Positions 1 through 64,000 of a DNA stretch of 64,000 nt are shown here, in pieces. Position 1 is the stretch's first letter. Every line of letters begins with the position of its first letter. The notes beneath the pieces are model-generated. The model had not been told where the DNA came from. It made no database searches and was given only the letters and a program-made list of their open reading frames with translations. The DNA comes from Olivibacter sp. SDN3. Its GTDB lineage: Bacteria > Bacteroidota > Bacteroidia > Sphingobacteriales > Sphingobacteriaceae. A program made the translations under genes and the position numbers. The DNA lies in the NCBI RefSeq assembly GCF_014334135.1, contig NZ_CP060497.1, forward strand, positions 5,890,001 to 5,954,000. The letters run 5' to 3'.

Positions 1-1
1 G

Positions 2-265
2 TTACGTTCGGACGAATTAGCAGATTTGCAAAACGTGCGTGTTATTGGCCTTATGGGAATAGCTACAAATACCGACAGAGAAAAAGTGATCAGAGAAGAA
101 TTCTACGAATTAAAAACACTTTTTAATGGAATAAAGGATAGTTTCTTCAGGAAAGAAGATAGCTTCAGGGAGGTATCTATGGGCATGTCTTCCGATTATA
201 AAATAGCCATTGAACAAGGAAGTACGATGATACGTTTGGGCAGTACGATTTTTGGTTCCCGTTAA
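2..265 (+). CDS. YggS-type PLP-binding protein, C-terminal end
   Basis: This is the 3' end of a gene that begins before the window; the frame is open from base 2. The visible part carries the C-terminal signature of the YggS/PROSC family: a VIGLMGIAT strand, then SMGMSSDYKIAIEQGSTMIR and a final RLGSTIFGSR-like end, which form part of the alanine-racemase-like TIM barrel around pyridoxal phosphate. The family binds PLP and helps balance vitamin B6 and amino acid pools in the cytoplasm; it is not a racemase. The TTG at 26 is internal and is not the start. Family assignment is firm, although the PLP lysine lies outside the window. Confidence 0.9.
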   Translation, partial: LRSDELADLQNVRVIGLMGIATNTDREKVIREEFYELKTLFNGIKDSFFRKEDSFREVSMGMSSDYKIAIEQGSTMIRLGSTIFGSR

Positions 266-336
266 GTGATCAATGTGTTTTAGGAAGAAACGACACCCTC
301 TAAAAAGATCCTAACTGAGCAAAAAACAATAGTGAC

Positions 337-786
337 ATGAATATAAACATACGAAAAGCAGTTAAAGCCGATTGCCCCAGAATTTTGGCGTTAATACATG
401 AATTAGCGTTATATGAAAAAGCGCCACATGAAGTAACGGTTACCTTGAAGGAAATGGAGGATGCCGGATTTGGATCACAGCCAGTATGGGAAGCATTTGT
501 AGCTGAAACTGCTGGCGTGATACAGGGTATCGCATTGTATTATATCAGGTACTCAACCTGGAAAGGACGAAGGATTTACCTAGAAGATTTAATTGTAACT
601 GAAGAGATGCGAGGTAAAGGTATAGGTAAGCTACTTTTTGACTGCGTATTGAAAGAGGGAAAAAGGAAAGGCTACAGTGGTATGGCCTGGCAGGTATTAG
701 ATTGGAATGAAACAGCCATTAATTTTTATAAAAAATATAATGCTTCTTTCGACTCAGAGTGGGTAAATGTTTCGATAAACAATTAG
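337..786 (+). CDS. GNAT family N-acetyltransferase
   Basis: A 149-residue single-domain GCN5-related acetyltransferase of normal length. The acetyl-CoA pyrophosphate loop is visible as RGKGIGKLLFD (about residues 92-102), preceded by the IYLEDLIVTEE strand and followed by WQVLDWNETAINFYKKYNA, the usual C-terminal helix that closes the fold. This arrangement resembles diamine/spermidine-type GNATs, but the substrate cannot be assigned. It is probably cytoplasmic: no signal or membrane segment is seen. It stands between YggS and a lipoprotein gene, with 71- and 56-base gaps. No strong Shine-Dalgarno sequence precedes the ATG, which is normal in this phylum. Confidence 0.88.
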   Translation: MNINIRKAVKADCPRILALIHELALYEKAPHEVTVTLKEMEDAGFGSQPVWEAFVAETAGVIQGIALYYIRYSTWKGRRIYLEDLIVTEEMRGKGIGKLLFDCVLKEGKRKGYSGMAWQVLDWNETAINFYKKYNASFDSEWVNVSINN

Positions 787-842
787 TTATGAATCTTGTT
801 ACTATTATTTATTAATAATAACTGACAAGTAAATTATTTATT

Positions 843-1640
843 ATGAAGGTGTTATACCTAATATTTTTTTTCGCTTTTATTATTATTACCGCATGTGAGA
901 CAAGGCCCGGTAGCGATGCGGGCAGTTCTGGAGTAGACACGCTTCAGTATAGCTACCAAACCTATTCCCTACAAAGCAAACATCTTATTGATAACGAGGA
1001 GAAAAAAGACACTACATATTTTAATGCCGCTTATCCCAGGTTTGAAGATCAGGCAATACAAGGTTTAGTTGCCAGAAACATCACGAGCAACAATAATCCA
1101 GACAGTACTTATGATTCCCTCGAAGAAGAAGCAGAAGCTTTTATAAGTAATTTTGACGACTTCATTGAAATGGATGAATATCCTAGAGCCTGGTTTACGG
1201 ATATTCAAGCTAAGGTTATTCAGAATACGCCAAATTATTTAGCGCTCTGCATTGATCATAGTGAATACACTGGTGGCGCCCACGGAAATTACGCTACTTT
1301 GTTCTTTAATTACGACCTCTCTCGAAGAGACACTTTGGGTTTAGGGGAGGTTATTCCGACAGAACATTGGGAAACACTGGATAGTATAGCAGAAGTGATT
1401 TTCAGAGAGCAAGAAAACCTTTCGACCAGCCAGGATCTTTCTGATGCATACTTTTTTGAAGATAATACGTTTCATTTAAACACAAACTTCACACTTAACT
1501 CCAAAGGATTATTATTTTTGTATAATGTTTATGAAATAAAACCCTATGCTGCGGGAACAACAGAACTATTGATTCCTTATCCGTCTATCGAGCAGCTGAT
1601 GACTGAAAAAGGAAAAAAGATCCGGGCAGAGTTAAAATAG
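843..1640 (+). CDS. DUF3298/DUF4163 domain lipoprotein
   Basis: A 265-residue predicted lipoprotein. The N-terminus is a hydrophobic signal ending in an IITAC lipobox, so Cys18 should be lipidated. The rest matches the DUF4163 plus DUF3298 arrangement seen in RsiV-like and many Bacteroidota envelope proteins: beta-rich N-terminal half, then the characteristic HSEYTGGAHGNYAT stretch near residue 140 and an LIPYPSIEQLM-like end. RsiV proteins bind lysozyme and act as anti-sigma factors, but here there is no cytoplasmic or transmembrane anti-sigma part and no sigma factor nearby, so that role is not supported. The envelope function is unknown. Confidence 0.8.
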   Translation: MKVLYLIFFFAFIIITACETRPGSDAGSSGVDTLQYSYQTYSLQSKHLIDNEEKKDTTYFNAAYPRFEDQAIQGLVARNITSNNNPDSTYDSLEEEAEAFISNFDDFIEMDEYPRAWFTDIQAKVIQNTPNYLALCIDHSEYTGGAHGNYATLFFNYDLSRRDTLGLGEVIPTEHWETLDSIAEVIFREQENLSTSQDLSDAYFFEDNTFHLNTNFTLNSKGLLFLYNVYEIKPYAAGTTELLIPYPSIEQLMTEKGKKIRAELK

Positions 1641-1662
1641 ATTCTTTAGAATATTCTTATTA

Positions 1663-2934
1663 ATGCAAATATATAAATTCGGTGGAGCATCCGTGAAAGA
1701 TGCGGAGGGGGTTAGAAATGTAGCCCACATAATAACACAGCATAAAGATAAAGAACAACAACTCATCATCGTGGTTTCCGCTATGGGTAAAACCACTAAC
1801 CTATTGGAAAATCTAACAAAAGCATATTATAATCAAGATGAGCAAACACATCTCTACTTTGAACAAGTAAAAGAATTTCATCAAAACATACTGGAAGAGC
1901 TGTTTGAGGATCGAACAGACGCTATTTACAACGACGTTTCCAACCTTTTTGTAGAAATTGACTGGATTCTTGAAGAAGCACCACAAGACACCTATGATTA
2001 CCTATACGACCAGATAGTATCTATTGGTGAGCTTGTTTCATCACGTATTATTGAGGCTTTTTTGAGAAAGCAGCAGATCGACAGCTTGTGGCTAGATGCC
2101 AGAAATTATATTCATACAGACAATACTTTCAGAGAGGGAAATGTAGACTGGGAAAAGACGGAACGCGGCATACTATCGTCCATTCCTTCTCTAGTAGAAA
2201 AGCACGTGCTGGTTACTCAGGGCTTTATCGGTAGCACGTCTGAAAACTTCACAACCACACTCGGCCGCGAAGGCTCCGATTATACCGCAGCTATTTTTGC
2301 TGCTTGTTTGAACGCGTCGCTGGTAACGATCTGGAAAGACGTTCCCGGTGTACTCAATGCCGATCCAAAATGGTTTGACGCCACGGAACTAATTCCTGAA
2401 CTATCCTATCTAGATGCCATTGAACTGACCTATTATGGTGCAACAGTTATCCATCCAAAAACTATTAAACCCTTACAGAATAAAGGCATCGCATTAGCTG
2501 TGCGATCGTTTGTTGATCTAAAGAATACGGGTACTATTATAAAAAGTACCAACAGTACACTTCCTGTGTCGTCGTTTATATTTAAGGTAAATCAAGTGCT
2601 TATCTCTATTCTTCCGAAAGATTTTTCTTTTATTGTTGAAGATAATTTCAGCCATATTTTTGATGTTTTTGCTAAACACCGATTGAAAATCAATATGATG
2701 CACAATAGTGCCGTTAGTTTTTCGGTAAGTGTCGACTATGATGAACAGCATATTGTATCACTTGTTAAAGAACTCAGAAAACAATACGATGTGGAGTTTA
2801 AACGTGATCTGGAGCTCGTTACGATCAGGTACCATAACCAACAAACGATTGAACGGGTGCTGGTAAATAAAAAAGTTATTATGCAGCTACAAGATAATTA
2901 CACCTGTCAAATGCTCATTCAGTCGATTGCCTAG
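1663..2934 (+). CDS. Aspartate kinase, monofunctional
   Basis: This 423-residue enzyme phosphorylates L-aspartate with ATP, the first step towards lysine, threonine, methionine and diaminopimelate. The N-terminal amino-acid-kinase signature YKFGGASVKDA (residues 4-14) is present, with VTQGFIGS and TLGREGSDYTAA near residues 184-210 forming the substrate and nucleotide sites. The DVPGVLNADPKWFDATELIPELS block confirms the family. The last 130 residues form the ACT-type regulatory part; no homoserine dehydrogenase domain is fused. The length fits the monofunctional class. The next gene starts 2 bases after the stop, so the two are probably cotranscribed. Feedback specificity cannot be read, so no gene symbol is given. 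Confidence 0.93.
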   Translation: MQIYKFGGASVKDAEGVRNVAHIITQHKDKEQQLIIVVSAMGKTTNLLENLTKAYYNQDEQTHLYFEQVKEFHQNILEELFEDRTDAIYNDVSNLFVEIDWILEEAPQDTYDYLYDQIVSIGELVSSRIIEAFLRKQQIDSLWLDARNYIHTDNTFREGNVDWEKTERGILSSIPSLVEKHVLVTQGFIGSTSENFTTTLGREGSDYTAAIFAACLNASLVTIWKDVPGVLNADPKWFDATELIPELSYLDAIELTYYGATVIHPKTIKPLQNKGIALAVRSFVDLKNTGTIIKSTNSTLPVSSFIFKVNQVLISILPKDFSFIVEDNFSHIFDVFAKHRLKINMMHNSAVSFSVSVDYDEQHIVSLVKELRKQYDVEFKRDLELVTIRYHNQQTIERVLVNKKVIMQLQDNYTCQMLIQSIA

Positions 2935-2936
2935 GA

Positions 2937-4121
2937 ATGAATACTGCAATATTGACAGCAGCGGTACAGGATTTTTTGCGTAAGCATATCACCATGTCTC
3001 CTGCTATCCTAGCGTTAAGTAAGAGTCCTTTTACTGCTGTCAGTTCCCGCGAACTCGCCAGTCAATTAGATGGTCTAAGACGAAGTCAAAAGAAGTTACC
3101 CTTATGGCACCATACACCAGGAGTTTATTTTCCTGAACTGCTTGCGTTAGAGCAATCTTCCTCTAGCCTGACGGCTCGATACAAAAGCAGCCTTATCCCG
3201 CCAAACTGTACGGTGATTGATCTCACCGGAGGCTTTGGGGTCGACAGCTATTATTTCTCAATCGAAGCAAAAGAGGTGATCCACTGTGAGCGCCAACCCG
3301 AGCTTTCGCTCATAGCAGCGCATAATGCCGACCAATTGGGCGCAAAAAACATCCAGTTTATTGCTGGCGACGGGCTTGCCTACTTAAAAACTGCCGAACA
3401 ACAATTTACGGTTATTTATATAGACCCATCAAGACGTGTAAAACAACAGAAGGTATTCCGTTTGAGTGACGGTGAACCGAACGTTGTTGAAGAGCAGGCT
3501 TTTTTACAAACAAAGGGCGATATACTCTTAATTAAAGCGGCACCTCTACTTGATATTAAGGCCGCATTGGAAGAACTCAAATATGTAAAAGAGGTGCATA
3601 TCCTGAGTGTACAAAACGAATGTAAAGAGTTACTCTTTGTAATCGAGCACAAATATAACGGCCTTCCTCGATATTGTTGCGCAGCCTTACACCCACAGCA
3701 AGAACAGCAACTACTAACATTCTCTAAGGAACAGGAAGAAAATGCTGTTGTTAGATATACAAATCCCAAAAAGTACCTATATGAGCCAGATGCTTCACTT
3801 TTAAAGGCAGGCTGCTTTAAATATTTAGCCAACTTTTTTCACCTGGAGAAATTGCAAAAACATACCCACCTATACACATCTGCTCATTTGAATAGTACAT
3901 TTATGGGTAGAACCTTTGAAGTGTTGTCTTTCGAAACCTATGCGGCATTTAAAAAAAGAAAGGAGCGGCAACAGGCTAATATAAGCACCAGAAATTTCCC
4001 GCTCAAACCAGAGGAGATAAAAAGAAAGCATCGCATAAAAGACGGAGGAGACAGCTATTTATTTTTCTGCACAGGTTTTCAAAAGGAATTGATGGTTATT
4101 CGCTGTAAAAAAATTACGTGA
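2937..4121 (+). CDS. Class I SAM-dependent methyltransferase, THUMP-like
   Basis: A 394-residue cytoplasmic protein. A Rossmann methyltransferase core is visible: motif I is VIDLTGGFGVDSYYFS (about 88-103), followed by an acidic HCERQPEL strand and by YIDPSRR (about 161-167), the DPxR-type motif IV found in RNA guanine-N2 methyltransferases. The C-terminal 100 residues match the THUMP-like domain of the Porphyromonas PG_1098 group. Substrate is not established; RNA is the likely target by family resemblance. The start directly follows the aspartokinase stop, suggesting one transcript, but no functional link is evident. Confidence 0.8.
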   Translation: MNTAILTAAVQDFLRKHITMSPAILALSKSPFTAVSSRELASQLDGLRRSQKKLPLWHHTPGVYFPELLALEQSSSSLTARYKSSLIPPNCTVIDLTGGFGVDSYYFSIEAKEVIHCERQPELSLIAAHNADQLGAKNIQFIAGDGLAYLKTAEQQFTVIYIDPSRRVKQQKVFRLSDGEPNVVEEQAFLQTKGDILLIKAAPLLDIKAALEELKYVKEVHILSVQNECKELLFVIEHKYNGLPRYCCAALHPQQEQQLLTFSKEQEENAVVRYTNPKKYLYEPDASLLKAGCFKYLANFFHLEKLQKHTHLYTSAHLNSTFMGRTFEVLSFETYAAFKKRKERQQANISTRNFPLKPEEIKRKHRIKDGGDSYLFFCTGFQKELMVIRCKKIT

Positions 4122-4191
4122 TAGTGAGCACTCGAAATGAAGACACCGAGCCACTTGTTTGTTACAATTAACAATAATTAACAATTGGGCA

Positions 4192-4222
4192 TTGTCTGTA
4201 ACATCAACTTTGTGTAGTTTTG
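4192..4222 (+). promoter_or_regulatory. Bacteroidota-type promoter for the efflux operon
   Basis: TTG at 4192-4194 and TAGTTTTG at 4215-4222 are separated by 20 bases, matching the phylum's -33 TTG / -7 TAnnTTTG promoter. The -7 box ends only 7 bases before the ATG at 4230, so the mRNA would be nearly leaderless if that start is used. Confidence 0.6.
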
Positions 4223-4229
4223 ACACCAA

Positions 4230-4643
4230 ATGATGAAATGGCTAGTTAGATTACTATCGTTTTGTATTTTTCTGTTAGTTGGAGGTAACCAACTACTTAT
4301 ACATCCGTATCAGGATGCTAGAAACTACTCCAAACAGCAAACCGAAAGGTTAACACATACGAGTTTTGGATCAGTAGGGGGAAAGTCTCTTACCGTCACT
4401 AAAGCTGATCCGTTTGGCTTACCTCATGTGCATGACAATTTAGCCATAGAGGATAGTGAGGATAAAGATGACGATTGGTTCTCATTGAGAAAACCTTCTC
4501 TTATCTGTAAGTATTTTAATATCTTTTACGCTCAAGCACTCAACCAATTGTGTCTCTATTTCAGAAAAAGCTTACCTTCCTGTGAGCATTTCTCCTATTT
4601 TTCATCTCACACATATCTCCTATTCCGAGTAATTAAGATTTGA
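4230..4643 (+). CDS. Small exported protein heading an RND efflux operon
   Basis: A 137-residue protein of unknown function. Residues 1-22 form a signal-like hydrophobic segment (MMKWLVRLLSFCIFLLVGG). The middle is polar and contains an acidic stretch (IEDSEDKDDDW), and the end is YLLFRVIKI. I do not recognise a named domain. Its position, 162 bases ahead of a three-gene RND pump and preceded by a good promoter, suggests it is expressed with the pump. A second unrelated small exported protein sits in the same relation to the metal pump at 31.4-36.9 kb. Another reading frame of the last 40 codons also looks protein-like, so a frameshift was considered. Confidence 0.5.
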   Translation: MMKWLVRLLSFCIFLLVGGNQLLIHPYQDARNYSKQQTERLTHTSFGSVGGKSLTVTKADPFGLPHVHDNLAIEDSEDKDDDWFSLRKPSLICKYFNIFYAQALNQLCLYFRKSLPSCEHFSYFSSHTYLLFRVIKI

Positions 4644-4805
4644 TTTGCCGAAAAGCAAACAGGTAATACTACGCCTGATACGCTAAGCTTCAATACGTGC
4701 TGACACCTTCCCTGTTGGCCACAACTGATATCAACATATGCCACAAGGCGCATCATTTTTTAAGTGATCATTAAGATAATCTTATTGCTTTAACGCAACG
4801 TCACA

Positions 4806-5888
4806 ATGAATAAATTACTCATATTTATGAGCTTGTACAGCCTGTTATGCTATACAAGCTGTCAATCTAAAAAGGAAGAAAAGGAAGAAGAAACCCAGTT
4901 TTCCGTTACCAGCCCCATACAGATGGATACCGCTATTACCAAAGATTATGTCTGTCAAATCCGTTCCATACACCATATCGAGCTCAGGGCCCAGGAACGA
5001 GGTTATCTAGAAAATATTTTCGTAGACGAAGGTCAGTTTGTCAAAAAAGGACAACTACTGTTTAAAATCATGCCTAAGTTATACGAAGCCGAGATGCAAA
5101 AAGCAAAGGCCGAAGCAAAGGCCGCTGAAATTGAATATGATAACACCAAATCGCTTGCAGACAGAGATGTTGTCTCTCCGAACGAACTGGCCATGGCCAA
5201 AGCAAAATTCGACAAGGCTGTGGCCGAACTGGCATTGACGCAAGTCCACCTCGAATTTACCGAGATCAGGGCTCCATTCGACGGCATCATCGACCGCTTT
5301 CATGTACGACAGGGAAGTCTTGTTGACGAAGGAGATTTACTTACTGAGCTTTCAGATAATAGCAAAATGTGGGTTTACTACAATGTTCCGGAAGCCGAAT
5401 ACCTCGACTATAAAATGGCCGTAAAGAAAGACAATCCTATACCGGTAAAGCTCCTCATGGCCAACAATAAGTTATTCGAACACACCGGCATGGTAGAGAC
5501 CATTGAAGCAGACTTTAACAACGAAACAGGAAACATTGCCTTTAGAGCTACATTTCCGAATCCCGACGGACTGTTAAGGCACGGAGAAACCGGCAACATA
5601 AAAATGCTGGAACCATTAAAAAACGTGTTGATCATCCCCCAAAAAGCGACTTTTGAAGTGCTGGACAAAAAGTACGTCTACCTCTTGGATAAAGAGGATA
5701 GGGTAAACCTAACGCCTGTTACTGTTGGGGCCGAAATACCGGATTTATACATTGTTACCCAAGGGCTCAGCGCAGACGATAAGCTATTGCTCGAAGGTTT
5801 ACGGAAAGTAGAAAATAAGGACAAAATTTCCTATAGCTACCAAGACCCTAAATCGGTCATTGCCCACTTAAACTTACCAACAGAATAA
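4806..5888 (+). CDS. RND efflux periplasmic adaptor lipoprotein (AcrA/MexE-like)
   Basis: This 360-residue membrane-fusion protein links the inner-membrane pump to the outer-membrane channel. The signal ends at YTSC, so Cys19 is probably lipidated. The order is typical: a first barrel/lipoyl half with LRAQERGYLENIFVDEGQFV, a short alpha-helical hairpin (about 95-140, rich in Ala and Lys), a second lipoyl half with FTEIRAPFDGIIDRFHVRQG, and a beta-barrel and membrane-proximal domain at the C-terminus. The length is normal. The pump gene follows after 28 bases and the channel gene after that, so a tripartite multidrug-type exporter is complete. The substrate is unknown. Confidence 0.92.
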   Translation: MNKLLIFMSLYSLLCYTSCQSKKEEKEEETQFSVTSPIQMDTAITKDYVCQIRSIHHIELRAQERGYLENIFVDEGQFVKKGQLLFKIMPKLYEAEMQKAKAEAKAAEIEYDNTKSLADRDVVSPNELAMAKAKFDKAVAELALTQVHLEFTEIRAPFDGIIDRFHVRQGSLVDEGDLLTELSDNSKMWVYYNVPEAEYLDYKMAVKKDNPIPVKLLMANNKLFEHTGMVETIEADFNNETGNIAFRATFPNPDGLLRHGETGNIKMLEPLKNVLIIPQKATFEVLDKKYVYLLDKEDRVNLTPVTVGAEIPDLYIVTQGLSADDKLLLEGLRKVENKDKISYSYQDPKSVIAHLNLPTE

Positions 5889-5916
5889 CGTACGTATTTT
5901 TAAAGAAGAAGCAAAA

Positions 5917-8900
5917 ATGTTTAATATATTCATTAAAAGGCCGGTGCTTGCGATAGCCATATCGCTTGTCATCATTTTTATGGGTTTTCTGTCCATAAAT
6001 ACCTTACCTATATCCCAATTTCCTTCCATAGCTCCTCCGAGGGTTATGGTCAGCGTAGCCTATCCTGGCGCTAGTGCAGATGTGCTGGTGCAATCCGTGC
6101 TCATCCCAATGGAGAAAGCCATTAATGGCACTCCCGGCATGAAATATATGAGTTCCGATGCTACGAGTGCGGGAGAAGCCACCGTACAGGTGGTTTTTGA
6201 TCTCGGCGTAGACCCTGATCAGGCAGTGGTCATGGTAAAAAATCGCATAGAGCAGGTGACGAACAGGCTGCCGGAATTAGTACAACGCGAAGGGATCATT
6301 GTCAATATCGTACAACCCAATATGCTCATGTACGTCAATGTTTACAGCACTGACGCCCAAGCAAATGAAAACTTCCTTTACAATTTTGCTAATGTCAATA
6401 TTCTGCAGGAAGTGCAGCGCCTATCTGGCGTGGGCCAAGCCACCATATTGGGCAGTCGGCAATACGCTATGCGTATCTGGCTGAAGCCAGATCGTATGCG
6501 CGCCTATAATGTTTCAACAGATGAGGTGATGGAAGCTTTGGACAATCAAAGCGTAATAGGTTCGCCTGGAAGAATAGGGAGAAGTGATGGTAAACGTTCA
6601 GAAGCGCTAGAATATGTATTAACCTATCAGGGAAGATATAATGACCCGGAGCAATATAAGAACGTCATTGTGCGGGCCAATGCAGACGGAGAAATCCTCC
6701 ATCTAAAAGATCTGGCAGATATTGAGCTGGGAAGTGAATTTTATGACATTTATTCGAACTTGAACGGTCATCCATCTGCAGCTATCATGCTGAAACAGAA
6801 CTACGGTAGCAATGCCAGCGATGTAATCAAGGAAGTAAAAGCAAAAATGGATGAGATCAAGGCCAGTTCTTTCCCTCCGGGAATGGATTACGAGATCAGT
6901 TATGACGTTTCCGGCTTTCTGAACGCCTCCATCAATAAGGTTATCCACACCTTAGTAGAAGCCTTCTTGCTGGTATCCATTGTCGTATTCCTGTTTCTGG
7001 GCGATTGGCGTTCCACCCTTATCCCCACGCTGGCTGTCCCGGTATCGCTGATCGGCGCCTTTATTTTTATGCAGTTTTTCGGACTTACCATTAATCTTAT
7101 CACCTTATTTGCGCTCGTATTGGCCATCGGTGTGGTCGTAGACGATGCCATTGTCGTTGTGGAGGCCGTACATGCCAAGATGGAAGAAGAACACCTATCT
7201 CCGTATAAAGCGGTAAAGAAAGTATTGCACGAAATTGGCGGAGCTATTATCGCCATTACCTTACTCATGACAGCCGTATTCGTTCCTGTAGCCTTTATGA
7301 CTGGCCCGGTGGGTATATTTTATAGGCAGTTTTCCATTACAATGGCCTGTGCTATCGTCATCTCCGGTGTAGTGGCGCTTACGCTTACGCCGGTTCTCTG
7401 CGCCATGATATTAAAGAATACACATGGAAAAACCAAAAAGAAGACGCCAATAGACAAATTCATGGACGGCTTTAACCGGCTATTCGAAAGACTCACCGGC
7501 AGGTATACCCGATTGCTGAAGTTAATTGTGCACCGCAAGGTAATCACCTTCGGCGTGTTACTGATCTTCGGTATCGGCATATTAGGAATAAGTAATGACC
7601 TTCCCGCTGGCTTTATTCCCAACGAAGATCAAGGTATGATTTATGCCATCGTTCAAACACCTCCGGGATCAACCTTGGAAAGGACCAATGATCTATCCCG
7701 CAAATTGCAGGCACTTGCTGAACAGGTAGAAGGTATTCAATCGGTTTCTTCATTGGCCGGTTACGAGGTACTGACAGAAGGGCGGGGTTCTAATGCTGGA
7801 ACCTGTCTGATTAACCTCAAAGATTGGTCGGAACGCAAACAAACTGTTGATGAAATCATTGAGGAACTGGAAGAAAAAGCCAAGGAAATCCCTGGTGCCA
7901 CAATTGAATTCTTCGGCCCTCCGGCAGTACCCGGATACGGTGCGGCTGGTGGCTTTTCTTTACGTTTATTGGACAAAACCAATAACGATGACTACAAAGA
8001 ACTGGAAAAGGTGAACGACGATTTTATGGCAGCGCTGGGCAAGCGTAAAGAGTTGAAAGGACTGTTTACCTTTTTCAGTGCCAACTATCCACAGTATGAA
8101 TTGGAGATAGATAACAAGGCTGCGATGCAAAAGGGTGTTTCTATCGGGAAAGCCATGGACAACCTGTCCGTATTGATAGGGAGCAGTTATGAGCTCGGTT
8201 TCATCAAATTCGGCAATTTTTTTAAAGTATATGTGCAAGCTGCACCTGAATACCGGAGGTTGCCTAGCGACCTGATGCAACTTTATGTAAAAAATAACCG
8301 CGACGAAATGGTTCCCTACTCGGCATTCATGAAAATAAAGAAGTCGCAAGGGCTTAATGAAATTACCCGATTCAATATGTATACCTCTTCGGCTATTAGA
8401 GGAGAGTCCGCACCGGGATTCAGCAGTGGCGAAGCAATCAAAGTCGTCCAAGAGGTGGCCGCAAAGACTTTGCCCCGTGGTTATGACATTGACTGGGAAG
8501 GTCTTTCTAAAGATGAGGTCGGCCGTGGAAACGAAGCGCTCTATATTTTCTTGATCGTCTTAGGCTTCGTATACCTTGTTTTGGCTGCACAGTATGAAAG
8601 TTTCATACTTCCCCTAACGGTAGTCTGTTCATTGCCCGTAGGCGTATTCGGTTCTTTTCTATTGCTCAAGTTAATGGGGCTTGCAAACGATATCTATGCG
8701 CAGGTAGGGCTGGTCATGCTTGTTGGACTATTAGGTAAAAATGCCGTGCTGATCGTCGAATTTGCCGTACAAAAACATCATCATGGAGCAACAGTGCTTG
8801 AAGCAGCCATCGAAGGCGCCAAAGTACGTTTCCGACCGATATTAATGACCTCTTTCGCTTTTATCGCAGGTTTGATCCCACTGGTTTTCGCCCATGGCCC

Positions 8901-9084
8901 TGGTGCCATAGGTAATCGCACCATCGGTGCTTCTGCAGCTGGAGGTATGCTTTTCGGGACGATTTTCGGTGTAATAATTGTTCCCGGACTGTACTACATA
9001 TTCGGCAAACTGGCAGAAAACAGGCAGCTAATCAGACATGAAGATGAAAATCCGTTAACCGAAGAAATGAATCACCATGCATAA
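5917..9084 (+). CDS. RND multidrug transporter, HAE1 family (AcrB/MexF-like)
   Basis: A 1055-residue proton-driven inner-membrane exporter. It starts with FIKRPVLAIAISLVIIFMG, the first of twelve membrane helices, and has two large periplasmic loops. TM4 contains GVVVDDAIVVVE with the paired aspartates of the proton relay, and the HAE1 signature MTGPVGIFYRQFSITMA follows. The C-terminal half carries VGLLGKNAVLIVEFA and a MTSFAFIAGLIPLV segment. These features place it with drug/hydrophobe pumps and not with metal pumps. The last 8 bases overlap the start of the outer-membrane gene, indicating translational coupling. Intact and of the usual length. Confidence 0.95.
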   Translation: MFNIFIKRPVLAIAISLVIIFMGFLSINTLPISQFPSIAPPRVMVSVAYPGASADVLVQSVLIPMEKAINGTPGMKYMSSDATSAGEATVQVVFDLGVDPDQAVVMVKNRIEQVTNRLPELVQREGIIVNIVQPNMLMYVNVYSTDAQANENFLYNFANVNILQEVQRLSGVGQATILGSRQYAMRIWLKPDRMRAYNVSTDEVMEALDNQSVIGSPGRIGRSDGKRSEALEYVLTYQGRYNDPEQYKNVIVRANADGEILHLKDLADIELGSEFYDIYSNLNGHPSAAIMLKQNYGSNASDVIKEVKAKMDEIKASSFPPGMDYEISYDVSGFLNASINKVIHTLVEAFLLVSIVVFLFLGDWRSTLIPTLAVPVSLIGAFIFMQFFGLTINLITLFALVLAIGVVVDDAIVVVEAVHAKMEEEHLSPYKAVKKVLHEIGGAIIAITLLMTAVFVPVAFMTGPVGIFYRQFSITMACAIVISGVVALTLTPVLCAMILKNTHGKTKKKTPIDKFMDGFNRLFERLTGRYTRLLKLIVHRKVITFGVLLIFGIGILGISNDLPAGFIPNEDQGMIYAIVQTPPGSTLERTNDLSRKLQALAEQVEGIQSVSSLAGYEVLTEGRGSNAGTCLINLKDWSERKQTVDEIIEELEEKAKEIPGATIEFFGPPAVPGYGAAGGFSLRLLDKTNNDDYKELEKVNDDFMAALGKRKELKGLFTFFSANYPQYELEIDNKAAMQKGVSIGKAMDNLSVLIGSSYELGFIKFGNFFKVYVQAAPEYRRLPSDLMQLYVKNNRDEMVPYSAFMKIKKSQGLNEITRFNMYTSSAIRGESAPGFSSGEAIKVVQEVAAKTLPRGYDIDWEGLSKDEVGRGNEALYIFLIVLGFVYLVLAAQYESFILPLTVVCSLPVGVFGSFLLLKLMGLANDIYAQVGLVMLVGLLGKNAVLIVEFAVQKHHHGATVLEAAIEGAKVRFRPILMTSFAFIAGLIPLVFAHGPGAIGNRTIGASAAGGMLFGTIFGVIIVPGLYYIFGKLAENRQLIRHEDENPLTEEMNHHA

Positions 9085-10510
9085 AAACAGCATATATAAA
9101 TACTTAGGGATCTTTTGTGTATCCCTAACGTACATGGCTTGTAAAACACCTTCCTTAGTGGAAAAAACCGAGGATAAAGCTATCCCTACGCGTTACAGCA
9201 ACTCCCAGGATAGCATCAATAGCGCAACAGTACAATGGAAAGAATATTTTACCGATCCATACCTGAATGCCTTAATAGATACAGCCTTGGAAAACAATCA
9301 GGAACTGAACATCACGCTACAGGAGATTGAGGTAGCCCGAAACGAAATCAGAGCCAGAAAGGGAGAATACCTGCCCTTTGTTGGTGTAAGAGGTGCTGCC
9401 GGTTTCGAAAAGGTAGGCCGCTATACCAGTAGAGGCGCCAGCGAAGCCACCACAGACATCAAACCGGGTAAGGAAATGCCAGAACCCCTGCCCGACTATC
9501 TTTTGGGTGCCTACGCCACTTGGGAAGTGGATATCTGGAAAAAGCTACATAATGCCAAAAAAGCTGCAATAAGCAAATACTTATCGACCGTGGAAGGCAA
9601 AAACTTCGTTATTACAAATCTCATTGCCGAAATTGCCAATGCCTATTACGAGTTATTGGCGCTTGACAATCAACTGGATATCGTTAGAAAGAACATGGAT
9701 ATACAAAGTAATGCTTTGGAAATTATGAAATTACAAAAAACGGCAACAAGGGTCACTGAGCTTGCGGTGCGTCGGTTTCAAGCCGAGGTATTCAATACCA
9801 AAAGTCTGCAATACGACATCCAACAGGAGATCACCGAAACTGAAAATAAGATTAACTTTTTACTGGCCCGGTACCCCCAACCGATTCCAAGGAATAGCAA
9901 AAACTTCGAAAACGCAGTTCCGCCAGTTGTACATGCAGGCATCCCTTCACAATTATTAGCCAATCGGCCAGATATCAAACAGGCAGAAATGGATCTCGCC
10001 GCCTCAAAGCTAGACGTGAAAGTAGCTAAGGCGTCTTTTTATCCGTCTTTGGGCATTTCTGCATCCATTGGTTACCAAGCTTTTAACCCGAGATACCTCA
10101 TCAATACACCGGAATCATTGGCTTACTCCTTGGTTGGTGATTTGGTAGCTCCGCTGGTTAACAGGAATGCCATAAAAGCCACCTACTATAGTGCCAATGC
10201 CGAACAGATACAGGCGGTGTACCATTATGAGCAGACCATTTTAAATGCTTATGTTGAAGTCGTTAACCAACTGAACAAGATCAACAATCTCGAACAGCGT
10301 TATGATCTGAAAGCTAAGCAAGTGGAAGCATTGACCCAATCAATCGATATATCCAACAGTCTTTTCAGTTCAGCAAGAGCGGATTATATGGAAGTGCTGT
10401 TAACACAAAGGGATGCGCTGGAATCAAAATTCGAGCTAATAGAAACCAAGAGGCAACAAATGAATGCCCTGGTCAATATCTATCAAGCTTTGGGAGGCGG
10501 TTGGAATTAA
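9077..10510 (+). CDS. Outer-membrane efflux lipoprotein (OprM/NodT type)
   Basis: The third part of the tripartite exporter, 477 residues. The signal ends in YMAC (Cys22 lipidated). Two outer-membrane-efflux repeats are seen: the first starts at DPYLNALIDTALENNQEL and the second at LLANRPDIKQAEMDLAASKL, the standard NodT-family marker. LGAYATWEVDIWKKLHNAKK is the conserved beta-barrel strand. It should form a trimeric channel through the outer membrane. It overlaps the pump gene by 8 bases and is followed by a strong terminator, so it closes the operon. Confidence 0.93.
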   Translation: MHKNSIYKYLGIFCVSLTYMACKTPSLVEKTEDKAIPTRYSNSQDSINSATVQWKEYFTDPYLNALIDTALENNQELNITLQEIEVARNEIRARKGEYLPFVGVRGAAGFEKVGRYTSRGASEATTDIKPGKEMPEPLPDYLLGAYATWEVDIWKKLHNAKKAAISKYLSTVEGKNFVITNLIAEIANAYYELLALDNQLDIVRKNMDIQSNALEIMKLQKTATRVTELAVRRFQAEVFNTKSLQYDIQQEITETENKINFLLARYPQPIPRNSKNFENAVPPVVHAGIPSQLLANRPDIKQAEMDLAASKLDVKVAKASFYPSLGISASIGYQAFNPRYLINTPESLAYSLVGDLVAPLVNRNAIKATYYSANAEQIQAVYHYEQTILNAYVEVVNQLNKINNLEQRYDLKAKQVEALTQSIDISNSLFSSARADYMEVLLTQRDALESKFELIETKRQQMNALVNIYQALGGGWN

Positions 10511-10533
10511 ATGTGGTTTGGCATTTGTCTATA

Positions 10534-10557
10534 AGGGCCCCGCACTCGCGGGGCTCT
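10534..10557 (+). terminator. Rho-independent terminator of the efflux operon
   Basis: GCCCCGC (10537-10543), loop ACTC, GCGGGGC (10548-10554), extended by further pairs on the outside and followed by CTTTATAA. A GC-rich hairpin 26 bases after the channel-gene stop. Confidence 0.85.
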
Positions 10558-10724
10558 TTATAATAAATAATAGTAACGTTATGCATTTCCGGAACGAGTT
10601 GTTCAACGCCACTAAAAACATTTTTCGGTCAATCGGTTTTTTATAGTCGCCACCTTCTATCTGCAAAAAGAATTTTCTTGTTTTGTCCAATAACGAAGTA
10701 GGAATTGGCTCTTCGTTTGTTTGC

Positions 10725-11210
10725 CTATTTTTGTTCTATTAGTTTTTCCGCCGTTTTTTTAATCGTCACAATGGTCGTTCTCCAATAAAATTCCAGATGC
10801 TTGCGAATTGTCTCTGTAGGAAAATTTTCGATGCTGATTGTTAATTGTGTCTGTTTGTCAACAGGTATTAAAATAAATTGAAGAATTGTATAATTATCTG
10901 ATATGTCCGGAAGTCGGGATATCGAACTTAGATGACTATAGCTCAATTTTTTTTCTGTGTCATATTGTAGTACAAAGCCTTTAGATACAAAGTTAACATG
11001 ATGAAAACCACTAATCAGGATTGGGGAATTAATCTTCCAATCAGTATTCACTTTTATTTTCATTTCTGGTTCTCCCATCCATTCTCTCATTACTTCAGGG
11101 TTAGTCAAAGTATTCCAAACTTTAGCAGGATCAGAATTTATTGTAACAGTCGTTGAAAATTTATCTCTCATTCCATTATCTATTTGAGGTTTGTCAATCG
11201 TTACGGTCAT
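10725..11210 (-). CDS. SRPBCC / AHSA1-like domain protein
   Basis: A protein of about 161 residues of the START/SRPBCC fold related to the Aha1 C-terminal domain. The motif TTVTINSDPAKVWNTLTNPEVMREWMGEPE is diagnostic (strand, helix, W-x-G region); the end is the long C-terminal helix FYWRTTIVTIKKTAEKLIEQ. Such proteins bind hydrophobic ligands; the ligand is unknown. I chose the ATG at 11210 because the domain begins there; the frame is open to a GTG at 11288, but those extra 26 residues do not belong to the fold. It is an isolated gene in an AT-rich accessory stretch. Confidence 0.7.
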   Translation of the reverse strand: MTVTIDKPQIDNGMRDKFSTTVTINSDPAKVWNTLTNPEVMREWMGEPEMKIKVNTDWKINSPILISGFHHVNFVSKGFVLQYDTEKKLSYSHLSSISRLPDISDNYTILQFILIPVDKQTQLTISIENFPTETIRKHLEFYWRTTIVTIKKTAEKLIEQK

Positions 11211-11842
11211 GTTAGATGATTGTCCGTCCGTGATGATTTTTCCAAAAGTTAGCGAAGGGCTGCCCACCTCTACAAAAGATGATAGCACTATAGCAAGCCG
11301 AAGCCGTTTTTGTTTGTTAATTTAATTTATTTCAGCGAATAAAAACGAAGGCAAAATAGTAGCGCGAAGATAAGTTTTAAATTTCAGCCAGCCTTTTGGC
11401 AATACCTTGTTAGCGGTTCGTTGTTTTCTTATCTTTCTTAATATCAGGAAGCTGCCTTATAATGTGGCTTATAAGTCAAGCCGATGTTCTTTCATCATTG
11501 CTCTTGGTTTTAGCCAAAAACTGTAGAGCGTTACAGCCATATGAGGCCCTTTTGCAATCAAATATGATAGTTTGTCAACTATACTAATATAGGCAGATAA
11601 AACGGTAATTTCATCGGGCTTTCGCCAGTATGCCGTTAAAAGGTCGAAAAGTACACACTTAAATCTATAATAAACAAAAAAGAGCTAACATGCTTCAACA
11701 TGTTAGCTCTTACTTATCGTTTTAGTTGTACTCCAAACAGGATTGTTGTCGAACGATTTTATCAATAGTTTGAAGAGAATTGCGGTTTTGGGAGACATAG
11801 AAAACAGATTCTAAAAATGAAAGCAGAATCGTTGTCGAATAA
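11211..11842. other. Gene-poor gap with an orphan reading frame
   Basis: No complete gene is supported here. On the minus strand a frame without a recognisable start runs from about 11704 down to a stop at 11469 and reads like protein (for example FWLKPRAMMKEHRLDL at its end), so it may be the tail of a lost gene. It overlaps the terminator at 11681-11710. The rest is AT-rich with scattered stops. Confidence 0.35.
11681..11710 (-). terminator. Terminator of the antitoxin-toxin operon
   Basis: A perfect 12-bp stem: AGAGCTAACATG (11681-11692), loop CTTCAA, CATGTTAGCTCT (11699-11710). Read leftward, the hairpin is followed by TTTTTT, so it terminates minus-strand transcription coming from the toxin gene. 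Confidence 0.85.
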
Positions 11843-12217
11843 CTACCTCGTGATTTTTAACCCTTCAATACGTTTGAAGTGCTTTTTGTTGAATGTGACA
11901 ATAGGTAGTTCGTTCACTATACAGGTAGCCGCAATAAATATGTCTCTAAATTCTATCATTTGATTATTGAGCCTTAATCTATGATAGATTTGGGCTGCCT
12001 TGATAGAAACGGCATCTGTAAAAGGGAGAACAGTGAGGTCCTCCGTCAACATTTTGACATCATGTTCTTTTTCCTTTGTTGTAGCTCCCATATACAATTC
12101 ATAAAGCGAAACTGCGGAAATGTATAAATAAGGTTGATCCGAAAGGCGATACAGCATGGTAACTGTTTTATCTTTAGACCGAAGATGCTCGATGAATATA
12201 CCCGTGTCAATTACTAT
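11843..12217 (-). CDS. PIN-domain (VapC-like) toxin without a canonical start
   Basis: The frame encodes a PIN-domain ribonuclease toxin. The fold is visible in full: VIDTGIFIEHLR with the first catalytic Asp, ISAVSLYELYMGA with the conserved Glu, and MIEFRDIFIAATCIV with the distal acidic residues, then PIVTFNKKHFKRI. The stretch carrying the first Asp lies upstream of the first ATG (12157), and no ATG, GTG or TTG occurs in frame between the preceding stop (12250) and that Asp. The only codons where a start would be expected are ATA (12215-12217), GTA or ATT. Starting at 12157 would remove the catalytic Asp. It overlaps the antitoxin stop by a few bases. It is either started at a rare codon or disabled. 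Confidence 0.7.
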   Translation of the reverse strand: MVIDTGIFIEHLRSKDKTVTMLYRLSDQPYLYISAVSLYELYMGATTKEKEHDVKMLTEDLTVLPFTDAVSIKAAQIYHRLRLNNQMIEFRDIFIAATCIVNELPIVTFNKKHFKRIEGLKITR

Positions 12218-12426
12218 TGTTGTGGCTTGAAACCCCCAAAGGCTTTCTTACTTTCTTCTAAAATGTTGACGTCTTCATCGGACCAAGTTGTTACTTTAGT
12301 CAGTTTTTTTTTGTAAATGGGCGCGTTAGATTTGCTTTCCTGTTGAATGGTCACACCCAACCCTTTAAGTATTTGCTTTACCAAAGAACTTTTGCTTTCG
12401 GGGATATTGACAACTAGCCTTTCCAT
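12214..12426 (-). CDS. Putative antitoxin partner of the PIN toxin
   Basis: A 70-residue protein immediately upstream of, and overlapping, the PIN toxin. MERLVVNIPESKSSLVKQIL is a strand plus helix of the kind that dimerises in small antitoxins, and the C-terminal half is basic then acidic (TWSDEDVNILEESKKAF), a likely toxin-binding tail. I cannot name the family with certainty. The gene ends with CAA CAA TAG. The TAG overlaps the expected toxin start, which is ATA; a G in place of that A would give ATG for the toxin and TGG followed by TAA for the antitoxin. Confidence 0.65.
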   Translation of the reverse strand: MERLVVNIPESKSSLVKQILKGLGVTIQQESKSNAPIYKKKLTKVTTWSDEDVNILEESKKAFGGFKPQQ

Positions 12427-12724
12427 AATAACAAATTTATAAAAATTCTACTAAATAATCACCTGTAACAAAAAAACCGTAAACCCAACATACGTTGAAC
12501 TTACGGTCATTCGTTTTCAGTACAGAGAACGGGGTCTTTTTAGAACTGTTGATGAGCTTCTTAAAGATTTTAAAATCAATAACATCGAAAAAGAGTGAGA
12601 AATGAGTTATTAGTTGTGGGATTTTTTTAGAACATCTAGACTTTCAAAATTTGGAGGGAAGAGGGAGATTCCCTACCGCCAAGGAGTTTCAGGCCCGCTG
12701 GAGACTGACCTCTGGGTTAAAAAA
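12427..12724. other. Intergenic remnant DNA upstream of the fucosidase
   Basis: About 300 bases without an assignable gene. A hairpin (ACCGTAA at 12476-12482 with TTACGGT about 25 bases on) has a T-run on its minus-strand side and may be an old terminator. Around 12530-12600 a plus-strand frame ends VDELLKDFKINNIEKE before a stop, possibly a gene tail. Base composition changes to the GC-richer style of the fucose locus after this point. Confidence 0.3.
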
Positions 12725-12725
12725 A

Positions 12726-12790
12726 GTCGATAAAGTGATATATCTCGTCGAAATTGGGCAAGAGTGTTCTGTATAATATCCTTAGCTTTG
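12726..12790 (+). promoter_or_regulatory. AraC-type operator and promoter of the fucosidase gene
   Basis: Two direct half-sites, GTCGATAAAGTG (TCGA at 12727) and GTCGAAATTGGG (TCGA at 12748), are 21 bp apart. A TAGCTTTG -7 box follows at 12783-12790, 35 bp after the second TCGA. The same layout recurs at 14761-14825 and 22153-22218. No -33 TTG is present at normal spacing, which fits an activator-dependent promoter. Confidence 0.75.
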
Positions 12791-12885
12791 GATAATATTT
12801 CACGCCATTTTATAAACCACGTTTTCAGAACAAAATTTCAGAAAACTGATTTCATACCAAGACTGAAAAGTAAGAAGAGAATCCA

Positions 12886-14529
12886 ATGAAAAGAAGAAGT
12901 GTAATAAAAGCCCTGGGAATAGCAATACCCGCCCTTTGGCTGAGCAGGTCGGCCGCTGGTTCAGGTTTGCGCACCCTGCATGCCAATGCTCCGATTGCCA
13001 AAGCCAACTTTAAGCCAGATTGGAAGTCGCTCGAGCAGTACCGGGTTCCCGACTGGTTCCGTGATGCAAAATTCGGTATCTGGGCACACTGGGGTCCTCA
13101 ATGCCAGCCAGAAAGAGGCGATTGGTACGCCAGGGGTATGTATCAGGAAGGAAGCGATCAGTACAAATACCATGTGCAAAAGTACGGGCACCCATCCAAG
13201 TTTGGCTTTAAGGATGTGATCAATGAGTGGAAGGCTGATAAATGGGACCCCGAATCGCTATTAGATCTTTATAAGCGCGCGGGTGCCCAGTATTTTGTTG
13301 CACTGGCCAACCATCATGACAATATGGACCTCTACGATAGCAGCCATCAGCCGTGGAATGCCGTTAAGATGGGGCCGAAAAAGGACCTGATGGCGGGCTG
13401 GGCGAAAGCGGCAAAGAAACGGGGTTTACGTTTCGGTGCAAGCGTACACGCTGCACATGCCTGGACATGGTACGAGACCGCTCAACGGGCAGACAAAAAA
13501 GGGACGCTGAAGGGTGTTCCCTATGACGGAAAAGTAACCGAATCTGACGGAAAGGGTAAATGGTGGGAAGGATTTGACCCGCAGGACCTCTATGCACAGA
13601 ATCATCCCCTGAGTGAGAATAGCCTGGACGACGGGATGATTCACCGGCAGTGGCATTGGGGCGAGGGCGTCAATGTTCCTACGAAGAACTATTGTGATAC
13701 TTTTCATGACCGGACTGTCGAACTGATCGATAAGTATGCGCCTGACCTGGTGTACTTTGATGATACGGCCCTGCCTTTGTGGCCCATCGATGATGCCGGA
13801 CTCCGGATTGCCGCCCATTATTACAACACCAATCAGCAAAAACATAAGGGCAAGCTGGAGGCGGTTATAAATGGGAAAATTCTGGATGAACAGCAACGTA
13901 AATGCATGGTGTGGGATATCGAACGCGGGCAGAGCAACCAGATCGAGGAAGATCCCTGGCAGACCTGTACATGCATCGGCGCCTGGCATTATGACAGGCG
14001 GATCTATGATAATAAAAGCTATAAGAGCGCGAAGACCGTTATCCATATGTTGGTTGATGTGGTCAGTAAAAACGGGAATCTGTTACTGAGCGTTCCCCTT
14101 CGAGGAGACGGTTCTATTGATTCGGAGGCGCAGAAAACCGTTGAGGGCATTGCTTCCTGGATGGACGTTAACAGCGAGTCCATCATCGGTACCAGACCCT
14201 GGAAGCTTTTCGGGGAAGGGCCTGCGATGGAAGGTGCCGCGCCGCTTTCTGCCCAGGGTTTCAATGAAGGAAAAAACAAGCCTTTCACCGCGCAGGATAT
14301 ACGATTTACGACTAAGGGTGATGTGCTGTATGCCATTGTCATGGGATGGCCAGAGGCGGAAAACCTGTTGGTCAAAAGCCTAACAGCTAACAACCGCAGG
14401 GTTAAAAGCGTAACGTTTGTGGGAACAAATGAAAAGCTGAAATTCAAACAGACAGCCGATGGTCTTGAGGTCACATGGCCGCAGGTTGCAGATGGAAGCC
14501 AGCCTGCATATGTACTAAAGATCAGCTGA
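12886..14529 (+). CDS. GH29 alpha-L-fucosidase, exported
   Basis: This 547-residue glycoside hydrolase should release terminal L-fucose from oligosaccharides. The N-terminus MKRRSVIKALGIAIPALWLS is a Tat-like signal, so it acts in the periplasm or at the surface. The GH29 catalytic barrel shows WFRDAKFGIWAHWG (about 58-71), YFVALANHHDNMDLYDS and PDLVYFDDT; Asp292 in the last motif is the probable nucleophile. A MLVDVVSKNGNLLLSVPLRGDG segment closes the barrel, and a C-terminal beta-sandwich follows. It stands alone between its own operator/promoter and terminator, and is the clearest clue that the locus handles fucosides. Codon use is GC-richer than flanking genes. It appears intact. Confidence 0.9.
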   Translation: MKRRSVIKALGIAIPALWLSRSAAGSGLRTLHANAPIAKANFKPDWKSLEQYRVPDWFRDAKFGIWAHWGPQCQPERGDWYARGMYQEGSDQYKYHVQKYGHPSKFGFKDVINEWKADKWDPESLLDLYKRAGAQYFVALANHHDNMDLYDSSHQPWNAVKMGPKKDLMAGWAKAAKKRGLRFGASVHAAHAWTWYETAQRADKKGTLKGVPYDGKVTESDGKGKWWEGFDPQDLYAQNHPLSENSLDDGMIHRQWHWGEGVNVPTKNYCDTFHDRTVELIDKYAPDLVYFDDTALPLWPIDDAGLRIAAHYYNTNQQKHKGKLEAVINGKILDEQQRKCMVWDIERGQSNQIEEDPWQTCTCIGAWHYDRRIYDNKSYKSAKTVIHMLVDVVSKNGNLLLSVPLRGDGSIDSEAQKTVEGIASWMDVNSESIIGTRPWKLFGEGPAMEGAAPLSAQGFNEGKNKPFTAQDIRFTTKGDVLYAIVMGWPEAENLLVKSLTANNRRVKSVTFVGTNEKLKFKQTADGLEVTWPQVADGSQPAYVLKIS

Positions 14530-14578
14530 TCTTTATGGTGTTAAATTCCTGAATTAGTTAATTGGTTCATAATGGTTG

Positions 14579-14607
14579 GTGTGCCCCGGAAGGGGCACAC
14601 TGTTTTT
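14579..14607 (+). terminator. Terminator after the fucosidase gene
   Basis: GTGTGCCCC (14579-14587), loop GGAA, GGGGCACAC (14592-14600), then TGTTTTTG. A strong hairpin that separates the fucosidase from the susC unit. Confidence 0.88.
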
Positions 14608-14759
14608 GAGGGCCCCACTTCGCTTCAAGAGTCATACGCATCAAAGAAAAGTAAAGCGATTTCATGTTCCTGCTTTAGGTTGGAAATGGAATGCCTTCTA
14701 ACCTTGCGCTGCAAACGGTGATGAAGCAGTCTGGCAAAAAATATCGATAGATCTAAAAT

Positions 14760-14825
14760 ATCGATAAAGTGCAATAAATAGTCGAAAAAGGGATCAAATA
14801 AGTGGAGTAAAAGCAGTTACCTTTG
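14760..14825 (+). promoter_or_regulatory. AraC-type operator and promoter of the fucose susCD unit
   Basis: Half-sites TCGATAAAGTG (14761) and GTCGAAAAAGGG (TCGA at 14782) are exactly 21 bp apart; a TACCTTTG -7 box lies at 14818-14825, 36 bp after the second TCGA. An extra partial half-site (ATCGATAG near 14743) is out of register. The layout matches the operators at 12726 and 22153. Confidence 0.78.
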
Positions 14826-15200
14826 ATTATTGTGTAAAACCGATTTAAAACTGCTGATACCTTATATAGCTAATTCCTGATATTCAATATTTTATCCGGT
14901 CAGCCAAGCATTTTTTGGCGGGAAAGCCTTTGCAGTTACCAATGTATTTATTGTCTTTTTGACACTAATAGGAAAACAGGGATGCCCTTAAAACTAAATA
15001 TATGATTACCAGAAGAAACAACTGCATACGTTATGGATGATACCGTTTACGTTAATCCTGTAACCAAATTTTAAACCGATAAAATGATATCCCGATAGAT
15101 GGCCTGCGAAGCCTTTACCGGGTAGGCTAACCGCTAATACCTCTCCCAACGGCATCCAGAATGGGCGGTAGGGACAAATAATAACCAAAACTAAAATCTG
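14826..15200 (+). other. Long leader region ahead of susC
   Basis: If transcription starts from the TACCTTTG box at 14818, about 370 bases of untranslated leader precede the susC ATG. No convincing small gene is seen. Short inverted repeats exist near 15109-15127 (AGCCT/AGGCT). A second promoter nearer to susC cannot be excluded, but I see no TAnnTTTG box there. Confidence 0.4.
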
Positions 15201-18200
15201 ATGGAAAAAATAAACTATTCCACATCGCTCAGACAGGGCATGATGTCTATCCTGCTGCTATGCTGGTGCGTAATATTGGCCCATGGTCAGCAGACGCACG
15301 ACCTTTCGGGACAGGTGACCGATACCAAGGGCGCGCCCTTGCCGGGAGCGAGCGTAACAGTGAAGGGCTCCCCGCAAGCAATTTCCACTAATAACGAGGG
15401 CCGCTTCAGCCTCAAACTTTCCACCATACCGGCTACTTTGGTGGTCACCTTTACAGGCTTTGAAAGAAAAGAAGTCCATGTAACGGAACAGAAGACACTG
15501 ACCATTCCGCTGGTGGAACTGGCGGCAGATCTCGATGAGGTCGTTGTTGTCGGTTACGGTACCCAGAAGAAAGTGAACCTGACCGGTTCGGTCTCCTCGG
15601 TTTCCGCAGCAGAGATAGAGGATAGGCCCATTACGCAGGCTTCGCAGGCCTTGGCAGGCCTGGCCACCGGTGTTTCGGTCTCCCAGAGTGCGGGGCGGCC
15701 CGGAAATGATGGCGCCGCTATCCGCATCCGGGGACAGGGTACTTTTTCGGGCGCCGGTAACGAACCGCTGGTACTGATAGATGGGCTGGCTGCCTCGATG
15801 AACGATATCGATCCCAATAATATCAAAAGTATATCCGTGCTGAAGGATGCAGCTTCTGCTTCCATTTACGGTACGCGGCGCCAATGGGGTCATCCTGATA
15901 GAGACCAAGCGCGGTACCAGTGGCCGGCTCCGTGTTTCTTACAACAATACTATCGGCTGGCAACAGGTGACCCAGCTCCCTGATTTTGTGGGTTCGGCCG
16001 ACTATGCCACACTTTTCAATGAAGCTAACCGCAATGTGGGACAGGCGCAGAGTTATACGGATGAGGAGATTGATAAGTTCCGTTCGAGAACCGACCCGGA
16101 CAACTATCCGGACGTACCTCATCTTAAAAACCTGTTATCTTCCGGATCGGGTTTTCAGATGAACCATAATGTTTCTTTCTCCGGCGGTTCCGAAAAGAAT
16201 TCCTATCTATTCTCCTTGGGCTATCTCGATCAGGATGGCGTGGTGGCCAAAAACAATTATCGACGCTATAATTTCATGCTAAACTCGGATAGCAAAATCT
16301 TGGATAACCTGACCCTAAAGGTGAACATGACGGGGAATGACGCGAGGACCAATGAGCCCAGGCAATTCGATGGGGAAATGATGAGCATGATCGGTTTTGC
16401 AGTAAGGCAGGGTCCCATCTATGCGGGACGGAAATCGGACGGCACTTTTGGCTATCAGGATAACTACAGTCCAGAGGCATGGCTATCGAGCGAATCGTTC
16501 GTGAACCGCGCCAACAGGTTCTTCCTGGGCGGCACGGAGCTTGCCTGGGAAATTGTTTCGGGACTTACCCTAAGCGGAAAAGCCGGATACAATTATACAA
16601 ACTACACCAATAACAGTTTTGCTTCTGATTTTATTTTCGATGCCAATAAACGCTTAGGCCCGAATAATCTCACCGTCAACTCGGGAGACAACTCGTTAGT
16701 GACCCTCCAATCCCTGCTGCAGTTCAATAGGACTTATGGAAAGAATGCGATCAATGCGCTGGGAGGCTATTCAGAAGAAAGGTTCCGCTCTGACTGGACG
16801 TCCGCTTTCCGGGATGATTTTCCGAGCAACCTGCTGCATGAGCTGAATGCGGGATCTTCGGCCAATATGCAATCGTCAGGTTCGGCTGCCGAATGGGCAT
16901 TGCGCTCGTTCTTCGGACGGATAAATTATATATTGGACGACCGCTATCTTTTTGAGGTGAATGCACGTTATGATGGGACTTCACGCTTTCCAAGCGAAGG
17001 CCGTTGGGGCCTGTTCCCTTCGATCTCGGCCGCCTGGCGTATTTCCGAAGAAGCCTTCTTTAAAGAAAATTTCCGCGGAGTGGACAATCTCAAGTTGCGT
17101 GCCTCCTGGGGAACGCTCGGAAACCAGAATATCGGGAACTATCCCTACCAGAATGTACTGAGCCTGGGCAATAACTACCCCGTCGGCGGTGTCCTGCTCC
17201 CGGGTGCCCGTTTGACGACACTGGCCAACAGCGATATTACCTGGGAAACGACCGAGGTCAGGGGAATAGGGCTTGACTTTTCACTGCTGCAGGGTAAGCT
17301 CGCTTTCGTAGCGGACTATTTTGACAAGCGGACGCGGGATATCCTGTATAATCTTACGGTATCGAGTGTGCTGGGGTTGACGCCTTCGGAAGTAAACGCC
17401 GCCTCGGTAAGGAACAACGGGTTTGAATTCCTGATGGACTATCGCACTTCCATTGGAAAGGTAAACATCGGTTTTAGTCCCAATTTCACCTATACGAAGA
17501 ACCGTGTCACAAAACTGGCCGATGGCCTAATGCAGGATATCGCCAAAGGCCTTTTTGTCGGACAGCCGTTGGGCGCCATTTACGGCTATGTGGCCGATGG
17601 TCTTTTCCTGGATGAGAACGACATTGCGGTCTACCCGGGGCAGCCCTATGCCGCGCAGGCCGGATTCGTCCGGTATGCCGATATCGGCGGTCCCGACGGG
17701 GTGCCCGATGGCGTGGTCGACCCTGCCAATGACCGTACGATCATCGGCAACACCGTACCCAAATTTAGTTATGGCGCCACCATTCGCTTAGATTATAAAG
17801 GTGTTGATCTTTCGGTGCTGTTACATGGTCTGGCAGGCTTTGACCGGCAGATGGGCTCTTATCAGGCCTTTGCCTTCTACAATGGCGGGCAGATCCAGCG
17901 TTGGCAGGCCGATAACCGGTGGACAGCAGAAAACCCCGACCGGAATGCGGAATATATCAAACTTACTAGCCTGAATATGGGCTCTGGAACCATCATGCCA
18001 TCTACTTTTTGGAACCGGAACGCAAGTTTTCTCCGGTTGAAGAACATACAGCTAGGTTACTCGTTTCCGGAAAAAATCACCGATAAGATGGGATTGAACA
18101 GATTGCGTGTGTTCTTTAGTGGTCAGAACCTGTTCTCCATAAACAGCTTTTACCGGGGATGGGACCCGGAAATGGGACAGGGAGTAGGCGATAATACGCC

Positions 18201-18252
18201 GTTTTATCCCATAACAAGCGTATACACTTTCGGGGTGAACGTTAATTTTTAA
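15201..18252 (+). pseudogene. SusC/RagA-type TonB-dependent transporter, frameshifted
   Basis: A fucose-locus outer-membrane importer. Frame one (15201 to about 15880) gives a signal peptide, a carboxypeptidase-regulatory-like domain (LSGQVTDTKGAPLPGASVTV), the TonB-box region and plug (DEVVVVGYGTQKKVNLTGSV), and ends at SISVLKDAASASIYGTR. The protein then continues in another frame as GANGVILIETKRGTSGRLRV and runs through the whole beta-barrel to TFGVNVNF at 18252. The join is at 15873-15885, where ACGCGGCGCC is two bases short of the family's T-R-G-A coding sequence. Without repair it makes a plug fragment of about 225 native residues and no barrel. The partner SusD gene follows after 21 bases. 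Sequencing error is possible but the site is not a homopolymer. Confidence 0.88.
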
Positions 18253-18273
18253 TTGCAGCGAAATAATAACCAA

Positions 18274-19911
18274 ATGAAAAGGATCATGAAATTCATTAAA
18301 TATTCAAGCCAAACAAAGCTATGCCATTTGCTTTTGGCTATATGTGTACTTCTGGGAGGTTGCAGCAAAGATTTCTTTGATAAGCAGCCATTAGATGCCG
18401 TTTCGGACGCTACGTTCTGGAAAACAGAAAAAGATGCGCTGCTTGCGCTGATCGGCTGTTACAACACGGGGGCCGGTTGGAAGGGTGAAGATTTCTGGAC
18501 ACCCCGTAGTCTGTTATATCTGGACCTGATGGCGGGAAGCGGCTCGGAAAAAGAGCTGATCCCGGATCGGGTAACGGATGGCGCCCTGAATTCAGCCTAT
18601 TGGGTGACTGAGGGATACTGGCGCAACGCTTACCAAAAGCTGTCGGCCTGTAACAACTTCCTGGATCATATCGACCAGGTGGAAATGGACGAAAACGCAA
18701 AGGCGGCCATGGTGGGTGAAGTCAAGACTTTAAGGGCTTATGAGTACTTCAATCTGGCACTTTATTTTGGCGGCGTTCCCTTAGTTACCAAAGTGCTGAG
18801 CATAGAAGAGGCAAACAGTGTTATGCGTGCCTCGCGTGACGAAGTATGGGATCTGGCAGAATCGGACCTGCAGGAAAGCGCAGCTGTTCTGCCAACAAGC
18901 AGATCTGCCAGTGAACAGGGGCGCATCACTGCGGGGGCAGCACTGGCTATCCTCGGACGCTTACAGATGGCACGACAGAAATGGGCCGAGGCGGCCGAAA
19001 GCTACAAAAAGATCATCGACTCTGACGTGTACCGTATCCACCCCGATTTTACAGCGCTTTTCGCGGCCAGCAACGTTGCCAACGGTGAATTTGTTCTTAC
19101 CTCCCAATACCTCGAAGATGTGTACGGGCATGTGCTGCCGCAATACCTTTACCCGGAAACATGGGGTGGATGGCACCAGTTCTCCCCTTACAACGAACTG
19201 GTAAAGGCGTATGCGTGTAGCGATGGCAGGCCAATCGAGGAATCGGACCTATACGATCCGGAAGATCCCTATACCAACAGAGATCCCCGTTTGGATTATA
19301 CCGTACTCATTTCCGACAGGAGTGTCTTTAAGGGGCAGACCTATATTGCCAGGCCCGGGACAACCTCGCCAGACCGTTTTAACCGCTATAACTGGAGCGG
19401 CTACTGCATACGCAAGTTTATGGATGAAAACTTCGAGGGGAACTTGATGAACTTCGGGGGCAATTTTGCTGTTATCCGTTATCCGGAAGTATTGCTGGGC
19501 TATCTGGAATCCAAAATGGAGGCTGGTGATCCGATCGATCAGGCATTGCTGGATGCAACCATCAATCTGGTGCGGGGAAGGCAGAATGTTGCCATGCCCG
19601 CTGTTACCGTAACTGGTACGGATGCGCTGCGCGAAACTATCTGGAGGGAACGCAGGGTGGAGTTTGCTTTTGAAGGATTACGCTACTATGATGTGCTGCG
19701 CTGGGGAATTGCCACCCAGGAGCTGAATAGGCAGTTTACCGGTATGAAGCTTACCAATAATCCTGGCAGTTACAATGATTTCCCGGTGGACGCAGAAGGC
19801 TATCTCATTTATCAGCGGAGAAACTTTAAGGAGGGGGTGAATGAACTGTGGCCTATCCCGCTCTCGGAGCTGCAGGTGAACGGGAACCTCACGCAGAATC
19901 CCGGTTACTGA
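18274..19911 (+). CDS. SusD/RagB-type surface nutrient-binding lipoprotein
   Basis: A 545-residue partner of the susC gene just upstream. I chose the ATG at 18274 and not the TTG at 18253 because it puts a clean signal before the LLGGC lipobox (Cys30). The mature protein begins SKDFFDKQPLDAVSDATFW, the usual SusD opening, has TPR-like helices (RAYEYFNLALYFGGVPLVTK) and the family end WPIPLSELQVNGNLTQNPGY. SusD caps the SusC barrel and captures glycans at the cell surface. The gene is intact, but its SusC partner is frameshifted. Confidence 0.92.
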   Translation: MKRIMKFIKYSSQTKLCHLLLAICVLLGGCSKDFFDKQPLDAVSDATFWKTEKDALLALIGCYNTGAGWKGEDFWTPRSLLYLDLMAGSGSEKELIPDRVTDGALNSAYWVTEGYWRNAYQKLSACNNFLDHIDQVEMDENAKAAMVGEVKTLRAYEYFNLALYFGGVPLVTKVLSIEEANSVMRASRDEVWDLAESDLQESAAVLPTSRSASEQGRITAGAALAILGRLQMARQKWAEAAESYKKIIDSDVYRIHPDFTALFAASNVANGEFVLTSQYLEDVYGHVLPQYLYPETWGGWHQFSPYNELVKAYACSDGRPIEESDLYDPEDPYTNRDPRLDYTVLISDRSVFKGQTYIARPGTTSPDRFNRYNWSGYCIRKFMDENFEGNLMNFGGNFAVIRYPEVLLGYLESKMEAGDPIDQALLDATINLVRGRQNVAMPAVTVTGTDALRETIWRERRVEFAFEGLRYYDVLRWGIATQELNRQFTGMKLTNNPGSYNDFPVDAEGYLIYQRRNFKEGVNELWPIPLSELQVNGNLTQNPGY

Positions 19912-19940
19912 TCGCAATAATGGAAGGTTAATTACTGCAG

Positions 19941-19970
19941 GCAGTGCTTCTTATCGAGAGCACTGCTTTT
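19941..19970 (+). terminator. Terminator after susD
   Basis: GCAGTGCT (19941-19948) pairs with AGCACTGC (19959-19966) and is followed by TTTTATC. It lies between susD and the convergent regulator fragment. Confidence 0.75.
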
Positions 19971-19971
19971 A

Positions 19972-20337
19972 TCATTTTGGGATGACGGAGGAAGAAGGTT
20001 CGTTCAGCTCTGACATCCTGCGCTGCATCTTTCCCGGATTCTCCCCTGAAATCTTTTTGAAAAGTCGGTTGAAATAGGAAACGTTTTCAAAACCCAATTG
20101 ATAGGCAAGTTCCTTGATGCTCAGGTTCCTGACAAGCATCATCAGTTGTGCCTGCTCGATTTTTTTTTGGTTGATATATTTCCCAGGGGTAGATTGCATC
20201 TGCTTTTTGAAAAGACGGATAAAATGGTCTTCAGTCAGGCAGGATACTTTAGCCAGTTCCTCTATTTTTATCGGCTTATCAATATTGCTGTGGATAAAGT
20301 GGATAGCCTGGAGTACGCGTTCGTCCAAACCCCGGTT
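19972..20337 (-). pseudogene. AraC-family regulator, C-terminal DNA-binding half
   Basis: This fragment encodes the two helix-turn-helix motifs of an AraC/XylS regulator: DERVLQAIHFIHSNIDKPIK, then IEELAKVSCLTEDHFIRLFK, then LSIKELAYQLGFENVSYFNR and the FKKISGENPGKMQRR tail. The N-terminal half lies on the other side of IS copy A (21588-22106). Removing the IS and one GTT duplication joins codon AAC to CGG and restores one frame of 293 residues, the normal AraC length. This half has no proper start; a TTG at 20326-20328 is the first in-frame candidate. It is the likely reader of the 21-bp-spaced operators in this locus. Confidence 0.9.
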
Positions 20338-20367
20338 TGGAATTGCAACTTAAAATAGGAGACTTTT

Positions 20368-21198
20368 TTATGCTGCCATTTTCTCTTTTTCCAATAGCAT
20401 CTCTTCGATCTGCTTAGGGGTTTTATATCCCAGGGCAGAATGTGTTCTTTTGGTATTATAAAAACCTTCAATATATCCAAAGATCTCCAATTTAGCCGAT
20501 TGCTGATCGATGAATTTTCTATGGTAGATCATTTCAGCCTTTAGTGTCTTGAAAAAGCTCTCAGCTACTGCATTGTCCCAGCAATTGGCCTTCCTACTCA
20601 TGCTTTGAAGTATCTTGTTTTTTACAATTACCCTCCTGAATTCATCGCAGGCATATTGGATCCCTCTATCCGAATGGAAGATAAGACCATCTTTGATACC
20701 TCGGTTTCTAATAGCCATTTTGATGGCTTGTACAGAAGTGTTTTTAGTCGTCATATCGGTGCTTAAAGACCATCCAATGACTTTTCTGTCCGCCAGATCG
20801 ATAACCGTTGTTAGATAAAGCCACCCTTTGCCGGTATGGATGTAAGTAATGTCGCTAACCCATTTTTGCGATAGGGAATCCGCTGAAAAATCTCTTTGGA
20901 GGAGATTTTCAGCTATCCTATAACTATGGCTCGAATCTGTGGTCACCCTATATTTTTTCTTAACCTTACTTCGTATCCCATGTTTCTTCATCAATCTTGC
21001 TACGTAGCTTCTTGATACCATTTCACCTTTTTTGTGCAGCTCTGCGGTTATCCGTGGGCTGCCATAGATATACTTACTGTCACTGTGTACCTGCTGTATT
21101 TTATCCACAAGTGCTTTACTGCGTTGTTCCCTGGGGGATTCGGGCCAAACCAGCCAACGGTAAAAACAACTGCTGCTAACGTTCAATACTTCGCACAT
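20368..21198 (-). CDS. IS3-family transposase OrfB (copy A)
   Basis: The catalytic part of the transposase, 276 residues as an independent frame from its ATG. The DDE integrase core is seen: WVSDITYIHTGKGWLYL with the first Asp, GLIFHSDRGIQYAC with the second, and NCWDNAVAESFFKTLKAE with the Glu. A C-terminal YNTKRTHSALGYKTP motif is typical. The true product is probably an OrfAB fusion made by a -1 frameshift on A6G at 21279-21285 (read on the minus strand), because the OrfB frame is open upstream and encodes IYRFIKENREVYSVEKM there. Confidence 0.93.
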   Translation of the reverse strand: MCEVLNVSSSCFYRWLVWPESPREQRSKALVDKIQQVHSDSKYIYGSPRITAELHKKGEMVSRSYVARLMKKHGIRSKVKKKYRVTTDSSHSYRIAENLLQRDFSADSLSQKWVSDITYIHTGKGWLYLTTVIDLADRKVIGWSLSTDMTTKNTSVQAIKMAIRNRGIKDGLIFHSDRGIQYACDEFRRVIVKNKILQSMSRKANCWDNAVAESFFKTLKAEMIYHRKFIDQQSAKLEIFGYIEGFYNTKRTHSALGYKTPKQIEEMLLEKEKMAA

Positions 21199-21230
21199 CT
21201 TCTCTACGGAATATACTTCTCGGTTCTCCT

Positions 21231-21530
21231 TTATGAACCGGTATATGGACCGTCTCCCCTGGAGAAGATGGCTATGGCCTTTTTTAAGATATCGCGTTCT
21301 AATTCTGTATCTCTTAATTTCTTGCGTAAAATCCTTAACTCCTGCTCCTCCGGACTGATCTTGGGATTGTCAGGTAAAACCTTATTCCCATTATAACGTG
21401 GATTTCTACGCCATTTACTCAGTAAACTGGGGTCTATGTCTAATTCCTTAGCTACATCGGCTACAGATCCCTTAACAACGCTCAAATCGACCGCCATTAT
21501 CTTAAACGAATCATCAAATTTTCTATGCAT
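21231..21530 (-). CDS. IS3-family transposase OrfA (copy A)
   Basis: A 99-residue DNA-binding protein with an N-terminal helix-turn-helix (FKIMAVDLSVVKGSVADVAKE and SLLSKWRR) and a leucine-zipper-like helix (EEQELRILRKKLRDTELERD) for multimerisation, as in IS3/IS150 OrfA. Identical to copy B. Confidence 0.93.
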   Translation of the reverse strand: MHRKFDDSFKIMAVDLSVVKGSVADVAKELDIDPSLLSKWRRNPRYNGNKVLPDNPKISPEEQELRILRKKLRDTELERDILKKAIAIFSRGDGPYTGS

Positions 21531-21587
21531 TTCTACAAATTTAAAATTACTGTCTAAATCTGTCTCGCTTTAAAGGTAGCAACTCCA

Positions 21588-22106
21588 GTTCTTTTCGGAC
21601 GCCCCTGCCAGAAAGCGCGAAATGATCTGTTTCAGGATGCCTTCTGTTTCCATTTCCAGTGCCGGCAATGCATGCGTATGCTGACTGATATTCTTCATCA
21701 GTGTCGGCGAGTTATCATAGTCTTTGGGATCATATGCCTTCAGCTCCAGTTTGGGGTTCACTGCTATCAGTCGCCGGACGAGCCCTACGGTCATCTCATC
21801 CGCTTCCAACTCGACCGGAAAATCAAGTATGTCAAAAATGCTCAATTGCTTTTCCAGGGCTTCATAAATATGAATGTAGTACAAGGATAGGTCGCCTGTA
21901 CACGAATAGCCATGTTTGGTATAGGGCGGAGTCAGATACAAATGACCTTCTTTCAAGACGTACCGGTCGTTCTCACGGACAATTTCGGCAGATCCGCTTT
22001 CCACAAAATGAATACGGGCAAAAGGACTGTATATGTTCTTCCAGTTCCAATCCGCATGGTGGATGGCATGTCCAATATTCAGTAAGATAAAATCACGTTT
22101 GATCAT
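21588..22106 (-). pseudogene. AraC-family regulator, N-terminal sensor half
   Basis: The first 173 codons of the regulator, with the cupin-like sugar-binding domain of AraC proteins (FVESGSAEIVRENDRYVLKE and HLYLTPPYTKHGYSC). Translation runs into IS copy A and stops after five foreign residues (WSCYL), so the product lacks any DNA-binding domain. It is divergent from the aldo/keto reductase gene and shares with it the intergenic region that holds the 22153-22218 operator, the classical arrangement for AraC control. The C-terminal half is at 19972-20337. Confidence 0.9.
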
Positions 22107-22152
22107 GTGTCCTTTCGTAATGGTCTGTAACGAATAAAAGTAACAATAAAAA

Positions 22153-22218
22153 GTCGATAAAGTGCATCATTTTATCGAAAAAGAATACTGGAGAACGAAA
22201 CGGCATTATGTACATTTG
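22153..22218 (+). promoter_or_regulatory. AraC-type operator and promoter of the reductase operon
   Basis: Half-sites GTCGATAAAGTG (TCGA at 22154) and ATCGAAAAAGAA (TCGA at 22175), 21 bp apart, with a TACATTTG -7 box at 22211-22218, 36 bp after the second TCGA. The spacing equals that at 14760-14825. It lies between the divergent regulator gene and the aldo/keto reductase, so it may also affect the regulator. Confidence 0.78.
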
Positions 22219-22247
22219 CTTTCATGATTTGAACCATCTAATAAACC

Positions 22248-23180
22248 ATGGAATATAGAGAAATAGGCAGAACAGGCATGAAAGTGTCAAATCTTAGTTA
22301 TGGAGCCTCCTCCCTTGGAGGTGTCTTCCATTCACTTAAAGAAGAAGCGGGCATCGATTCTGTGTTAACGGCAGTGGAGCACGGTATCAATTTTATCGAT
22401 GTGTCGCCTTATTACGGACACCTCAGGGCAGAAGTGTTATTGGGTAAGGCCCTGAAGAAAATAGACCGGTCACTTTATTATATCTCCACCAAGGTTGGCC
22501 GTTATGGCAAGGATGGGGTTAACTACTGGGATTATTCGGCCGCAAAAGCCAGGGAGAGTGTATATGAGAGTATGCAGCGCCTGCATGTAGATTATATAGA
22601 CCTCATTAACGTGCACGATGTAGAGTTTGCGGATCTGGACCAGATCTGTGACGAGACACTCCCCGCCCTGTGTGAATTGAGGGATGAAGGATTGGTGAAA
22701 CATGTGGGTATCACCAATTTAAATTTAAGGCATTTCCAGTATATAATAGACCGGGTGCCACCGGGAACGGTGGAAAGTGTACTATCGTTCTGCCATTATA
22801 CCCTCAATGATGATGCGTTGGCTGATTACCTGGATTATTTTGAACGGAAAGAAGTAGGTGTGATCAATGCCTCTCCCTATTCCATGGGCCTACTTACGGT
22901 AAGGGGGGCGCCGGACTGGCATCCTGCTCCTGCGGCACTGAAACGTCTGGCCAGAAAAGCAGTTGATTTCTGTCTGCAGCGGGGGATTTCAATAGAAGAG
23001 CTGGCCATATCCTACGCCGTTAACAATCCCCGGATCGCTACTACGCTGTTCAGTACAACCAATCCCGAAAATGTTATGCAAACCATCGGATATGCCCGGG
23101 CGCAGCTGAATGAGGATGTTTTAAAACAGGTGCGCCATATTTTTGACCCCGGGTTCGGGGATAGCTGGGTGAACAGTTGA
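22248..23180 (+). CDS. Aldo/keto reductase, probable L-fucose dehydrogenase
   Basis: A 310-residue NAD(P)-dependent oxidoreductase. The catalytic tetrad can be placed: Asp51 and Tyr56 in FIDVSPYYG, Lys in YISTKVGRYG and His in LINVHDVEF; the cofactor-binding C-terminal TLFSTTNPENVMQTI follows. It resembles L-galactose/L-fucose dehydrogenases, which oxidise the free sugar at C1 to the lactone. With a fucosidase, FucP-type transporter and mutarotase in the same regulon, L-fucose is the likely substrate. No lactonase or fuconate dehydratase is in the window, so the rest of the pathway must lie elsewhere or be lost. First gene of an operon with the dehydrogenase 9 bases on. Confidence 0.85.
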   Translation: MEYREIGRTGMKVSNLSYGASSLGGVFHSLKEEAGIDSVLTAVEHGINFIDVSPYYGHLRAEVLLGKALKKIDRSLYYISTKVGRYGKDGVNYWDYSAAKARESVYESMQRLHVDYIDLINVHDVEFADLDQICDETLPALCELRDEGLVKHVGITNLNLRHFQYIIDRVPPGTVESVLSFCHYTLNDDALADYLDYFERKEVGVINASPYSMGLLTVRGAPDWHPAPAALKRLARKAVDFCLQRGISIEELAISYAVNNPRIATTLFSTTNPENVMQTIGYARAQLNEDVLKQVRHIFDPGFGDSWVNS

Positions 23181-23189
23181 AATAAGTCG

Positions 23190-23838
23190 ATGAAAGCAAT
23201 CCAGATCAAAGGACCCGGAGAAGTGGCCCTGATAGAGATAGAAAAGCCCGAAATAATATCGGGACATGTGATGCTGAAAATGGAATTTGTCGGCTTTTGC
23301 GGCTCGGACCTGAATACTTTCACGGGACTGAACCCGCTGGCAAAAAAGCCCATAGTTCCCGGTCACGAGATCGGTGCCCGTATCCATGAAGTCGGTGAAG
23401 AGGTGCCATCATTTCTGAAGCCCGGCATGAGCGTTACCGTAAACCCTTACACGAGCTGTGGTAAATGTCCTGCCTGCAATAATTTGAGACCAAATGCCTG
23501 CGAGTTTAATCAAACCCTGGGTGTTCAGCGCGACGGGGCCATGGCTGAGTACCTATTGGTACCCTGGACAAAGGTAGTTACCGAGGCGGCAATCCGGGTC
23601 GACGAACTGGCATTGGTGGAACCGCTGAGCGTAGGGTTCCATGAAAGATTATCGGAAACCACCGGAGGAAAGGGAGCAGATGTGGTCATCGAAGCGGTAG
23701 GCAGACCTGAAACATATGTAGCAGCCATTTCAGAAGCTGCCTTTACCGGACGGGTGGTTTATATCGGTTACGCCAAAGAGAAGATACCTTTTGATACGCA
23801 ATATTTTGTGAAAAAGGAATTTAACATTATGGGCTCAC
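23190..23838 (+). pseudogene. Zinc alcohol dehydrogenase, N-terminal part with internal deletion
   Basis: A medium-chain dehydrogenase broken twice. The zinc-binding N-terminal domain is present: GFCGSDLN (catalytic zinc Cys), PGHEIGARI, and the structural-zinc cluster TSCGKCPACNNLRPNAC. After LALVEPLSVGFH the sequence jumps to ERLSETTGGKGADVVIEAVG, so roughly 60 residues with the GxGxxG NAD-binding fold are missing (junction about 23638-23645, in frame). Then IS copy B interrupts the gene after GSRNAT-type sequence starts (at 23838). Even without the IS, the product could not bind NAD normally. Its role was probably sugar or sugar-acid oxidation in the fucose operon; exact substrate unknown. 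Confidence 0.88.
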
Positions 23839-23895
23839 TGGAGTTGCTACCTTTAAAGCGAGACAGATTTAGACAGTAATTTTAAATTTGTAGAA

Positions 23896-24195
23896 ATGCA
23901 TAGAAAATTTGATGATTCGTTTAAGATAATGGCGGTCGATTTGAGCGTTGTTAAGGGATCTGTAGCCGATGTAGCTAAGGAATTAGACATAGACCCCAGT
24001 TTACTGAGTAAATGGCGTAGAAATCCACGTTATAATGGGAATAAGGTTTTACCTGACAATCCCAAGATCAGTCCGGAGGAGCAGGAGTTAAGGATTTTAC
24101 GCAAGAAATTAAGAGATACAGAATTAGAACGCGATATCTTAAAAAAGGCCATAGCCATCTTCTCCAGGGGAGACGGTCCATATACCGGTTCATAA
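23896..24195 (+). CDS. IS3-family transposase OrfA (copy B)
   Basis: Same 99-residue protein as in copy A: helix-turn-helix followed by a leucine-zipper-like helix. Codons TTA AAA AAG at 24140-24148 contain the slippery heptamer A AAA AAG (24141-24147); a -1 shift there fuses it to OrfB. Confidence 0.93.
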   Translation: MHRKFDDSFKIMAVDLSVVKGSVADVAKELDIDPSLLSKWRRNPRYNGNKVLPDNPKISPEEQELRILRKKLRDTELERDILKKAIAIFSRGDGPYTGS

Positions 24196-24227
24196 AGGAG
24201 AACCGAGAAGTATATTCCGTAGAGAAG

Positions 24228-25058
24228 ATGTGCGAAGTATTGAACGTTAGCAGCAGTTGTTTTTACCGTTGGCTGGTTTGGCCCGAATCCCCCAGGGAAC
24301 AACGCAGTAAAGCACTTGTGGATAAAATACAGCAGGTACACAGTGACAGTAAGTATATCTATGGCAGCCCACGGATAACCGCAGAGCTGCACAAAAAAGG
24401 TGAAATGGTATCAAGAAGCTACGTAGCAAGATTGATGAAGAAACATGGGATACGAAGTAAGGTTAAGAAAAAATATAGGGTGACCACAGATTCGAGCCAT
24501 AGTTATAGGATAGCTGAAAATCTCCTCCAAAGAGATTTTTCAGCGGATTCCCTATCGCAAAAATGGGTTAGCGACATTACTTACATCCATACCGGCAAAG
24601 GGTGGCTTTATCTAACAACGGTTATCGATCTGGCGGACAGAAAAGTCATTGGATGGTCTTTAAGCACCGATATGACGACTAAAAACACTTCTGTACAAGC
24701 CATCAAAATGGCTATTAGAAACCGAGGTATCAAAGATGGTCTTATCTTCCATTCGGATAGAGGGATCCAATATGCCTGCGATGAATTCAGGAGGGTAATT
24801 GTAAAAAACAAGATACTTCAAAGCATGAGTAGGAAGGCCAATTGCTGGGACAATGCAGTAGCTGAGAGCTTTTTCAAGACACTAAAGGCTGAAATGATCT
24901 ACCATAGAAAATTCATCGATCAGCAATCGGCTAAATTGGAGATCTTTGGATATATTGAAGGTTTTTATAATACCAAAAGAACACATTCTGCCCTGGGATA
25001 TAAAACCCCTAAGCAGATCGAAGAGATGCTATTGGAAAAAGAGAAAATGGCAGCATAA
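24228..25058 (+). CDS. IS3-family transposase OrfB (copy B)
   Basis: DDE integrase-type transposase, same as in copy A. The ATG at 24228 is the first in this frame, but the frame is open upstream through the frameshift site at 24141-24147, so the functional enzyme is probably the OrfAB fusion of about 380 residues. Catalytic Asp, Asp and Glu motifs are all present, so the element looks active. Confidence 0.93.
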   Translation: MCEVLNVSSSCFYRWLVWPESPREQRSKALVDKIQQVHSDSKYIYGSPRITAELHKKGEMVSRSYVARLMKKHGIRSKVKKKYRVTTDSSHSYRIAENLLQRDFSADSLSQKWVSDITYIHTGKGWLYLTTVIDLADRKVIGWSLSTDMTTKNTSVQAIKMAIRNRGIKDGLIFHSDRGIQYACDEFRRVIVKNKILQSMSRKANCWDNAVAESFFKTLKAEMIYHRKFIDQQSAKLEIFGYIEGFYNTKRTHSALGYKTPKQIEEMLLEKEKMAA

Positions 25059-25088
25059 AAAAGTCTCCTATTTTAAGTTGCAATTCCA

Positions 25089-25261
25089 CACGCAATGCCA
25101 CCATGAAGGACTTTGAGGCAGTAATCCGCTATCTGAAGACAGGGAAATGTCCTACTGATGACCTGGTAACTGCAGTTTACCCACCAGAAGCTGCCCAGCA
25201 GGCTCTGGAGAACTGGAATAAAAAACCTGCCGAAGTATTTAGGGTTTTAATTGAATTTTAA
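25089..25261 (+). pseudogene. Zinc alcohol dehydrogenase, C-terminal part
   Basis: The end of the dehydrogenase interrupted by IS copy B. Joined across the IS, the sequence reads NIMGSRNATMKDFEAVIRY and continues through CPTDDLVTAVYPPEAAQQAL to the family-type end FRVLIEF, stop at 25259-25261. Too short for the usual gene calling but clear when the IS and one CAC are removed. Confidence 0.88.
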
Positions 25262-25312
25262 AGCCGGAGCTCATGTTAGTCGCCCCTTCCGTTTACCATA
25301 GCAATTAACGTT

Positions 25313-26568
25313 TTGAGAAAGAACAATTATTCCCCGGCCCTTGCACTCGTCTTCAGCCTGTTTTTTATCTGGGCAATCAGCAGCAATCTTTTGCCAACCA
25401 TGATCCGCCAGTTGATGAAAACCTTCGACCTGAATGCCTTTCAGGCTTCATTTACGGAAACGGCCTACTGGCTCGCATATTTTGTGTTTCCCATACCCAT
25501 AGCGATGTTCATGAAAAGGTACAGCTATAAGGCAGGGATTGTTGTCGGACTGACTATAGCCGCTTTCGGGGCGCTGCTTTTTTTACCGGCAGCGCTCTTT
25601 AAGTCTTACTGGCTCTATCTCATCATTTTTTTGTTATAGCCACCGGAATGTGCTTTCTAGAGACAGCCGCCAATCCTTACATCACGGTGCTCGGAGATCG
25701 CAATTCATCTTCCCGCAGGTTGAATCTTGCCCAATCCTTTAATGGCCTGGGGGCTTTCGTTGCAGCAATGTTTCTGAGCAAAATGATCCTGAGCGGACAT
25801 AATTTCACCAAGGAGACGCTTCCAGTTTCCTATCATGGGGGCTGGGAAGCATATATTGATTTTGAGACAGCGGCAATGAAACTTCCCTATCTGGTACTGG
25901 CGGCAATTTTACTGATCTTAGCTGTTGTATTTATATTTTCCAGACTTCCCGCCATAAATGAGGATGCCGGCAGGATAAATGCCGGTCAGGGAAACCGTTT
26001 GATCGACTTTGATGTTTTAAAACGCTCCCACCTCCGACGCGGCGTTATCGCCCAGTTTTTTTATAATGGTGGCCAAACGGCGATCAACAGTCTATTTCTG
26101 GTATATTGCTGCACTTATGTTGGTATCAGCGAATCCACCGCTACAACCTTCTTCGGGTTCTACATGCTCGCCTTTTTGTTGGGGAGGTGGATGGGCACGA
26201 CCCTTATGGTCAGGTTCAGGCCGCAGGACATGCTGCTTGTTTATTCCCTGGCCAATATTTTTCTGTGTCTGGTTATCATGTTTTTTGGTGGTATGACAGG
26301 CCTTTACGCCATGCTGTTTGTTTCATTCTTTATGTCGATCATGTATCCTACACAATTTTCATTGGCACTTAAAGATCTGGGGGAAAAAACAAAAAGCGGT
26401 TCCGCTTTTCTGGTGATGGCCATCGTTGGCAATGCATGTTTGCCGCAAATGACAGCTTACGTTATGGACAATTTTTCGGGGCAATACCAACGGGCATACA
26501 TTGTGCCGCTGGTATGTTTTGTTTTCTGTGCATATTATGGTTGGAAAGGATATAAAATTAGCGATTAA
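25313..26568 (+). pseudogene. FucP-type L-fucose/proton symporter (MFS), frameshifted
   Basis: A 12-helix major facilitator close in pattern to E. coli FucP: FQASFTETAYWLAYF, IPIAMFMKRYSYKAGI, GMCFLETAANPYITVLG and RLNLAQSFNGLGA are all family hallmarks. The first 108 residues end in a stop after YLIIFLL; the rest (from MCFLETAAN) is in another frame to 26568. The break is in a run of seven T at 25626-25632; eight T would give YLIIFFVIATGMCFLE without interruption. Start is a TTG at 25313; an upstream start was not found. It lies 51 bases after the dehydrogenase remnant, in the same operon. A homopolymer slip could be real, variable, or a sequencing error. Confidence 0.85.
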
Positions 26569-26574
26569 TATTTT

Positions 26575-26961
26575 ATGGAAGAGGTTAGAAAAGATATGGG
26601 TTATCCGCAGAAGAAAAACGGATTTCAGACCAAACGCTACTGCCAGACGCTAGAATTGAAAGACGACCCTTTGCTCATCGATGAATATGTCAGGCGACAC
26701 AGTCTGCCGGATCACTGGCCCGAAATAAGAGAGGGTATCCGTTCTGTAGGGATTCTAGAAATGGAAATTTATCATGTAGGTACCACGCTTTTCATGGTTA
26801 TAGAAACCCCTTTGGATTTCAACTGGGAGCAAGCATTTAAAGAATTGTCCAAAAAGCCCAGACAGGCCGAATGGGAGAAGTCTATGAATATTTTTCAAGA
26901 TGCCGATTCAATATTGGCTTCCGCAAAATGGAAGATAATGGAGCGGATTTTTCACCTTTAA
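26575..26961 (+). CDS. L-rhamnose/L-fucose mutarotase family protein (RhaM-like)
   Basis: A 128-residue protein of the RhaM (DUF718) family, which interconverts alpha and beta anomers of 6-deoxy-sugars. Family marks are RYCQTLELKDDPLLIDEYVR at the start of the ferredoxin-like fold, HWPEIREGIRSVGILEMEIYHVG with the catalytic His, and a conserved C-terminal W-x-x-M-N-x-F. In a fucose locus it would present the correct anomer to the dehydrogenase. It follows the transporter by 6 bases and is the last gene before the terminator. The first 18 residues may be an extension; internal starts exist (ATG at 26596). Confidence 0.85.
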   Translation: MEEVRKDMGYPQKKNGFQTKRYCQTLELKDDPLLIDEYVRRHSLPDHWPEIREGIRSVGILEMEIYHVGTTLFMVIETPLDFNWEQAFKELSKKPRQAEWEKSMNIFQDADSILASAKWKIMERIFHL

Positions 26962-26965
26962 GCAA

Positions 26966-26998
26966 AAAGCCCTCCCTACGTCCTGTAGAGAGGGCTTT
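26966..26998. terminator. Bidirectional terminator
   Basis: AAAGCCCTC (26966-26974) pairs with GAGGGCTTT (26990-26998), with an inner CTAC/GTAG stem. It ends the fucose operon from the left and, with TTTTT on the minus strand, the tRNA unit from the right. Confidence 0.85.
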
Positions 26999-27003
26999 AA
27001 CCG

Positions 27004-27089
27004 TACCTAGGGCGGGAATCGAACCCGCACTCGCTTTAAGGCGAACAGGATTTTAAGTCCTGCGTGTCTACCAGTTCCACCACCTAGGC
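27004..27089 (-). tRNA. tRNA-Leu (UAA)
   Basis: An 86-nt cloverleaf with a long variable arm. Acceptor GCCTAGG pairs with CCTAGGT, the anticodon loop is CTTAAAA with anticodon TAA, and the T-arm is GCGGGTTCGATTCCCGC. CCA is not encoded. Its 3' end faces the GC-rich fucose locus. Confidence 0.93.
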
Positions 27090-27140
27090 AGCTAGTATAG
27101 CTTTTAAAATTAAAATCCTTTCTTTTCAGAAAGGATCCGG

Positions 27141-27213
27141 AGCGAAAGACGAGGTTCGAACTCGCGACCTCAACCTTGGCAAGGTTGCGCTCTACCAACT
27201 GAGCTACTTTCGC
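27141..27213 (-). tRNA. tRNA-Gly (GCC)
   Basis: A 73-nt cloverleaf: acceptor GCGAAAG/CTTTCGC, D-arm TAGCTCAGTTGGTAGAGC, anticodon loop TTGCCAA, T-arm CGAGTTCGAACCTCG. CCA is not encoded. It is the first gene of the minus-strand unit with tRNA-Leu. Confidence 0.93.
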
Positions 27214-27313
27214 TTATTTTTGACTTTTTTCAAGCCTTTTTCCCTTTTGGTGATGCAAATATAGGTAGATTTACATTCCTACCAAATTATTTTTTAAAAA
27301 AAATCGTTTAAAA

Positions 27314-27802
27314 TTATAAGTCATTGTTATTCAAGATATCAAAAATAAGTTCGTTTTCATATCCTTTAACCATAGCATATTGGGCTAGCCTATACCTGCG
27401 TTTATGTATATCTTTCTCCGTGATAGTTTCTCCTTTTTTTTGGATAATTGAACGTAATTTTTCTATATATACGTCTTCTTCTATCGTAAGCAATGCATCT
27501 TTGATTAATCGGGAAGAAATTCTTTTATGCTGTAACCCCTGTTTTATTTTTAATCTACCCCACCCCTTTATATTAAACTTACCCGAGACATATGCTAGGG
27601 CAAAACGCTCTTCATTGAGGAAGTTTTCAAGAATAAGTTCTGCGATCAATTGTTCGACTTCAGGTGTGTGCAACCCCCAGGCATATAACTTATCACGCAT
27701 TTCCTGCTGCGAGCGTTCCTGATAGGCACAATAATTCGCGGCTTTTAGTTTAGCCTGGCGCACGGTAAGTATACTTTTTCTTGCTTTTTCATCCTTCTGC
27801 AT
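27314..27802 (-). CDS. recX: RecX-family regulator of RecA
   Basis: A 162-residue all-helical protein. The RecX three-helix repeats are visible: CAYQERSQQEMRDKLYAWGL, then LILENFLNEERFALAYVSGK and WGRLKIKQGLQHKRIS. RecX binds RecA filaments and limits or modulates recombination. recA is not in the window. The gene is alone, divergent from murF-alr, with 58 bases between starts. Confidence 0.88.
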   Translation of the reverse strand: MQKDEKARKSILTVRQAKLKAANYCAYQERSQQEMRDKLYAWGLHTPEVEQLIAELILENFLNEERFALAYVSGKFNIKGWGRLKIKQGLQHKRISSRLIKDALLTIEEDVYIEKLRSIIQKKGETITEKDIHKRRYRLAQYAMVKGYENELIFDILNNNDL

Positions 27803-27860
27803 TGCTCTAAAATCGTAAAAAATTGTTGCATTCCTAAAAATTCATCACTTTTGTTGTTTT

Positions 27861-30329
27861 ATGGGCAACATAGCATATCATGTAAAAGAACTTGCGGATA
27901 TTATCCAGGCCGCGTATGTTGAATTAAACGATCCAAATTGTAGGATCGACACCCTTTGTTACGACAGCAGAAAAGTCACCAATCCAGAAAGCTCTTTGTT
28001 CTTTGCATTAAGCGATCATCGCGATGGCCATCAATTCATTAAGGAAGCATTTCAATTAGGTATTAGAAACTTCGTTATACATAAACAAACGTTAGGCACG
28101 TTTAGGCAATATAACAAGGCTAACTTTTTCGCAGTCGACGATACCTTAAGAGCTCTTCAACAGTTAGCCGCCTACCATCGTAAGCAATTCGATTACCCCG
28201 TCATTGCCATTACTGGCAGTAATGGCAAAACCATCGTAAAAGAATGGCTAAATCAATTACTCGCAGCAGATTTTAACATCGTAAGAAGCCCTAAAAGCTA
28301 TAACTCTCAATTAGGTGTTCCGCTATCTCTTTGGCAGATGAGCCATGAACATAACTTGGCTATTATTGAAGCTGGCATTAGCAAAAAAAATGAAATGGAA
28401 AAGTTGGCAAAAATGATCAACCCAACGATTGGCATTTTTACTAATCTAGGCCATGCCCATGATGATGGATTTAGCTCACAGGAAACCAAAGCTATCGAAA
28501 AGCTGCGTTTATTTCATGATGTAGAACTACTGGTATATGCGCCAAAATATCTAAGACCTTTTAACCATAAGACGCCGGGAAAAGTACATTTCACCTGGGG
28601 TGTAGAAGAGACAACAGATTTAAGGATACTACGACAACAACAACGGGAAAATCACACCTTATTAGAAGCAAAATTTAAAGGTATAGAAGTGGCGCTTTCC
28701 GTTCCATTCACTGATCAAGCCGCTATTGAAAATGTAATCTGCTGCTGGGCCACACTACTTGCTCTAGGTTATTCAACAGCTACCATTGCTAAGAGGATAG
28801 CAAAGTTACATCCCATAAAAATGCGACTTGAGCTCAAGAAAGGTATCAGCAACTCTTCTATTATTGACGATTCATACAGCAACGACATTTCTTCTCTAAG
28901 AATAGCACTCGACTTCCTCAAACAGCAGAACCAACATCACAGAAGAATATTAATCCTTTCTGATATACCTGCAGCTATAAATAATAAAGGTCTTGTTTAC
29001 CAACAAGCGGCCGATCTGATACAGCAATATAAAATTGATCAGCTCATTGCAATAGGTGAAGATATTCTTAAAGTCAGACATTTTTTTCGACAGGATACCG
29101 TATTCTTTAACGAGGTCAAGGATCTATTAAGCAACATTAAGTCTTTCGACTTCAGCAACAGCGCGGTTTTAATCAAAGGAGCTCGCACATTTGGTTTTGA
29201 ACGAATCAGTAGAATATTAACTCTCCAGAGCCATGAAACGGTACTTGAAATCAACCTCAATGCTTTAGAACATAATCTTAATTATTATAAAAGGCTATTG
29301 GATAGAAACACGAAATTGATGGTTATGGTAAAAGCTTTTTCTTATGGCAGCGGAAGTTTTGAAATTGCCAACTTACTACAATTCAACAAGGTTGACTATC
29401 TGGCTGTTGCCTATGTAGACGAAGGTATTACCCTTAGAAATGCTGGAATTAATCTACCTATCATGGTCATGAGCCCTGAAATTGGTTCGTTAGAACAATT
29501 GGTAACGCATCATTTAGAACCAGAAATATATAGTTTTGATGAGCTTGAAGCCTATATCAAACAGCTAGATATACTAAACCAAAAACATTACCCTGTTCAT
29601 ATAAAGTTGGATACAGGTATGCACCGGCTTGGTTTTGAAGAAGACGATCTCTTGAGACTGATCACGTTGATTACCAACACCGATACCATCAAGATCAAAA
29701 GTGTTTTTTCTCATTTAGTAGGTAGCGGCAATAGCCAGCATGACAACTTCACCAAGGAGCAGATAGATAAGTTTCGCCTTTTCAATTCACAACTGCTTAA
29801 TGCACTGGGATATGACTTTATTAAGCATATAGCCAACACGTCAGCAATTTCCCGGTTTCCAGAAGCACAATTTGATATGGTGCGCCTAGGAATTGGACTT
29901 TATGGTATCCAAACGGACGATGGACTTCATCAACCTCTACAAGCAGCAGCCCAGTTAAAAACCAGTATTACGCAGATAAAAACTGTTAAAAAGGGTGACA
30001 CCGTGAGTTACAATCGGAGTGGAAAATTGACGCGAGATAGTAAAATTGCCACAGTCAAAATAGGTTATGCTGATGGTTACAACCGTAAGCTAGGAAATGG
30101 TATCGGAAGAATGTGCGTTAACGGTCAGACCGTTTCCACAGTGGGTGATATATGTATGGATATGTGCATGTTGGATGTAACAGCGGTAACGGCTCATGTA
30201 GGCGATGAAGTTATTGTTATGGGGGAGCAGATAACGGCCGAAGAACTGGCCGCAAAAACCGGTACAATACCCTACGAAATATTGACCAGTATTTCGCAAA
30301 GGGTGAAGCGTGTTTATTACTACGAATAA
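27861..30329 (+). CDS. MurF-alanine racemase bifunctional enzyme
   Basis: An 822-residue fusion characteristic of Bacteroidota. Residues 1 to about 450 are UDP-MurNAc-tripeptide:D-Ala-D-Ala ligase, with the ATP loop GSNGKT at 119-124 and IEAGISKKNEMEKLAKMI typical of Mur ligases. Residues from about 455 are a PLP alanine racemase: MVKAFSYGSGSFEIA with the PLP lysine at about 491, HIKLDTGMHRLGF, and GDICMDMCMLDVT near the active-site Tyr region. The enzyme thus makes D-alanine and attaches D-Ala-D-Ala to the peptidoglycan precursor. The racemase lysine motif deviates from the usual KANAYGHG, but this is usual for the fused form as I recall it. Confidence 0.93.
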   Translation: MGNIAYHVKELADIIQAAYVELNDPNCRIDTLCYDSRKVTNPESSLFFALSDHRDGHQFIKEAFQLGIRNFVIHKQTLGTFRQYNKANFFAVDDTLRALQQLAAYHRKQFDYPVIAITGSNGKTIVKEWLNQLLAADFNIVRSPKSYNSQLGVPLSLWQMSHEHNLAIIEAGISKKNEMEKLAKMINPTIGIFTNLGHAHDDGFSSQETKAIEKLRLFHDVELLVYAPKYLRPFNHKTPGKVHFTWGVEETTDLRILRQQQRENHTLLEAKFKGIEVALSVPFTDQAAIENVICCWATLLALGYSTATIAKRIAKLHPIKMRLELKKGISNSSIIDDSYSNDISSLRIALDFLKQQNQHHRRILILSDIPAAINNKGLVYQQAADLIQQYKIDQLIAIGEDILKVRHFFRQDTVFFNEVKDLLSNIKSFDFSNSAVLIKGARTFGFERISRILTLQSHETVLEINLNALEHNLNYYKRLLDRNTKLMVMVKAFSYGSGSFEIANLLQFNKVDYLAVAYVDEGITLRNAGINLPIMVMSPEIGSLEQLVTHHLEPEIYSFDELEAYIKQLDILNQKHYPVHIKLDTGMHRLGFEEDDLLRLITLITNTDTIKIKSVFSHLVGSGNSQHDNFTKEQIDKFRLFNSQLLNALGYDFIKHIANTSAISRFPEAQFDMVRLGIGLYGIQTDDGLHQPLQAAAQLKTSITQIKTVKKGDTVSYNRSGKLTRDSKIATVKIGYADGYNRKLGNGIGRMCVNGQTVSTVGDICMDMCMLDVTAVTAHVGDEVIVMGEQITAEELAAKTGTIPYEILTSISQRVKRVYYYE

Positions 30330-30342
30330 GAACGATATTGCT

Positions 30343-30350
30343 TACCTTTG
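30343..30350 (+). promoter_or_regulatory. -7 promoter element before the DUF502 gene
   Basis: TACCTTTG matches the Bacteroidota -7 consensus and stands 20 bases before the chosen ATG. No clear -33 TTG at standard spacing. Confidence 0.45.
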
Positions 30351-30370
30351 CGGGAATTATTACATACAAA

Positions 30371-30976
30371 ATGAAATCTAACAGAACCATTAGACTACTT
30401 TTAAATTATTTAATTAAGGGCATCTTAGTTTTAGTCCCGGTGGCAGGTGCTTTACTACTGGTTTTTTGGATTATTGCAACTATTGACACGGCGCTTAATC
30501 TGAGCTGGCTAATTCGTGATGAAATGGGCAGGCCTTTATACATCCCAGGTTTGGGCATCATTATTTTGCTGATTATTTTAGTCTTGGCGGGTATTGTTGT
30601 CACGAATTTCGTTACAGAGCCTTTGTTTAAGAGATTTTCTAAAGTTTTTAACAGAATCCCACTATTTAACACATTATATTCGTCTATAAAAGATTTCACA
30701 GAAGCTTTTGTAGGCGATGAAAAAAAATTTAACGAACCTGTTCTGGTGGAAATTAACGAAACCGGACTAAAAAAAATCGGGTTCCTTACGCAGCAGGATT
30801 TAACTAAAATAGATCTACCTGGTGAAGTTGTTGTTTATTTCCCCTACTCCTATTCTTTTGCTGGGCAGGTATGTATTGTCAACATAAAACGTGTTACACG
30901 CTTAAAATTGAGTGCTACCGACGCCATGAAATTAGTAGTTTCCGGGGGAGTAAGCGGACTTGAAGAGTTAAAATAA
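30371..30976 (+). CDS. DUF502 family membrane protein
   Basis: A 201-residue integral membrane protein. Two membrane helices are seen (ILVLVPVAGALLLVFWIIAT and IIILLIILVLAGIVVTNFV), followed by the conserved FNRIPLFNTLYSSIKDFTEAF and a soluble C-terminal domain (VVVYFPYSYSFAGQVCIV). Function is unknown. I chose the ATG at 30371; the frame extends to a TTG at 30338, but a TACCTTTG promoter box at 30343-30350 lies inside that extension, which favours the later start. Confidence 0.85.
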   Translation: MKSNRTIRLLLNYLIKGILVLVPVAGALLLVFWIIATIDTALNLSWLIRDEMGRPLYIPGLGIIILLIILVLAGIVVTNFVTEPLFKRFSKVFNRIPLFNTLYSSIKDFTEAFVGDEKKFNEPVLVEINETGLKKIGFLTQQDLTKIDLPGEVVVYFPYSYSFAGQVCIVNIKRVTRLKLSATDAMKLVVSGGVSGLEELK

Positions 30977-30989
30977 AAGAAGAATACAA

Positions 30990-31274
30990 TCACTGCAACA
31001 ACACATCATGCCACTCTTTTTCTTTCTTAAGGGCATTGTTTGCAAAGGGGCAAAGCGGAATAACTTTCACATGGCGTTCTCTTACAAAATGCACTAATGC
31101 TTCTAATAATTTCTTACCTACTCCCTGTCCTTTTAAAGAGTCGTCTACCTCCGTATGGTCTACAATAATCTTATCATCACCCGCCCATACGTAGGCCATC
31201 AGTGCAAGTTTTACACCATCATTTTCATAATAAAAAGAGCCGCTTTTGCTATCTTGTTGATGTTGTATGTTCAT
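30990..31274 (-). CDS. Small GNAT (NATD1/YidJ-like) acetyltransferase
   Basis: A 94-residue minimal acetyltransferase of the GNAT_2 type. The pattern FYYENDGVKLALMAYVW, IIVDHTEVDDSLKGQGVGKKLL and VIPLCPFANNALKKEKEW is that of the small family whose human member is NATD1; the QGVGKKLL loop binds acetyl-CoA. Substrate unknown. It is convergent with the DUF502 gene and ends 13 bases from it. Confidence 0.85.
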   Translation of the reverse strand: MNIQHQQDSKSGSFYYENDGVKLALMAYVWAGDDKIIVDHTEVDDSLKGQGVGKKLLEALVHFVRERHVKVIPLCPFANNALKKEKEWHDVLLQ

Positions 31275-31353
31275 ATATTTTATTTATAGAACATCTGTTG
31301 ATAACATAATGTTTTCGTGCCTCACTTCTTACCGTTATCACCGCTTTTTTCAC

Positions 31354-32511
31354 CTATTCTACTTCTTCGTTATCTTCCCCCTTACTTATTTCCATTAAAA
31401 TGGCATAAGCGCCTTTTATGACAATTTCTTTTTCTTCAAGCATCTGATCATTTTTTATTTGCGTATAACCATTATCAGTTTCTCCAGCATCGACAGGAAT
31501 TAGCTGAAAGATATTTTGCTGTTGATGTACGAATACATAATTTTTTTCACCTTTCATCACAACCGCATCCGAAGGAACAACAGATGCTTGCGTCAAATTC
31601 AGGGAGATCTGTGCATTCATATACATGCCGGGCATTAACGTATGGTCGTAATTATCGAAATGACAATGCACTTCGGCCGTATGAGCGCTATCGAGATTTT
31701 TACTGATTAGAATAATATCCCCTTCATACTTTTTTTCAGGATGACTGTTGTTGAACGCCACAACCTTCTGACCAATAGTTAATTTATCAAGGTCTTTTTC
31801 GAAAACAGTCAAATTCAAATGAATGTCATCTGGATTGACCAATTCAAACAGCACTTCTGTCGCATTAATGTATTTACCGACATTGACGTTCACTTTACTT
31901 ACAAAACCGTTAATGGGTGATAGGACAGGAATGCTTCTGGAAATTGTAGCTTCCTCCAATTTACCCGCATTAATATTAATGAGATGCAGCCGTTCTTCCA
32001 AGGATCTTAGTGTGATACGCGCACTTTTATAAGCTGCTTCCGCTTCCTGAAGGGCTTTGTCGCTTCCCGCCTTATTTTCATTGAGCTTTACTTGTCGATC
32101 GTATGCTTTCTCCAGTGAAATCATCTGAGCTTTCGTCGTCAGATAATCTTGTTGTAATTGGATGTATTGCTGATCTTCCATACTTGCAATTATTTCTCCT
32201 TTAGCGATGTGCATCCCAGGTAATAGTTTTGTCGATTTTAGATAACCTCCGAGAGGCATACTAACAGATACTAAGTTTTGCGGGGGTACATCCACTTTAC
32301 CAAAGACCTTTATAGTTGATGAAATCGTTCTTTGCTCGATCCCCCCCAACTCTACATTTGCATTTTTCATTTGGGCATCGCTTAATGAAATAATGTCCAG
32401 TTCTTTTACTTCAGACGCTTGAGAAGATCCTTCTTCCTTCGTCTCTTCCTTGTTCTTACATCCCAAAGATTGCAGAACAAGTAATAATAATATTAAACCT
32501 ATATAGCGCAT
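31354..32511 (-). CDS. Heavy-metal RND efflux adaptor (CusB/CzcB-like)
   Basis: A 385-residue periplasmic adaptor lipoprotein, with signal and lipobox QSLGC (Cys18). The order is beta-barrel, lipoyl halves (VSMPLGGYLKSTKLLPGMHI and VLSPINGFVSKVNVNVGKY), a helical hairpin between them (about 120-175), then barrel and membrane-proximal parts with LMPGMYMNAQISL. This matches metal-efflux adaptors. It starts one base downstream of the pump gene, so the two are one operon. No His/Met-rich metal tail is visible. Confidence 0.9.
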   Translation of the reverse strand: MRYIGLILLLLVLQSLGCKNKEETKEEGSSQASEVKELDIISLSDAQMKNANVELGGIEQRTISSTIKVFGKVDVPPQNLVSVSMPLGGYLKSTKLLPGMHIAKGEIIASMEDQQYIQLQQDYLTTKAQMISLEKAYDRQVKLNENKAGSDKALQEAEAAYKSARITLRSLEERLHLININAGKLEEATISRSIPVLSPINGFVSKVNVNVGKYINATEVLFELVNPDDIHLNLTVFEKDLDKLTIGQKVVAFNNSHPEKKYEGDIILISKNLDSAHTAEVHCHFDNYDHTLMPGMYMNAQISLNLTQASVVPSDAVVMKGEKNYVFVHQQQNIFQLIPVDAGETDNGYTQIKNDQMLEEKEIVIKGAYAILMEISKGEDNEEVE

Positions 32512-32512
32512 T

Positions 32513-35500
32513 TTAATTTTGTGTTGAAAGGTAGTTTAATGTAATCACACTATTATTCAAATTCCGGATAGCGTCAATGTACGCAGTACGTATGGTAAGT
32601 GCCTGGTTGTTCAGCACGGTCCATTCCATAAAATTTATCTCTCCTTCCGTAAACTGCAATTTCGCCGTACGTTGGATAAGATCTGCATTTTTTAAGGCAC
32701 GCTTTTCGTAAGCCTGAACTGCTTTCATATACTTGTTATAATTTTCGATGGCTTCCCGGTACTGCGTGCTTAAATATAGCTGCGTAGCAGCGAGCTCATT
32801 TTCCATCCGCTTTTCCTGTACACCAGCAGCTTTTATTTTAGCTCGCTGCGCACCGTAAAATAGCGGAATTGCCAATCCTACCTGTACGGAATGGAAGCGA
32901 TGACGAAGTGATGTATGATCTAATTCAAGTAGACTCATATTGTTGTACCCCGCCATAACTTCCGGCAATATGCTAGCTTTCGTCAATCTGGTCTGTGCAT
33001 GAGCTATGGCCAATTGTTCCGAAGCAACTCGAACCTGTGGATGTTGTGATAATTCAGCCGTATCGATAACAAGTGCCGTCTGCTGGATCGCCGTGTCAAT
33101 TTTCGGCGCCAAGAACTGCTTGGAATTCAACAACCATTGCCATTGTGCCTGTAATATGCGTTTATCATTGTGCAGTTGCTCTTTCTGAATGGCAATCTGC
33201 GTACGTTGCGTCTCCGCACTGGCGTGCTCCAATGCGTTACTTTCGCCAGTTTCCAGACGAAGTGAAGCTACCCGCAGAAAATCTTCATATATCTGATCAG
33301 TCTCATCTAATATTCGTTGTTTTTGATCGAGGTAAACGAATGCATAATAAGTAAGCGATACCTGACGTATAATCTCGGCCTCTTCCAATTGTTTATTAGC
33401 TACGGCAGTACGGTAACCCGCCTCGTAAAATGCTTTTTGACGTTTGTAAACTGTAGGAAACTCGAAACGCTGTGAGACACTAAATCGGTTGTCATTGTAA
33501 TTGTTATTAAATTGTCCATATTCTGCATTTACATCCGTTTTAGCAATATCAAAAGCAGCACCTTTCATTGCCTCCTGATAAGCAATGGTTAATTCACTAC
33601 TGCGAAGATTATAATTATTCTGTAAAGCGGTATCGAGGGCAACCTCAAGGGGTATACCATCGCCATGCTGAGCAGCTGCAGTTGTTGCTAAACCGGATAA
33701 ACACAGAAGCAGCCAAATATGAACCGATTTTTTCAGTAGGCTTTTTAATTTAAAACCCCGCTCCACCAATATATATAAGATAGGCAAAACAAATAAGGTG
33801 AGAAAAGTAGCCAACAGAAGCCCGCCTATCACAACCGTAGCTAGTGGGCGTTGTACCTCTGCTCCTGCTCCATTGCTTAAGGCCATTGGTAAAAAGCCCA
33901 ACGATGCAACCGAAGCCGTCATCAACACAGGCCGTAACCTGGAGGTTGCTCCTTCCACTACAATCTTTTTAAGATCGCTTTCTCCACGAGCTTTAATGCG
34001 GTTGAATTCTGCTATCAATACGATGCCATTCAGCACTGCAATCCCGAATAGCGCAATGAACCCAACTCCCGCGCTGATACTAAAAGGTAAGCCCCTTGCT
34101 GCCAGCAGAAAGGCTCCCCCGATGGCAGACAAAGGGATGGACGTATAAATCAGCATACTGTGTTTGATAGAGCCAAAAGCAAAATACAGTAACAGAAATA
34201 TTAGTCCGAGAGCTACCGGAACGGCTATGCTTAACCGGGATTTAGCTTCATTCAAATTTTCAAAGGAACCTCCATAATTAATATAATAACCAACTGGAAG
34301 TTTCATCGCTGCGTTTACCTTTTGTTGAAGCTCCTTCACCGTACCTTCCACATCTCGCCCCCTGACATTGAACCCTACCAAAATACGTCTCTTTGCATCT
34401 TCTCGTTGTATCTGGTTAGGTGAAGGTTGCAACGACACTTCTGCTAATTGACTTAGCGGTATCTGTAATCCAGATGGTGTGGAGATAAGTAGTTGCTGTA
34501 CATCTAGAAGATGCCGACGTAAGTTCTGATTCAATCGTACCACCAGATCAAAGCGTCTTTCCTTCTCAAAAACCCGACCGGCAACTTGCCCGGCAAAAGC
34601 GGCATTAACCGTTTTATTCAGTTCATCGATGGACACACCGTATTGGGCAATGGCTGCACGATTATATTGCACCGTTATTTGTGGAATTCCCTGTACTGCC
34701 TCGACATACAAGCCTACCGTACCCCGGATGTCTCCCGCAATGCTACCCAATTTCTGCGCATAAGAGGCCAGTGTATCTAAATCTTCACCGAAAATTTTGC
34801 AGACAACATCTTGTCTTGCACCGGTCATCAGTTCGTTGAATCGCATTTGTACCGGATACTGAAAGCTCGTCATCACGCCCGGAACTTCATTGGCTGCCTC
34901 CCCCATTTTTTCTGCCAGTTCGTTAAAGCTATTCGCTGAAGTCCATTCTCCCTTTGGTTTTAAGTTAATAATCATATCACCCATATCCATGGGAAGCGGC
35001 TCTGTGGGAACTTCACTACTACCTATCTTAGAAACAATTTTTTCAACTTCGGGAAAACGTTCCAATAGGACATGGGAAACTTTATTAACGGTTTCCAGTG
35101 TAGTACGGAGATTACTACCCGTCATAATGCGCGTTTCCACCGCAAAATCGCCTTCCTCTATAGATGGAATAAATTCTCCACCTAAACGAAAAAAGATCAC
35201 TAAAGCAACAATAAACAGCGCTATAACCGTTACCAATATCTTTTTTGTATGAGCAAGCGCGCCTTCTAACAAATACTTAAACCTCCGTTCTATTTTTTTC
35301 ATGACGCGATCGGACATAGTCTCTTTTACCACACCTTGTTTTTTAAGTAAAAAAGCACTCATCATCGGGATATAAGTGAGCGACAAAATGAAGGCACCAA
35401 TTAGTGCAAAAGAAACCGTTTGTGCCATTGGCTTGAACATCTTCCCTTCAATCCCCGAGAGCGAAAGAATGGGCAAATACACAATCAGGATAATGATCTG

Positions 35501-36862
35501 ACCGAACACCGCGCTATTCATCATCTTACCGGCAGATTTTTCCACCTCAACATCCAGCTGCTTTTGTGTAAAGGACTTAGTTGTAGTCGTATTTTTCAAA
35601 CCCGTCAACCGATGCATAACCGCTTCAACGATGATAACAGCGCCATCGACAATTAACCCGAAATCCAATGCCCCCAAACTCATCAGATTACCGCTGACCC
35701 CAAAAACATTCATCATAATGAAGGCAAATAGCATCGCCAAGGGAATGACAGATGCTACCAAAAAACCGGCCCTCAAGTTTCCTAAAAAGAGTACCAATAC
35801 GAAAACGACGATTAGTGCCCCTTCTAAGAGATTATTTTTTACCGTGTTTATGGCATTATCTACCATTTTGGTCCGATCAAGAAAAGGTTCAATTACCACT
35901 CCTTCTGGAAGTGTTTCCTGAACCTGTGATACACGTTCCTTAATGGCCTGTATTACTTCATTGCTATTGGCTCCTTTTAGCATCATCACAATAGCTCCGC
36001 TAACTTCTCCTTGATCATTGTAATTCAAAGCTCCATAACGAATAGCATGGCCTATGCGAACATCTGCAACATCTCTAATTAGTAAGGGGGTTCCATTCAC
36101 TCTTCGTATTACGATTGATTCAATATCGTCAATATTGCTTATTAACCCTTCACTTCTGATATAGAGCACCGTATTCCCCTCATCTATATAAGCTCCGCCG
36201 GTATTTTCATTATTACGTTCTAATGCGATAAAAATATCATGAATGTTAATATTATTGGCTTGGAGTTTCGCCGGATCAACGGCTACTTCAAATTGTTTCA
36301 GTTTACCACCAAAACTGCTCACTTCAGCCACCCCTTTGACGCTTAACAGCTGTCGTCGTACAATCCAGTCCTGAATTGTACGCAATGCTGTAATATCATA
36401 TTTGTCTTCATAACCTTTTTCAGGACGTACAACATACTGATATACTTCTCCCAAACCTGTGCTGATGGGACCTAACTCCGGCGTACCGATATTGGCGGGG
36501 ATTTCTGCTTGTAATTGTTGCAAGCGCTCGGTTACTTGCTGCCGAGCCCAATAAATGTCTACGCCGTCTTCAAAAACGATGGTAACGAGCGATAAACCGA
36601 ACCTAGAGTAACTACGTATTTCTTCCAATCCGGCTATATTGCTGTTTGCCTGCTCAATAGGAAAAGTAACCAAACGTTCAATATCTGTTGCTCCCAAAGA
36701 AGGAGCCTGCGTTATCACCTGAACCTGATTGTTGGTAATATCAGGTACCGCATCAATCGGCAGTTTACGTAACTCATAAATTCCATATATGATGAGCCCT
36801 ACGACAAACATGCCGATTACGAGTTTATTCCTGATGGAAAACCCTATAATCTTATTTAGCAT
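32513..36862 (-). CDS. CusA/CzcA heavy-metal RND pump fused to a TolC-like domain
   Basis: A 1449-residue protein. Residues 1 to about 1045 are a heavy-metal-type RND transporter: TM4 has LGALDFGLIVDGAVIIVEA, the HME signature with two Asp and one Glu for proton transfer, and the first segment is IIGFSIRNKLVIGMFVVGL. After the last helix, at about 1050-1070, comes a second hydrophobic signal-like stretch (SVHIWLLLCLSGLATTAAA) and then about 380 residues with outer-membrane-efflux features (PLEVALDTALQNNYNLRSSE, coiled-coil helices, LAIPLFYGAQRAKI). So pump and channel-like part are one polypeptide; no separate channel gene is in the operon. The metal cannot be assigned. Confidence 0.92.
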   Translation of the reverse strand: MLNKIIGFSIRNKLVIGMFVVGLIIYGIYELRKLPIDAVPDITNNQVQVITQAPSLGATDIERLVTFPIEQANSNIAGLEEIRSYSRFGLSLVTIVFEDGVDIYWARQQVTERLQQLQAEIPANIGTPELGPISTGLGEVYQYVVRPEKGYEDKYDITALRTIQDWIVRRQLLSVKGVAEVSSFGGKLKQFEVAVDPAKLQANNINIHDIFIALERNNENTGGAYIDEGNTVLYIRSEGLISNIDDIESIVIRRVNGTPLLIRDVADVRIGHAIRYGALNYNDQGEVSGAIVMMLKGANSNEVIQAIKERVSQVQETLPEGVVIEPFLDRTKMVDNAINTVKNNLLEGALIVVFVLVLFLGNLRAGFLVASVIPLAMLFAFIMMNVFGVSGNLMSLGALDFGLIVDGAVIIVEAVMHRLTGLKNTTTTKSFTQKQLDVEVEKSAGKMMNSAVFGQIIILIVYLPILSLSGIEGKMFKPMAQTVSFALIGAFILSLTYIPMMSAFLLKKQGVVKETMSDRVMKKIERRFKYLLEGALAHTKKILVTVIALFIVALVIFFRLGGEFIPSIEEGDFAVETRIMTGSNLRTTLETVNKVSHVLLERFPEVEKIVSKIGSSEVPTEPLPMDMGDMIINLKPKGEWTSANSFNELAEKMGEAANEVPGVMTSFQYPVQMRFNELMTGARQDVVCKIFGEDLDTLASYAQKLGSIAGDIRGTVGLYVEAVQGIPQITVQYNRAAIAQYGVSIDELNKTVNAAFAGQVAGRVFEKERRFDLVVRLNQNLRRHLLDVQQLLISTPSGLQIPLSQLAEVSLQPSPNQIQREDAKRRILVGFNVRGRDVEGTVKELQQKVNAAMKLPVGYYINYGGSFENLNEAKSRLSIAVPVALGLIFLLLYFAFGSIKHSMLIYTSIPLSAIGGAFLLAARGLPFSISAGVGFIALFGIAVLNGIVLIAEFNRIKARGESDLKKIVVEGATSRLRPVLMTASVASLGFLPMALSNGAGAEVQRPLATVVIGGLLLATFLTLFVLPILYILVERGFKLKSLLKKSVHIWLLLCLSGLATTAAAQHGDGIPLEVALDTALQNNYNLRSSELTIAYQEAMKGAAFDIAKTDVNAEYGQFNNNYNDNRFSVSQRFEFPTVYKRQKAFYEAGYRTAVANKQLEEAEIIRQVSLTYYAFVYLDQKQRILDETDQIYEDFLRVASLRLETGESNALEHASAETQRTQIAIQKEQLHNDKRILQAQWQWLLNSKQFLAPKIDTAIQQTALVIDTAELSQHPQVRVASEQLAIAHAQTRLTKASILPEVMAGYNNMSLLELDHTSLRHRFHSVQVGLAIPLFYGAQRAKIKAAGVQEKRMENELAATQLYLSTQYREAIENYNKYMKAVQAYEKRALKNADLIQRTAKLQFTEGEINFMEWTVLNNQALTIRTAYIDAIRNLNNSVITLNYLSTQN

Positions 36863-36947
36863 AATATATTATTAGGATAATGCTGTTGATATAATAGAAA
36901 ATCTAAACCCTATCTAAAGAAGTGGGTTATGTCTGTAATTAGGAAGA

Positions 36948-37361
36948 CTAGCAGCATTTTGGAGGCTGCCATATGGAAGACAGGTAGGAGGAATACGTTC
37001 CTACGTCATTTCTAGAAATATCCGTAGAAGAAAACAATAATATCGACTTATGCGGTAGTTCGATAACCGTGGGCGGTAGGGCAATCAACTGCGCGGAAAT
37101 CGCAAATTGTACAGACTTAAAGGGTAAACTGCTATCTTTTGGATCGAATTCTTTTTTATCATCACTTGTTTCGTAATGGAGTATCAAAAAATCCACAAAC
37201 GAAATCGCCCTGTCCTGCTGTTTATGCTCAAAAAAATGCTGCACCAATATCGGTAATCGCAAAAACTGACCCAGTTCTGTACTGCCAGCCAATACGATTA
37301 CCACAAAGATTATGGACAATTTCTTTTTCACTAAGGCAAACTTAGATAAAATGCTTTGCAT
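36948..37361 (-). CDS. Small exported protein upstream of the metal pump
   Basis: Up to 137 residues, with an N-terminal hydrophobic segment (KKKLSIIFVVIVLAGS) and a mature part with several His residues (VQHFFEHKQQ, DFLILHYETSDDKKEF) ending SSIWQPPKCC. I recall proteins of this kind next to CzcA operons in Bacteroidota but cannot name the family; metal binding is a guess from the His and terminal Cys. The start is uncertain: a TAAGTTTG box (minus strand, 37337-37344) lies inside the first ten codons and is preceded by TTG at 18 bases, so translation may begin at the GTG at 37331, giving MKKKLSIIFVV. It lies 85 bases before the pump gene. Confidence 0.55.
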   Translation of the reverse strand: MQSILSKFALVKKKLSIIFVVIVLAGSTELGQFLRLPILVQHFFEHKQQDRAISFVDFLILHYETSDDKKEFDPKDSSLPFKSVQFAISAQLIALPPTVIELPHKSILLFSSTDISRNDVGTYSSYLSSIWQPPKCC

Positions 37362-37472
37362 TCAAAAAGTAAAAATAATAAAAAAATCATCTTTACTTTT
37401 TGAACAATTATCAACAATAGAGCTAAAACTATCCGATACCCGCTACTGATAATTGAGTAATCACTGTATTTT

Positions 37473-38750
37473 CTAAAAATCATTAAAATCCCAATTACTA
37501 CGATAAGGCCTAGAGAGCATCATGTTGGCATAAGCGTTATCAAATTGTTCTTTCTTCGGATCCCATTTCAAGGTTTTTTGCAATTCATAAGCTATATTTA
37601 CGATATTGCAAACAGAAGCGGTACGATGACCCGTCTCAACATCTACAATTGGCTTTTCCCTTTTTTTGATCGCATCAATCCAGTCTTGGTAATGATTTTC
37701 GCTGTGATACACCTTTTGATCACTCGGCTGCAACGCAATCTCTACCAACGAATCCGGCGATGACCTTAGGAACTCCCTCGCAACTTCAACTGTTCCATCA
37801 GTACCCAAGAATTGTATGGCGTTAGGTGACCCCCAGTTTTTATGATTTACTTGAATGCCATTGGCATAACGAAAATATAAACCTTCTTCAGCGTTAGGTT
37901 CCTGAGGAGGCACAAACTCAACAGGACCTGAATCATCCATACCCAAAGCCCATTGCACAATATCGAACATATGCGCTCCCCAATCGGTCACATAACCTCC
38001 GCCAAAACCGCGATAATTTCTCCAACCGGCCCACTCCTCATCTCCCAACGGGGGCGCTAAGGTTGGGTGATATCCTCTATATAGCGAGGGGCCTACCCAT
38101 GCATTCCAATCTAAATAGTCTGGGACCGGCATTGTTGGTAAATCACATGCGACCACCGGTTTACCTATTGACACGTTGATTTCTCTGATCTGACCGATAT
38201 AGCCATTGCGAACGAGATTCACCGCATCCCTAAAGTATTTCATAGAGCGCTGCATACTACCGGTCTGGAAAACCCTTTTGTACTTTTTAGTTGCGCTCAC
38301 CATAGCCCTTCCTTCTGCCACAGTAAGTGATAAGGGTTTTTCACAGTAAATATCCTTGCCAGCTTTCGCTGCATCCACTACCATTTGCGCATGCCAATGA
38401 TCTGGTGACGCGATCACCACAGCATCAATATCCTTTCTTTCCAATAATTCACGGTAATTGGCATAAGCAGCGACACTTACCGCACTTTTTTTCTTATTTT
38501 CTGTCGTGGCCGCCGCAGCAAAACTTTGTAACTTATGCTGGTCTACATCACTTGCAGCTAACACCAAAGTCTCTGGACATTGATTGATTGCACCTAATAG
38601 ATACATGTTCTGTTTACCTGTACCTATATAACCCAAATTTATTCGATCACTCGGTGCTAAGAAGCCCTGCCCACCTAAAACATGTCTAGGCAATACGGTA
38701 ATACCTGCTGCGCCAATTATTGCTTTTTTTATAAATTCTTTTCTTTCCAT
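37473..38750 (-). CDS. Gfo/Idh/MocA family oxidoreductase, exported
   Basis: A 425-residue NAD(P)-dependent dehydrogenase-like protein. The N-terminus (MERKEFIKKAIIGAAGITVLP) is a Tat-like signal, as common in Bacteroidota members. The Rossmann part has LGYIGTGKQN, then VVIASPDHWHAQMV and DIYCEKPLSL, the family's catalytic Lys motif. The C-terminal domain has YVTDWGAHMFDIVQWALG. Such proteins oxidise or epimerise sugars or glycosides; the substrate is unknown. It follows the truncated LacI gene after 85 bases on the same strand, and all three genes of this group may form one unit. Confidence 0.88.
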   Translation of the reverse strand: MERKEFIKKAIIGAAGITVLPRHVLGGQGFLAPSDRINLGYIGTGKQNMYLLGAINQCPETLVLAASDVDQHKLQSFAAAATTENKKKSAVSVAAYANYRELLERKDIDAVVIASPDHWHAQMVVDAAKAGKDIYCEKPLSLTVAEGRAMVSATKKYKRVFQTGSMQRSMKYFRDAVNLVRNGYIGQIREINVSIGKPVVACDLPTMPVPDYLDWNAWVGPSLYRGYHPTLAPPLGDEEWAGWRNYRGFGGGYVTDWGAHMFDIVQWALGMDDSGPVEFVPPQEPNAEEGLYFRYANGIQVNHKNWGSPNAIQFLGTDGTVEVAREFLRSSPDSLVEIALQPSDQKVYHSENHYQDWIDAIKKREKPIVDVETGHRTASVCNIVNIAYELQKTLKWDPKKEQFDNAYANMMLSRPYRSNWDFNDF

Positions 38751-38835
38751 TACTGCGTTAATGTTAAAATATACTGACTTTGTTTTATTATATGTCGTTA
38801 TCTATATTCGTCCTTCATCACAAGATACCAAAAAA

Positions 38836-39402
38836 TCAAAGCATTTCTTTGAGACGGTTAAACATATTATTAATAGACAATGCGTCTACAACAGCAAGAG
38901 ATATCTGCTTGTCATCAGATGAATCCAAATCATTTTTACTATCCTTGTTAAAAGTAAAGAAAATGACAGGAATCGGGTAACGCTGTTGCCGATTTAAATA
39001 CAGTTTAGGAATTTTTTGACTTAACATAATAAGATAACCTTCTATTTGTCTGTCGTGTAATGAATTGAGTATGTGAACCGCTTTATCAGAACTATCCAAT
39101 TGCTGCACAACAATTTTATAGCCGTAGCGAAAACATATAGTTTCTAACTCCTTCATTACCGCTATCGTAGTGTAATCAATAAAGTCTTCCACCAACAAAC
39201 CGATAATCCCTGTTTTTTTAGTCCGGAAACTTTGCGCACGTTTATCTGGCATAAATCCAATTTTCTGTATATAATCATTCACTCTTTTGACCGTATGAGT
39301 GCTAATTCTATGTTGATTTGCTTTCCCGTTAATGACAAAAGACACTGTTGAAATAGACAAACCTAGGTGATTAGCTACATCATGTATGGAAGGAATGCGC
39401 AT
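38836..39402 (-). CDS. LacI-family regulator, truncated
   Basis: A 188-residue protein with an intact LacI helix-turn-helix (IHDVANHLGLSISTVSFVINGKA) and hinge region, followed by only the first part of the sugar-binding domain (TGIIGLLVEDFIDYTTIAVMK to PVIFFTFNKD). Family members have about 330-340 residues; the second subdomain and the rest of the effector pocket are missing. The next gene begins 85 bases on and no continuation is seen in other frames there. It could be a constitutive DNA binder, a decayed regulator, or an unusual short form. It sits between a hydrolase and an oxidoreductase gene. Confidence 0.8.
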   Translation of the reverse strand: MRIPSIHDVANHLGLSISTVSFVINGKANQHRISTHTVKRVNDYIQKIGFMPDKRAQSFRTKKTGIIGLLVEDFIDYTTIAVMKELETICFRYGYKIVVQQLDSSDKAVHILNSLHDRQIEGYLIMLSQKIPKLYLNRQQRYPIPVIFFTFNKDSKNDLDSSDDKQISLAVVDALSINNMFNRLKEML

Positions 39403-39424
39403 AGTAAATAATCTTTTATTTGTA

Positions 39425-40753
39425 TTAACGATTAGGTTGTGTTATGTCAAATTCTTGTTCACCGTGAAACCATCTTGCCGCCTGTCCTGTTAACCATAAA
39501 TAGTGGTCGGATTTCAGTTCGTTTTCGACACCTATAAATTTAAACCGACCATTTAGCGGAACTTCATCTGCTCGCGCACATTTAAAAATTGCAGTTCCCT
39601 CATCAATCTCGTCAAACATCGCCACGTAAACGGAATGTGCCCCTGCCTTTTTTGCTCCAGTTACTTGTTTCCAAAAAAAGTCTCCTCCGTAGCGCGGTAT
39701 GGAATTGTATAATGTAGAGTCCTGATGCATATTTCCCCAGCTAAAGCCGGGAAAGACGAGTGGCACATAGTCTACTTGGTTATCCGAACACCATTTGATA
39801 TCGTCAGCGAGCATAGTAAGCGAATATTTATAACTCTCCATATCGTATCGTCCAACAGCCCAAGGCATAATAATATCCACTTTTTTGACAAGCTCATGAA
39901 GAGCAGGATTACTTTCAGTGTCTTTATCTAATGTACGCCAATAATAGGGAACACCTAACATAATGGACACGCGATTATTCGGGCCTTTCAATTGATCAAC
40001 CAGTCGGTCAACGTCTGCTATGGAGTAATTTCTATTATCATTGAAACCAACACCCCATATTGTTACCAATGGCTTTCCTCGATGTCTTAGATAAGTCGGG
40101 TGCTCGGTATTAGAGAAAAGATTAAATAAATGTTGTAATGCCTGCCAGTCTTCTGCAAGGTAGCTTACGTCTTCACTGGTGCAACCGCTTAAGTCATACA
40201 TTACACTGATCGCTCGTCCATATTTTTTTGCTGCCCGTAAAGCGTTGCTTAACACTTTGTTAAAATGTTTCCTACCAGCGTCATTCCCTGGTTTAATTTC
40301 TCCGACGAAACGCTGCATATGCACACCATCTATTCCATAATCCTTCATCCATTTAAAATGTAAGTCGACACTTTCTTCGTCATAAGAACTGTATAGATAA
40401 ACCTTGGAACCATCGGGATAAGCGAAAGGTGTCTTATAGGTTTTGTTGTACTCTCTCATATCCGGAAAGAAATCGACGTTCGTACATTCCGGAAAAAAAC
40501 CGCCACAATGTCCGCCTTTATAATGGTACCACCCCCTGTTAGATTCATCACCTTCAGCGCTGAACCAGCCTTGGTAACCTGCCATTACCAAGTTCGTATA
40601 CGATGTATACAAACACCCAGTTTCATCGTATGCGGTGTCCACCAAACGATTTCCTGGTTTTTCATTTGCTATTTTGTACTGTTTCCCATAGTGTGCATAA
40701 GCACAAAAAACAGCTATAAAGCATACAAAAAGGATACTGAGTTTCATGTTCAT
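39425..40753 (-). CDS. Glycoside hydrolase family 71/99-like protein, exported
   Basis: A 442-residue secreted protein with a signal peptide (MNMKLSILFVCFIAVFCAYA). The barrel shows LVMAGYQGWFSAEGDESNRGW, KYLY-like YLYSSYDEESVDLHFKWMKDYGIDGVHMQRFVG and PLVFPGFSW, the pattern of GH99-like endo-acting mannan/glucan hydrolases. YVAMFDEIDEGTAIFK near the end carries conserved acidic residues. Substrate not determinable. It is the first gene of the minus-strand group with the short LacI protein (22 bases on) and the Gfo/Idh oxidoreductase. Confidence 0.8.
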   Translation of the reverse strand: MNMKLSILFVCFIAVFCAYAHYGKQYKIANEKPGNRLVDTAYDETGCLYTSYTNLVMAGYQGWFSAEGDESNRGWYHYKGGHCGGFFPECTNVDFFPDMREYNKTYKTPFAYPDGSKVYLYSSYDEESVDLHFKWMKDYGIDGVHMQRFVGEIKPGNDAGRKHFNKVLSNALRAAKKYGRAISVMYDLSGCTSEDVSYLAEDWQALQHLFNLFSNTEHPTYLRHRGKPLVTIWGVGFNDNRNYSIADVDRLVDQLKGPNNRVSIMLGVPYYWRTLDKDTESNPALHELVKKVDIIMPWAVGRYDMESYKYSLTMLADDIKWCSDNQVDYVPLVFPGFSWGNMHQDSTLYNSIPRYGGDFFWKQVTGAKKAGAHSVYVAMFDEIDEGTAIFKCARADEVPLNGRFKFIGVENELKSDHYLWLTGQAARWFHGEQEFDITQPNR

Positions 40754-41142
40754 TAGATAAATTGGCTTTAGTTTATATTATAATGTTTATAAGAGATTCA
40801 CAATGATACATTTCCATGCTTAATAAAAGATTAATTATTCATTAATGAAACAAAAAAAACCAAATTGGCTGATTCGATTAGGCTCTTTATAAAAATTAAA
40901 GCAACCATTAAGTGGCCTACAACATTTTTTTTATCTTTGATTCTCATTAATTATTGAGCTTTTAGATCGGGAAATCCGAAATAATGTTTTCCTAAATGCT
41001 TAGCTGTTACTGTTTGCATGAAATTCTTTAAATTTTTCAAATGAACCCGTCCATGTTTAAAATTTATATTTCCTCATGTGATGAAAATAAAACTTTATGC
41101 CTGGAGAGCTCCATCTAGCCGATGGAATAAAACTATTTACAG
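40754..41142. other. Divergent intergenic region
   Basis: 389 AT-rich bases between the GH71/99-like gene and the GGT-like gene. A TATCTTTG box at 40932-40939 (plus strand) may be a promoter for the GGT-like gene, with about 200 bases of leader. A 12-base imperfect palindrome CTAAATGCTTAG (about 40992-41003) resembles but does not match the LacI operator found upstream of the susC genes. No gene seen. Confidence 0.35.
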
Positions 41143-43044
41143 ATGAAACATTTTATACTTTTTTTTCTTTTTCTTTTGGTAATCTCCGCAGAAGGACGCG
41201 CCCAACCCACACAGCGTCCGCCATTACATGGGAAAAACTGGATGGCGATAACTGGAAAACCGTTAGCAGCTACCGCAGGTGCGATGACTTTTCAGAAAGG
41301 TGGTAATGCAATAGACGCCGCCTGCGCTATGCTTGCCGCAACCTGTACCATGTGGGATGTATTAAGTTGGGGAGGAGAAACTCAAGCTTTGATATATAAT
41401 CCAAAAACAAAAAAAGTTATAGCTTTAAATGCGTTAGGTGTTGCACCATCAGGAGCAACAGTATCTTTCTTTAAAGAAAAAGGCTACGACTTTCCCCCTG
41501 AGTATGGTCCGCTGGCAGCTGTGACACCGGGAACGCCCGGCGGTTTATGCTTCATGCTGGCCAGATATGGCTCTTTAAGTTTAGAGGAAGTCTTGGCCCC
41601 GGCTATTGAAATGGCATCAGGATATCCCATAGATGCCCAAACAGCTAATAGTATCGAACGAAGCAAAGATCGTATCAAGGAATGGCCTTATAGTAAAGCA
41701 GTATTTTTACCGCATACCGGCGAGGAAAGAGAAGCACCTAAAGCAGGAGAAATCTTTATACAAAAGGAATTACTCGCTACGTTAAACAAATTAGTAGAAG
41801 CAGAGCAGAAGGCTTTGGCACAGAGTAAGAGTAGAGCCGAAGCCATCATGGCAGCCTACGACAGATTTTATAAGGGAGACATCGCTGAGGAATTTGTGAG
41901 AGGCAGCCAAGAGCAAGGAGGGCTAATTACGCTGGAAGACCTAAAACAATGGACTCCCATAGAGGAAGAGCCTTTGCATGTTAACTACAAAGGGATAGAT
42001 GTATATAAGCTACAGGAATGGACGCAAGGCCCGTCATTACTACAGGGACTCAATATCCTGGAAAACTTTGATCTGAAAAAAATGGGCTATAACTCCGCAG
42101 AATATATCCACACGCTTTATCAGACTATGAATCTTACTTTTGCAGATCGGGATTTTTACTACGGTGATCCTTATTTTGAAAAAACACCGATAAAAGGCCT
42201 ATTGAATAAGGCATATGCAAAAGAAAGGGCCCAGTTGATAACTGCTGAAAATACAATATATGAACCGGGTGACCCCTATCCTTACGAAGGTCGAACTAAT
42301 CCTTTTATTAGTCTTTTGAAGGCTAGAACATCATTGATTGATACAATAAAACCAGAAAAAGTAGATGATTTTGTACCTAAGCACGATGTAAACGATCAAG
42401 TAGTTTCTCAGGTACTGGTGGATAGTTTATACCATGACCGTTTATGGCGGGGGACTACCAGTATTGAAGCAGCAGACCAAGAAGGTTGGGTGGTGTCTAT
42501 TACTCCTAGCGGCGGGTGGGTACCTGCCTGTATTGCTGGTAATACGGGTGTTGGTATGAGCCAACGCTTACAGAGTTTTGTGCTAGACTCTCTTATCAAC
42601 CCATTTAACGTATTGGCTCCTGGAAAAAGACCAAGAGTAACGCTAACACCTTCCCTTGCATTAAAAAACAATGCTCCTTACCTATCTTTTGCCGTTCAGG
42701 GAGGAGACACACAGGATCAGAATCTTTTACAATTCTTCTTAAATATTGTGGAATTTGATATGACTGTGCAACAAGCTGCGGAAGCAAGCAACATTAATTC
42801 CAATCAATTATGGTTATCTTTGGGCGGGACCCAACTAAAAGATCGCCTACCAAAAATAGGTAGCATTTTATTAAATAAAAATACACCAAAGGAAACGCGC
42901 GATAAATTGAAAAGCATAGGATATGACATGAGCTTTGATGAACGTACCAGTGGCCCTATTAATGCGATTTTTTTTGACAGTGAGCATGGCACCTTTTGGG
43001 GAGCGAGCAGTAACCATGGAGAAGATTATGGCATTGGCTGGTAA
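41143..43044 (+). CDS. Gamma-glutamyltransferase family protein, exported
   Basis: A 633-residue Ntn-hydrolase-type proenzyme. A signal peptide (residues 1-20) is followed by the GGT fold: AGAMTFQKGGNAIDAACAML, GGLCFMLARYGSLSLEEVLAPAI, SLLQGLNILENFDL. The autoprocessing Thr is in WRGTTSIEAAD (Thr438 or Thr439); the usual TTHxS here is TTSI, so the substrate-site His is replaced. The small-subunit end is ISVTLTPSLA-like (RPRVTLTPSLALKNN). It should cleave a gamma-glutamyl or related amide bond in the periplasm, but the changed site makes classical glutathione hydrolysis uncertain. The UbiX gene follows after 28 bases, probably on the same mRNA. Confidence 0.82.
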   Translation: MKHFILFFLFLLVISAEGRAQPTQRPPLHGKNWMAITGKPLAATAGAMTFQKGGNAIDAACAMLAATCTMWDVLSWGGETQALIYNPKTKKVIALNALGVAPSGATVSFFKEKGYDFPPEYGPLAAVTPGTPGGLCFMLARYGSLSLEEVLAPAIEMASGYPIDAQTANSIERSKDRIKEWPYSKAVFLPHTGEEREAPKAGEIFIQKELLATLNKLVEAEQKALAQSKSRAEAIMAAYDRFYKGDIAEEFVRGSQEQGGLITLEDLKQWTPIEEEPLHVNYKGIDVYKLQEWTQGPSLLQGLNILENFDLKKMGYNSAEYIHTLYQTMNLTFADRDFYYGDPYFEKTPIKGLLNKAYAKERAQLITAENTIYEPGDPYPYEGRTNPFISLLKARTSLIDTIKPEKVDDFVPKHDVNDQVVSQVLVDSLYHDRLWRGTTSIEAADQEGWVVSITPSGGWVPACIAGNTGVGMSQRLQSFVLDSLINPFNVLAPGKRPRVTLTPSLALKNNAPYLSFAVQGGDTQDQNLLQFFLNIVEFDMTVQQAAEASNINSNQLWLSLGGTQLKDRLPKIGSILLNKNTPKETRDKLKSIGYDMSFDERTSGPINAIFFDSEHGTFWGASSNHGEDYGIGW

Positions 43045-43072
43045 TATACCATAGAAAAAGAACGATTAGAAG

Positions 43073-43636
43073 ATGAGCAAAAGGAAAATAATTATTGGTA
43101 TTAGTGGGGCAACAGGTATACAGTACGGTATAAAGGCTTTAGAACTATTGCGTACATTGGATGTCGAAAGTCATGTGATCATTAGCAAAGCTGCTGAGCT
43201 GGTACGTAGTTACGAAACAGACCTTAAACACGATGCCATTGTCTCTTTAGCAGATAAAGTATATGCAACAGCTGATGTGGGGGCAGCACTATCCAGTGGA
43301 TCGTTTAAAACCATGGGTATGCTTATTGCCCCCTGCTCTGTCAAAACGATGTCTGAAATAGCAACAGGGGTAACCAGTTCGCTATTGTCGAGAGCTGCAG
43401 ATGTTACTTTAAAGGAACGAAGAAGATTAGTATTACTTTTCCGGGAAACCCCCTTACATGCCGGGCACCTGAAAACGATGCTGCAAGTAACGGAGATGGG
43501 AGGAATTATTATGCCTCCCGTACCAGCATTTTATATGCATCCTCAGTCTATTGACGAGATGGTGACCCATACGGTAGCCAGAGCTTTGGATCTATTCGGT
43601 TTTGATATCGCTATTCCTAGGTGGAAAGATCAGTAA
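43073..43636 (+). CDS. UbiX-type flavin prenyltransferase
   Basis: A 187-residue flavoprotein. The FMN-binding signature GISGATGIQYGIKAL is at residues 10-24, with APCSVKTMSEIATGVTSSLL and ERRRLVLLFRETPLHAGHL for phosphate and prenyl binding, and MGGIIMPPVPAFY at the end. UbiX joins dimethylallyl phosphate to FMN to make prenylated FMN, the cofactor of UbiD decarboxylases. No UbiD-type gene is in the window. It is probably cotranscribed with the GGT-like gene and convergent with the LacI gene 17 bases away. Confidence 0.92.
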   Translation: MSKRKIIIGISGATGIQYGIKALELLRTLDVESHVIISKAAELVRSYETDLKHDAIVSLADKVYATADVGAALSSGSFKTMGMLIAPCSVKTMSEIATGVTSSLLSRAADVTLKERRRLVLLFRETPLHAGHLKTMLQVTEMGGIIMPPVPAFYMHPQSIDEMVTHTVARALDLFGFDIAIPRWKDQ

Positions 43637-43653
43637 AGTTTTCACTATCCATT

Positions 43654-44670
43654 CTAGCGTGTAGAGTCTCTTACAACCAGCTGTGCAGGAACTTCTTTCT
43701 GGACAACCTTTTCATTTGATTTACCCAGCTTTAAGTCTAACAGCAACCGATCGATAATTAGTTTTGCCATTTCTGCCAATGGTTGGGCAACTGCCGTAAT
43801 ACTCGGTTGAAACAAACGTAAAACTTCGTTATCGTCAAAAGCTACTACTGCGATCTTAACAGGCATTTGCAAATTAAGTTCCCGCATAATTTCCAATCCA
43901 CTTACCGCCAAATAATTAGTAGCAAAGCAGATGGCATCAATTTTCGAATGCCCCCTGATGAATTGCTCAAAATCGGGTTTCATCTGCTCTTCTCTATTAT
44001 CATAAGGAATAGCAAGCACATATTCTTTCAGTTTTTTTTCTGCGATGGCTTTCTTATATCCGGCAAGCCTACTAAGCATTTGGGTTTGTGAAGAATCGGT
44101 TGTTACCAGCGCTATATTTTTTCGTCCTTTTTTGGTAAGATGCGAACACGCTTCATACATTGCCTGTTCATTGGCCAAACCTATATAATGAGCATTGACA
44201 CCAGGAATATACCGATCAAATAAAACAACTGGTCTGTTCTCTTCTTTCAGCTGAGCGATCTCTTCTTCCAAACCTTCTGTAGGGCAAATAATATAACCAT
44301 CAACTCCCCTGTCCCTGAACATACGAATTAGTTCTAGCGCTTTTTCAGGCCGACCATTGGTACTGCTATAAATAATTTTATATCCATTTACATAAGCCTG
44401 CTCTTCTATTAATGAAGCTATTTGAGAGAAAAAGGGGTTCCCAATACTTTCTACTATAAATCCAATGGTATTGGTTTTTCCGGTAACAAGTCCCCGCGCT
44501 AAATAATTTGGGGTATAGCCTACTTCTTTTACGTAAGCCAATACGCGCTCCGTAACTTGTGGACTTATTCGCATTTCCTCTGCTTTGCCGTTAAGAATAA
44601 AAGATATGGTAGTATTTGATAAACCTAAAGCCTTCGATATATCTTTAATAGAGATTCTATTTCTTTTCAT
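43654..44670 (-). CDS. LacI-family transcriptional regulator
   Basis: A full-length 338-residue repressor. The DNA-binding head is ISIKDISKALGLSNTTISFI with the hinge helix after ITERV-type residues, and the periplasmic-binding-protein-like effector domain runs from NTIGFIVESIGNPFFSQIAS to AVVAFDDNEVLRLFQPSITAV. It lies next to three SusCD pairs and a GntP gene, four promoters that carry a CTAAAnCGnTTTAG-like palindrome with the central CG typical of LacI operators, so it is the probable regulator of them. The inducer is unknown. Confidence 0.9.
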   Translation of the reverse strand: MKRNRISIKDISKALGLSNTTISFILNGKAEEMRISPQVTERVLAYVKEVGYTPNYLARGLVTGKTNTIGFIVESIGNPFFSQIASLIEEQAYVNGYKIIYSSTNGRPEKALELIRMFRDRGVDGYIICPTEGLEEEIAQLKEENRPVVLFDRYIPGVNAHYIGLANEQAMYEACSHLTKKGRKNIALVTTDSSQTQMLSRLAGYKKAIAEKKLKEYVLAIPYDNREEQMKPDFEQFIRGHSKIDAICFATNYLAVSGLEIMRELNLQMPVKIAVVAFDDNEVLRLFQPSITAVAQPLAEMAKLIIDRLLLDLKLGKSNEKVVQKEVPAQLVVRDSTR

Positions 44671-45053
44671 TGACTAGTGTAATAAAATTCGGATCGTTTC
44701 TGTATTGTTGCGGTTCGGGATAAAGATAAGATTAAACTTAAGAATTTACACGAAGATACCTATATCTTTTGAATTTTTTAAACAGGTAAACAATGCTCAC
44801 TTATTCACAGTTTAGATTTTTTTTTACAAAAGTGTTTTGAAATTCAGTTTTTTATTAAGAAGTTAGCTAACGAAATCTAAAACTAATAACACCTTGAAAG
44901 AGTAAAACCTATAAATTAAAGAGTAAAAACCTATAAAACCAAACGTCAAATGCATCAAAATCGATGAATTACATTACTTTTGCGAAAAACTAAAGCGATT
45001 TAGCGATCTATTTAACTAATAATTAATCAATTATCAATTCATGGATAAAACTT
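44671..45053. other. Promoter region of susCD pair 1
   Basis: 383 AT-rich bases between lacI (divergent) and susC1. Contents: an imperfect tandem repeat of about 21 bases (AAAGAGTAAAACCTATAAA twice, from 44897 to about 44938), a TACTTTTG -7 box at 44975-44982 and a LacI-type operator at 44990-45003. No small gene is supported. Confidence 0.6.
44990..45003 (+). promoter_or_regulatory. LacI-type operator 1
   Basis: CTAAAGCGATTTAG, a 14-base palindrome with one mismatched pair, starts 7 bases after the TACTTTTG -7 box (44975-44982) and so covers the expected transcription start. The same element stands before susC2 and susC3. Confidence 0.75.
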
Positions 45054-48000
45054 ATGACCAATCATTTTAAAAAACCAATCAAAAAAATGGCGTTAACAAC
45101 AGGCTTAGCTTTTGTTGTTACACTGGGAGGAGCTGTTCATAGCCAAGCAGTTTACGCCGCAAATGGTATGAAGAGTACCGAAATGGCTGTACCCGGCCAA
45201 CAACAGATTACGGGTGTGGTGAGAGCAGCAGCAGATCAATCACCACTGCCAGGTGTATCTGTGTTAATAAAGGGCACCAGTAGAGGAGTCACAACGGATG
45301 AGAAGGGACAATTCAGCATAGACGCCGACGCCTCAGAAACCCTTGTATTTAGTTACATTGGTTATTTAACAACCGAACAAACTGTGGGAGACCGCACGGC
45401 ATTGACAATCGTTTTACAGGAAGATTCCCAAAGCTTGGATGAAGTAGTCGTAGTAGGATACGGTACACAACGAAAGGTGGACATTACCGGTTCTGTTTCC
45501 GGTGTAAAGGCAGAACAACTCACCGAACGACCTGCACTTAACGTCAACCAAGCGATGGCTGGTAGAATGGCTGGGGTAAATGCCTCTACTAACTCTGGCC
45601 GCCCAGGCGGCAGAACGCGTGTACGCATCAGGGGATTTAGCTCTATAAATGCTACCAATGAGCCGCTCTACATTGTTGACGGTATTATCTTCACCGAGGA
45701 TATCAACACGATCAATCCAGGAGACATTGAATCTGTTGATGTATTGAAAGACGCTTCCTCAACTGCAATTTACGGTACCAGAGGAGCTAATGGTGTAATC
45801 ATGATTACCACCAAACGCGGAAAAAGAAATACGAGCCAAATTAATTATGATGGTTTCATGACGGTGAATACCATGGCCAACAAACAGGATGTTCTTAATT
45901 CGCGTCAGTGGATGGATGTCGAAGAATTGGGTTACATCAACGCAGAGAAGTATGACCCGACGGGTTTTGCTGCCGGCCGTTACGAAAACCCTTTCGAGAA
46001 ACGTCAACGCTACGCGGTAGGTAATACCTTAGGCAATCCGGAACTATTCACAACGGATGGTCAGCCGCTTTATGATGTAGACTGGCAAGACATGATGACC
46101 CGCACGTCAATTGGACAATCGCACAATCTATCTTTTACCGGAGGTGGCGATAAATCCAATTATGGCTTATACCTCGGTTATTTCGACGACCAAGGGATTA
46201 TCGTGAACAGTTTCAATAAAAGATATACCGCTCGTGCGGTAATGGACCATAATGTACGCGACTGGTTACAGGTAGGCGGTACGCTTGGATTCGCAAACAC
46301 CACTGAACGTAGACAGGACGATGGTGTTGGTGGCAATATCCCTCCGCGTATGATGATCGAAATGGTACCTTTTATTCCCTATCGGTATCCGGATGGCACT
46401 TACGGCAGAAGAGAAGATTATGATGGCCTAGAGACCGGGGATAATCCACTAATGCAGGCCAATGAGGTCACTCGACTATATCGGAAAAATGTTTTTAATG
46501 GAAACTCATATGCCAAAATAACCTTGATGGAAGGCCTTGACTTTACGTCTACTATCGGAGTTAACTTACGTGACGAGAATCGCCCATATTTTGCTAGTAC
46601 ACATTCAAATTTTGATGGTGGCCTAGGTAGAGCCTATGCGCGCATTGATGGCTTCACATCATTTTTCTGGCAATGGTCTAACCATATCAATTACGCCAAA
46701 ACCTTCGGCGATCATAACATCAGTGCAACACTCGGAACAGAGGCTCAGAAATTTGAGATCTTAGATTGGAGAGCGCAAGCCAATGATATTTCCGATGATT
46801 ATTATCAGTGGCATAATTTAGCCACGGGGGCAACTCCTCAGCCACCAACCTCCAATGTTGTAAACTACCAAATGCAATCTTATTTTGCACGTGCCAATTA
46901 TGGATATAAAGATAAATACCTTTTGACAGTAACCGGCCGTTTTGATGGTTCTTCACGTTTTGGAGAAAACAACAAATTTGCCTTCTTCCCTTCTGTTGCA
47001 GGTGCTTGGCGTATCTCTGAAGAGAGCTTCCTGAAAGGCAATTCAACGTTAAGCAACTTGAAACTACGTTTAAGTTACGGTTTAACCGGTAATTCGGAAA
47101 TTGGTAGTTACCTATCCAACGCCAATTTACAAGCCGGTAATTACGTGCTCGACGGTCGCTTAGCGGCAGGAACAACTATCAGCACATTACCTAATCAGGA
47201 TCTGAGATGGGAGAAAACAGCTCAATATAATGCCGGACTTGACATCGGTTTCTTAAACAACCGAATTAATGTGGAGTTTGATGCCTATATTAAGAAAACG
47301 TCAGATCTCTTGTTGCAAGCTCCAATACCTGCTTCAAGTGGCTACACAACCTTAATGACAAATATTGGCGATATGCGCAATAAAGGTATTGAGTTGAATA
47401 TCAATACCATCAATATTGACAACCAAGACTTCTCATGGTCTACATCATTTAATTTCTCTTACCTGAAAAATGAGGTCGTTGCTCTAGGAACCAACAACGA
47501 GGATGTTTTCTTGAATCCTTTCTTTATTGGTAGTGCCAGTAACATCTTACGTGTAGGCCATCCTGTTGGCACTTTCTGGGGATTAGTACGCGAAGGAACG
47601 TGGGGGTCAGATGAAGCTGAAGAAGCGGCACAATACAACCGTTTACCTGGCGACATCAAGTATCGTGATATCAATGGTGACGGACAAATCAATGACGCTG
47701 ACAGAACAATTATAGGAAAAGGTATTCCTACCTTCTACGGTGGTTTCTTCAACACTTTCCGTTACAAGAATTTAGATCTAACAGTTGAACTGCAATACTC
47801 TCAGGGTAATGATGTATTCCGCATGAGTAATCACTCCTCAGAAGACCGTACCGGAATTGCTAATAGCTACGCTACAGTACTCAATGCCTGGACACCGGAA
47901 AATCAGAACACCCCCATCGCACAGATTAGAGGCGCTGGAGTGCGTTACGATTCTTTACTTGATTCACACATGGTACAGGACGGATCGTTTATCCGTGGTA

Positions 48001-48224
48001 GAAACTTAATGTTAGGTTATAATTTTTCTCCTGAAATATTAAGCAAAATAAAATTAAACAGATTAAGGGTGTATGCTTCCGTACAGAATTTCTTCCTGTT
48101 AACCGATTACCAAGGTTATGACCCAGAAGTAACAACGTACGACGACGCTTTTGTACAAGGTATCGAGTTCCACGATTATCCAAAACCGAGAACCTTTACC
48201 TTCGGAGTAAATGCTACATTTTAA
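45054..48224 (+). CDS. SusC/RagA-type TonB-dependent transporter 1
   Basis: A 1056-residue outer-membrane importer with signal sequence (KKMALTTGLAFVVTLGGAV), a carboxypeptidase-regulatory-like domain (QQQITGVVRAAADQSPLPGV), TonB box and plug (DEVVVVGYGTQRKVDITGSV) and a 22-stranded barrel ending RTFTFGVNATF. No STN signalling domain, so anti-sigma control is unlikely; LacI control is suggested by the operator 50 bases upstream. The partner susD starts 24 bases after the stop. The start at 45054 is the only one in frame: an ATG at 45041 is out of frame. Protein nearly identical to transporter 2. Confidence 0.95.
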   Translation: MTNHFKKPIKKMALTTGLAFVVTLGGAVHSQAVYAANGMKSTEMAVPGQQQITGVVRAAADQSPLPGVSVLIKGTSRGVTTDEKGQFSIDADASETLVFSYIGYLTTEQTVGDRTALTIVLQEDSQSLDEVVVVGYGTQRKVDITGSVSGVKAEQLTERPALNVNQAMAGRMAGVNASTNSGRPGGRTRVRIRGFSSINATNEPLYIVDGIIFTEDINTINPGDIESVDVLKDASSTAIYGTRGANGVIMITTKRGKRNTSQINYDGFMTVNTMANKQDVLNSRQWMDVEELGYINAEKYDPTGFAAGRYENPFEKRQRYAVGNTLGNPELFTTDGQPLYDVDWQDMMTRTSIGQSHNLSFTGGGDKSNYGLYLGYFDDQGIIVNSFNKRYTARAVMDHNVRDWLQVGGTLGFANTTERRQDDGVGGNIPPRMMIEMVPFIPYRYPDGTYGRREDYDGLETGDNPLMQANEVTRLYRKNVFNGNSYAKITLMEGLDFTSTIGVNLRDENRPYFASTHSNFDGGLGRAYARIDGFTSFFWQWSNHINYAKTFGDHNISATLGTEAQKFEILDWRAQANDISDDYYQWHNLATGATPQPPTSNVVNYQMQSYFARANYGYKDKYLLTVTGRFDGSSRFGENNKFAFFPSVAGAWRISEESFLKGNSTLSNLKLRLSYGLTGNSEIGSYLSNANLQAGNYVLDGRLAAGTTISTLPNQDLRWEKTAQYNAGLDIGFLNNRINVEFDAYIKKTSDLLLQAPIPASSGYTTLMTNIGDMRNKGIELNINTINIDNQDFSWSTSFNFSYLKNEVVALGTNNEDVFLNPFFIGSASNILRVGHPVGTFWGLVREGTWGSDEAEEAAQYNRLPGDIKYRDINGDGQINDADRTIIGKGIPTFYGGFFNTFRYKNLDLTVELQYSQGNDVFRMSNHSSEDRTGIANSYATVLNAWTPENQNTPIAQIRGAGVRYDSLLDSHMVQDGSFIRGRNLMLGYNFSPEILSKIKLNRLRVYASVQNFFLLTDYQGYDPEVTTYDDAFVQGIEFHDYPKPRTFTFGVNATF

Positions 48225-48248
48225 CAATCAATTTCAACAGGATAAAAG

Positions 48249-49760
48249 ATGAAGACAACGATCATATCAATTATTACTGCAGCAACTTTATTTGGTTTAA
48301 GTTCCTGTAGCCAAAGCTTTCTTGATGAGGATAATAAAAGTAACCTGACACAAGAAAACTATTTTCAAAACGCTGCGCAAGCAGAAACCTTTGTAACGGG
48401 TATTTATACTAGTTTACGTGCGAACACGGCGGGAAACGGTTACGGAGAGACGCCCTGGGTAACTTTGGAACTTTTAACTGGTCATGCAACGACTAATTCA
48501 CAAAGTAACTTTAATCTCGGTGTAATCAATCATACAGCAGGTACAGAAAATCCCGGATTTTATAGTTATTGGAGCGAGTTCTACAACGGCATCGCAAAAG
48601 CGAACGTGGCAATTACACGTATTCCGGAAATAGAAATGGATGAGGCCCAGAAGGCTAATTTGCTCGGCGAAGCACATTTTCTTCGTGCGTATTATTACTT
48701 CTTTTTAACCCGCTTATTCGGAAATATACCTTTACTTACAGCGCCGGTTGATCCTGCGAATGTGGAAGAACTGAGGCCTAACAGAAGTGAGGTACAGGCT
48801 ATTTACGATTTAATAGTGAGCGATTTAACAATAGCCGAAGGTTCAGGTTTACCAAATGTGGACCGCACTGGTAAAGTCTCTTTAGGAGCTGTAAAAGCAT
48901 TATTATCGAATGTATACCTTACAATGGCTGGTTACCCGCTAAACAGGGGAGCAGAATACTACCAGTTAGCGGCTGACAAAGCTGCAGAGCTAGCCAATGA
49001 AGGCGACGGCTGGTATCCGCTTTTTGATAATCTAAATGCTTTACATGATCGCCCGAATAAAAATCAAGGTGAATTTATTTTCCAGGTACAATACCTAGGT
49101 GGTGTAGCCAACAACAATGTCACACAGATGATCATACCTTATAACATCGGTATATCCCGCCATGGTGACGAATATGGATCTATTAATCCGCTTCCTGCAT
49201 TTGTGAACACTTACGAAGAGGGTGATCTTCGTAGTGCAGAAAGAGGCTTCTTCTTTACCAGAGCACAACGGTTAAGTACTTCTGCTACCGTAACTTTCCC
49301 TCCTGCACTATTTAAATATTGGTTGGAAGCTTCTTCGGGTGCAAACGGTGACCTCAATCCGGATATAAATTTTACTTTGATGAGAATGCCGGAAGTTTAC
49401 CTCATTCATGCTGAAGCAGCAAATGAAGCGAACGGAGGTCCTACTCCCGAAGCTTATGCTTCTTTAAATAAAGTACGCGACCGTGCCAATCTAGCACCGT
49501 TGAGTGGACTGACACAAGACCAGTTTAGACAGGCGGTGTGGAGAGAAAGATATCACGAGCTATGCTACGAAAACAAATCTTATTTTGATATACTACGTAC
49601 GCGTAAAGCTTACAATCTTTCCAATGACACCTTTGTTGATCTGATAGGTTTCCGTAACGAAAGCGGAACAACTTGGACAGAGAAATATCTTTTATTACCG
49701 ATCCCTCAACGGGAATTACAAGCCAATCCAAATTTGGAACCAAACAATCCCGGTTGGTAA
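48249..49760 (+). CDS. SusD/RagB-type lipoprotein 1
   Basis: A 503-residue surface lipoprotein (GLSSC, Cys20). It opens SQSFLDEDNKSNLTQENYFQ and has the typical TPR region (GEAHFLRAYYYFFLTRLFGN) and end LLLPIPQRELQANPNLEPNN. It is the substrate-binding lid of transporter 1 and highly similar to lipoprotein 2. A strong terminator follows. Confidence 0.95.
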   Translation: MKTTIISIITAATLFGLSSCSQSFLDEDNKSNLTQENYFQNAAQAETFVTGIYTSLRANTAGNGYGETPWVTLELLTGHATTNSQSNFNLGVINHTAGTENPGFYSYWSEFYNGIAKANVAITRIPEIEMDEAQKANLLGEAHFLRAYYYFFLTRLFGNIPLLTAPVDPANVEELRPNRSEVQAIYDLIVSDLTIAEGSGLPNVDRTGKVSLGAVKALLSNVYLTMAGYPLNRGAEYYQLAADKAAELANEGDGWYPLFDNLNALHDRPNKNQGEFIFQVQYLGGVANNNVTQMIIPYNIGISRHGDEYGSINPLPAFVNTYEEGDLRSAERGFFFTRAQRLSTSATVTFPPALFKYWLEASSGANGDLNPDINFTLMRMPEVYLIHAEAANEANGGPTPEAYASLNKVRDRANLAPLSGLTQDQFRQAVWRERYHELCYENKSYFDILRTRKAYNLSNDTFVDLIGFRNESGTTWTEKYLLLPIPQRELQANPNLEPNNPGW

Positions 49761-49773
49761 AAAATAATAATAG

Positions 49774-49800
49774 GTCCCGGAGTAATATTCCGGGACTTTT
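49774..49800 (+). terminator. Terminator after susCD pair 1
   Basis: GTCCCGGA (49774-49781), loop of 7, TCCGGGAC (49789-49796), then TTTTC. Well-formed rho-independent terminator. Confidence 0.88.
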
Positions 49801-49847
49801 CTTATTCCATACCCTCCCCCGCTGTCCATATATCTACCCACCTTCGT

Positions 49848-50051
49848 TGTAGCATATTCGTTACGTTAACCGTAAAAGGCAATTTTCCTTCTTTCTGTGA
49901 GTTATATATTCTAACGCATTATATAGGCTTTAGCTTTTCACTGCTTGAGCTGTAATGGCTATGGAAAATAGCCAATAAACCCTTTAAATATGACTCTGAT
50001 TATAAAACAATACAGGCCTCCTCCTATACTAGGAATACTAAATCGATTTAG
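49848..50051 (+). repeat. Duplicated intergenic segment, copy 1
   Basis: About 200 bases, from TGTAGCATATTCGTTACG to the LacI operator, closely resemble 54879-55100. Shared blocks include AAAAGGCAATTTTCCTT, TCTGTGAGTTATATATT and ATAAAACAATA. The 329-base gap 49761-50089 otherwise holds only the terminator; no gene is seen. Confidence 0.85.
50038..50051 (+). promoter_or_regulatory. LacI-type operator 2
   Basis: CTAAATCGATTTAG, a perfect 14-base palindrome 38 bases before susC2. Upstream, TATACTAG takes the place where susC1 has its -7 box. Confidence 0.75.
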
Positions 50052-50089
50052 TTTGCTAACTAACACATATTAATCAAATTATCAAATTC

Positions 50090-53000
50090 ATGGAAAAAAA
50101 CATGACCAATCAATTTAAAAAACCAATTAAAAAAATGGCATTGACAACGGGGATAGCCCTGGCTGTCAGCGTGGGAGGAGCGCTATCAAGCATGGCAGCT
50201 TACGCCGCAAACGGTGGAAAGCTTACGGAGATGGTTGCGCCAAAACAACAACAGATAACAGGAGTAGTTACCGGAGCTTCCGACAACGTTCCGTTACCCG
50301 GTGTTTCCGTACTAATAAAAGGTACGAACCGCGGAGCAACTACAGATGAAGAAGGTCAATTTAGTATCGAAGCTAGTGCTGATGAAACACTTGTTTTTAG
50401 CTATATAGGTTACCTAAGTACAGAGCAGATAGTAGGTGAACGTACGAACCTAACAGTTGTTTTGCAGGAAGACAGCCAAAGTCTGGATGAAGTTGTCGTG
50501 GTGGGTTATGGTACGCAACGGAAGGTGGATATTACGGGTTCTGTAGCAGGAGTAAAGGCTGAGCAACTCGTAGAACGACCTGCTCAAAACGTAAATCAAG
50601 CAATTGGTGGTCGTATGTCGGGCGTCAATGCCTCCACAAACTCCGGCCGGCCGGGTGGTAGGACACGTGTGCGGATCAGAGGATTTAGCTCCATCAATGC
50701 GACCAATGAACCCCTCTACATAGTCGATGGTATCATCTTCACTGAAGATATCGCAACTATCAACCCCGGCGACATTGAATCCGTAGATGTGTTGAAAGAT
50801 GCTTCCTCAACAGCTATATATGGTACCCGTGGTGCAAATGGGGTTATTATGATAACCACAAAACGGGGAAAAAGAAATACAAGCCAGATCAACTATGACG
50901 GATTCATGACGGTGAATACAATGGCTAATAAACAGGACGTACTGAATTCCCGTCAATGGATGGACATTGAAGAATTGGGTTATATTAACGCGGAAAAATA
51001 TGATCCTGACGGCTTTGCTGCTGGTCGATATGAAAACCCTTTTGAAAAGCGTCAGCGATATGCCGTAGGTAACACTCAAGGTAATCCCGAACTATTCACC
51101 ACGGATGGTCAACCGCTATACGATGTGGATTGGCAAGATTTATTGACCCGCACCGCAATCGGTCAATCGCACAATTTGTCGTTTACCGGCGGCGGTGACA
51201 ACTCTAATTACGGCTTATATTTAGGTTATTTCGATGATCAGGGAATTATTGTAAATAGCTTCAATAAACGCTACACGGCCCGTGCAGTGGTAGATCATAA
51301 CGTGCGCGATTGGCTACAGGTAGGTGGAACTTTAGGCTTTTCAAACAACACCGAACGTAGGCAAGATGACGGTGTTGGAGGAAATAATCCTCCAAGGATG
51401 ATGATTGAGATGGTTCCGTTTATCCCCTACCGTTATCCTGACGGTACTTACGGCAGGCGTGAAGATTACGATGGATTGGAAACAGGAGATAATCCGCTAA
51501 TGCACGCAAATGAAGTTACACGCCTATACCGGAAGAACGTCTTTAATGGAAATTCTTATGCTAAAGTCACCCTTCTTGAGGGGCTAGATTTCACTTCGAC
51601 TATCGGTGTAAATTTACGTGATGAGAATAGACCTTATTCGGCCGGTTCTTTCTCGAATTTTGATGGCGGCCTAGGAAGATCTTATGCACATATTGATGGC
51701 TTCACATCCTTCTTTTGGCAATGGTCAAACCATATCAACTATAACAAAACCTTTGGCGATCATAACATCAGTGCAACCTTAGGTACTGAAGCTCAAAAGT
51801 TCGAGGTTTTAGAATGGCGTGCAGCAGCAAATGACATACCAGATGATTTCTATCAATGGCACAATTTAGAAACCGGTGCAACTCCTGTTCCGCCAACATC
51901 GGACGTGATCAACTATCAGATGCAATCTTATTTTGCGCGCGCGAACTATGGCTATAAAGACAAATATTTATTGACGGTAACCGGACGTTTTGACGGTTCT
52001 TCCCGTTTCGGAGAAAATAATAAATTTGCCTTTTTCCCGTCCGTAGCTGGTGCCTGGCGTATTTCAGAAGAAGATTTTCTGAAGGGTAATAGCATATTGA
52101 GTAATTTAAAATTGAGACTTTCTTACGGGTTGACTGGAAACTCCGAAATTGGCAGCTACTTAGCAAACGCCAATCTTGCTCCTGGAAACTACGTTTTTGA
52201 CGGAAGGCTCGCCGCAGGTACTGTAATAGGTACTTTGCCGAATCAAAATTTGCGTTGGGAGAAAACAGCGCAATACAATGCTGGTATTGATGTTGGCCTA
52301 TTGAACAACCGTATCAACTTAGAATTTGATGCTTATATTAAGAACACTTCGGATTTATTATTAGCGGCACCGGTTCCAGCCTCCAGTGGCTATACACAGC
52401 TCATGTCAAACATTGGCGATATGCGCAACACCGGTTTCGAAGTCGGCATTAATAGTGTAAACATTGAAAATGAAAACTTCTCTTGGACTACTTCCTTTAA
52501 CTTCTCCTATTTAAAGAATGAAGTTACTGCTTTGGGAACCAATAACGAAGATGTGTTCATGGATCCTAGCTTTTTAGGAAGTGCTAGTAATATTTTGCGG
52601 GTTGGTAACCCAGTAGGAACGTTTTGGGGCTTGGTACGTGAAGGGACTTGGAGCTCAGATGAAGCTGAAGAAGCGGCACAATACAATCGTCTACCTGGAG
52701 ACGTCAAATACCGGGACGTTAATGGTGACGGACAAATCAATGATGCCGACAGAACTATTATAGGTAAGGGTATTCCTACCTTCTATGGTGGTTTCTTCAA
52801 TACCTTCCGCTACAAAAATTTGGACTTAACTGTTGAATTGCAGTATTCGCAAGGCAATGATGTGTTCCGTCTCAGCAATCACTCCTCTGAAGACAGAACA
52901 GGAATTGCCAATAGCTATGCGACAGTACTGAATGCCTGGACTCCAGAGAACCAAAACACACCTATCGCACAAATCCGCGGTGCCGGTGCACGCTATGATT

Positions 53001-53272
53001 CATTATTAGATTCGCATATGGTACAAGACGGCTCATTCATTCGTGGTAGAAACCTCATGTTAGGTTATAATTTCTCTCCTGATATATTAAGCAAGATGAA
53101 GCTGAGCCGATTAAGAGTGTATGCTTCTGTCCAAAACTTCTTCCTTTTAACTGACTATAATGGTTATGACCCGGAAGTAACAACCTATGACGACGCTTTT
53201 GTGCAAGGTATCGAGTTTCACGACTATCCGAAACCACGAACTTTTACATTTGGAGTAAATGCCACATTTTAA
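50090..53272 (+). CDS. SusC/RagA-type TonB-dependent transporter 2
   Basis: A 1060-residue importer almost identical at protein level to transporter 1, with the same signal, regulatory-like domain, plug (NINQ-type NVNQAIGGRMSGVNAS) and barrel. The start is ATG at 50090; an in-frame ATG at 50102 matches the start of transporter 1 and may be the real one. Third codon positions differ widely from copy 1, so the duplication is old and the protein is under strong selection. The partner susD follows after 18 bases. Confidence 0.95.
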   Translation: MEKNMTNQFKKPIKKMALTTGIALAVSVGGALSSMAAYAANGGKLTEMVAPKQQQITGVVTGASDNVPLPGVSVLIKGTNRGATTDEEGQFSIEASADETLVFSYIGYLSTEQIVGERTNLTVVLQEDSQSLDEVVVVGYGTQRKVDITGSVAGVKAEQLVERPAQNVNQAIGGRMSGVNASTNSGRPGGRTRVRIRGFSSINATNEPLYIVDGIIFTEDIATINPGDIESVDVLKDASSTAIYGTRGANGVIMITTKRGKRNTSQINYDGFMTVNTMANKQDVLNSRQWMDIEELGYINAEKYDPDGFAAGRYENPFEKRQRYAVGNTQGNPELFTTDGQPLYDVDWQDLLTRTAIGQSHNLSFTGGGDNSNYGLYLGYFDDQGIIVNSFNKRYTARAVVDHNVRDWLQVGGTLGFSNNTERRQDDGVGGNNPPRMMIEMVPFIPYRYPDGTYGRREDYDGLETGDNPLMHANEVTRLYRKNVFNGNSYAKVTLLEGLDFTSTIGVNLRDENRPYSAGSFSNFDGGLGRSYAHIDGFTSFFWQWSNHINYNKTFGDHNISATLGTEAQKFEVLEWRAAANDIPDDFYQWHNLETGATPVPPTSDVINYQMQSYFARANYGYKDKYLLTVTGRFDGSSRFGENNKFAFFPSVAGAWRISEEDFLKGNSILSNLKLRLSYGLTGNSEIGSYLANANLAPGNYVFDGRLAAGTVIGTLPNQNLRWEKTAQYNAGIDVGLLNNRINLEFDAYIKNTSDLLLAAPVPASSGYTQLMSNIGDMRNTGFEVGINSVNIENENFSWTTSFNFSYLKNEVTALGTNNEDVFMDPSFLGSASNILRVGNPVGTFWGLVREGTWSSDEAEEAAQYNRLPGDVKYRDVNGDGQINDADRTIIGKGIPTFYGGFFNTFRYKNLDLTVELQYSQGNDVFRLSNHSSEDRTGIANSYATVLNAWTPENQNTPIAQIRGAGARYDSLLDSHMVQDGSFIRGRNLMLGYNFSPDILSKMKLSRLRVYASVQNFFLLTDYNGYDPEVTTYDDAFVQGIEFHDYPKPRTFTFGVNATF

Positions 53273-53290
53273 CTAAAAAAAAGGAAGGAA

Positions 53291-54796
53291 ATGAAATCAA
53301 CTATTATATATATGGTTACAGCCGCAACGATATTCGTTGCCAGCTCGTGCAGTAGAGATTTTCTCGACGAAAACAATAAAAGTAATCCTACGCAAGACAG
53401 CTATTTTGAAAACGCTAATCAGGCACAAGCCTTTGTGACAGGGATTTATACCAGTCTTCGCGCCAATACAGCCTCAAACGGATACGGAGAAACCCCTTGG
53501 GTAACGTTAGAACTACTAACAGGGCATGCCACTACTAACTCCCAGAGTAACTTCAACCTGGGAGTTATTAACCATACTGCGGGAACAGAAAACCCGGGCT
53601 TCTATAGCTACTGGCAGGAATTCTACGAAGGAATTGCGAAAAGTAATGTAGCAATTGCCCGTATCCCTGAAATTGACATGGATGAAGCAGAAAAAAATGC
53701 TTTGCTTGGAGAAGCTCATTTTTTACGTGCTTACTATTATTTTTTCCTAACACGCTTATTTGGTGATATCCCTTTGGTAACTGCTCCCGTAAATCCTGAG
53801 GTTGAAGAAGAACTACGACCAGCTAGGAGTACTAGGGAAGCAATTTACGAAGTGATTATTGCAGATTTAACCTTTGCGGAGTCATCCGGCCTGCCAAATG
53901 TTGACCGGACTGGTAGAACCTCCTTAGGTGCAGTTAAATCACTGCTTGCGAATGTCTACCTAACAATGGCCGGTTACCCTCTAAATCTCGGAGAAGAATA
54001 CTATCGTCTTGCGGCGGATAAAGCTGCGGAAGTGGCTAATGAAGATTGGTACCCCCTATTCAATAATCTCGATTTTTTACATGACCGCCCCAACAAGAAT
54101 CAGGGAGAATTTATTCTACAGGTTCAATATCTGGGGGGCATTGCCGATAACAACATCACGCAGATGATCATCCCTTACAATATCGGAATTTCCCGTCATG
54201 GGGATGAGTTCGGTGCGTTGAATCCAAGACGTGCATTTGTCGACACTTATGAAGCTGGTGATTTACGTGCTGAGGAAAGAGGTTTCTTTTTTACCAGTGC
54301 CAGGCGTTTGAGCACTAATGCTACGGTAACTTTTTCACCCGCATTGTACAAGTATTGGTTAGAAGCTTCCTCCGGTGCCAATGGTGACCTCACTCCCGAT
54401 ATAAACTTTACCTTGATGCGAATGCCTGAAGTTTATTTGATTCATGCCGAAGCTGAAAACGAAGCTAATGGTGGTCCAACAGCAACTGCTTACGAATCGC
54501 TGAATATTGTGCGTGAACGTGCAGGATTAGATCCTTTAAGCGGATTAACGCAAGAGCAATTCAGACAAGCTGTCTGGAAAGAACGGTATCACGAGCTGTG
54601 TTACGAGAATAAAGCTTATTTCGATATCCAACGTACGCATAAAGCTTATGACCTAGCTAATAATACCTTTGTTGATCTTATTGGCTTCCGGAATGAAGCT
54701 GGAACAACTTGGAGTGAAAAGTATTTATTACTTCCAATCCCTCAACGGGAATTACAAGCTAATCCAAATTTAGCACCAAACAACCCTGGTTGGTAA
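53291..54796 (+). CDS. SusD/RagB-type lipoprotein 2
   Basis: A 501-residue surface lipoprotein (VASSC, Cys20), paralogue of lipoprotein 1 with the same layout and the end LLLPIPQRELQANPNLAPNN. It differs from copy 1 mostly in the region of about 170-200 and near 235-330, where substrate contacts may lie. Followed by a terminator. Confidence 0.95.
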   Translation: MKSTIIYMVTAATIFVASSCSRDFLDENNKSNPTQDSYFENANQAQAFVTGIYTSLRANTASNGYGETPWVTLELLTGHATTNSQSNFNLGVINHTAGTENPGFYSYWQEFYEGIAKSNVAIARIPEIDMDEAEKNALLGEAHFLRAYYYFFLTRLFGDIPLVTAPVNPEVEEELRPARSTREAIYEVIIADLTFAESSGLPNVDRTGRTSLGAVKSLLANVYLTMAGYPLNLGEEYYRLAADKAAEVANEDWYPLFNNLDFLHDRPNKNQGEFILQVQYLGGIADNNITQMIIPYNIGISRHGDEFGALNPRRAFVDTYEAGDLRAEERGFFFTSARRLSTNATVTFSPALYKYWLEASSGANGDLTPDINFTLMRMPEVYLIHAEAENEANGGPTATAYESLNIVRERAGLDPLSGLTQEQFRQAVWKERYHELCYENKAYFDIQRTHKAYDLANNTFVDLIGFRNEAGTTWSEKYLLLPIPQRELQANPNLAPNNPGW

Positions 54797-54806
54797 AAAA
54801 TTGGTA

Positions 54807-54840
54807 AGTCCCGGAATAATATATTACTCCGGGACTTTTT
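54807..54840 (+). terminator. Terminator after susCD pair 2
   Basis: AGTCCCGG (54807-54814) pairs with CCGGGACT (54829-54836), followed by TTTTTT. Related to the terminator of pair 1. Confidence 0.86.
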
Positions 54841-54878
54841 TATCCGATCGTACATCCCCTTAACGACCCTCTCTATCC

Positions 54879-55100
54879 TGTAGCATATTCGTTACGTTAA
54901 CCCTAAAAGGCAATTTTCCTTCCCTCTGTGAGTTATATATTCAACGCATAACTAACATATAGCACTTTAGCTGTTTAAACATACCCATACGCTGTTGAGC
55001 TGTGATTACTATAGCAAATAGCCTGTAAACCTTTGAATATGCATCTAACTATAAAACAATATAGGCCACCTCCTATATTAAATAAACTAAACCGGTTTAG
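54879..55100 (+). repeat. Duplicated intergenic segment, copy 2
   Basis: About 220 bases resembling 49848-50051, ending in the operator before susC3. The gap 54797-55228 (432 bases) holds the terminator, this segment, and about 130 further bases before susC3 with no gene. Confidence 0.85.
55087..55100 (+). promoter_or_regulatory. LacI-type operator 3
   Basis: CTAAACCGGTTTAG, a perfect 14-base palindrome, 128 bases before susC3. TATATTAA lies upstream at the -7 position used in pair 2. Confidence 0.75.
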
Positions 55101-55228
55101 TCTTATGCTGCTTAAAATGACCCATGTTGAGGCAAACATTGCGGTTAAGGATAATTAATGAGGGGAGTACAAAGCAAACTCAGCTAATCAATAACTCTTC
55201 CAATTATGTATAAATATGAATTACATTT

Positions 55229-58200
55229 ATGACCTATCAAAAAAACAGACCTCTTAAAAAGACACTCATTTCAAGCGCTTCGGCCCTGATAGTTGCCCTC
55301 GCGAGCAACCTATCCGGGCAGCAAGCGATGGCTGTGAGTTTAAACAACACAACACACCTTGTAGAAACTAAGAAACGTCAACAACAGATAACTGGGGTGG
55401 TAACCAGTAACACAGACCAAGCACCTTTACCTGGCGTTTCTGTATTGATTAAAGGAAGCGACAAAGGTGTTACAACAGATGAAAACGGACGCTTTACCAT
55501 AGAGGCGACACCAAATGATGTATTGGTATTCAGCTACATCGGTTATTTAGGCGCAGAGCAAGACGTTGGCGAGCGTACTGTTGTAAATATCGCGCTTCGG
55601 GAAGAAAGCAACAACTTAGAAGAAGTTGTTGTTGTAGGTTATGGCACGCAAAAAAGGAATGAAATTAATTCTGCAGTAGCTAACGTCACCGCAGAGGATT
55701 TCAACGAAGGCGGCGCCCGCTCTCCAATGGATCTTATTCAAGGTAAAGTTGCTGGCTTGAATATCACGAGAACCCAAGGTAATAATCCTAATTCCAGCGC
55801 ATCCATTCAATTACGTGGCATCAATTCACTGGTAGGAGGCACAATGCCTTTAATTGTAGTTGATGGCATCCCCGGTGGTAATCTGGATTTGATACAACAG
55901 GATGACATTGAATCTTTCTCTGTACTAAAAGATGGCTCAGCAGCAGCTATATACGGCACAAGGGGGAACGCAGGAGTTATCTTGATCACAACAAAAAAAG
56001 GAAAAGCAGGCGATCCCCGGTATGACTATTCTTCCTATTTACAACATGAAGCCGTGGATCGGAAACCAGATTATTTATCAGCTTCCCAATTTAGAGACCT
56101 GATTAACCAAGGTACGATTGGCCAAAATTTGGATCTAGGTGGATCAACAGATTTGTATGATGAATTGATCAATAAAAATAATCTAAGCCAATACCATAAT
56201 TTCGCTGCTTCTGGCGGAAGCGACAAAACCAACTACAGAGCATCTTTATATTATAACGATGCCAGAGGAATAGCCAAAAGAAATAGTCGCGAACAATTTG
56301 GTGGGCGTATAAACATCAATCAAACGGGTTTACAAGATCGTTTGACAATGCAGTTTAATTTGGCGGCTAATTTAAATAAGGCTGATCTGCTTGGTGGTGG
56401 TGTAAATGATGACGTAAATGCTGCTGATTATGGAACAACAACAGGGAGTGACTTCGAACAAGCCATACAGAGAAATCCTACTGCTCCACTCCGGAATCCC
56501 GATGGATCTTTCCTGGAAACACAAGGCTTTAACAATTATAATCCGGTAGCCAGGTTAGAAAACCGCATATTCGAAAGAAACCAATCAACCCTAAGTGGTG
56601 ATGCCACTTTTACATTAGATATCGCCGAGGGGTTGAAGGCCTCAATTTTTGGTTCTTATTTGCGGAATCAATATAACGATAGACGCTACCGCTCTGTTAA
56701 TGATTGGGATCAAAGAGAAGCTTCTGAATACCAAGGGATGGGCTACGCCGCCAAATACAATTTCTTATCCTGGACCCAAACGGTAGAACCGACTATAGAT
56801 TACACAACCACTATAGCCGATGACCATTCGATTAACGCCACTTTGGGGTACAGTTATCAGTATTCAACGGTTGAAAGCTTTAACGTCGATAATAATGGCT
56901 TTACTACAGACGCCACTTTAGACTGGGACCTAGGAGGAGGTAGCGCTATAAACAACACCCAACTTCCAAGACCCGGCATGGGCAGTTTTAAAGACGATAA
57001 TACATTGGTTGCCTTTTTCGGACGTGTTAACTATTCATATCTAGGGAAGTATTCTGCTCAGTTCATTTTAAGACGTGAAGGTTCCTCAAGATTCGGTGCT
57101 AATCATAAATGGGGTAATTTTCCCGCTGCATCGGTTGGATGGACGTTGAGCGAAGAAGATTTTATCCGTGATCTCGACATATTCAATAATCTAAAATTCA
57201 GAGCGGGGTATGGTATAACGGGCAATCAGGATATTGCAAATTATCAATCGTTACTTACCTTAGGCACCGGTGGTGTTTATCCACAAAATGGTGTATACTA
57301 TCAAACCTTTGGCCCATCAAGAAATGCCAATCCAGATCTCCGCTGGGAGCGTAAAGCTGAATGGAACTTTGGTTTAGATTTTGCCTTACTGGAAAACAGA
57401 ATTTCGGGTACGATCGATGTATACAACCGTACAACGAATGACTTGTTGTACGAATATAATGCACAGCAACCCGGTTACGTGCGTGATCTGATCATGACCA
57501 ACGTAGGTTCTATCAGTAATAAAGGCGTTGAACTTTTATTGAGTGGAACACCTATTCAAAACGAGAACTTGAATTGGACTGTTGATGTCATTGGAAGTGT
57601 ACAAAACAATAGATTAGACAAACTATCAAGCGATGTATTTCAAGCCAACTTTTTAGAATTTGGAGGACTTCCTTCGCCTGGAAACTTAGGTAATGCTATT
57701 CGATTGGAAGAAGGTGGTAAAGTGGGTAATTTCTTTGGAAAACGTTTTGCTGGCTTTACAGATGGTGGCCAATGGTTGTTTCATAAAGCAGATGGTTCAG
57801 TAGGAACAGCGGGCGAAATGAACGCAGATGACTTAACTGTTATTGGCAATGGGGTACCGAAATACAACCTCTCCATCAGCAACCGATTGACCTACAAAAA
57901 TTTCGACCTTACCATTTTTTTAAGAGGTAAATTCGGCTTTGACATCCTAAACACAAAAGAAATGTACTTTGGTAATCAGAAATGGCTGCCAAATAACATC
58001 TTTGAAAGTGCTTTAACTACACACGATGAATTGGATGATGACCCTCAATATTCTGATTATTATATTGAAAAAGGTGATTTCATGAAGATCGATAATGTGA
58101 CTTTAGGTTATAATTTCAAGCTTAATTCCAACTATATAAGAAACCTTAGAATTTACGCTACCGGACGAAACATCGCAACCTTTACTGGTTATAGCGGTAT

Positions 58201-58303
58201 TGATCCGGAACTTCAAGACACAGGCTTCACGGCAGGGATAGATGGTAGAGGCTTTTATCCACGCACACGCTCTTGGACTTTAGGCTTAAATATTGGATTT
58301 TAA
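55229..58303 (+). CDS. SusC/RagA-type TonB-dependent transporter 3
   Basis: A 1024-residue outer-membrane importer, clearly different from transporters 1 and 2 in plug and barrel (DLIQGKVAGLNITRTQGNNP; end RSWTLGLNIGF). It shares their N-terminal layout: signal, QQQITGVVTSNTDQAPLPGV regulatory-like domain, plug DEVVVVGYG-like EEVVVVGYGTQKRNEINSAV. No STN domain. The start at 55229 is the only in-frame ATG near; one at 55216 is out of frame. The partner susD starts 12 bases on. Confidence 0.95.
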   Translation: MTYQKNRPLKKTLISSASALIVALASNLSGQQAMAVSLNNTTHLVETKKRQQQITGVVTSNTDQAPLPGVSVLIKGSDKGVTTDENGRFTIEATPNDVLVFSYIGYLGAEQDVGERTVVNIALREESNNLEEVVVVGYGTQKRNEINSAVANVTAEDFNEGGARSPMDLIQGKVAGLNITRTQGNNPNSSASIQLRGINSLVGGTMPLIVVDGIPGGNLDLIQQDDIESFSVLKDGSAAAIYGTRGNAGVILITTKKGKAGDPRYDYSSYLQHEAVDRKPDYLSASQFRDLINQGTIGQNLDLGGSTDLYDELINKNNLSQYHNFAASGGSDKTNYRASLYYNDARGIAKRNSREQFGGRININQTGLQDRLTMQFNLAANLNKADLLGGGVNDDVNAADYGTTTGSDFEQAIQRNPTAPLRNPDGSFLETQGFNNYNPVARLENRIFERNQSTLSGDATFTLDIAEGLKASIFGSYLRNQYNDRRYRSVNDWDQREASEYQGMGYAAKYNFLSWTQTVEPTIDYTTTIADDHSINATLGYSYQYSTVESFNVDNNGFTTDATLDWDLGGGSAINNTQLPRPGMGSFKDDNTLVAFFGRVNYSYLGKYSAQFILRREGSSRFGANHKWGNFPAASVGWTLSEEDFIRDLDIFNNLKFRAGYGITGNQDIANYQSLLTLGTGGVYPQNGVYYQTFGPSRNANPDLRWERKAEWNFGLDFALLENRISGTIDVYNRTTNDLLYEYNAQQPGYVRDLIMTNVGSISNKGVELLLSGTPIQNENLNWTVDVIGSVQNNRLDKLSSDVFQANFLEFGGLPSPGNLGNAIRLEEGGKVGNFFGKRFAGFTDGGQWLFHKADGSVGTAGEMNADDLTVIGNGVPKYNLSISNRLTYKNFDLTIFLRGKFGFDILNTKEMYFGNQKWLPNNIFESALTTHDELDDDPQYSDYYIEKGDFMKIDNVTLGYNFKLNSNYIRNLRIYATGRNIATFTGYSGIDPELQDTGFTAGIDGRGFYPRTRSWTLGLNIGF

Positions 58304-58315
58304 TTAAGAAGAAAA

Positions 58316-59944
58316 ATGAGAAATTATATAAAAAAATCAATTTCTATCAGCTTAATCAGTACATGTCTGATTGCTTTCCAAGCATGTACAAAGCTTGATG
58401 AAAACCCATATAGCGAGATCAGGGAAGATGAATTCCTTAACAATAGAAGAGAAGTTTTACAAGCCGCTCTACGTCCTTTCACACATATGCAGGCCTGGCT
58501 CGGTCTGAACGCAGGTGAAGGTTATTATTACCACAATGAATTATCTGCAGATCAATTGGCATGGCCACAGAAAGGCCGACATGGTTATGACGCCGGAGAC
58601 CATTTTAGACAGCATTACCACACTTGGACAGACAATGAAACACGTATGCGGCAAACATGGATACTCATGTGGACCGGAGTAGGCTATGTAAACAATGCAT
58701 TGAAAAATATTGAGGCTGTCAATGCAGAGGAAATAGGAATGGAACAGGAAGAGCTATCAGCTATTATTGCAGAGTTAAGGGTTTTACGTGCTTATCACTA
58801 TATGAAAATCATGGACTTATGGGGCAATGTACCGATCGCCATCGAAGTTGCTGAAAGCATTGACAACCCCGAAACCAAAGCACGGGCAGAGGTTTTCGAA
58901 TTCATCCAAACAGAGTTGGAAGAATACGTCCCACAGCTATTTCCACTTTCTGAAGAGCTCATCGGTCGCGTCTCAAAGGCGGCAGGTTATGCTACGTTGG
59001 CAGAATTATACCTTAATGCTGAAAAATGGACTGGCACAGCTATGTGGGATGAATGTATCGCCGCATGTGATCAAGTTATCAATGGAGATGGCGGTGGCCT
59101 GGCTGGCGGACCGAATTTAGCTGATGATCTGAAACAGAACTTCAGTAATACGAATCAGCGCTCCCCCGAAAATTTGTTTCAGTTTGCCTACAGCCGGAAA
59201 GGAGGATTTAGTATTGACTTTTCTATGTTGTCGGGCTATGATTATATGCGAGAAGTTTTAAATGTAGGTTACGGTGGAATCAACGCGTTTGTTGTTGTAC
59301 CTACGGCTTTTGATGCTTACGCGGAAAACGATCTTCGCAAAGAAGAATGGTTTCTATTTGGACCTCAGTATAGATATGGCACCACAACACCAGTATTGGG
59401 TACGGAAGAATACGACGGCCAACCTTTCATAATAGTAAACAGCATTCGAAGGGAAAGTGAAGGTGACACCACCAGTGAAGGGAGTATGGCAGAAGGTGAG
59501 GAAAACAGTGGTGCCCGCTTTCATAAATATAAATCGGGGACTCTAAGCGACGAGAATTATTTGGAGAACCACTATATCATCTATCGTTTAACGGAAATCT
59601 ATTTCAATAAAGCCGAGGCAATCATGCGTAAAAATGGAGGAACTGCGACACAAGAAGCTGTTAACCTGATCAATGAAAGCAGAAGACGTGCTTTTTCAAC
59701 CGAAGACTGGCCAGAAGCGCAATATACAACAGCTACCTTAACATTGGATGAATTATTAGCTGAGCGCGGACGAGAGTTTATTTTTGAAGGAAAGCGGCGA
59801 ACCGACCTCATCCGATTTGGAAAATTCACCACAGCGTCTTGGTGGGATCATACACCAGGTAACGATCCCAACAAAGAGTTATATGCAATACCAAATACCC
59901 AGATTGCAATTAACCCTAATTTACAACAAAATCCTGGGTATTAA
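58316..59944 (+). CDS. SusD/RagB-type lipoprotein 3
   Basis: A 542-residue surface lipoprotein with signal and lipobox AFQAC (Cys24), partner of transporter 3. It has TPR motifs (LRVLRAYHYMKIMDLWGNVP), and RRTDLIRFGKFT and YAIPNTQIAINPNLQQNPGY at the end, usual for SusD. Not closely similar to lipoproteins 1 and 2, so it probably binds a different part or form of the substrate. Confidence 0.94.
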   Translation: MRNYIKKSISISLISTCLIAFQACTKLDENPYSEIREDEFLNNRREVLQAALRPFTHMQAWLGLNAGEGYYYHNELSADQLAWPQKGRHGYDAGDHFRQHYHTWTDNETRMRQTWILMWTGVGYVNNALKNIEAVNAEEIGMEQEELSAIIAELRVLRAYHYMKIMDLWGNVPIAIEVAESIDNPETKARAEVFEFIQTELEEYVPQLFPLSEELIGRVSKAAGYATLAELYLNAEKWTGTAMWDECIAACDQVINGDGGGLAGGPNLADDLKQNFSNTNQRSPENLFQFAYSRKGGFSIDFSMLSGYDYMREVLNVGYGGINAFVVVPTAFDAYAENDLRKEEWFLFGPQYRYGTTTPVLGTEEYDGQPFIIVNSIRRESEGDTTSEGSMAEGEENSGARFHKYKSGTLSDENYLENHYIIYRLTEIYFNKAEAIMRKNGGTATQEAVNLINESRRRAFSTEDWPEAQYTTATLTLDELLAERGREFIFEGKRRTDLIRFGKFTTASWWDHTPGNDPNKELYAIPNTQIAINPNLQQNPGY

Positions 59945-59951
59945 TTTCATA

Positions 59952-59990
59952 AACAGGCGGAACAATTATGCGTTGTTCCGCCTGTTTTTT
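59952..59990 (+). terminator. Terminator after susCD pair 3
   Basis: A perfect 14-bp stem, AACAGGCGGAACAA (59952-59965) and TTGTTCCGCCTGTT (59973-59986), followed by TTTTT. Confidence 0.92.
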
Positions 59991-60117
59991 TAATTATTCA
60001 ATTTTTGCTGTTTAGTCTGAAAATCCGATATTAACAGCGATCTAACTCAACAACAAGTCGCACCTATTTTTTATCTGTAAAATTTTAGGACAGGATATAT
60101 TATTCCATTTATTTTTA

Positions 60118-60203
60118 TTGGCACTCGTGAATGCCAAGCATTTTTTCCATTATTTTTGTAACTTGACCTTTTTATTATGAAACGCTTCACAAATACGGTT
60201 TAG
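60118..60203 (+). promoter_or_regulatory. Promoter region of gntP with two candidate operators
   Basis: Inverted repeat TTGGCA(N8)TGCCAA at 60118-60137, then a TATTTTTG -7 box at 60151-60158, then CAAATACGGTTTAG at 60190-60203, which matches the LacI-type operator of the susC genes at 10 of 12 fixed positions. The gntP ATG is at 60235. Confidence 0.55.
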
Positions 60204-60234
60204 AACGCCGAAGCAACACAAAAACAGAAACCAT

Positions 60235-61548
60235 ATGACCCTAATTTGTATCGCACTATGCATTGTAGTACTTGTTCTTCTTATTAGCGTTTTTAAAATA
60301 CACCCATTCCCTTCATTTTTAGTCGCCTCCGTCTTAGCTGCAGTATTGCTGGGCTTACCGGTTGAGCAAATAGCGAGCTCACTGGAAAAAGGTATTGGTG
60401 ATATGCTATCATCCTTGGTTATACTCATTGCTTTTGGTGCCATGTTCGGTAAAATCATTGCGGTAAGCGGTGCTGCGCAACGCATAGCTACTACCATGAT
60501 GAATATTGTTGGGGCAAAAAATATTCAGTGGGCAATGATGGTAGTTGGCTTCATTGTAGGTATACCCTTGTTTTACGGCGTCGGTTTCGTATTAATGGTT
60601 CCACTTATCTTTTCGGTAACCTATAAGTACAAGCTGCCTGCTGTTTTTATTGGTTTACCCATGCTGGCCGCGTTATCGGTAACGCATGGCTATTTACCGC
60701 CCCACCCCTCTCCTTCGGCATTAGTTGTACAGTTTGGAGCAAATATGGGTCTAACATTATTATATGGCTTTTGTCTTGCGATACCTGCTATCATAGTTGC
60801 TGGTCCTTTTTTAGCACAATTTTTAAAAAAAATACATTCCGAACCTCTGAAAACTTTTATAGCGGAAGATCTACCGGAAGAACAACTGCCTGGCGTTTTG
60901 AATAGCTTCTTCACTGCCTTGCTACCGGTTATTTTACTGATATTTACCACTGTTATGCAGTGGCTAACACCGGAAGGCACTTATCTGCATAAACTTTTTT
61001 TATTTTTTGGATCCCCTTCCATTGTCTTAATGTTAGTATTCTTTTATGCGCTTTTTTCTTTAGGTATTCTACAAGGTAATCGCATCGAAACTATTATGAC
61101 CAGCTGTACAATAGCTGTTAAAGATGTAGCCGCTATTATCTTAATCATTGCAGGTTCTGGAGCACTCAAACAGATTTTTACCGATACAGGCGTAAGTGAA
61201 GATATTGCTTCTTCCCTCCAGTCACTGCCTATTCCTCCTCTCGCACTTGGATGGTTCATTGCTGCTATTATCAGGGCATGTGTGGGCTCCGCAACCGTGG
61301 CTGGTTTAACAACCGGGAGCATGATTCTTCCGCTTATAGCATCCACAGGAACAGACCCCAATTTAATGGTTCTGGCTGTCGGAGCGGGTAGTCTCGCTTT
61401 TTCACACGTGAACGATTCTGGTTTTTGGATGTTTAAAGAATATTTCAATCTGAGTATACGTGATACCGTATTATCGTGGTCTGCTATGGAATTTTTGGTA
61501 GCATTAGTTGGTTTAGTAGGTGTCTTACTGTTAAATGCCCTTATCTGA
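60235..61548 (+). CDS. GntP-family gluconate/sugar-acid:H+ symporter
   Basis: A 437-residue inner-membrane permease with about 12 hydrophobic segments. Family features: FPSFLVASVLAAVLLGLP at the N-terminus, LVILIAFGAMFGKIIAVSGAAQRIA, the THGYLPPHPSP motif and GSATVAGLTTGSMI, then SHVNDSGFWMFKEYF near the end. GntP proteins import gluconate, idonate, D-glycerate or D-serine; the ligand here cannot be chosen. Its promoter carries a variant of the LacI-type operator of the neighbouring susC genes, so it may take up the product made from what the SusCD pairs import. Confidence 0.92.
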   Translation: MTLICIALCIVVLVLLISVFKIHPFPSFLVASVLAAVLLGLPVEQIASSLEKGIGDMLSSLVILIAFGAMFGKIIAVSGAAQRIATTMMNIVGAKNIQWAMMVVGFIVGIPLFYGVGFVLMVPLIFSVTYKYKLPAVFIGLPMLAALSVTHGYLPPHPSPSALVVQFGANMGLTLLYGFCLAIPAIIVAGPFLAQFLKKIHSEPLKTFIAEDLPEEQLPGVLNSFFTALLPVILLIFTTVMQWLTPEGTYLHKLFLFFGSPSIVLMLVFFYALFSLGILQGNRIETIMTSCTIAVKDVAAIILIIAGSGALKQIFTDTGVSEDIASSLQSLPIPPLALGWFIAAIIRACVGSATVAGLTTGSMILPLIASTGTDPNLMVLAVGAGSLAFSHVNDSGFWMFKEYFNLSIRDTVLSWSAMEFLVALVGLVGVLLLNALI

Positions 61549-61555
61549 TTAGATG

Positions 61556-63037
61556 TTATCCTAACAAACTATTGGTAAACTTGATACGAATACCTGCCTG
61601 AAAATTCTCTATGGTCTTAAATATTTCTTTTAATGTTGCCCGTTCTATACGGGTGATATTTTTTATATCAATATAATTGTTGGGCGTCTGTTTATCGACA
61701 ATCATTTGCTTAGCTTGATTTTTCAATCGCAGGGTCATGAGATAATAATACGATTGGTTTAACTCCTTGAATTGCTTTTCTGAAAAAACGCCCATATCCC
61801 GGAGCATTTGCATTCGTTCACCGGTATTTTCTAAAAAAATACGGTTTCTTAAAGCGTATACCCGTACCAAATCCACAACAGGGGTCATCGCCTTCTTGAT
61901 ATCGAAAACTTCTTTCCCCGCCACAGTAATCGTCTTTATAGGTTTAAAGAACGCTAAAGGTGGAATATACTGTAAGGCATTCTTTGCTAGATACACAAAA
62001 AATTTCTCCAAAGGTTGCTGCAATTCCACGTCTAAAAAATCACGTAACTCTTGCATAAGAGCTATTTCCCCATAAATAAATCTACAATCAAAAAAAGTCG
62101 AAAACTTGATTGCTGTCTCTGGTAAGGCATCTTCCATCCATTTTTTATAATTATTCTTCCAATGGGACAATGAATGTGTCCATTGGGGGTTACTTGCCAT
62201 AAACCCACCTGTACAATAGGCAAAACCAATATCATGCAGTCGTTCAGAGACTTTAGAAGCAAAATCCAGAAACCAATCCCGCACTTCAATTCTATACTGA
62301 TCCACCATATCTTCATAAATCAGTGCGTTATCCTGATCAGTTTTTAGTGTCTGCTCTTTCCTCCCTTCACTACCTAACACCATAAAAACAAATTTAGCTG
62401 GCGCAGGTCCCTTTTCCTGCAAAACCTCTTCCACCACACGCTGCGTAATCGTATCTGCTATAACTGTAATCAACTGATTAACAATTTCGGCCTGTACACC
62501 TTTACTCAGCAACTGATCCACGATAAAAGGTACCCGCGCCCATTTATCCTTTAATTCCTCACTACTTCGAGAAGATTTTACCGATTGTATAAATACCAAC
62601 GGTGATTGCGCAAGCTCCGTCATGAGCTTATTACGACTTAAAAAACCTACATATTGATCATCAAGTGTAATAAGTAAATAACGTGATTTGGTTTCGTACA
62701 TCAACAGCAGGGCTTCGTAAACATAGGTATCTGTGTTGACCGAAAGGATCGTCCTATCCATAAAATAGTAAATTGGTTTACTTAAATCAGCCTGTCGTGC
62801 AATCACCTTGTCTCGAAGCGTTAAATCGGTCACAAAACCATCAATATGGTTACTTTCACTTGTAATAAACAAACAGCTCACTTTGTTAGAAGCCATTATT
62901 CTGGCCGCTTCGTAAACCGGAGTAGTCCCTTTACAATAAACAATATTCCTATAAGCCAGTTGCCCAATCTTTTTTGAGTAAAGTTGATTAGATATTAGAT
63001 AGTTTTCCTGAAACAACGTTTGTTTGCGATCGGTCAT
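61556..63037 (-). CDS. DUF294 nucleotidyltransferase-like CBS protein
   Basis: A 493-residue cytoplasmic protein. Two CBS domains (about 25-85 and 90-150; YRNIVYCKGTTPVYEAARIM and SVNTDTYVYEALLLMYETKS) are followed by a GlnD-like nucleotidyltransferase domain with VLGSEGRKEQTLKTDQDNAL, containing the catalytic DxD, and by the DUF294 C-terminal substrate-binding domain. Proteins of this layout occur next to exonuclease and acetate-uptake genes in other bacteria; CBS domains usually bind adenine nucleotides. The actual target is unknown. Its ATG overlaps the stop of the upstream exonuclease gene (ATGA). Confidence 0.88.
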   Translation of the reverse strand: MTDRKQTLFQENYLISNQLYSKKIGQLAYRNIVYCKGTTPVYEAARIMASNKVSCLFITSESNHIDGFVTDLTLRDKVIARQADLSKPIYYFMDRTILSVNTDTYVYEALLLMYETKSRYLLITLDDQYVGFLSRNKLMTELAQSPLVFIQSVKSSRSSEELKDKWARVPFIVDQLLSKGVQAEIVNQLITVIADTITQRVVEEVLQEKGPAPAKFVFMVLGSEGRKEQTLKTDQDNALIYEDMVDQYRIEVRDWFLDFASKVSERLHDIGFAYCTGGFMASNPQWTHSLSHWKNNYKKWMEDALPETAIKFSTFFDCRFIYGEIALMQELRDFLDVELQQPLEKFFVYLAKNALQYIPPLAFFKPIKTITVAGKEVFDIKKAMTPVVDLVRVYALRNRIFLENTGERMQMLRDMGVFSEKQFKELNQSYYYLMTLRLKNQAKQMIVDKQTPNNYIDIKNITRIERATLKEIFKTIENFQAGIRIKFTNSLLG

Positions 63038-63759
63038 ATAATATTATTGAATTTCAGATAAATAACGAATAAGAGAAACAGCATTAAAAGCATTCCTATT
63101 AGAAGGATGCCTATATTGTTCTTCTTATGCATCACTTTAGTTCCACGCTCATTAATTTTCTTTTGTTGGTCTTTTATAACTTCTTCAGTAATATCCCCCC
63201 TCCTTTGAAGGGCGAAAAAACATAGTGCTGTTGCCTCGACATCAGCAGCTGCATTATGTGAGTCTATCAAATCCTTACTTAAAACTTCGTGATAGAGCTC
63301 GTTTAACTTAAGATACTTAACCCAAGGTTTTCTTGCATACTTCGCACTGATCAGCATAGTGCAAAACAATGGCATATGTCTCATTGGATTCACTATATTA
63401 CATCTATGAAAATCTGCTCCTATAACGTGAAAATCCAGCTCAACAAAATGCCCAACTACCAAAGGTTCATACATCATCAAATCTTTGGCAAGTAATTCCA
63501 TAACAAATGCTCTTGAGCGGCCATATTGAGTCAAGAATTTTATATCTAGATGATGTACAAGCTCCGCCTGCTTGCTTATAGGTATATCGTTGTTGTTAAT
63601 GTAATAATTTTCTCGTTTTATGATCTGCCCTCCGGCGTCATATATCATCCATGCAACCTGCACAGCAGCAGGCCATTTGTCACTAGCACTATGGGGAGCA
63701 CTCCAGTTTGTGGGAAGCCCTGTGGTTTCTGTATCTATGAAGAGTATGTAGTTTTGCAT
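63034..63759 (-). CDS. Membrane-anchored DEDDh 3'-5' exonuclease
   Basis: A 241-residue protein related to the proofreading subunit of DNA polymerase III. Exo I is FIDTETTGLP (Asp9, Glu11), Exo II is VVGHFVELDFHVIGADF and Exo III is DSHNAAADVEAT with the His and Asp of the DEDDh type. Unlike DnaQ, it has a C-terminal membrane helix (IGILLIGMLLMLFLLFVIYL), so it is probably tethered to the inner membrane. It overlaps the DUF294 gene by 4 bases (ATGA), so the pair is translationally coupled and probably works together. Confidence 0.9.
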   Translation of the reverse strand: MQNYILFIDTETTGLPTNWSAPHSASDKWPAAVQVAWMIYDAGGQIIKRENYYINNNDIPISKQAELVHHLDIKFLTQYGRSRAFVMELLAKDLMMYEPLVVGHFVELDFHVIGADFHRCNIVNPMRHMPLFCTMLISAKYARKPWVKYLKLNELYHEVLSKDLIDSHNAAADVEATALCFFALQRRGDITEEVIKDQQKKINERGTKVMHKKNNIGILLIGMLLMLFLLFVIYLKFNNII

Positions 63760-63794
63760 GCAAAAAATGCTCTACTTTATAGCTAACAAACTTA

Positions 63795-63844
63795 GATAAA
63801 ATGTTTTATATGCGGTTTATAAAAACCCATATAAACATTTTATC
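63795..63844. repeat. Long imperfect hairpin upstream of the exonuclease gene
   Basis: GATAAAATGTTTTATATG (63795-63812) pairs with CATATAAACATTTTATC (63828-63844) with one bulged T, and inner GGTTT/AAACC extends it. It ends 35 bases from the exonuclease start and touches a TAAGTTTG -7 box (minus strand, 63787-63794). No T-run follows on either strand, so it is not an ordinary terminator. The remaining bases to 64000 show no gene. Confidence 0.7.
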
Positions 63845-64000
63845 AGCCTATCTCTGGCCATTGGAGACAGTGTTTTTTAGAAAAAAATCAACAAAGACCT
63901 GTACATGTAAGAGCATCGCCTATAAACGTCCCAAAAAAAAGACATAATATTTTTTATTGTTAACATACACGTAACATTTACAAAACACTATAAAGCAACC

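Follow-up and report, generated by a model that had tools for sequence, protein, structure and literature searches.

Predicted AraC-type operators with a fixed distance to the promoter box in a probably decaying fucose regulon of Olivibacter sp. SDN3

Introduction

The Escherichia coli regulator AraC has a tandem operator: at araI1-I2 its half-sites are about 21 bp apart, and the nearer one adjoins the -35 region. The operators described here resemble araI1-I2 in their tandem spacing and in the position of the nearer site, and the two systems differ in sugar and in promoter class. Promoters of the Bacteroidota follow a -7/-33 consensus.

Within the Bacteroidota, AraC-type regulators with comparable sites have been described in Bacteroides thetaiotaomicron. 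For its AraC-type hybrid two-component systems (HTCS) the predicted motifs are direct repeats, in which tandem sites are separated by 21 bp on average and the monomers lie on one side of the DNA (PMC3878776), and on the accessible text of that paper 21-bp direct repeats are already known for Bacteroides AraC-type regulators. HTCS share the AraC-type DNA-binding domain with the regulator studied here. They combine it with a periplasmic sensor, a kinase and a receiver, whereas the orthologues of our regulator have a cupin-type sensor and the helix-turn-helix (HTH) domain only; neither sensor kinase nor receiver domains were found in two intact orthologues (294 and 286 aa). RhaR of Bacteroides is likewise an AraC-family sugar regulator (PMC3878776), but it controls rhamnose genes. 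Fucose use in B. thetaiotaomicron is controlled by FucR, as far as the available portions of the source go, and FucR belongs to the GntR family (PMC3878776). The two regulators would have fucose use in Bacteroidota in common and differ in family; a domain search of the same two intact orthologues returned no GntR HTH domain. No AraC-type regulon for fucose use in this group was found in the accessible parts of the openly licensed literature, including PMC3878776, PMC3870299 and PMC5698469. The sites described below offer a well-defined predicted operator for fucose genes outside Bacteroides; in Bacteroides itself, the fucose regulator that has been described belongs to a different family (PMC3878776, accessible text).

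The fucose cluster and its three predicted operators

The window, that is, the whole stretch of 64,000 nucleotides analysed, carries a cluster of genes on the + strand. It includes a GH29 alpha-L-fucosidase gene (12886..14529; Pfam PF01120, PF16757), followed by a susC-like gene (15201..18252) and a susD-like gene (18253..19911; PF07980, PF14322). The susC-like gene is read in two frames (15201-15983 and 15847-18252), with a frame change near 15870 when aligned to an intact relative (L046). Further on come an aldo/keto reductase gene (22248..23180; PF00248), a zinc alcohol dehydrogenase gene (23190..25258), a FucP-type MFS permease gene (25313..26568) and a RhaM-like mutarotase gene (26575..26961; PF05336). 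The permease gene is also split into two frames, with a change near 25600, and its second piece alone has TIGR00885 fucP as best match, at 223.5 bits where the cut-off is 280.4.

Three predicted operators, all on the + strand, lie in this cluster. Operator 1 (12727..12758) is 5' of the fucosidase gene, has orthologous sites in other genomes, and consists of the half-sites TCGATAAAGTG (12727) and TCGAAATTGGG (12748). Operator 2 (14761..14792), with TCGATAAAGTG (14761) and TCGAAAAAGGG (14782), is 5' of the susC-like gene. Operator 3 (22154..22185), with TCGATAAAGTG (22154) and TCGAAAAAGAA (22175), lies between the divergent regulator and reductase genes, where the preliminary description had placed it. 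Rereading these positions bore out two TCGA half-sites per site with a period of exactly 21 bp, and a first half-site identical at all three. The claim of half-site conservation holds for this first half-site; the second is weaker in the window than in most relatives, where it reads TCGATAanGt. Each operator is followed by a putative -7 type promoter box of the form TAnnTTTG, at the distances from the second TCGA that had been claimed: TAGCTTTG (12783..12790, +) at 35 bp, TACCTTTG (14818..14825, +) at 36 bp and TACATTTG (22211..22218, +) at 36 bp. The box of operator 2 is 375 bp 5' of the susC reading frame, which gives a leader far longer than the other two.

The regulator and its interruption

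The regulator gene is on the - strand, in two pieces. Its sensor half (21588..22106; AraC_binding/Cupin_2) is divergent from the reductase gene, and its AraC-type DNA-binding half (19972..20337; HTH_18/HTH_AraC) lies beyond an insertion sequence (20338..21587, - strand), which we take to be of IS3 type. This element of 1,250 bp contains a transposase frame (20368-21198) and is flanked by a 3-bp target duplication, GTT, its ends being read from the flanks; it splits the gene between its two domains. In the window pieces and in two intact orthologues alike, the N-terminal cupin-like ligand-binding domain (PF02311) and the C-terminal AraC-type double HTH (PF12833 and PF00165) score above their cut-offs. 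Among PDB sequences, the DNA-binding domain of AraC comes closest to the intact orthologues (2k9s, E 3e-9), and their closest NCBIfam model is AraC, at 78.9 bits and below its cut-off of 208.

Because the insertion splits the regulator gene, the three intact operators of Olivibacter sp. SDN3 are now probably without their normal activator. Damage extends to susC, fucP and a dehydrogenase gene: the zinc alcohol dehydrogenase lacks about 64 residues near 23640 compared with a relative, and it contains a second, identical copy of the insertion sequence (23839-25088; target duplication CAC). The window probably shows a regulon caught decaying, with its operators intact and its activator gene interrupted alongside.

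Sites follow the regulator across genomes

The preliminary description held that it would be contradicted if relatives carrying an intact regulator had no such sites at their orthologous genes. Such an absence was looked for, and what we found was the opposite: motif-like sites in the full layout occur in 25 of the 26 family genomes with an orthologous AraC (the window's own genome being one of the 26) and in none of the 275 without. Site presence follows the orthologous regulator, which supports the assignment of the sites to the AraC protein of the same locus. Orthology (type A) was set at 45% identity or more, a limit chosen after a gap between 45% and 38% had been seen, and 66 of the 275 genomes counted as 'without' still have a more distant regulator match. 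The Fisher value for this co-occurrence (1.2e-35) overstates independence, as the genomes are related. Within a single genus (g16), among 26 genomes with a fucosidase, sites are present in 21 of the 22 with the regulator and in none of the four without. In six type-A genomes a fucosidase that bears the site is about 41-54 kb away from the regulator.

The exceptions are few. The strict layout is missing in one of the 26 regulator genomes (G053), and in G282, which has the regulator, one fucosidase (L190) lacks its own site. The bare pattern matches 19 of the 275 genomes without the regulator, where the motif letters are absent. A search pattern without the box was also tried; it matched 51 of 301 genomes and was replaced by the full layout. 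Some of its matches are shared verbatim by several genomes (e.g. TCGATATTGTGCTTGGTGAAGTCGA) and look like conserved coding sequence.

A fixed geometry in relatives

Spacing is best judged on loci picked by the regulator alone, of which there were 20, with 17 yielding a fucosidase upstream region. The 21-bp TCGA repeat is present in all 17 of these regions and the box at 35/36 bp in 16. Counting all repeats upstream of genes at the regulator-only loci, the box is at 35/36 bp in 28 of 36, with two boxes elsewhere, and an exact box at that distance is absent in the remaining eight. The count rises to 40 of 48 once the window is included together with loci that were retrieved because they have a site; L173-L182 and L184-L186, fetched around full-pattern matches, have site and box by choice and were left out of the 28/36 count. 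The period also emerges from self-similarity: lag 21 is strongest both in 14 regulator-picked fucosidase upstream regions of type A (9.14 against a mean of 6.97; sd 0.28, largest 7.57) and in 17 regions of type B, the diverged kind described below, which had not been read earlier (8.35, compared with 6.84; sd 0.24, largest 7.41).

The consensus among relatives is aAAagTCGATAaaGTgcaa.tTTTtgTCGATAa.Gt, in which TCGA and, for the consensus, the box are invariant by construction, as they were required. At the sequence level this is a tandem direct-repeat operator with half-sites about two helical turns apart, as expected for the AraC/XylS family. The nearer half-site ends just 5' of where a -33 element would be, and the box follows its TCGA at a fixed 35-36 bp, an arrangement that fits class II activation. 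A -33 TTG, counted between -24 and -17 relative to the box, is not enriched: it occurs in 7 of 31 site promoters versus 24 of 63 other TAnnTTTG promoters at the same loci. This weak result agrees with the preliminary description, which noted the absence of a normal -33 TTG.

Diverged regulators and their half-sites

AraC relatives at about 30% identity (type B) have altered half-sites with the 21-bp and 35-36-bp geometry unchanged. Across 30 fucosidase upstream regions, 15 carry the TCGA repeat, eight the type-B repeat and seven neither (L190, L194, L208, L209, L210, L215, L216). Of 28 regions upstream of type-B fucosidase genes, 9 lack the type-B repeat; eight of the 28 (L200, L202, L203, L205, L213, L214, L217, L218) were chosen after the repeat was seen. 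The other 20 (L219-L238) were picked because an AraC match lies no more than about 6 kb from the fucosidase, and two of them (L231, L235) had already been seen to lack the repeat; here it is present in 11 of 20, with the box at 35/36 bp in all 11. Chitinophaga fulva has both regulator types, each adjoining its own type of site.

Some Bacteroidales relatives retain 56-57 bp from the first half-site to the box, in a TCGR test that required a box at 55-58 bp and to which a control run was added. At several Bacteroidales loci (L137, L140, L147, L150) no clear second half-site was seen.

Taken this far, we would put it at even odds that one AraC-type fucose regulator lineage spans the Bacteroidota, with its operator geometry locked and its recognition letters drifting with the protein. 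The members of such a lineage would, with the same balance of confidence, be Olivibacter, Parapedobacter, Sphingobacterium and Chitinophaga, together with relatives in Tannerella, Dysgonomonas, Bacteroidaceae and Prevotella. It is an equally balanced proposition that the locked geometry places the first half-site 56-57 bp and the second, where visible, 35-36 bp before TAnnTTTG, and that the drifting letters are TCGATAAAGTG, TCGGTTTTGTA, TCGATAAAATCC and ATAATATTGTC. If true, the lineage would be a natural series for reading which DNA letters an AraC recognition helix specifies, and for studying the activation of Bacteroidota promoters in which no clear -33 element is present. Protein and half-site drifting in pairs across species would make recognition testable by swaps.

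Probable activator operators and alternative explanations

Our main reading, to which we give a probability of about 0.87 on the basis of sequence, is that an AraC-family activator controls a fucose-use regulon and has the three repeats as its operators; most likely, they are class II-type AraC operators in a decaying copy of that regulon. As 21 bp corresponds to two helical turns, the two DNA-binding domains would share one face of the DNA. A ligand-bound dimer would occupy both half-sites, and the nearer unit may touch RNA polymerase and so stand in for the -33 contact (class II activation), with transcription starting about 7 bp 3' of the box. The ligand would be L-fucose or a product from it. 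Weighing against this reading are the poor nearer half-site in the window and the unusually long distance of operator 2 from its gene, along with the exceptions counted above.

A chance or low-complexity origin of the paired sites is barely credible. Single half-sites (up to two mismatches) are indeed no commoner in the window than in shuffles (22 versus 18.9 expected), but the paired site with its box, TCGA-N17-TCGA-N31/32-TAnnTTTG, occurs three times against none in 100 dinucleotide shuffles, and TCGATAAAGTG-N10-TCGA has three matches in the whole genome (6,118,654 bp) against none for the reversed control. With up to three mismatches, RTCGATAAAGTG-N9-RTCGAAA matches 14 places in the genome and 11 in controls; the three operators have no mismatch and the other 11 places exactly three. 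A fourth genome match to the bare pattern (G000:C1:1448382) was set aside as chance, as it does not carry the motif letters and falls within a reading frame of 197 aa (L187). Very improbable, too, is plain common ancestry of promoters whose repeats are not under selection. There are near-identical relatives (31 of 40 sites are left after removing those more than 85% alike), yet this explanation predicts a spacer as conserved as the half-sites, and the opposite is observed: in the stretch that separates the nearer half-site from the box, 0.41 bits is the most that any aligned position reaches. The identity of orthologous regulators to the first one also falls as low as 50%, and sites are found at different genes (fucosidase, mutarotase, dehydrogenase, reductase).

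The repeats could instead serve a repressor, or a regulator of another family that merely shares the gene cluster, which we consider unlikely, though less so than the two explanations above. With 48 bp between its end and the start of the regulator, operator 3 could block the promoter of the regulator gene as well. Against this explanation, the motif letters follow AraC type A versus type B both across genomes and within one genome; the repeats are placed 5' of the promoter box with constant spacing, which fits an activator; and the form published for AraC-type regulators is a tandem repeat of 21 bp, on the accessible text of PMC3878776.

Lag 21 in other promoters

The 21-bp period may reach beyond these genes, and a fixed activator-to-promoter distance could aid the prediction of AraC-type sites in Bacteroidota. 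Among 183 non-redundant promoters filtered as non-fucose, a stricter setting gave lag 21 in six and lag 22 in five. In the main comparison lag 21 was the commonest, with 26 promoters against 2-9 for other lags, under a poor filter through which ten fucose-type-looking rows had passed (L060, L123, L156, L221, L222, L225, L228, L229, L231, L233). Minus those ten, and with the filter as poor as it is, about 16 lag-21 promoters remain, still above any other lag.

Sites in the genome and its relatives

Re-reading the sequence found the three pairs of TCGA half-sites exactly where the preliminary description had placed them: at 12727/12748 (before the GH29 fucosidase gene), 14761/14782 (before the susC-like gene) and 22154/22175 (before the aldo/keto reductase gene). 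A genome search for paired half-sites, proposed in the same description, found TCGATAAAGTG-N10-TCGA three times in the 6,118,654-bp genome, always in this locus; the reversed control pattern has no match in that sequence. The paired site followed by the promoter box (TAnnTTTG) occurs three times in the window and in none of 100 shuffles. Allowing three mismatches adds 11 places in the genome, each with exactly three, and the control also gives 11. In this genome the regulon thus has these three genes as its recognisable members.

We searched 301 family genomes with the sensor half of the regulator, and 92 match at E 0.001: 26 at an identity of at least 45% (the window's genome counted) and the others at no more than 38%. 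Genomes in the comparison include Olivibacter domesticus (G063) and O. jilunii (G052), both of the window's genus (g1), Parapedobacter tibetensis (G092) and genus g16, several genomes of which are Sphingobacterium. Further relatives occur in Chitinophaga and in many, mostly metagenome-assembled, Bacteroidales. The layout TCGA-N17-TCGA-N31/32-TAnnTTTG gives 66 matches in 44 of the 301 genomes, namely 25/26 with the regulator vs 19/275 without. When the letters TCGAT[AT]nnGT are also required (strict layout), 39 sites remain, and the 25 genomes that carry them all belong to the 26 with the regulator. The expectation that relatives with the regulator would carry the sites was thus borne out in 25 of 26 (own genome included), compared with 0/275 genomes without it. 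Within g16, where 26 genomes have the fucosidase, the strict layout is present in 21/22 with the regulator and 0/4 without. In six genomes (G231, G141, G207, G243, G255 and G291), the regulator lies some 41-54 kb from a site-bearing fucosidase.

Genes downstream of the sites in relatives encode a fucosidase, a RhaM-like mutarotase, or a dehydrogenase or reductase. One further susC-type gene has the upstream layout (locus L184 of genome G294), with the strict letters absent; in other relatives, susC may closely trail the fucosidase (loci L046, L048 and L049). In O. jilunii, a TCGATAAAGTG site and box (L183:4813) precede a 716-aa frame, about 22 kb from the regulator; the frame has no similarity to window proteins and is a possible extra regulon member.

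Site anatomy and proposed mechanism

From 51 sources, and without demanding a box, we collected TCGA-N17-TCGA pairs that precede a reading frame of at least 100 aa by 20-400 bp. This gave 48 physical sites, including some from sources fetched for holding a site. Forty have TAnnTTTG at 35/36 bp on one strand, and none has it on both (31 boxes at 35, 9 at 36, 3 elsewhere). In loci chosen by regulator alone, window excluded, 28 of 36 sites are boxed (21 at 35, 7 at 36), and two boxes lie at other distances. Among the eight without a box, L059, L131 and L051 were read by eye as having near-boxes around that place; others of the eight may not be true sites. Repeats at L045:12810 and L047:15155 also lie upstream of genes, with no exact box at 35/36; the gene after the latter is fucP-like.

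The consensus of 31 non-redundant boxed sites is aAAagTCGATAaaGTgcaa.tTTTtgTCGATAa.Gt, where TCGA is invariant by requirement, and no position of the spacer between nearer half-site and box exceeds 0.41 bits. The preliminary description had noted a missing -33 TTG. Counted from the box, TTG stands at -24 to -17 in 7/31 site promoters vs 24/63 of the remaining promoters with TAnnTTTG in these loci, a weak hint that the sites take the place of a -33 element; the comparison stretches give 3/31 vs 8/63 (-14 to -7) and 11/31 vs 11/63 (-40 to -33, the position of the half-site). Two DNA-binding domains would sit two turns apart on one side of the DNA, and the one closer to the promoter would end up immediately before the -33 region. 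AraC-type activators are known for this class II arrangement. The signal would be fucose, judging from the genes for a fucosidase, a mutarotase and a fucP-like permease (profile match below threshold).

Changing letters, constant geometry

Where genomes have only a distant AraC protein (~28-36% identity), some fucosidase upstream regions carry another 21-bp repeat, e.g. AGTCGGTTTTGTA...AGTCCnATT. Lag 21 is the top self-similarity both in 14 regions chosen by an orthologous regulator (type A; 9.14 vs a mean of 6.97, sd 0.28) and in 17 previously unread regions of the distant kind (type B; 8.35 vs 6.84, sd 0.24); with all regions, the values are 9.00 and 8.15. The repeat is present in 19/28 type-B regions, every time with nAnnTTTG at 35/36 (19/19; exact TAnnTTTG in 15). 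Without eight regions picked after the repeat was seen, the counts are 11/20 for the repeat and 11/11 for the box. In Chitinophaga fulva (L123), the type-A regulator adjoins a TCGATAAAGTAC site and the type-B regulator a AGTCGGATTTGTA site. The recognition helix reads L[TS]kDHxIR in most type-A and n.[DE]YFSR in type-B proteins, and we infer that these residues and the half-site letters changed in step. A 21-bp repeat also precedes the box in about 16 other promoters that do not look fucose-type; other AraC-type regulators might bind there.

We also examined 37 further Bacteroidales loci (L133-L148, L150-L168, L170, L171) on the strand that leads away from the regulator. In 10 of them a box no more than 250 bp from the regulator is preceded at 55-58 bp by a TCGR half-site, vs 0, 0, 2, 1 and 0 for five other distance windows of equal width. 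In the 578 kb not close to the regulator, the 55-58 window has seven matches, including those of L139 and L167, which share the regulator's intergenic region but lie further off. Nine Prevotella-type loci have ATAATATTGTC-N10-ATAATATT with 56 bp from its first copy to the box, a distance that was not imposed; the tenth, L171, has its box at another place. Thirteen loci have neither kind of site. By eye, L134, L142, L143, L144 and the Prevotella-type loci clearly have a second half-site 21 bp further along; this copy is altered in L135, falls at 22 bp in L139 and is not clearly seen in L137, L140, L147 and L150.

A broken regulator

The AraC-type regulator gene, on the minus strand between susD and the reductase gene, is split. 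Domain matches place its AraC_binding/cupin half at 21588-22106 and its HTH half at 19972-20337, and a 1,250-bp insertion sequence (20338-21587; target duplication GTT) separates the two. A second one (23839-25088, also 1,250 bp; target duplication CAC) interrupts the dehydrogenase gene. They are identical (a BLAST stretch of 1,252 bp at 100%, the ends read by eye from the flanks), lie in opposite orientation and have perfect 3-bp target duplications; both insertions are probably recent. At E 0.001, the sensor half matches nothing else in the genome.

Neighbouring genes are also damaged. The susC-like gene (15201-18252) has one frame change near 15870 and the fucP-like gene (25313-26568) one near 25600. 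In addition to its insertion, the zinc dehydrogenase gene (23190-23852) has an in-frame gap of about 64 residues near 23640 when compared with a relative. The two frame changes could be real decay or sequencing errors; for the two insertions, sequencing error is unlikely. The DNA-binding half retains its own 118-aa reading frame (19972-20328), with a TTG start directly after the insertion and in the transposase direction, and might function without the sensor domain. Residual or constitutive activation is conceivable because of this frame, though we consider it improbable.

Relation to known regulators

According to PMC3878776, AraC-type HTCS of Bacteroides have direct repeats averaging 21 bp and the fucose regulator FucR belongs to the GntR family; published work also gives a 21-bp periodicity for the AraC-family RhaR of Bacteroides. 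The window sites, known from sequence alone, share this period, whereas the regulator of this fucose cluster, unlike FucR, is of AraC type. Searches of openly licensed literature found no AraC-type fucose regulon in Olivibacter's group. As the 21-bp repeats are published and such a fucose regulon was not found, we read the present one as a fresh case of a known AraC-type pattern, with unusually clear phylogenetic footprinting and a regulator that is broken in this strain.

Elsewhere in the window, translations alone point to an RND-type efflux pump gene and an outer-membrane factor gene at 5917-10510.
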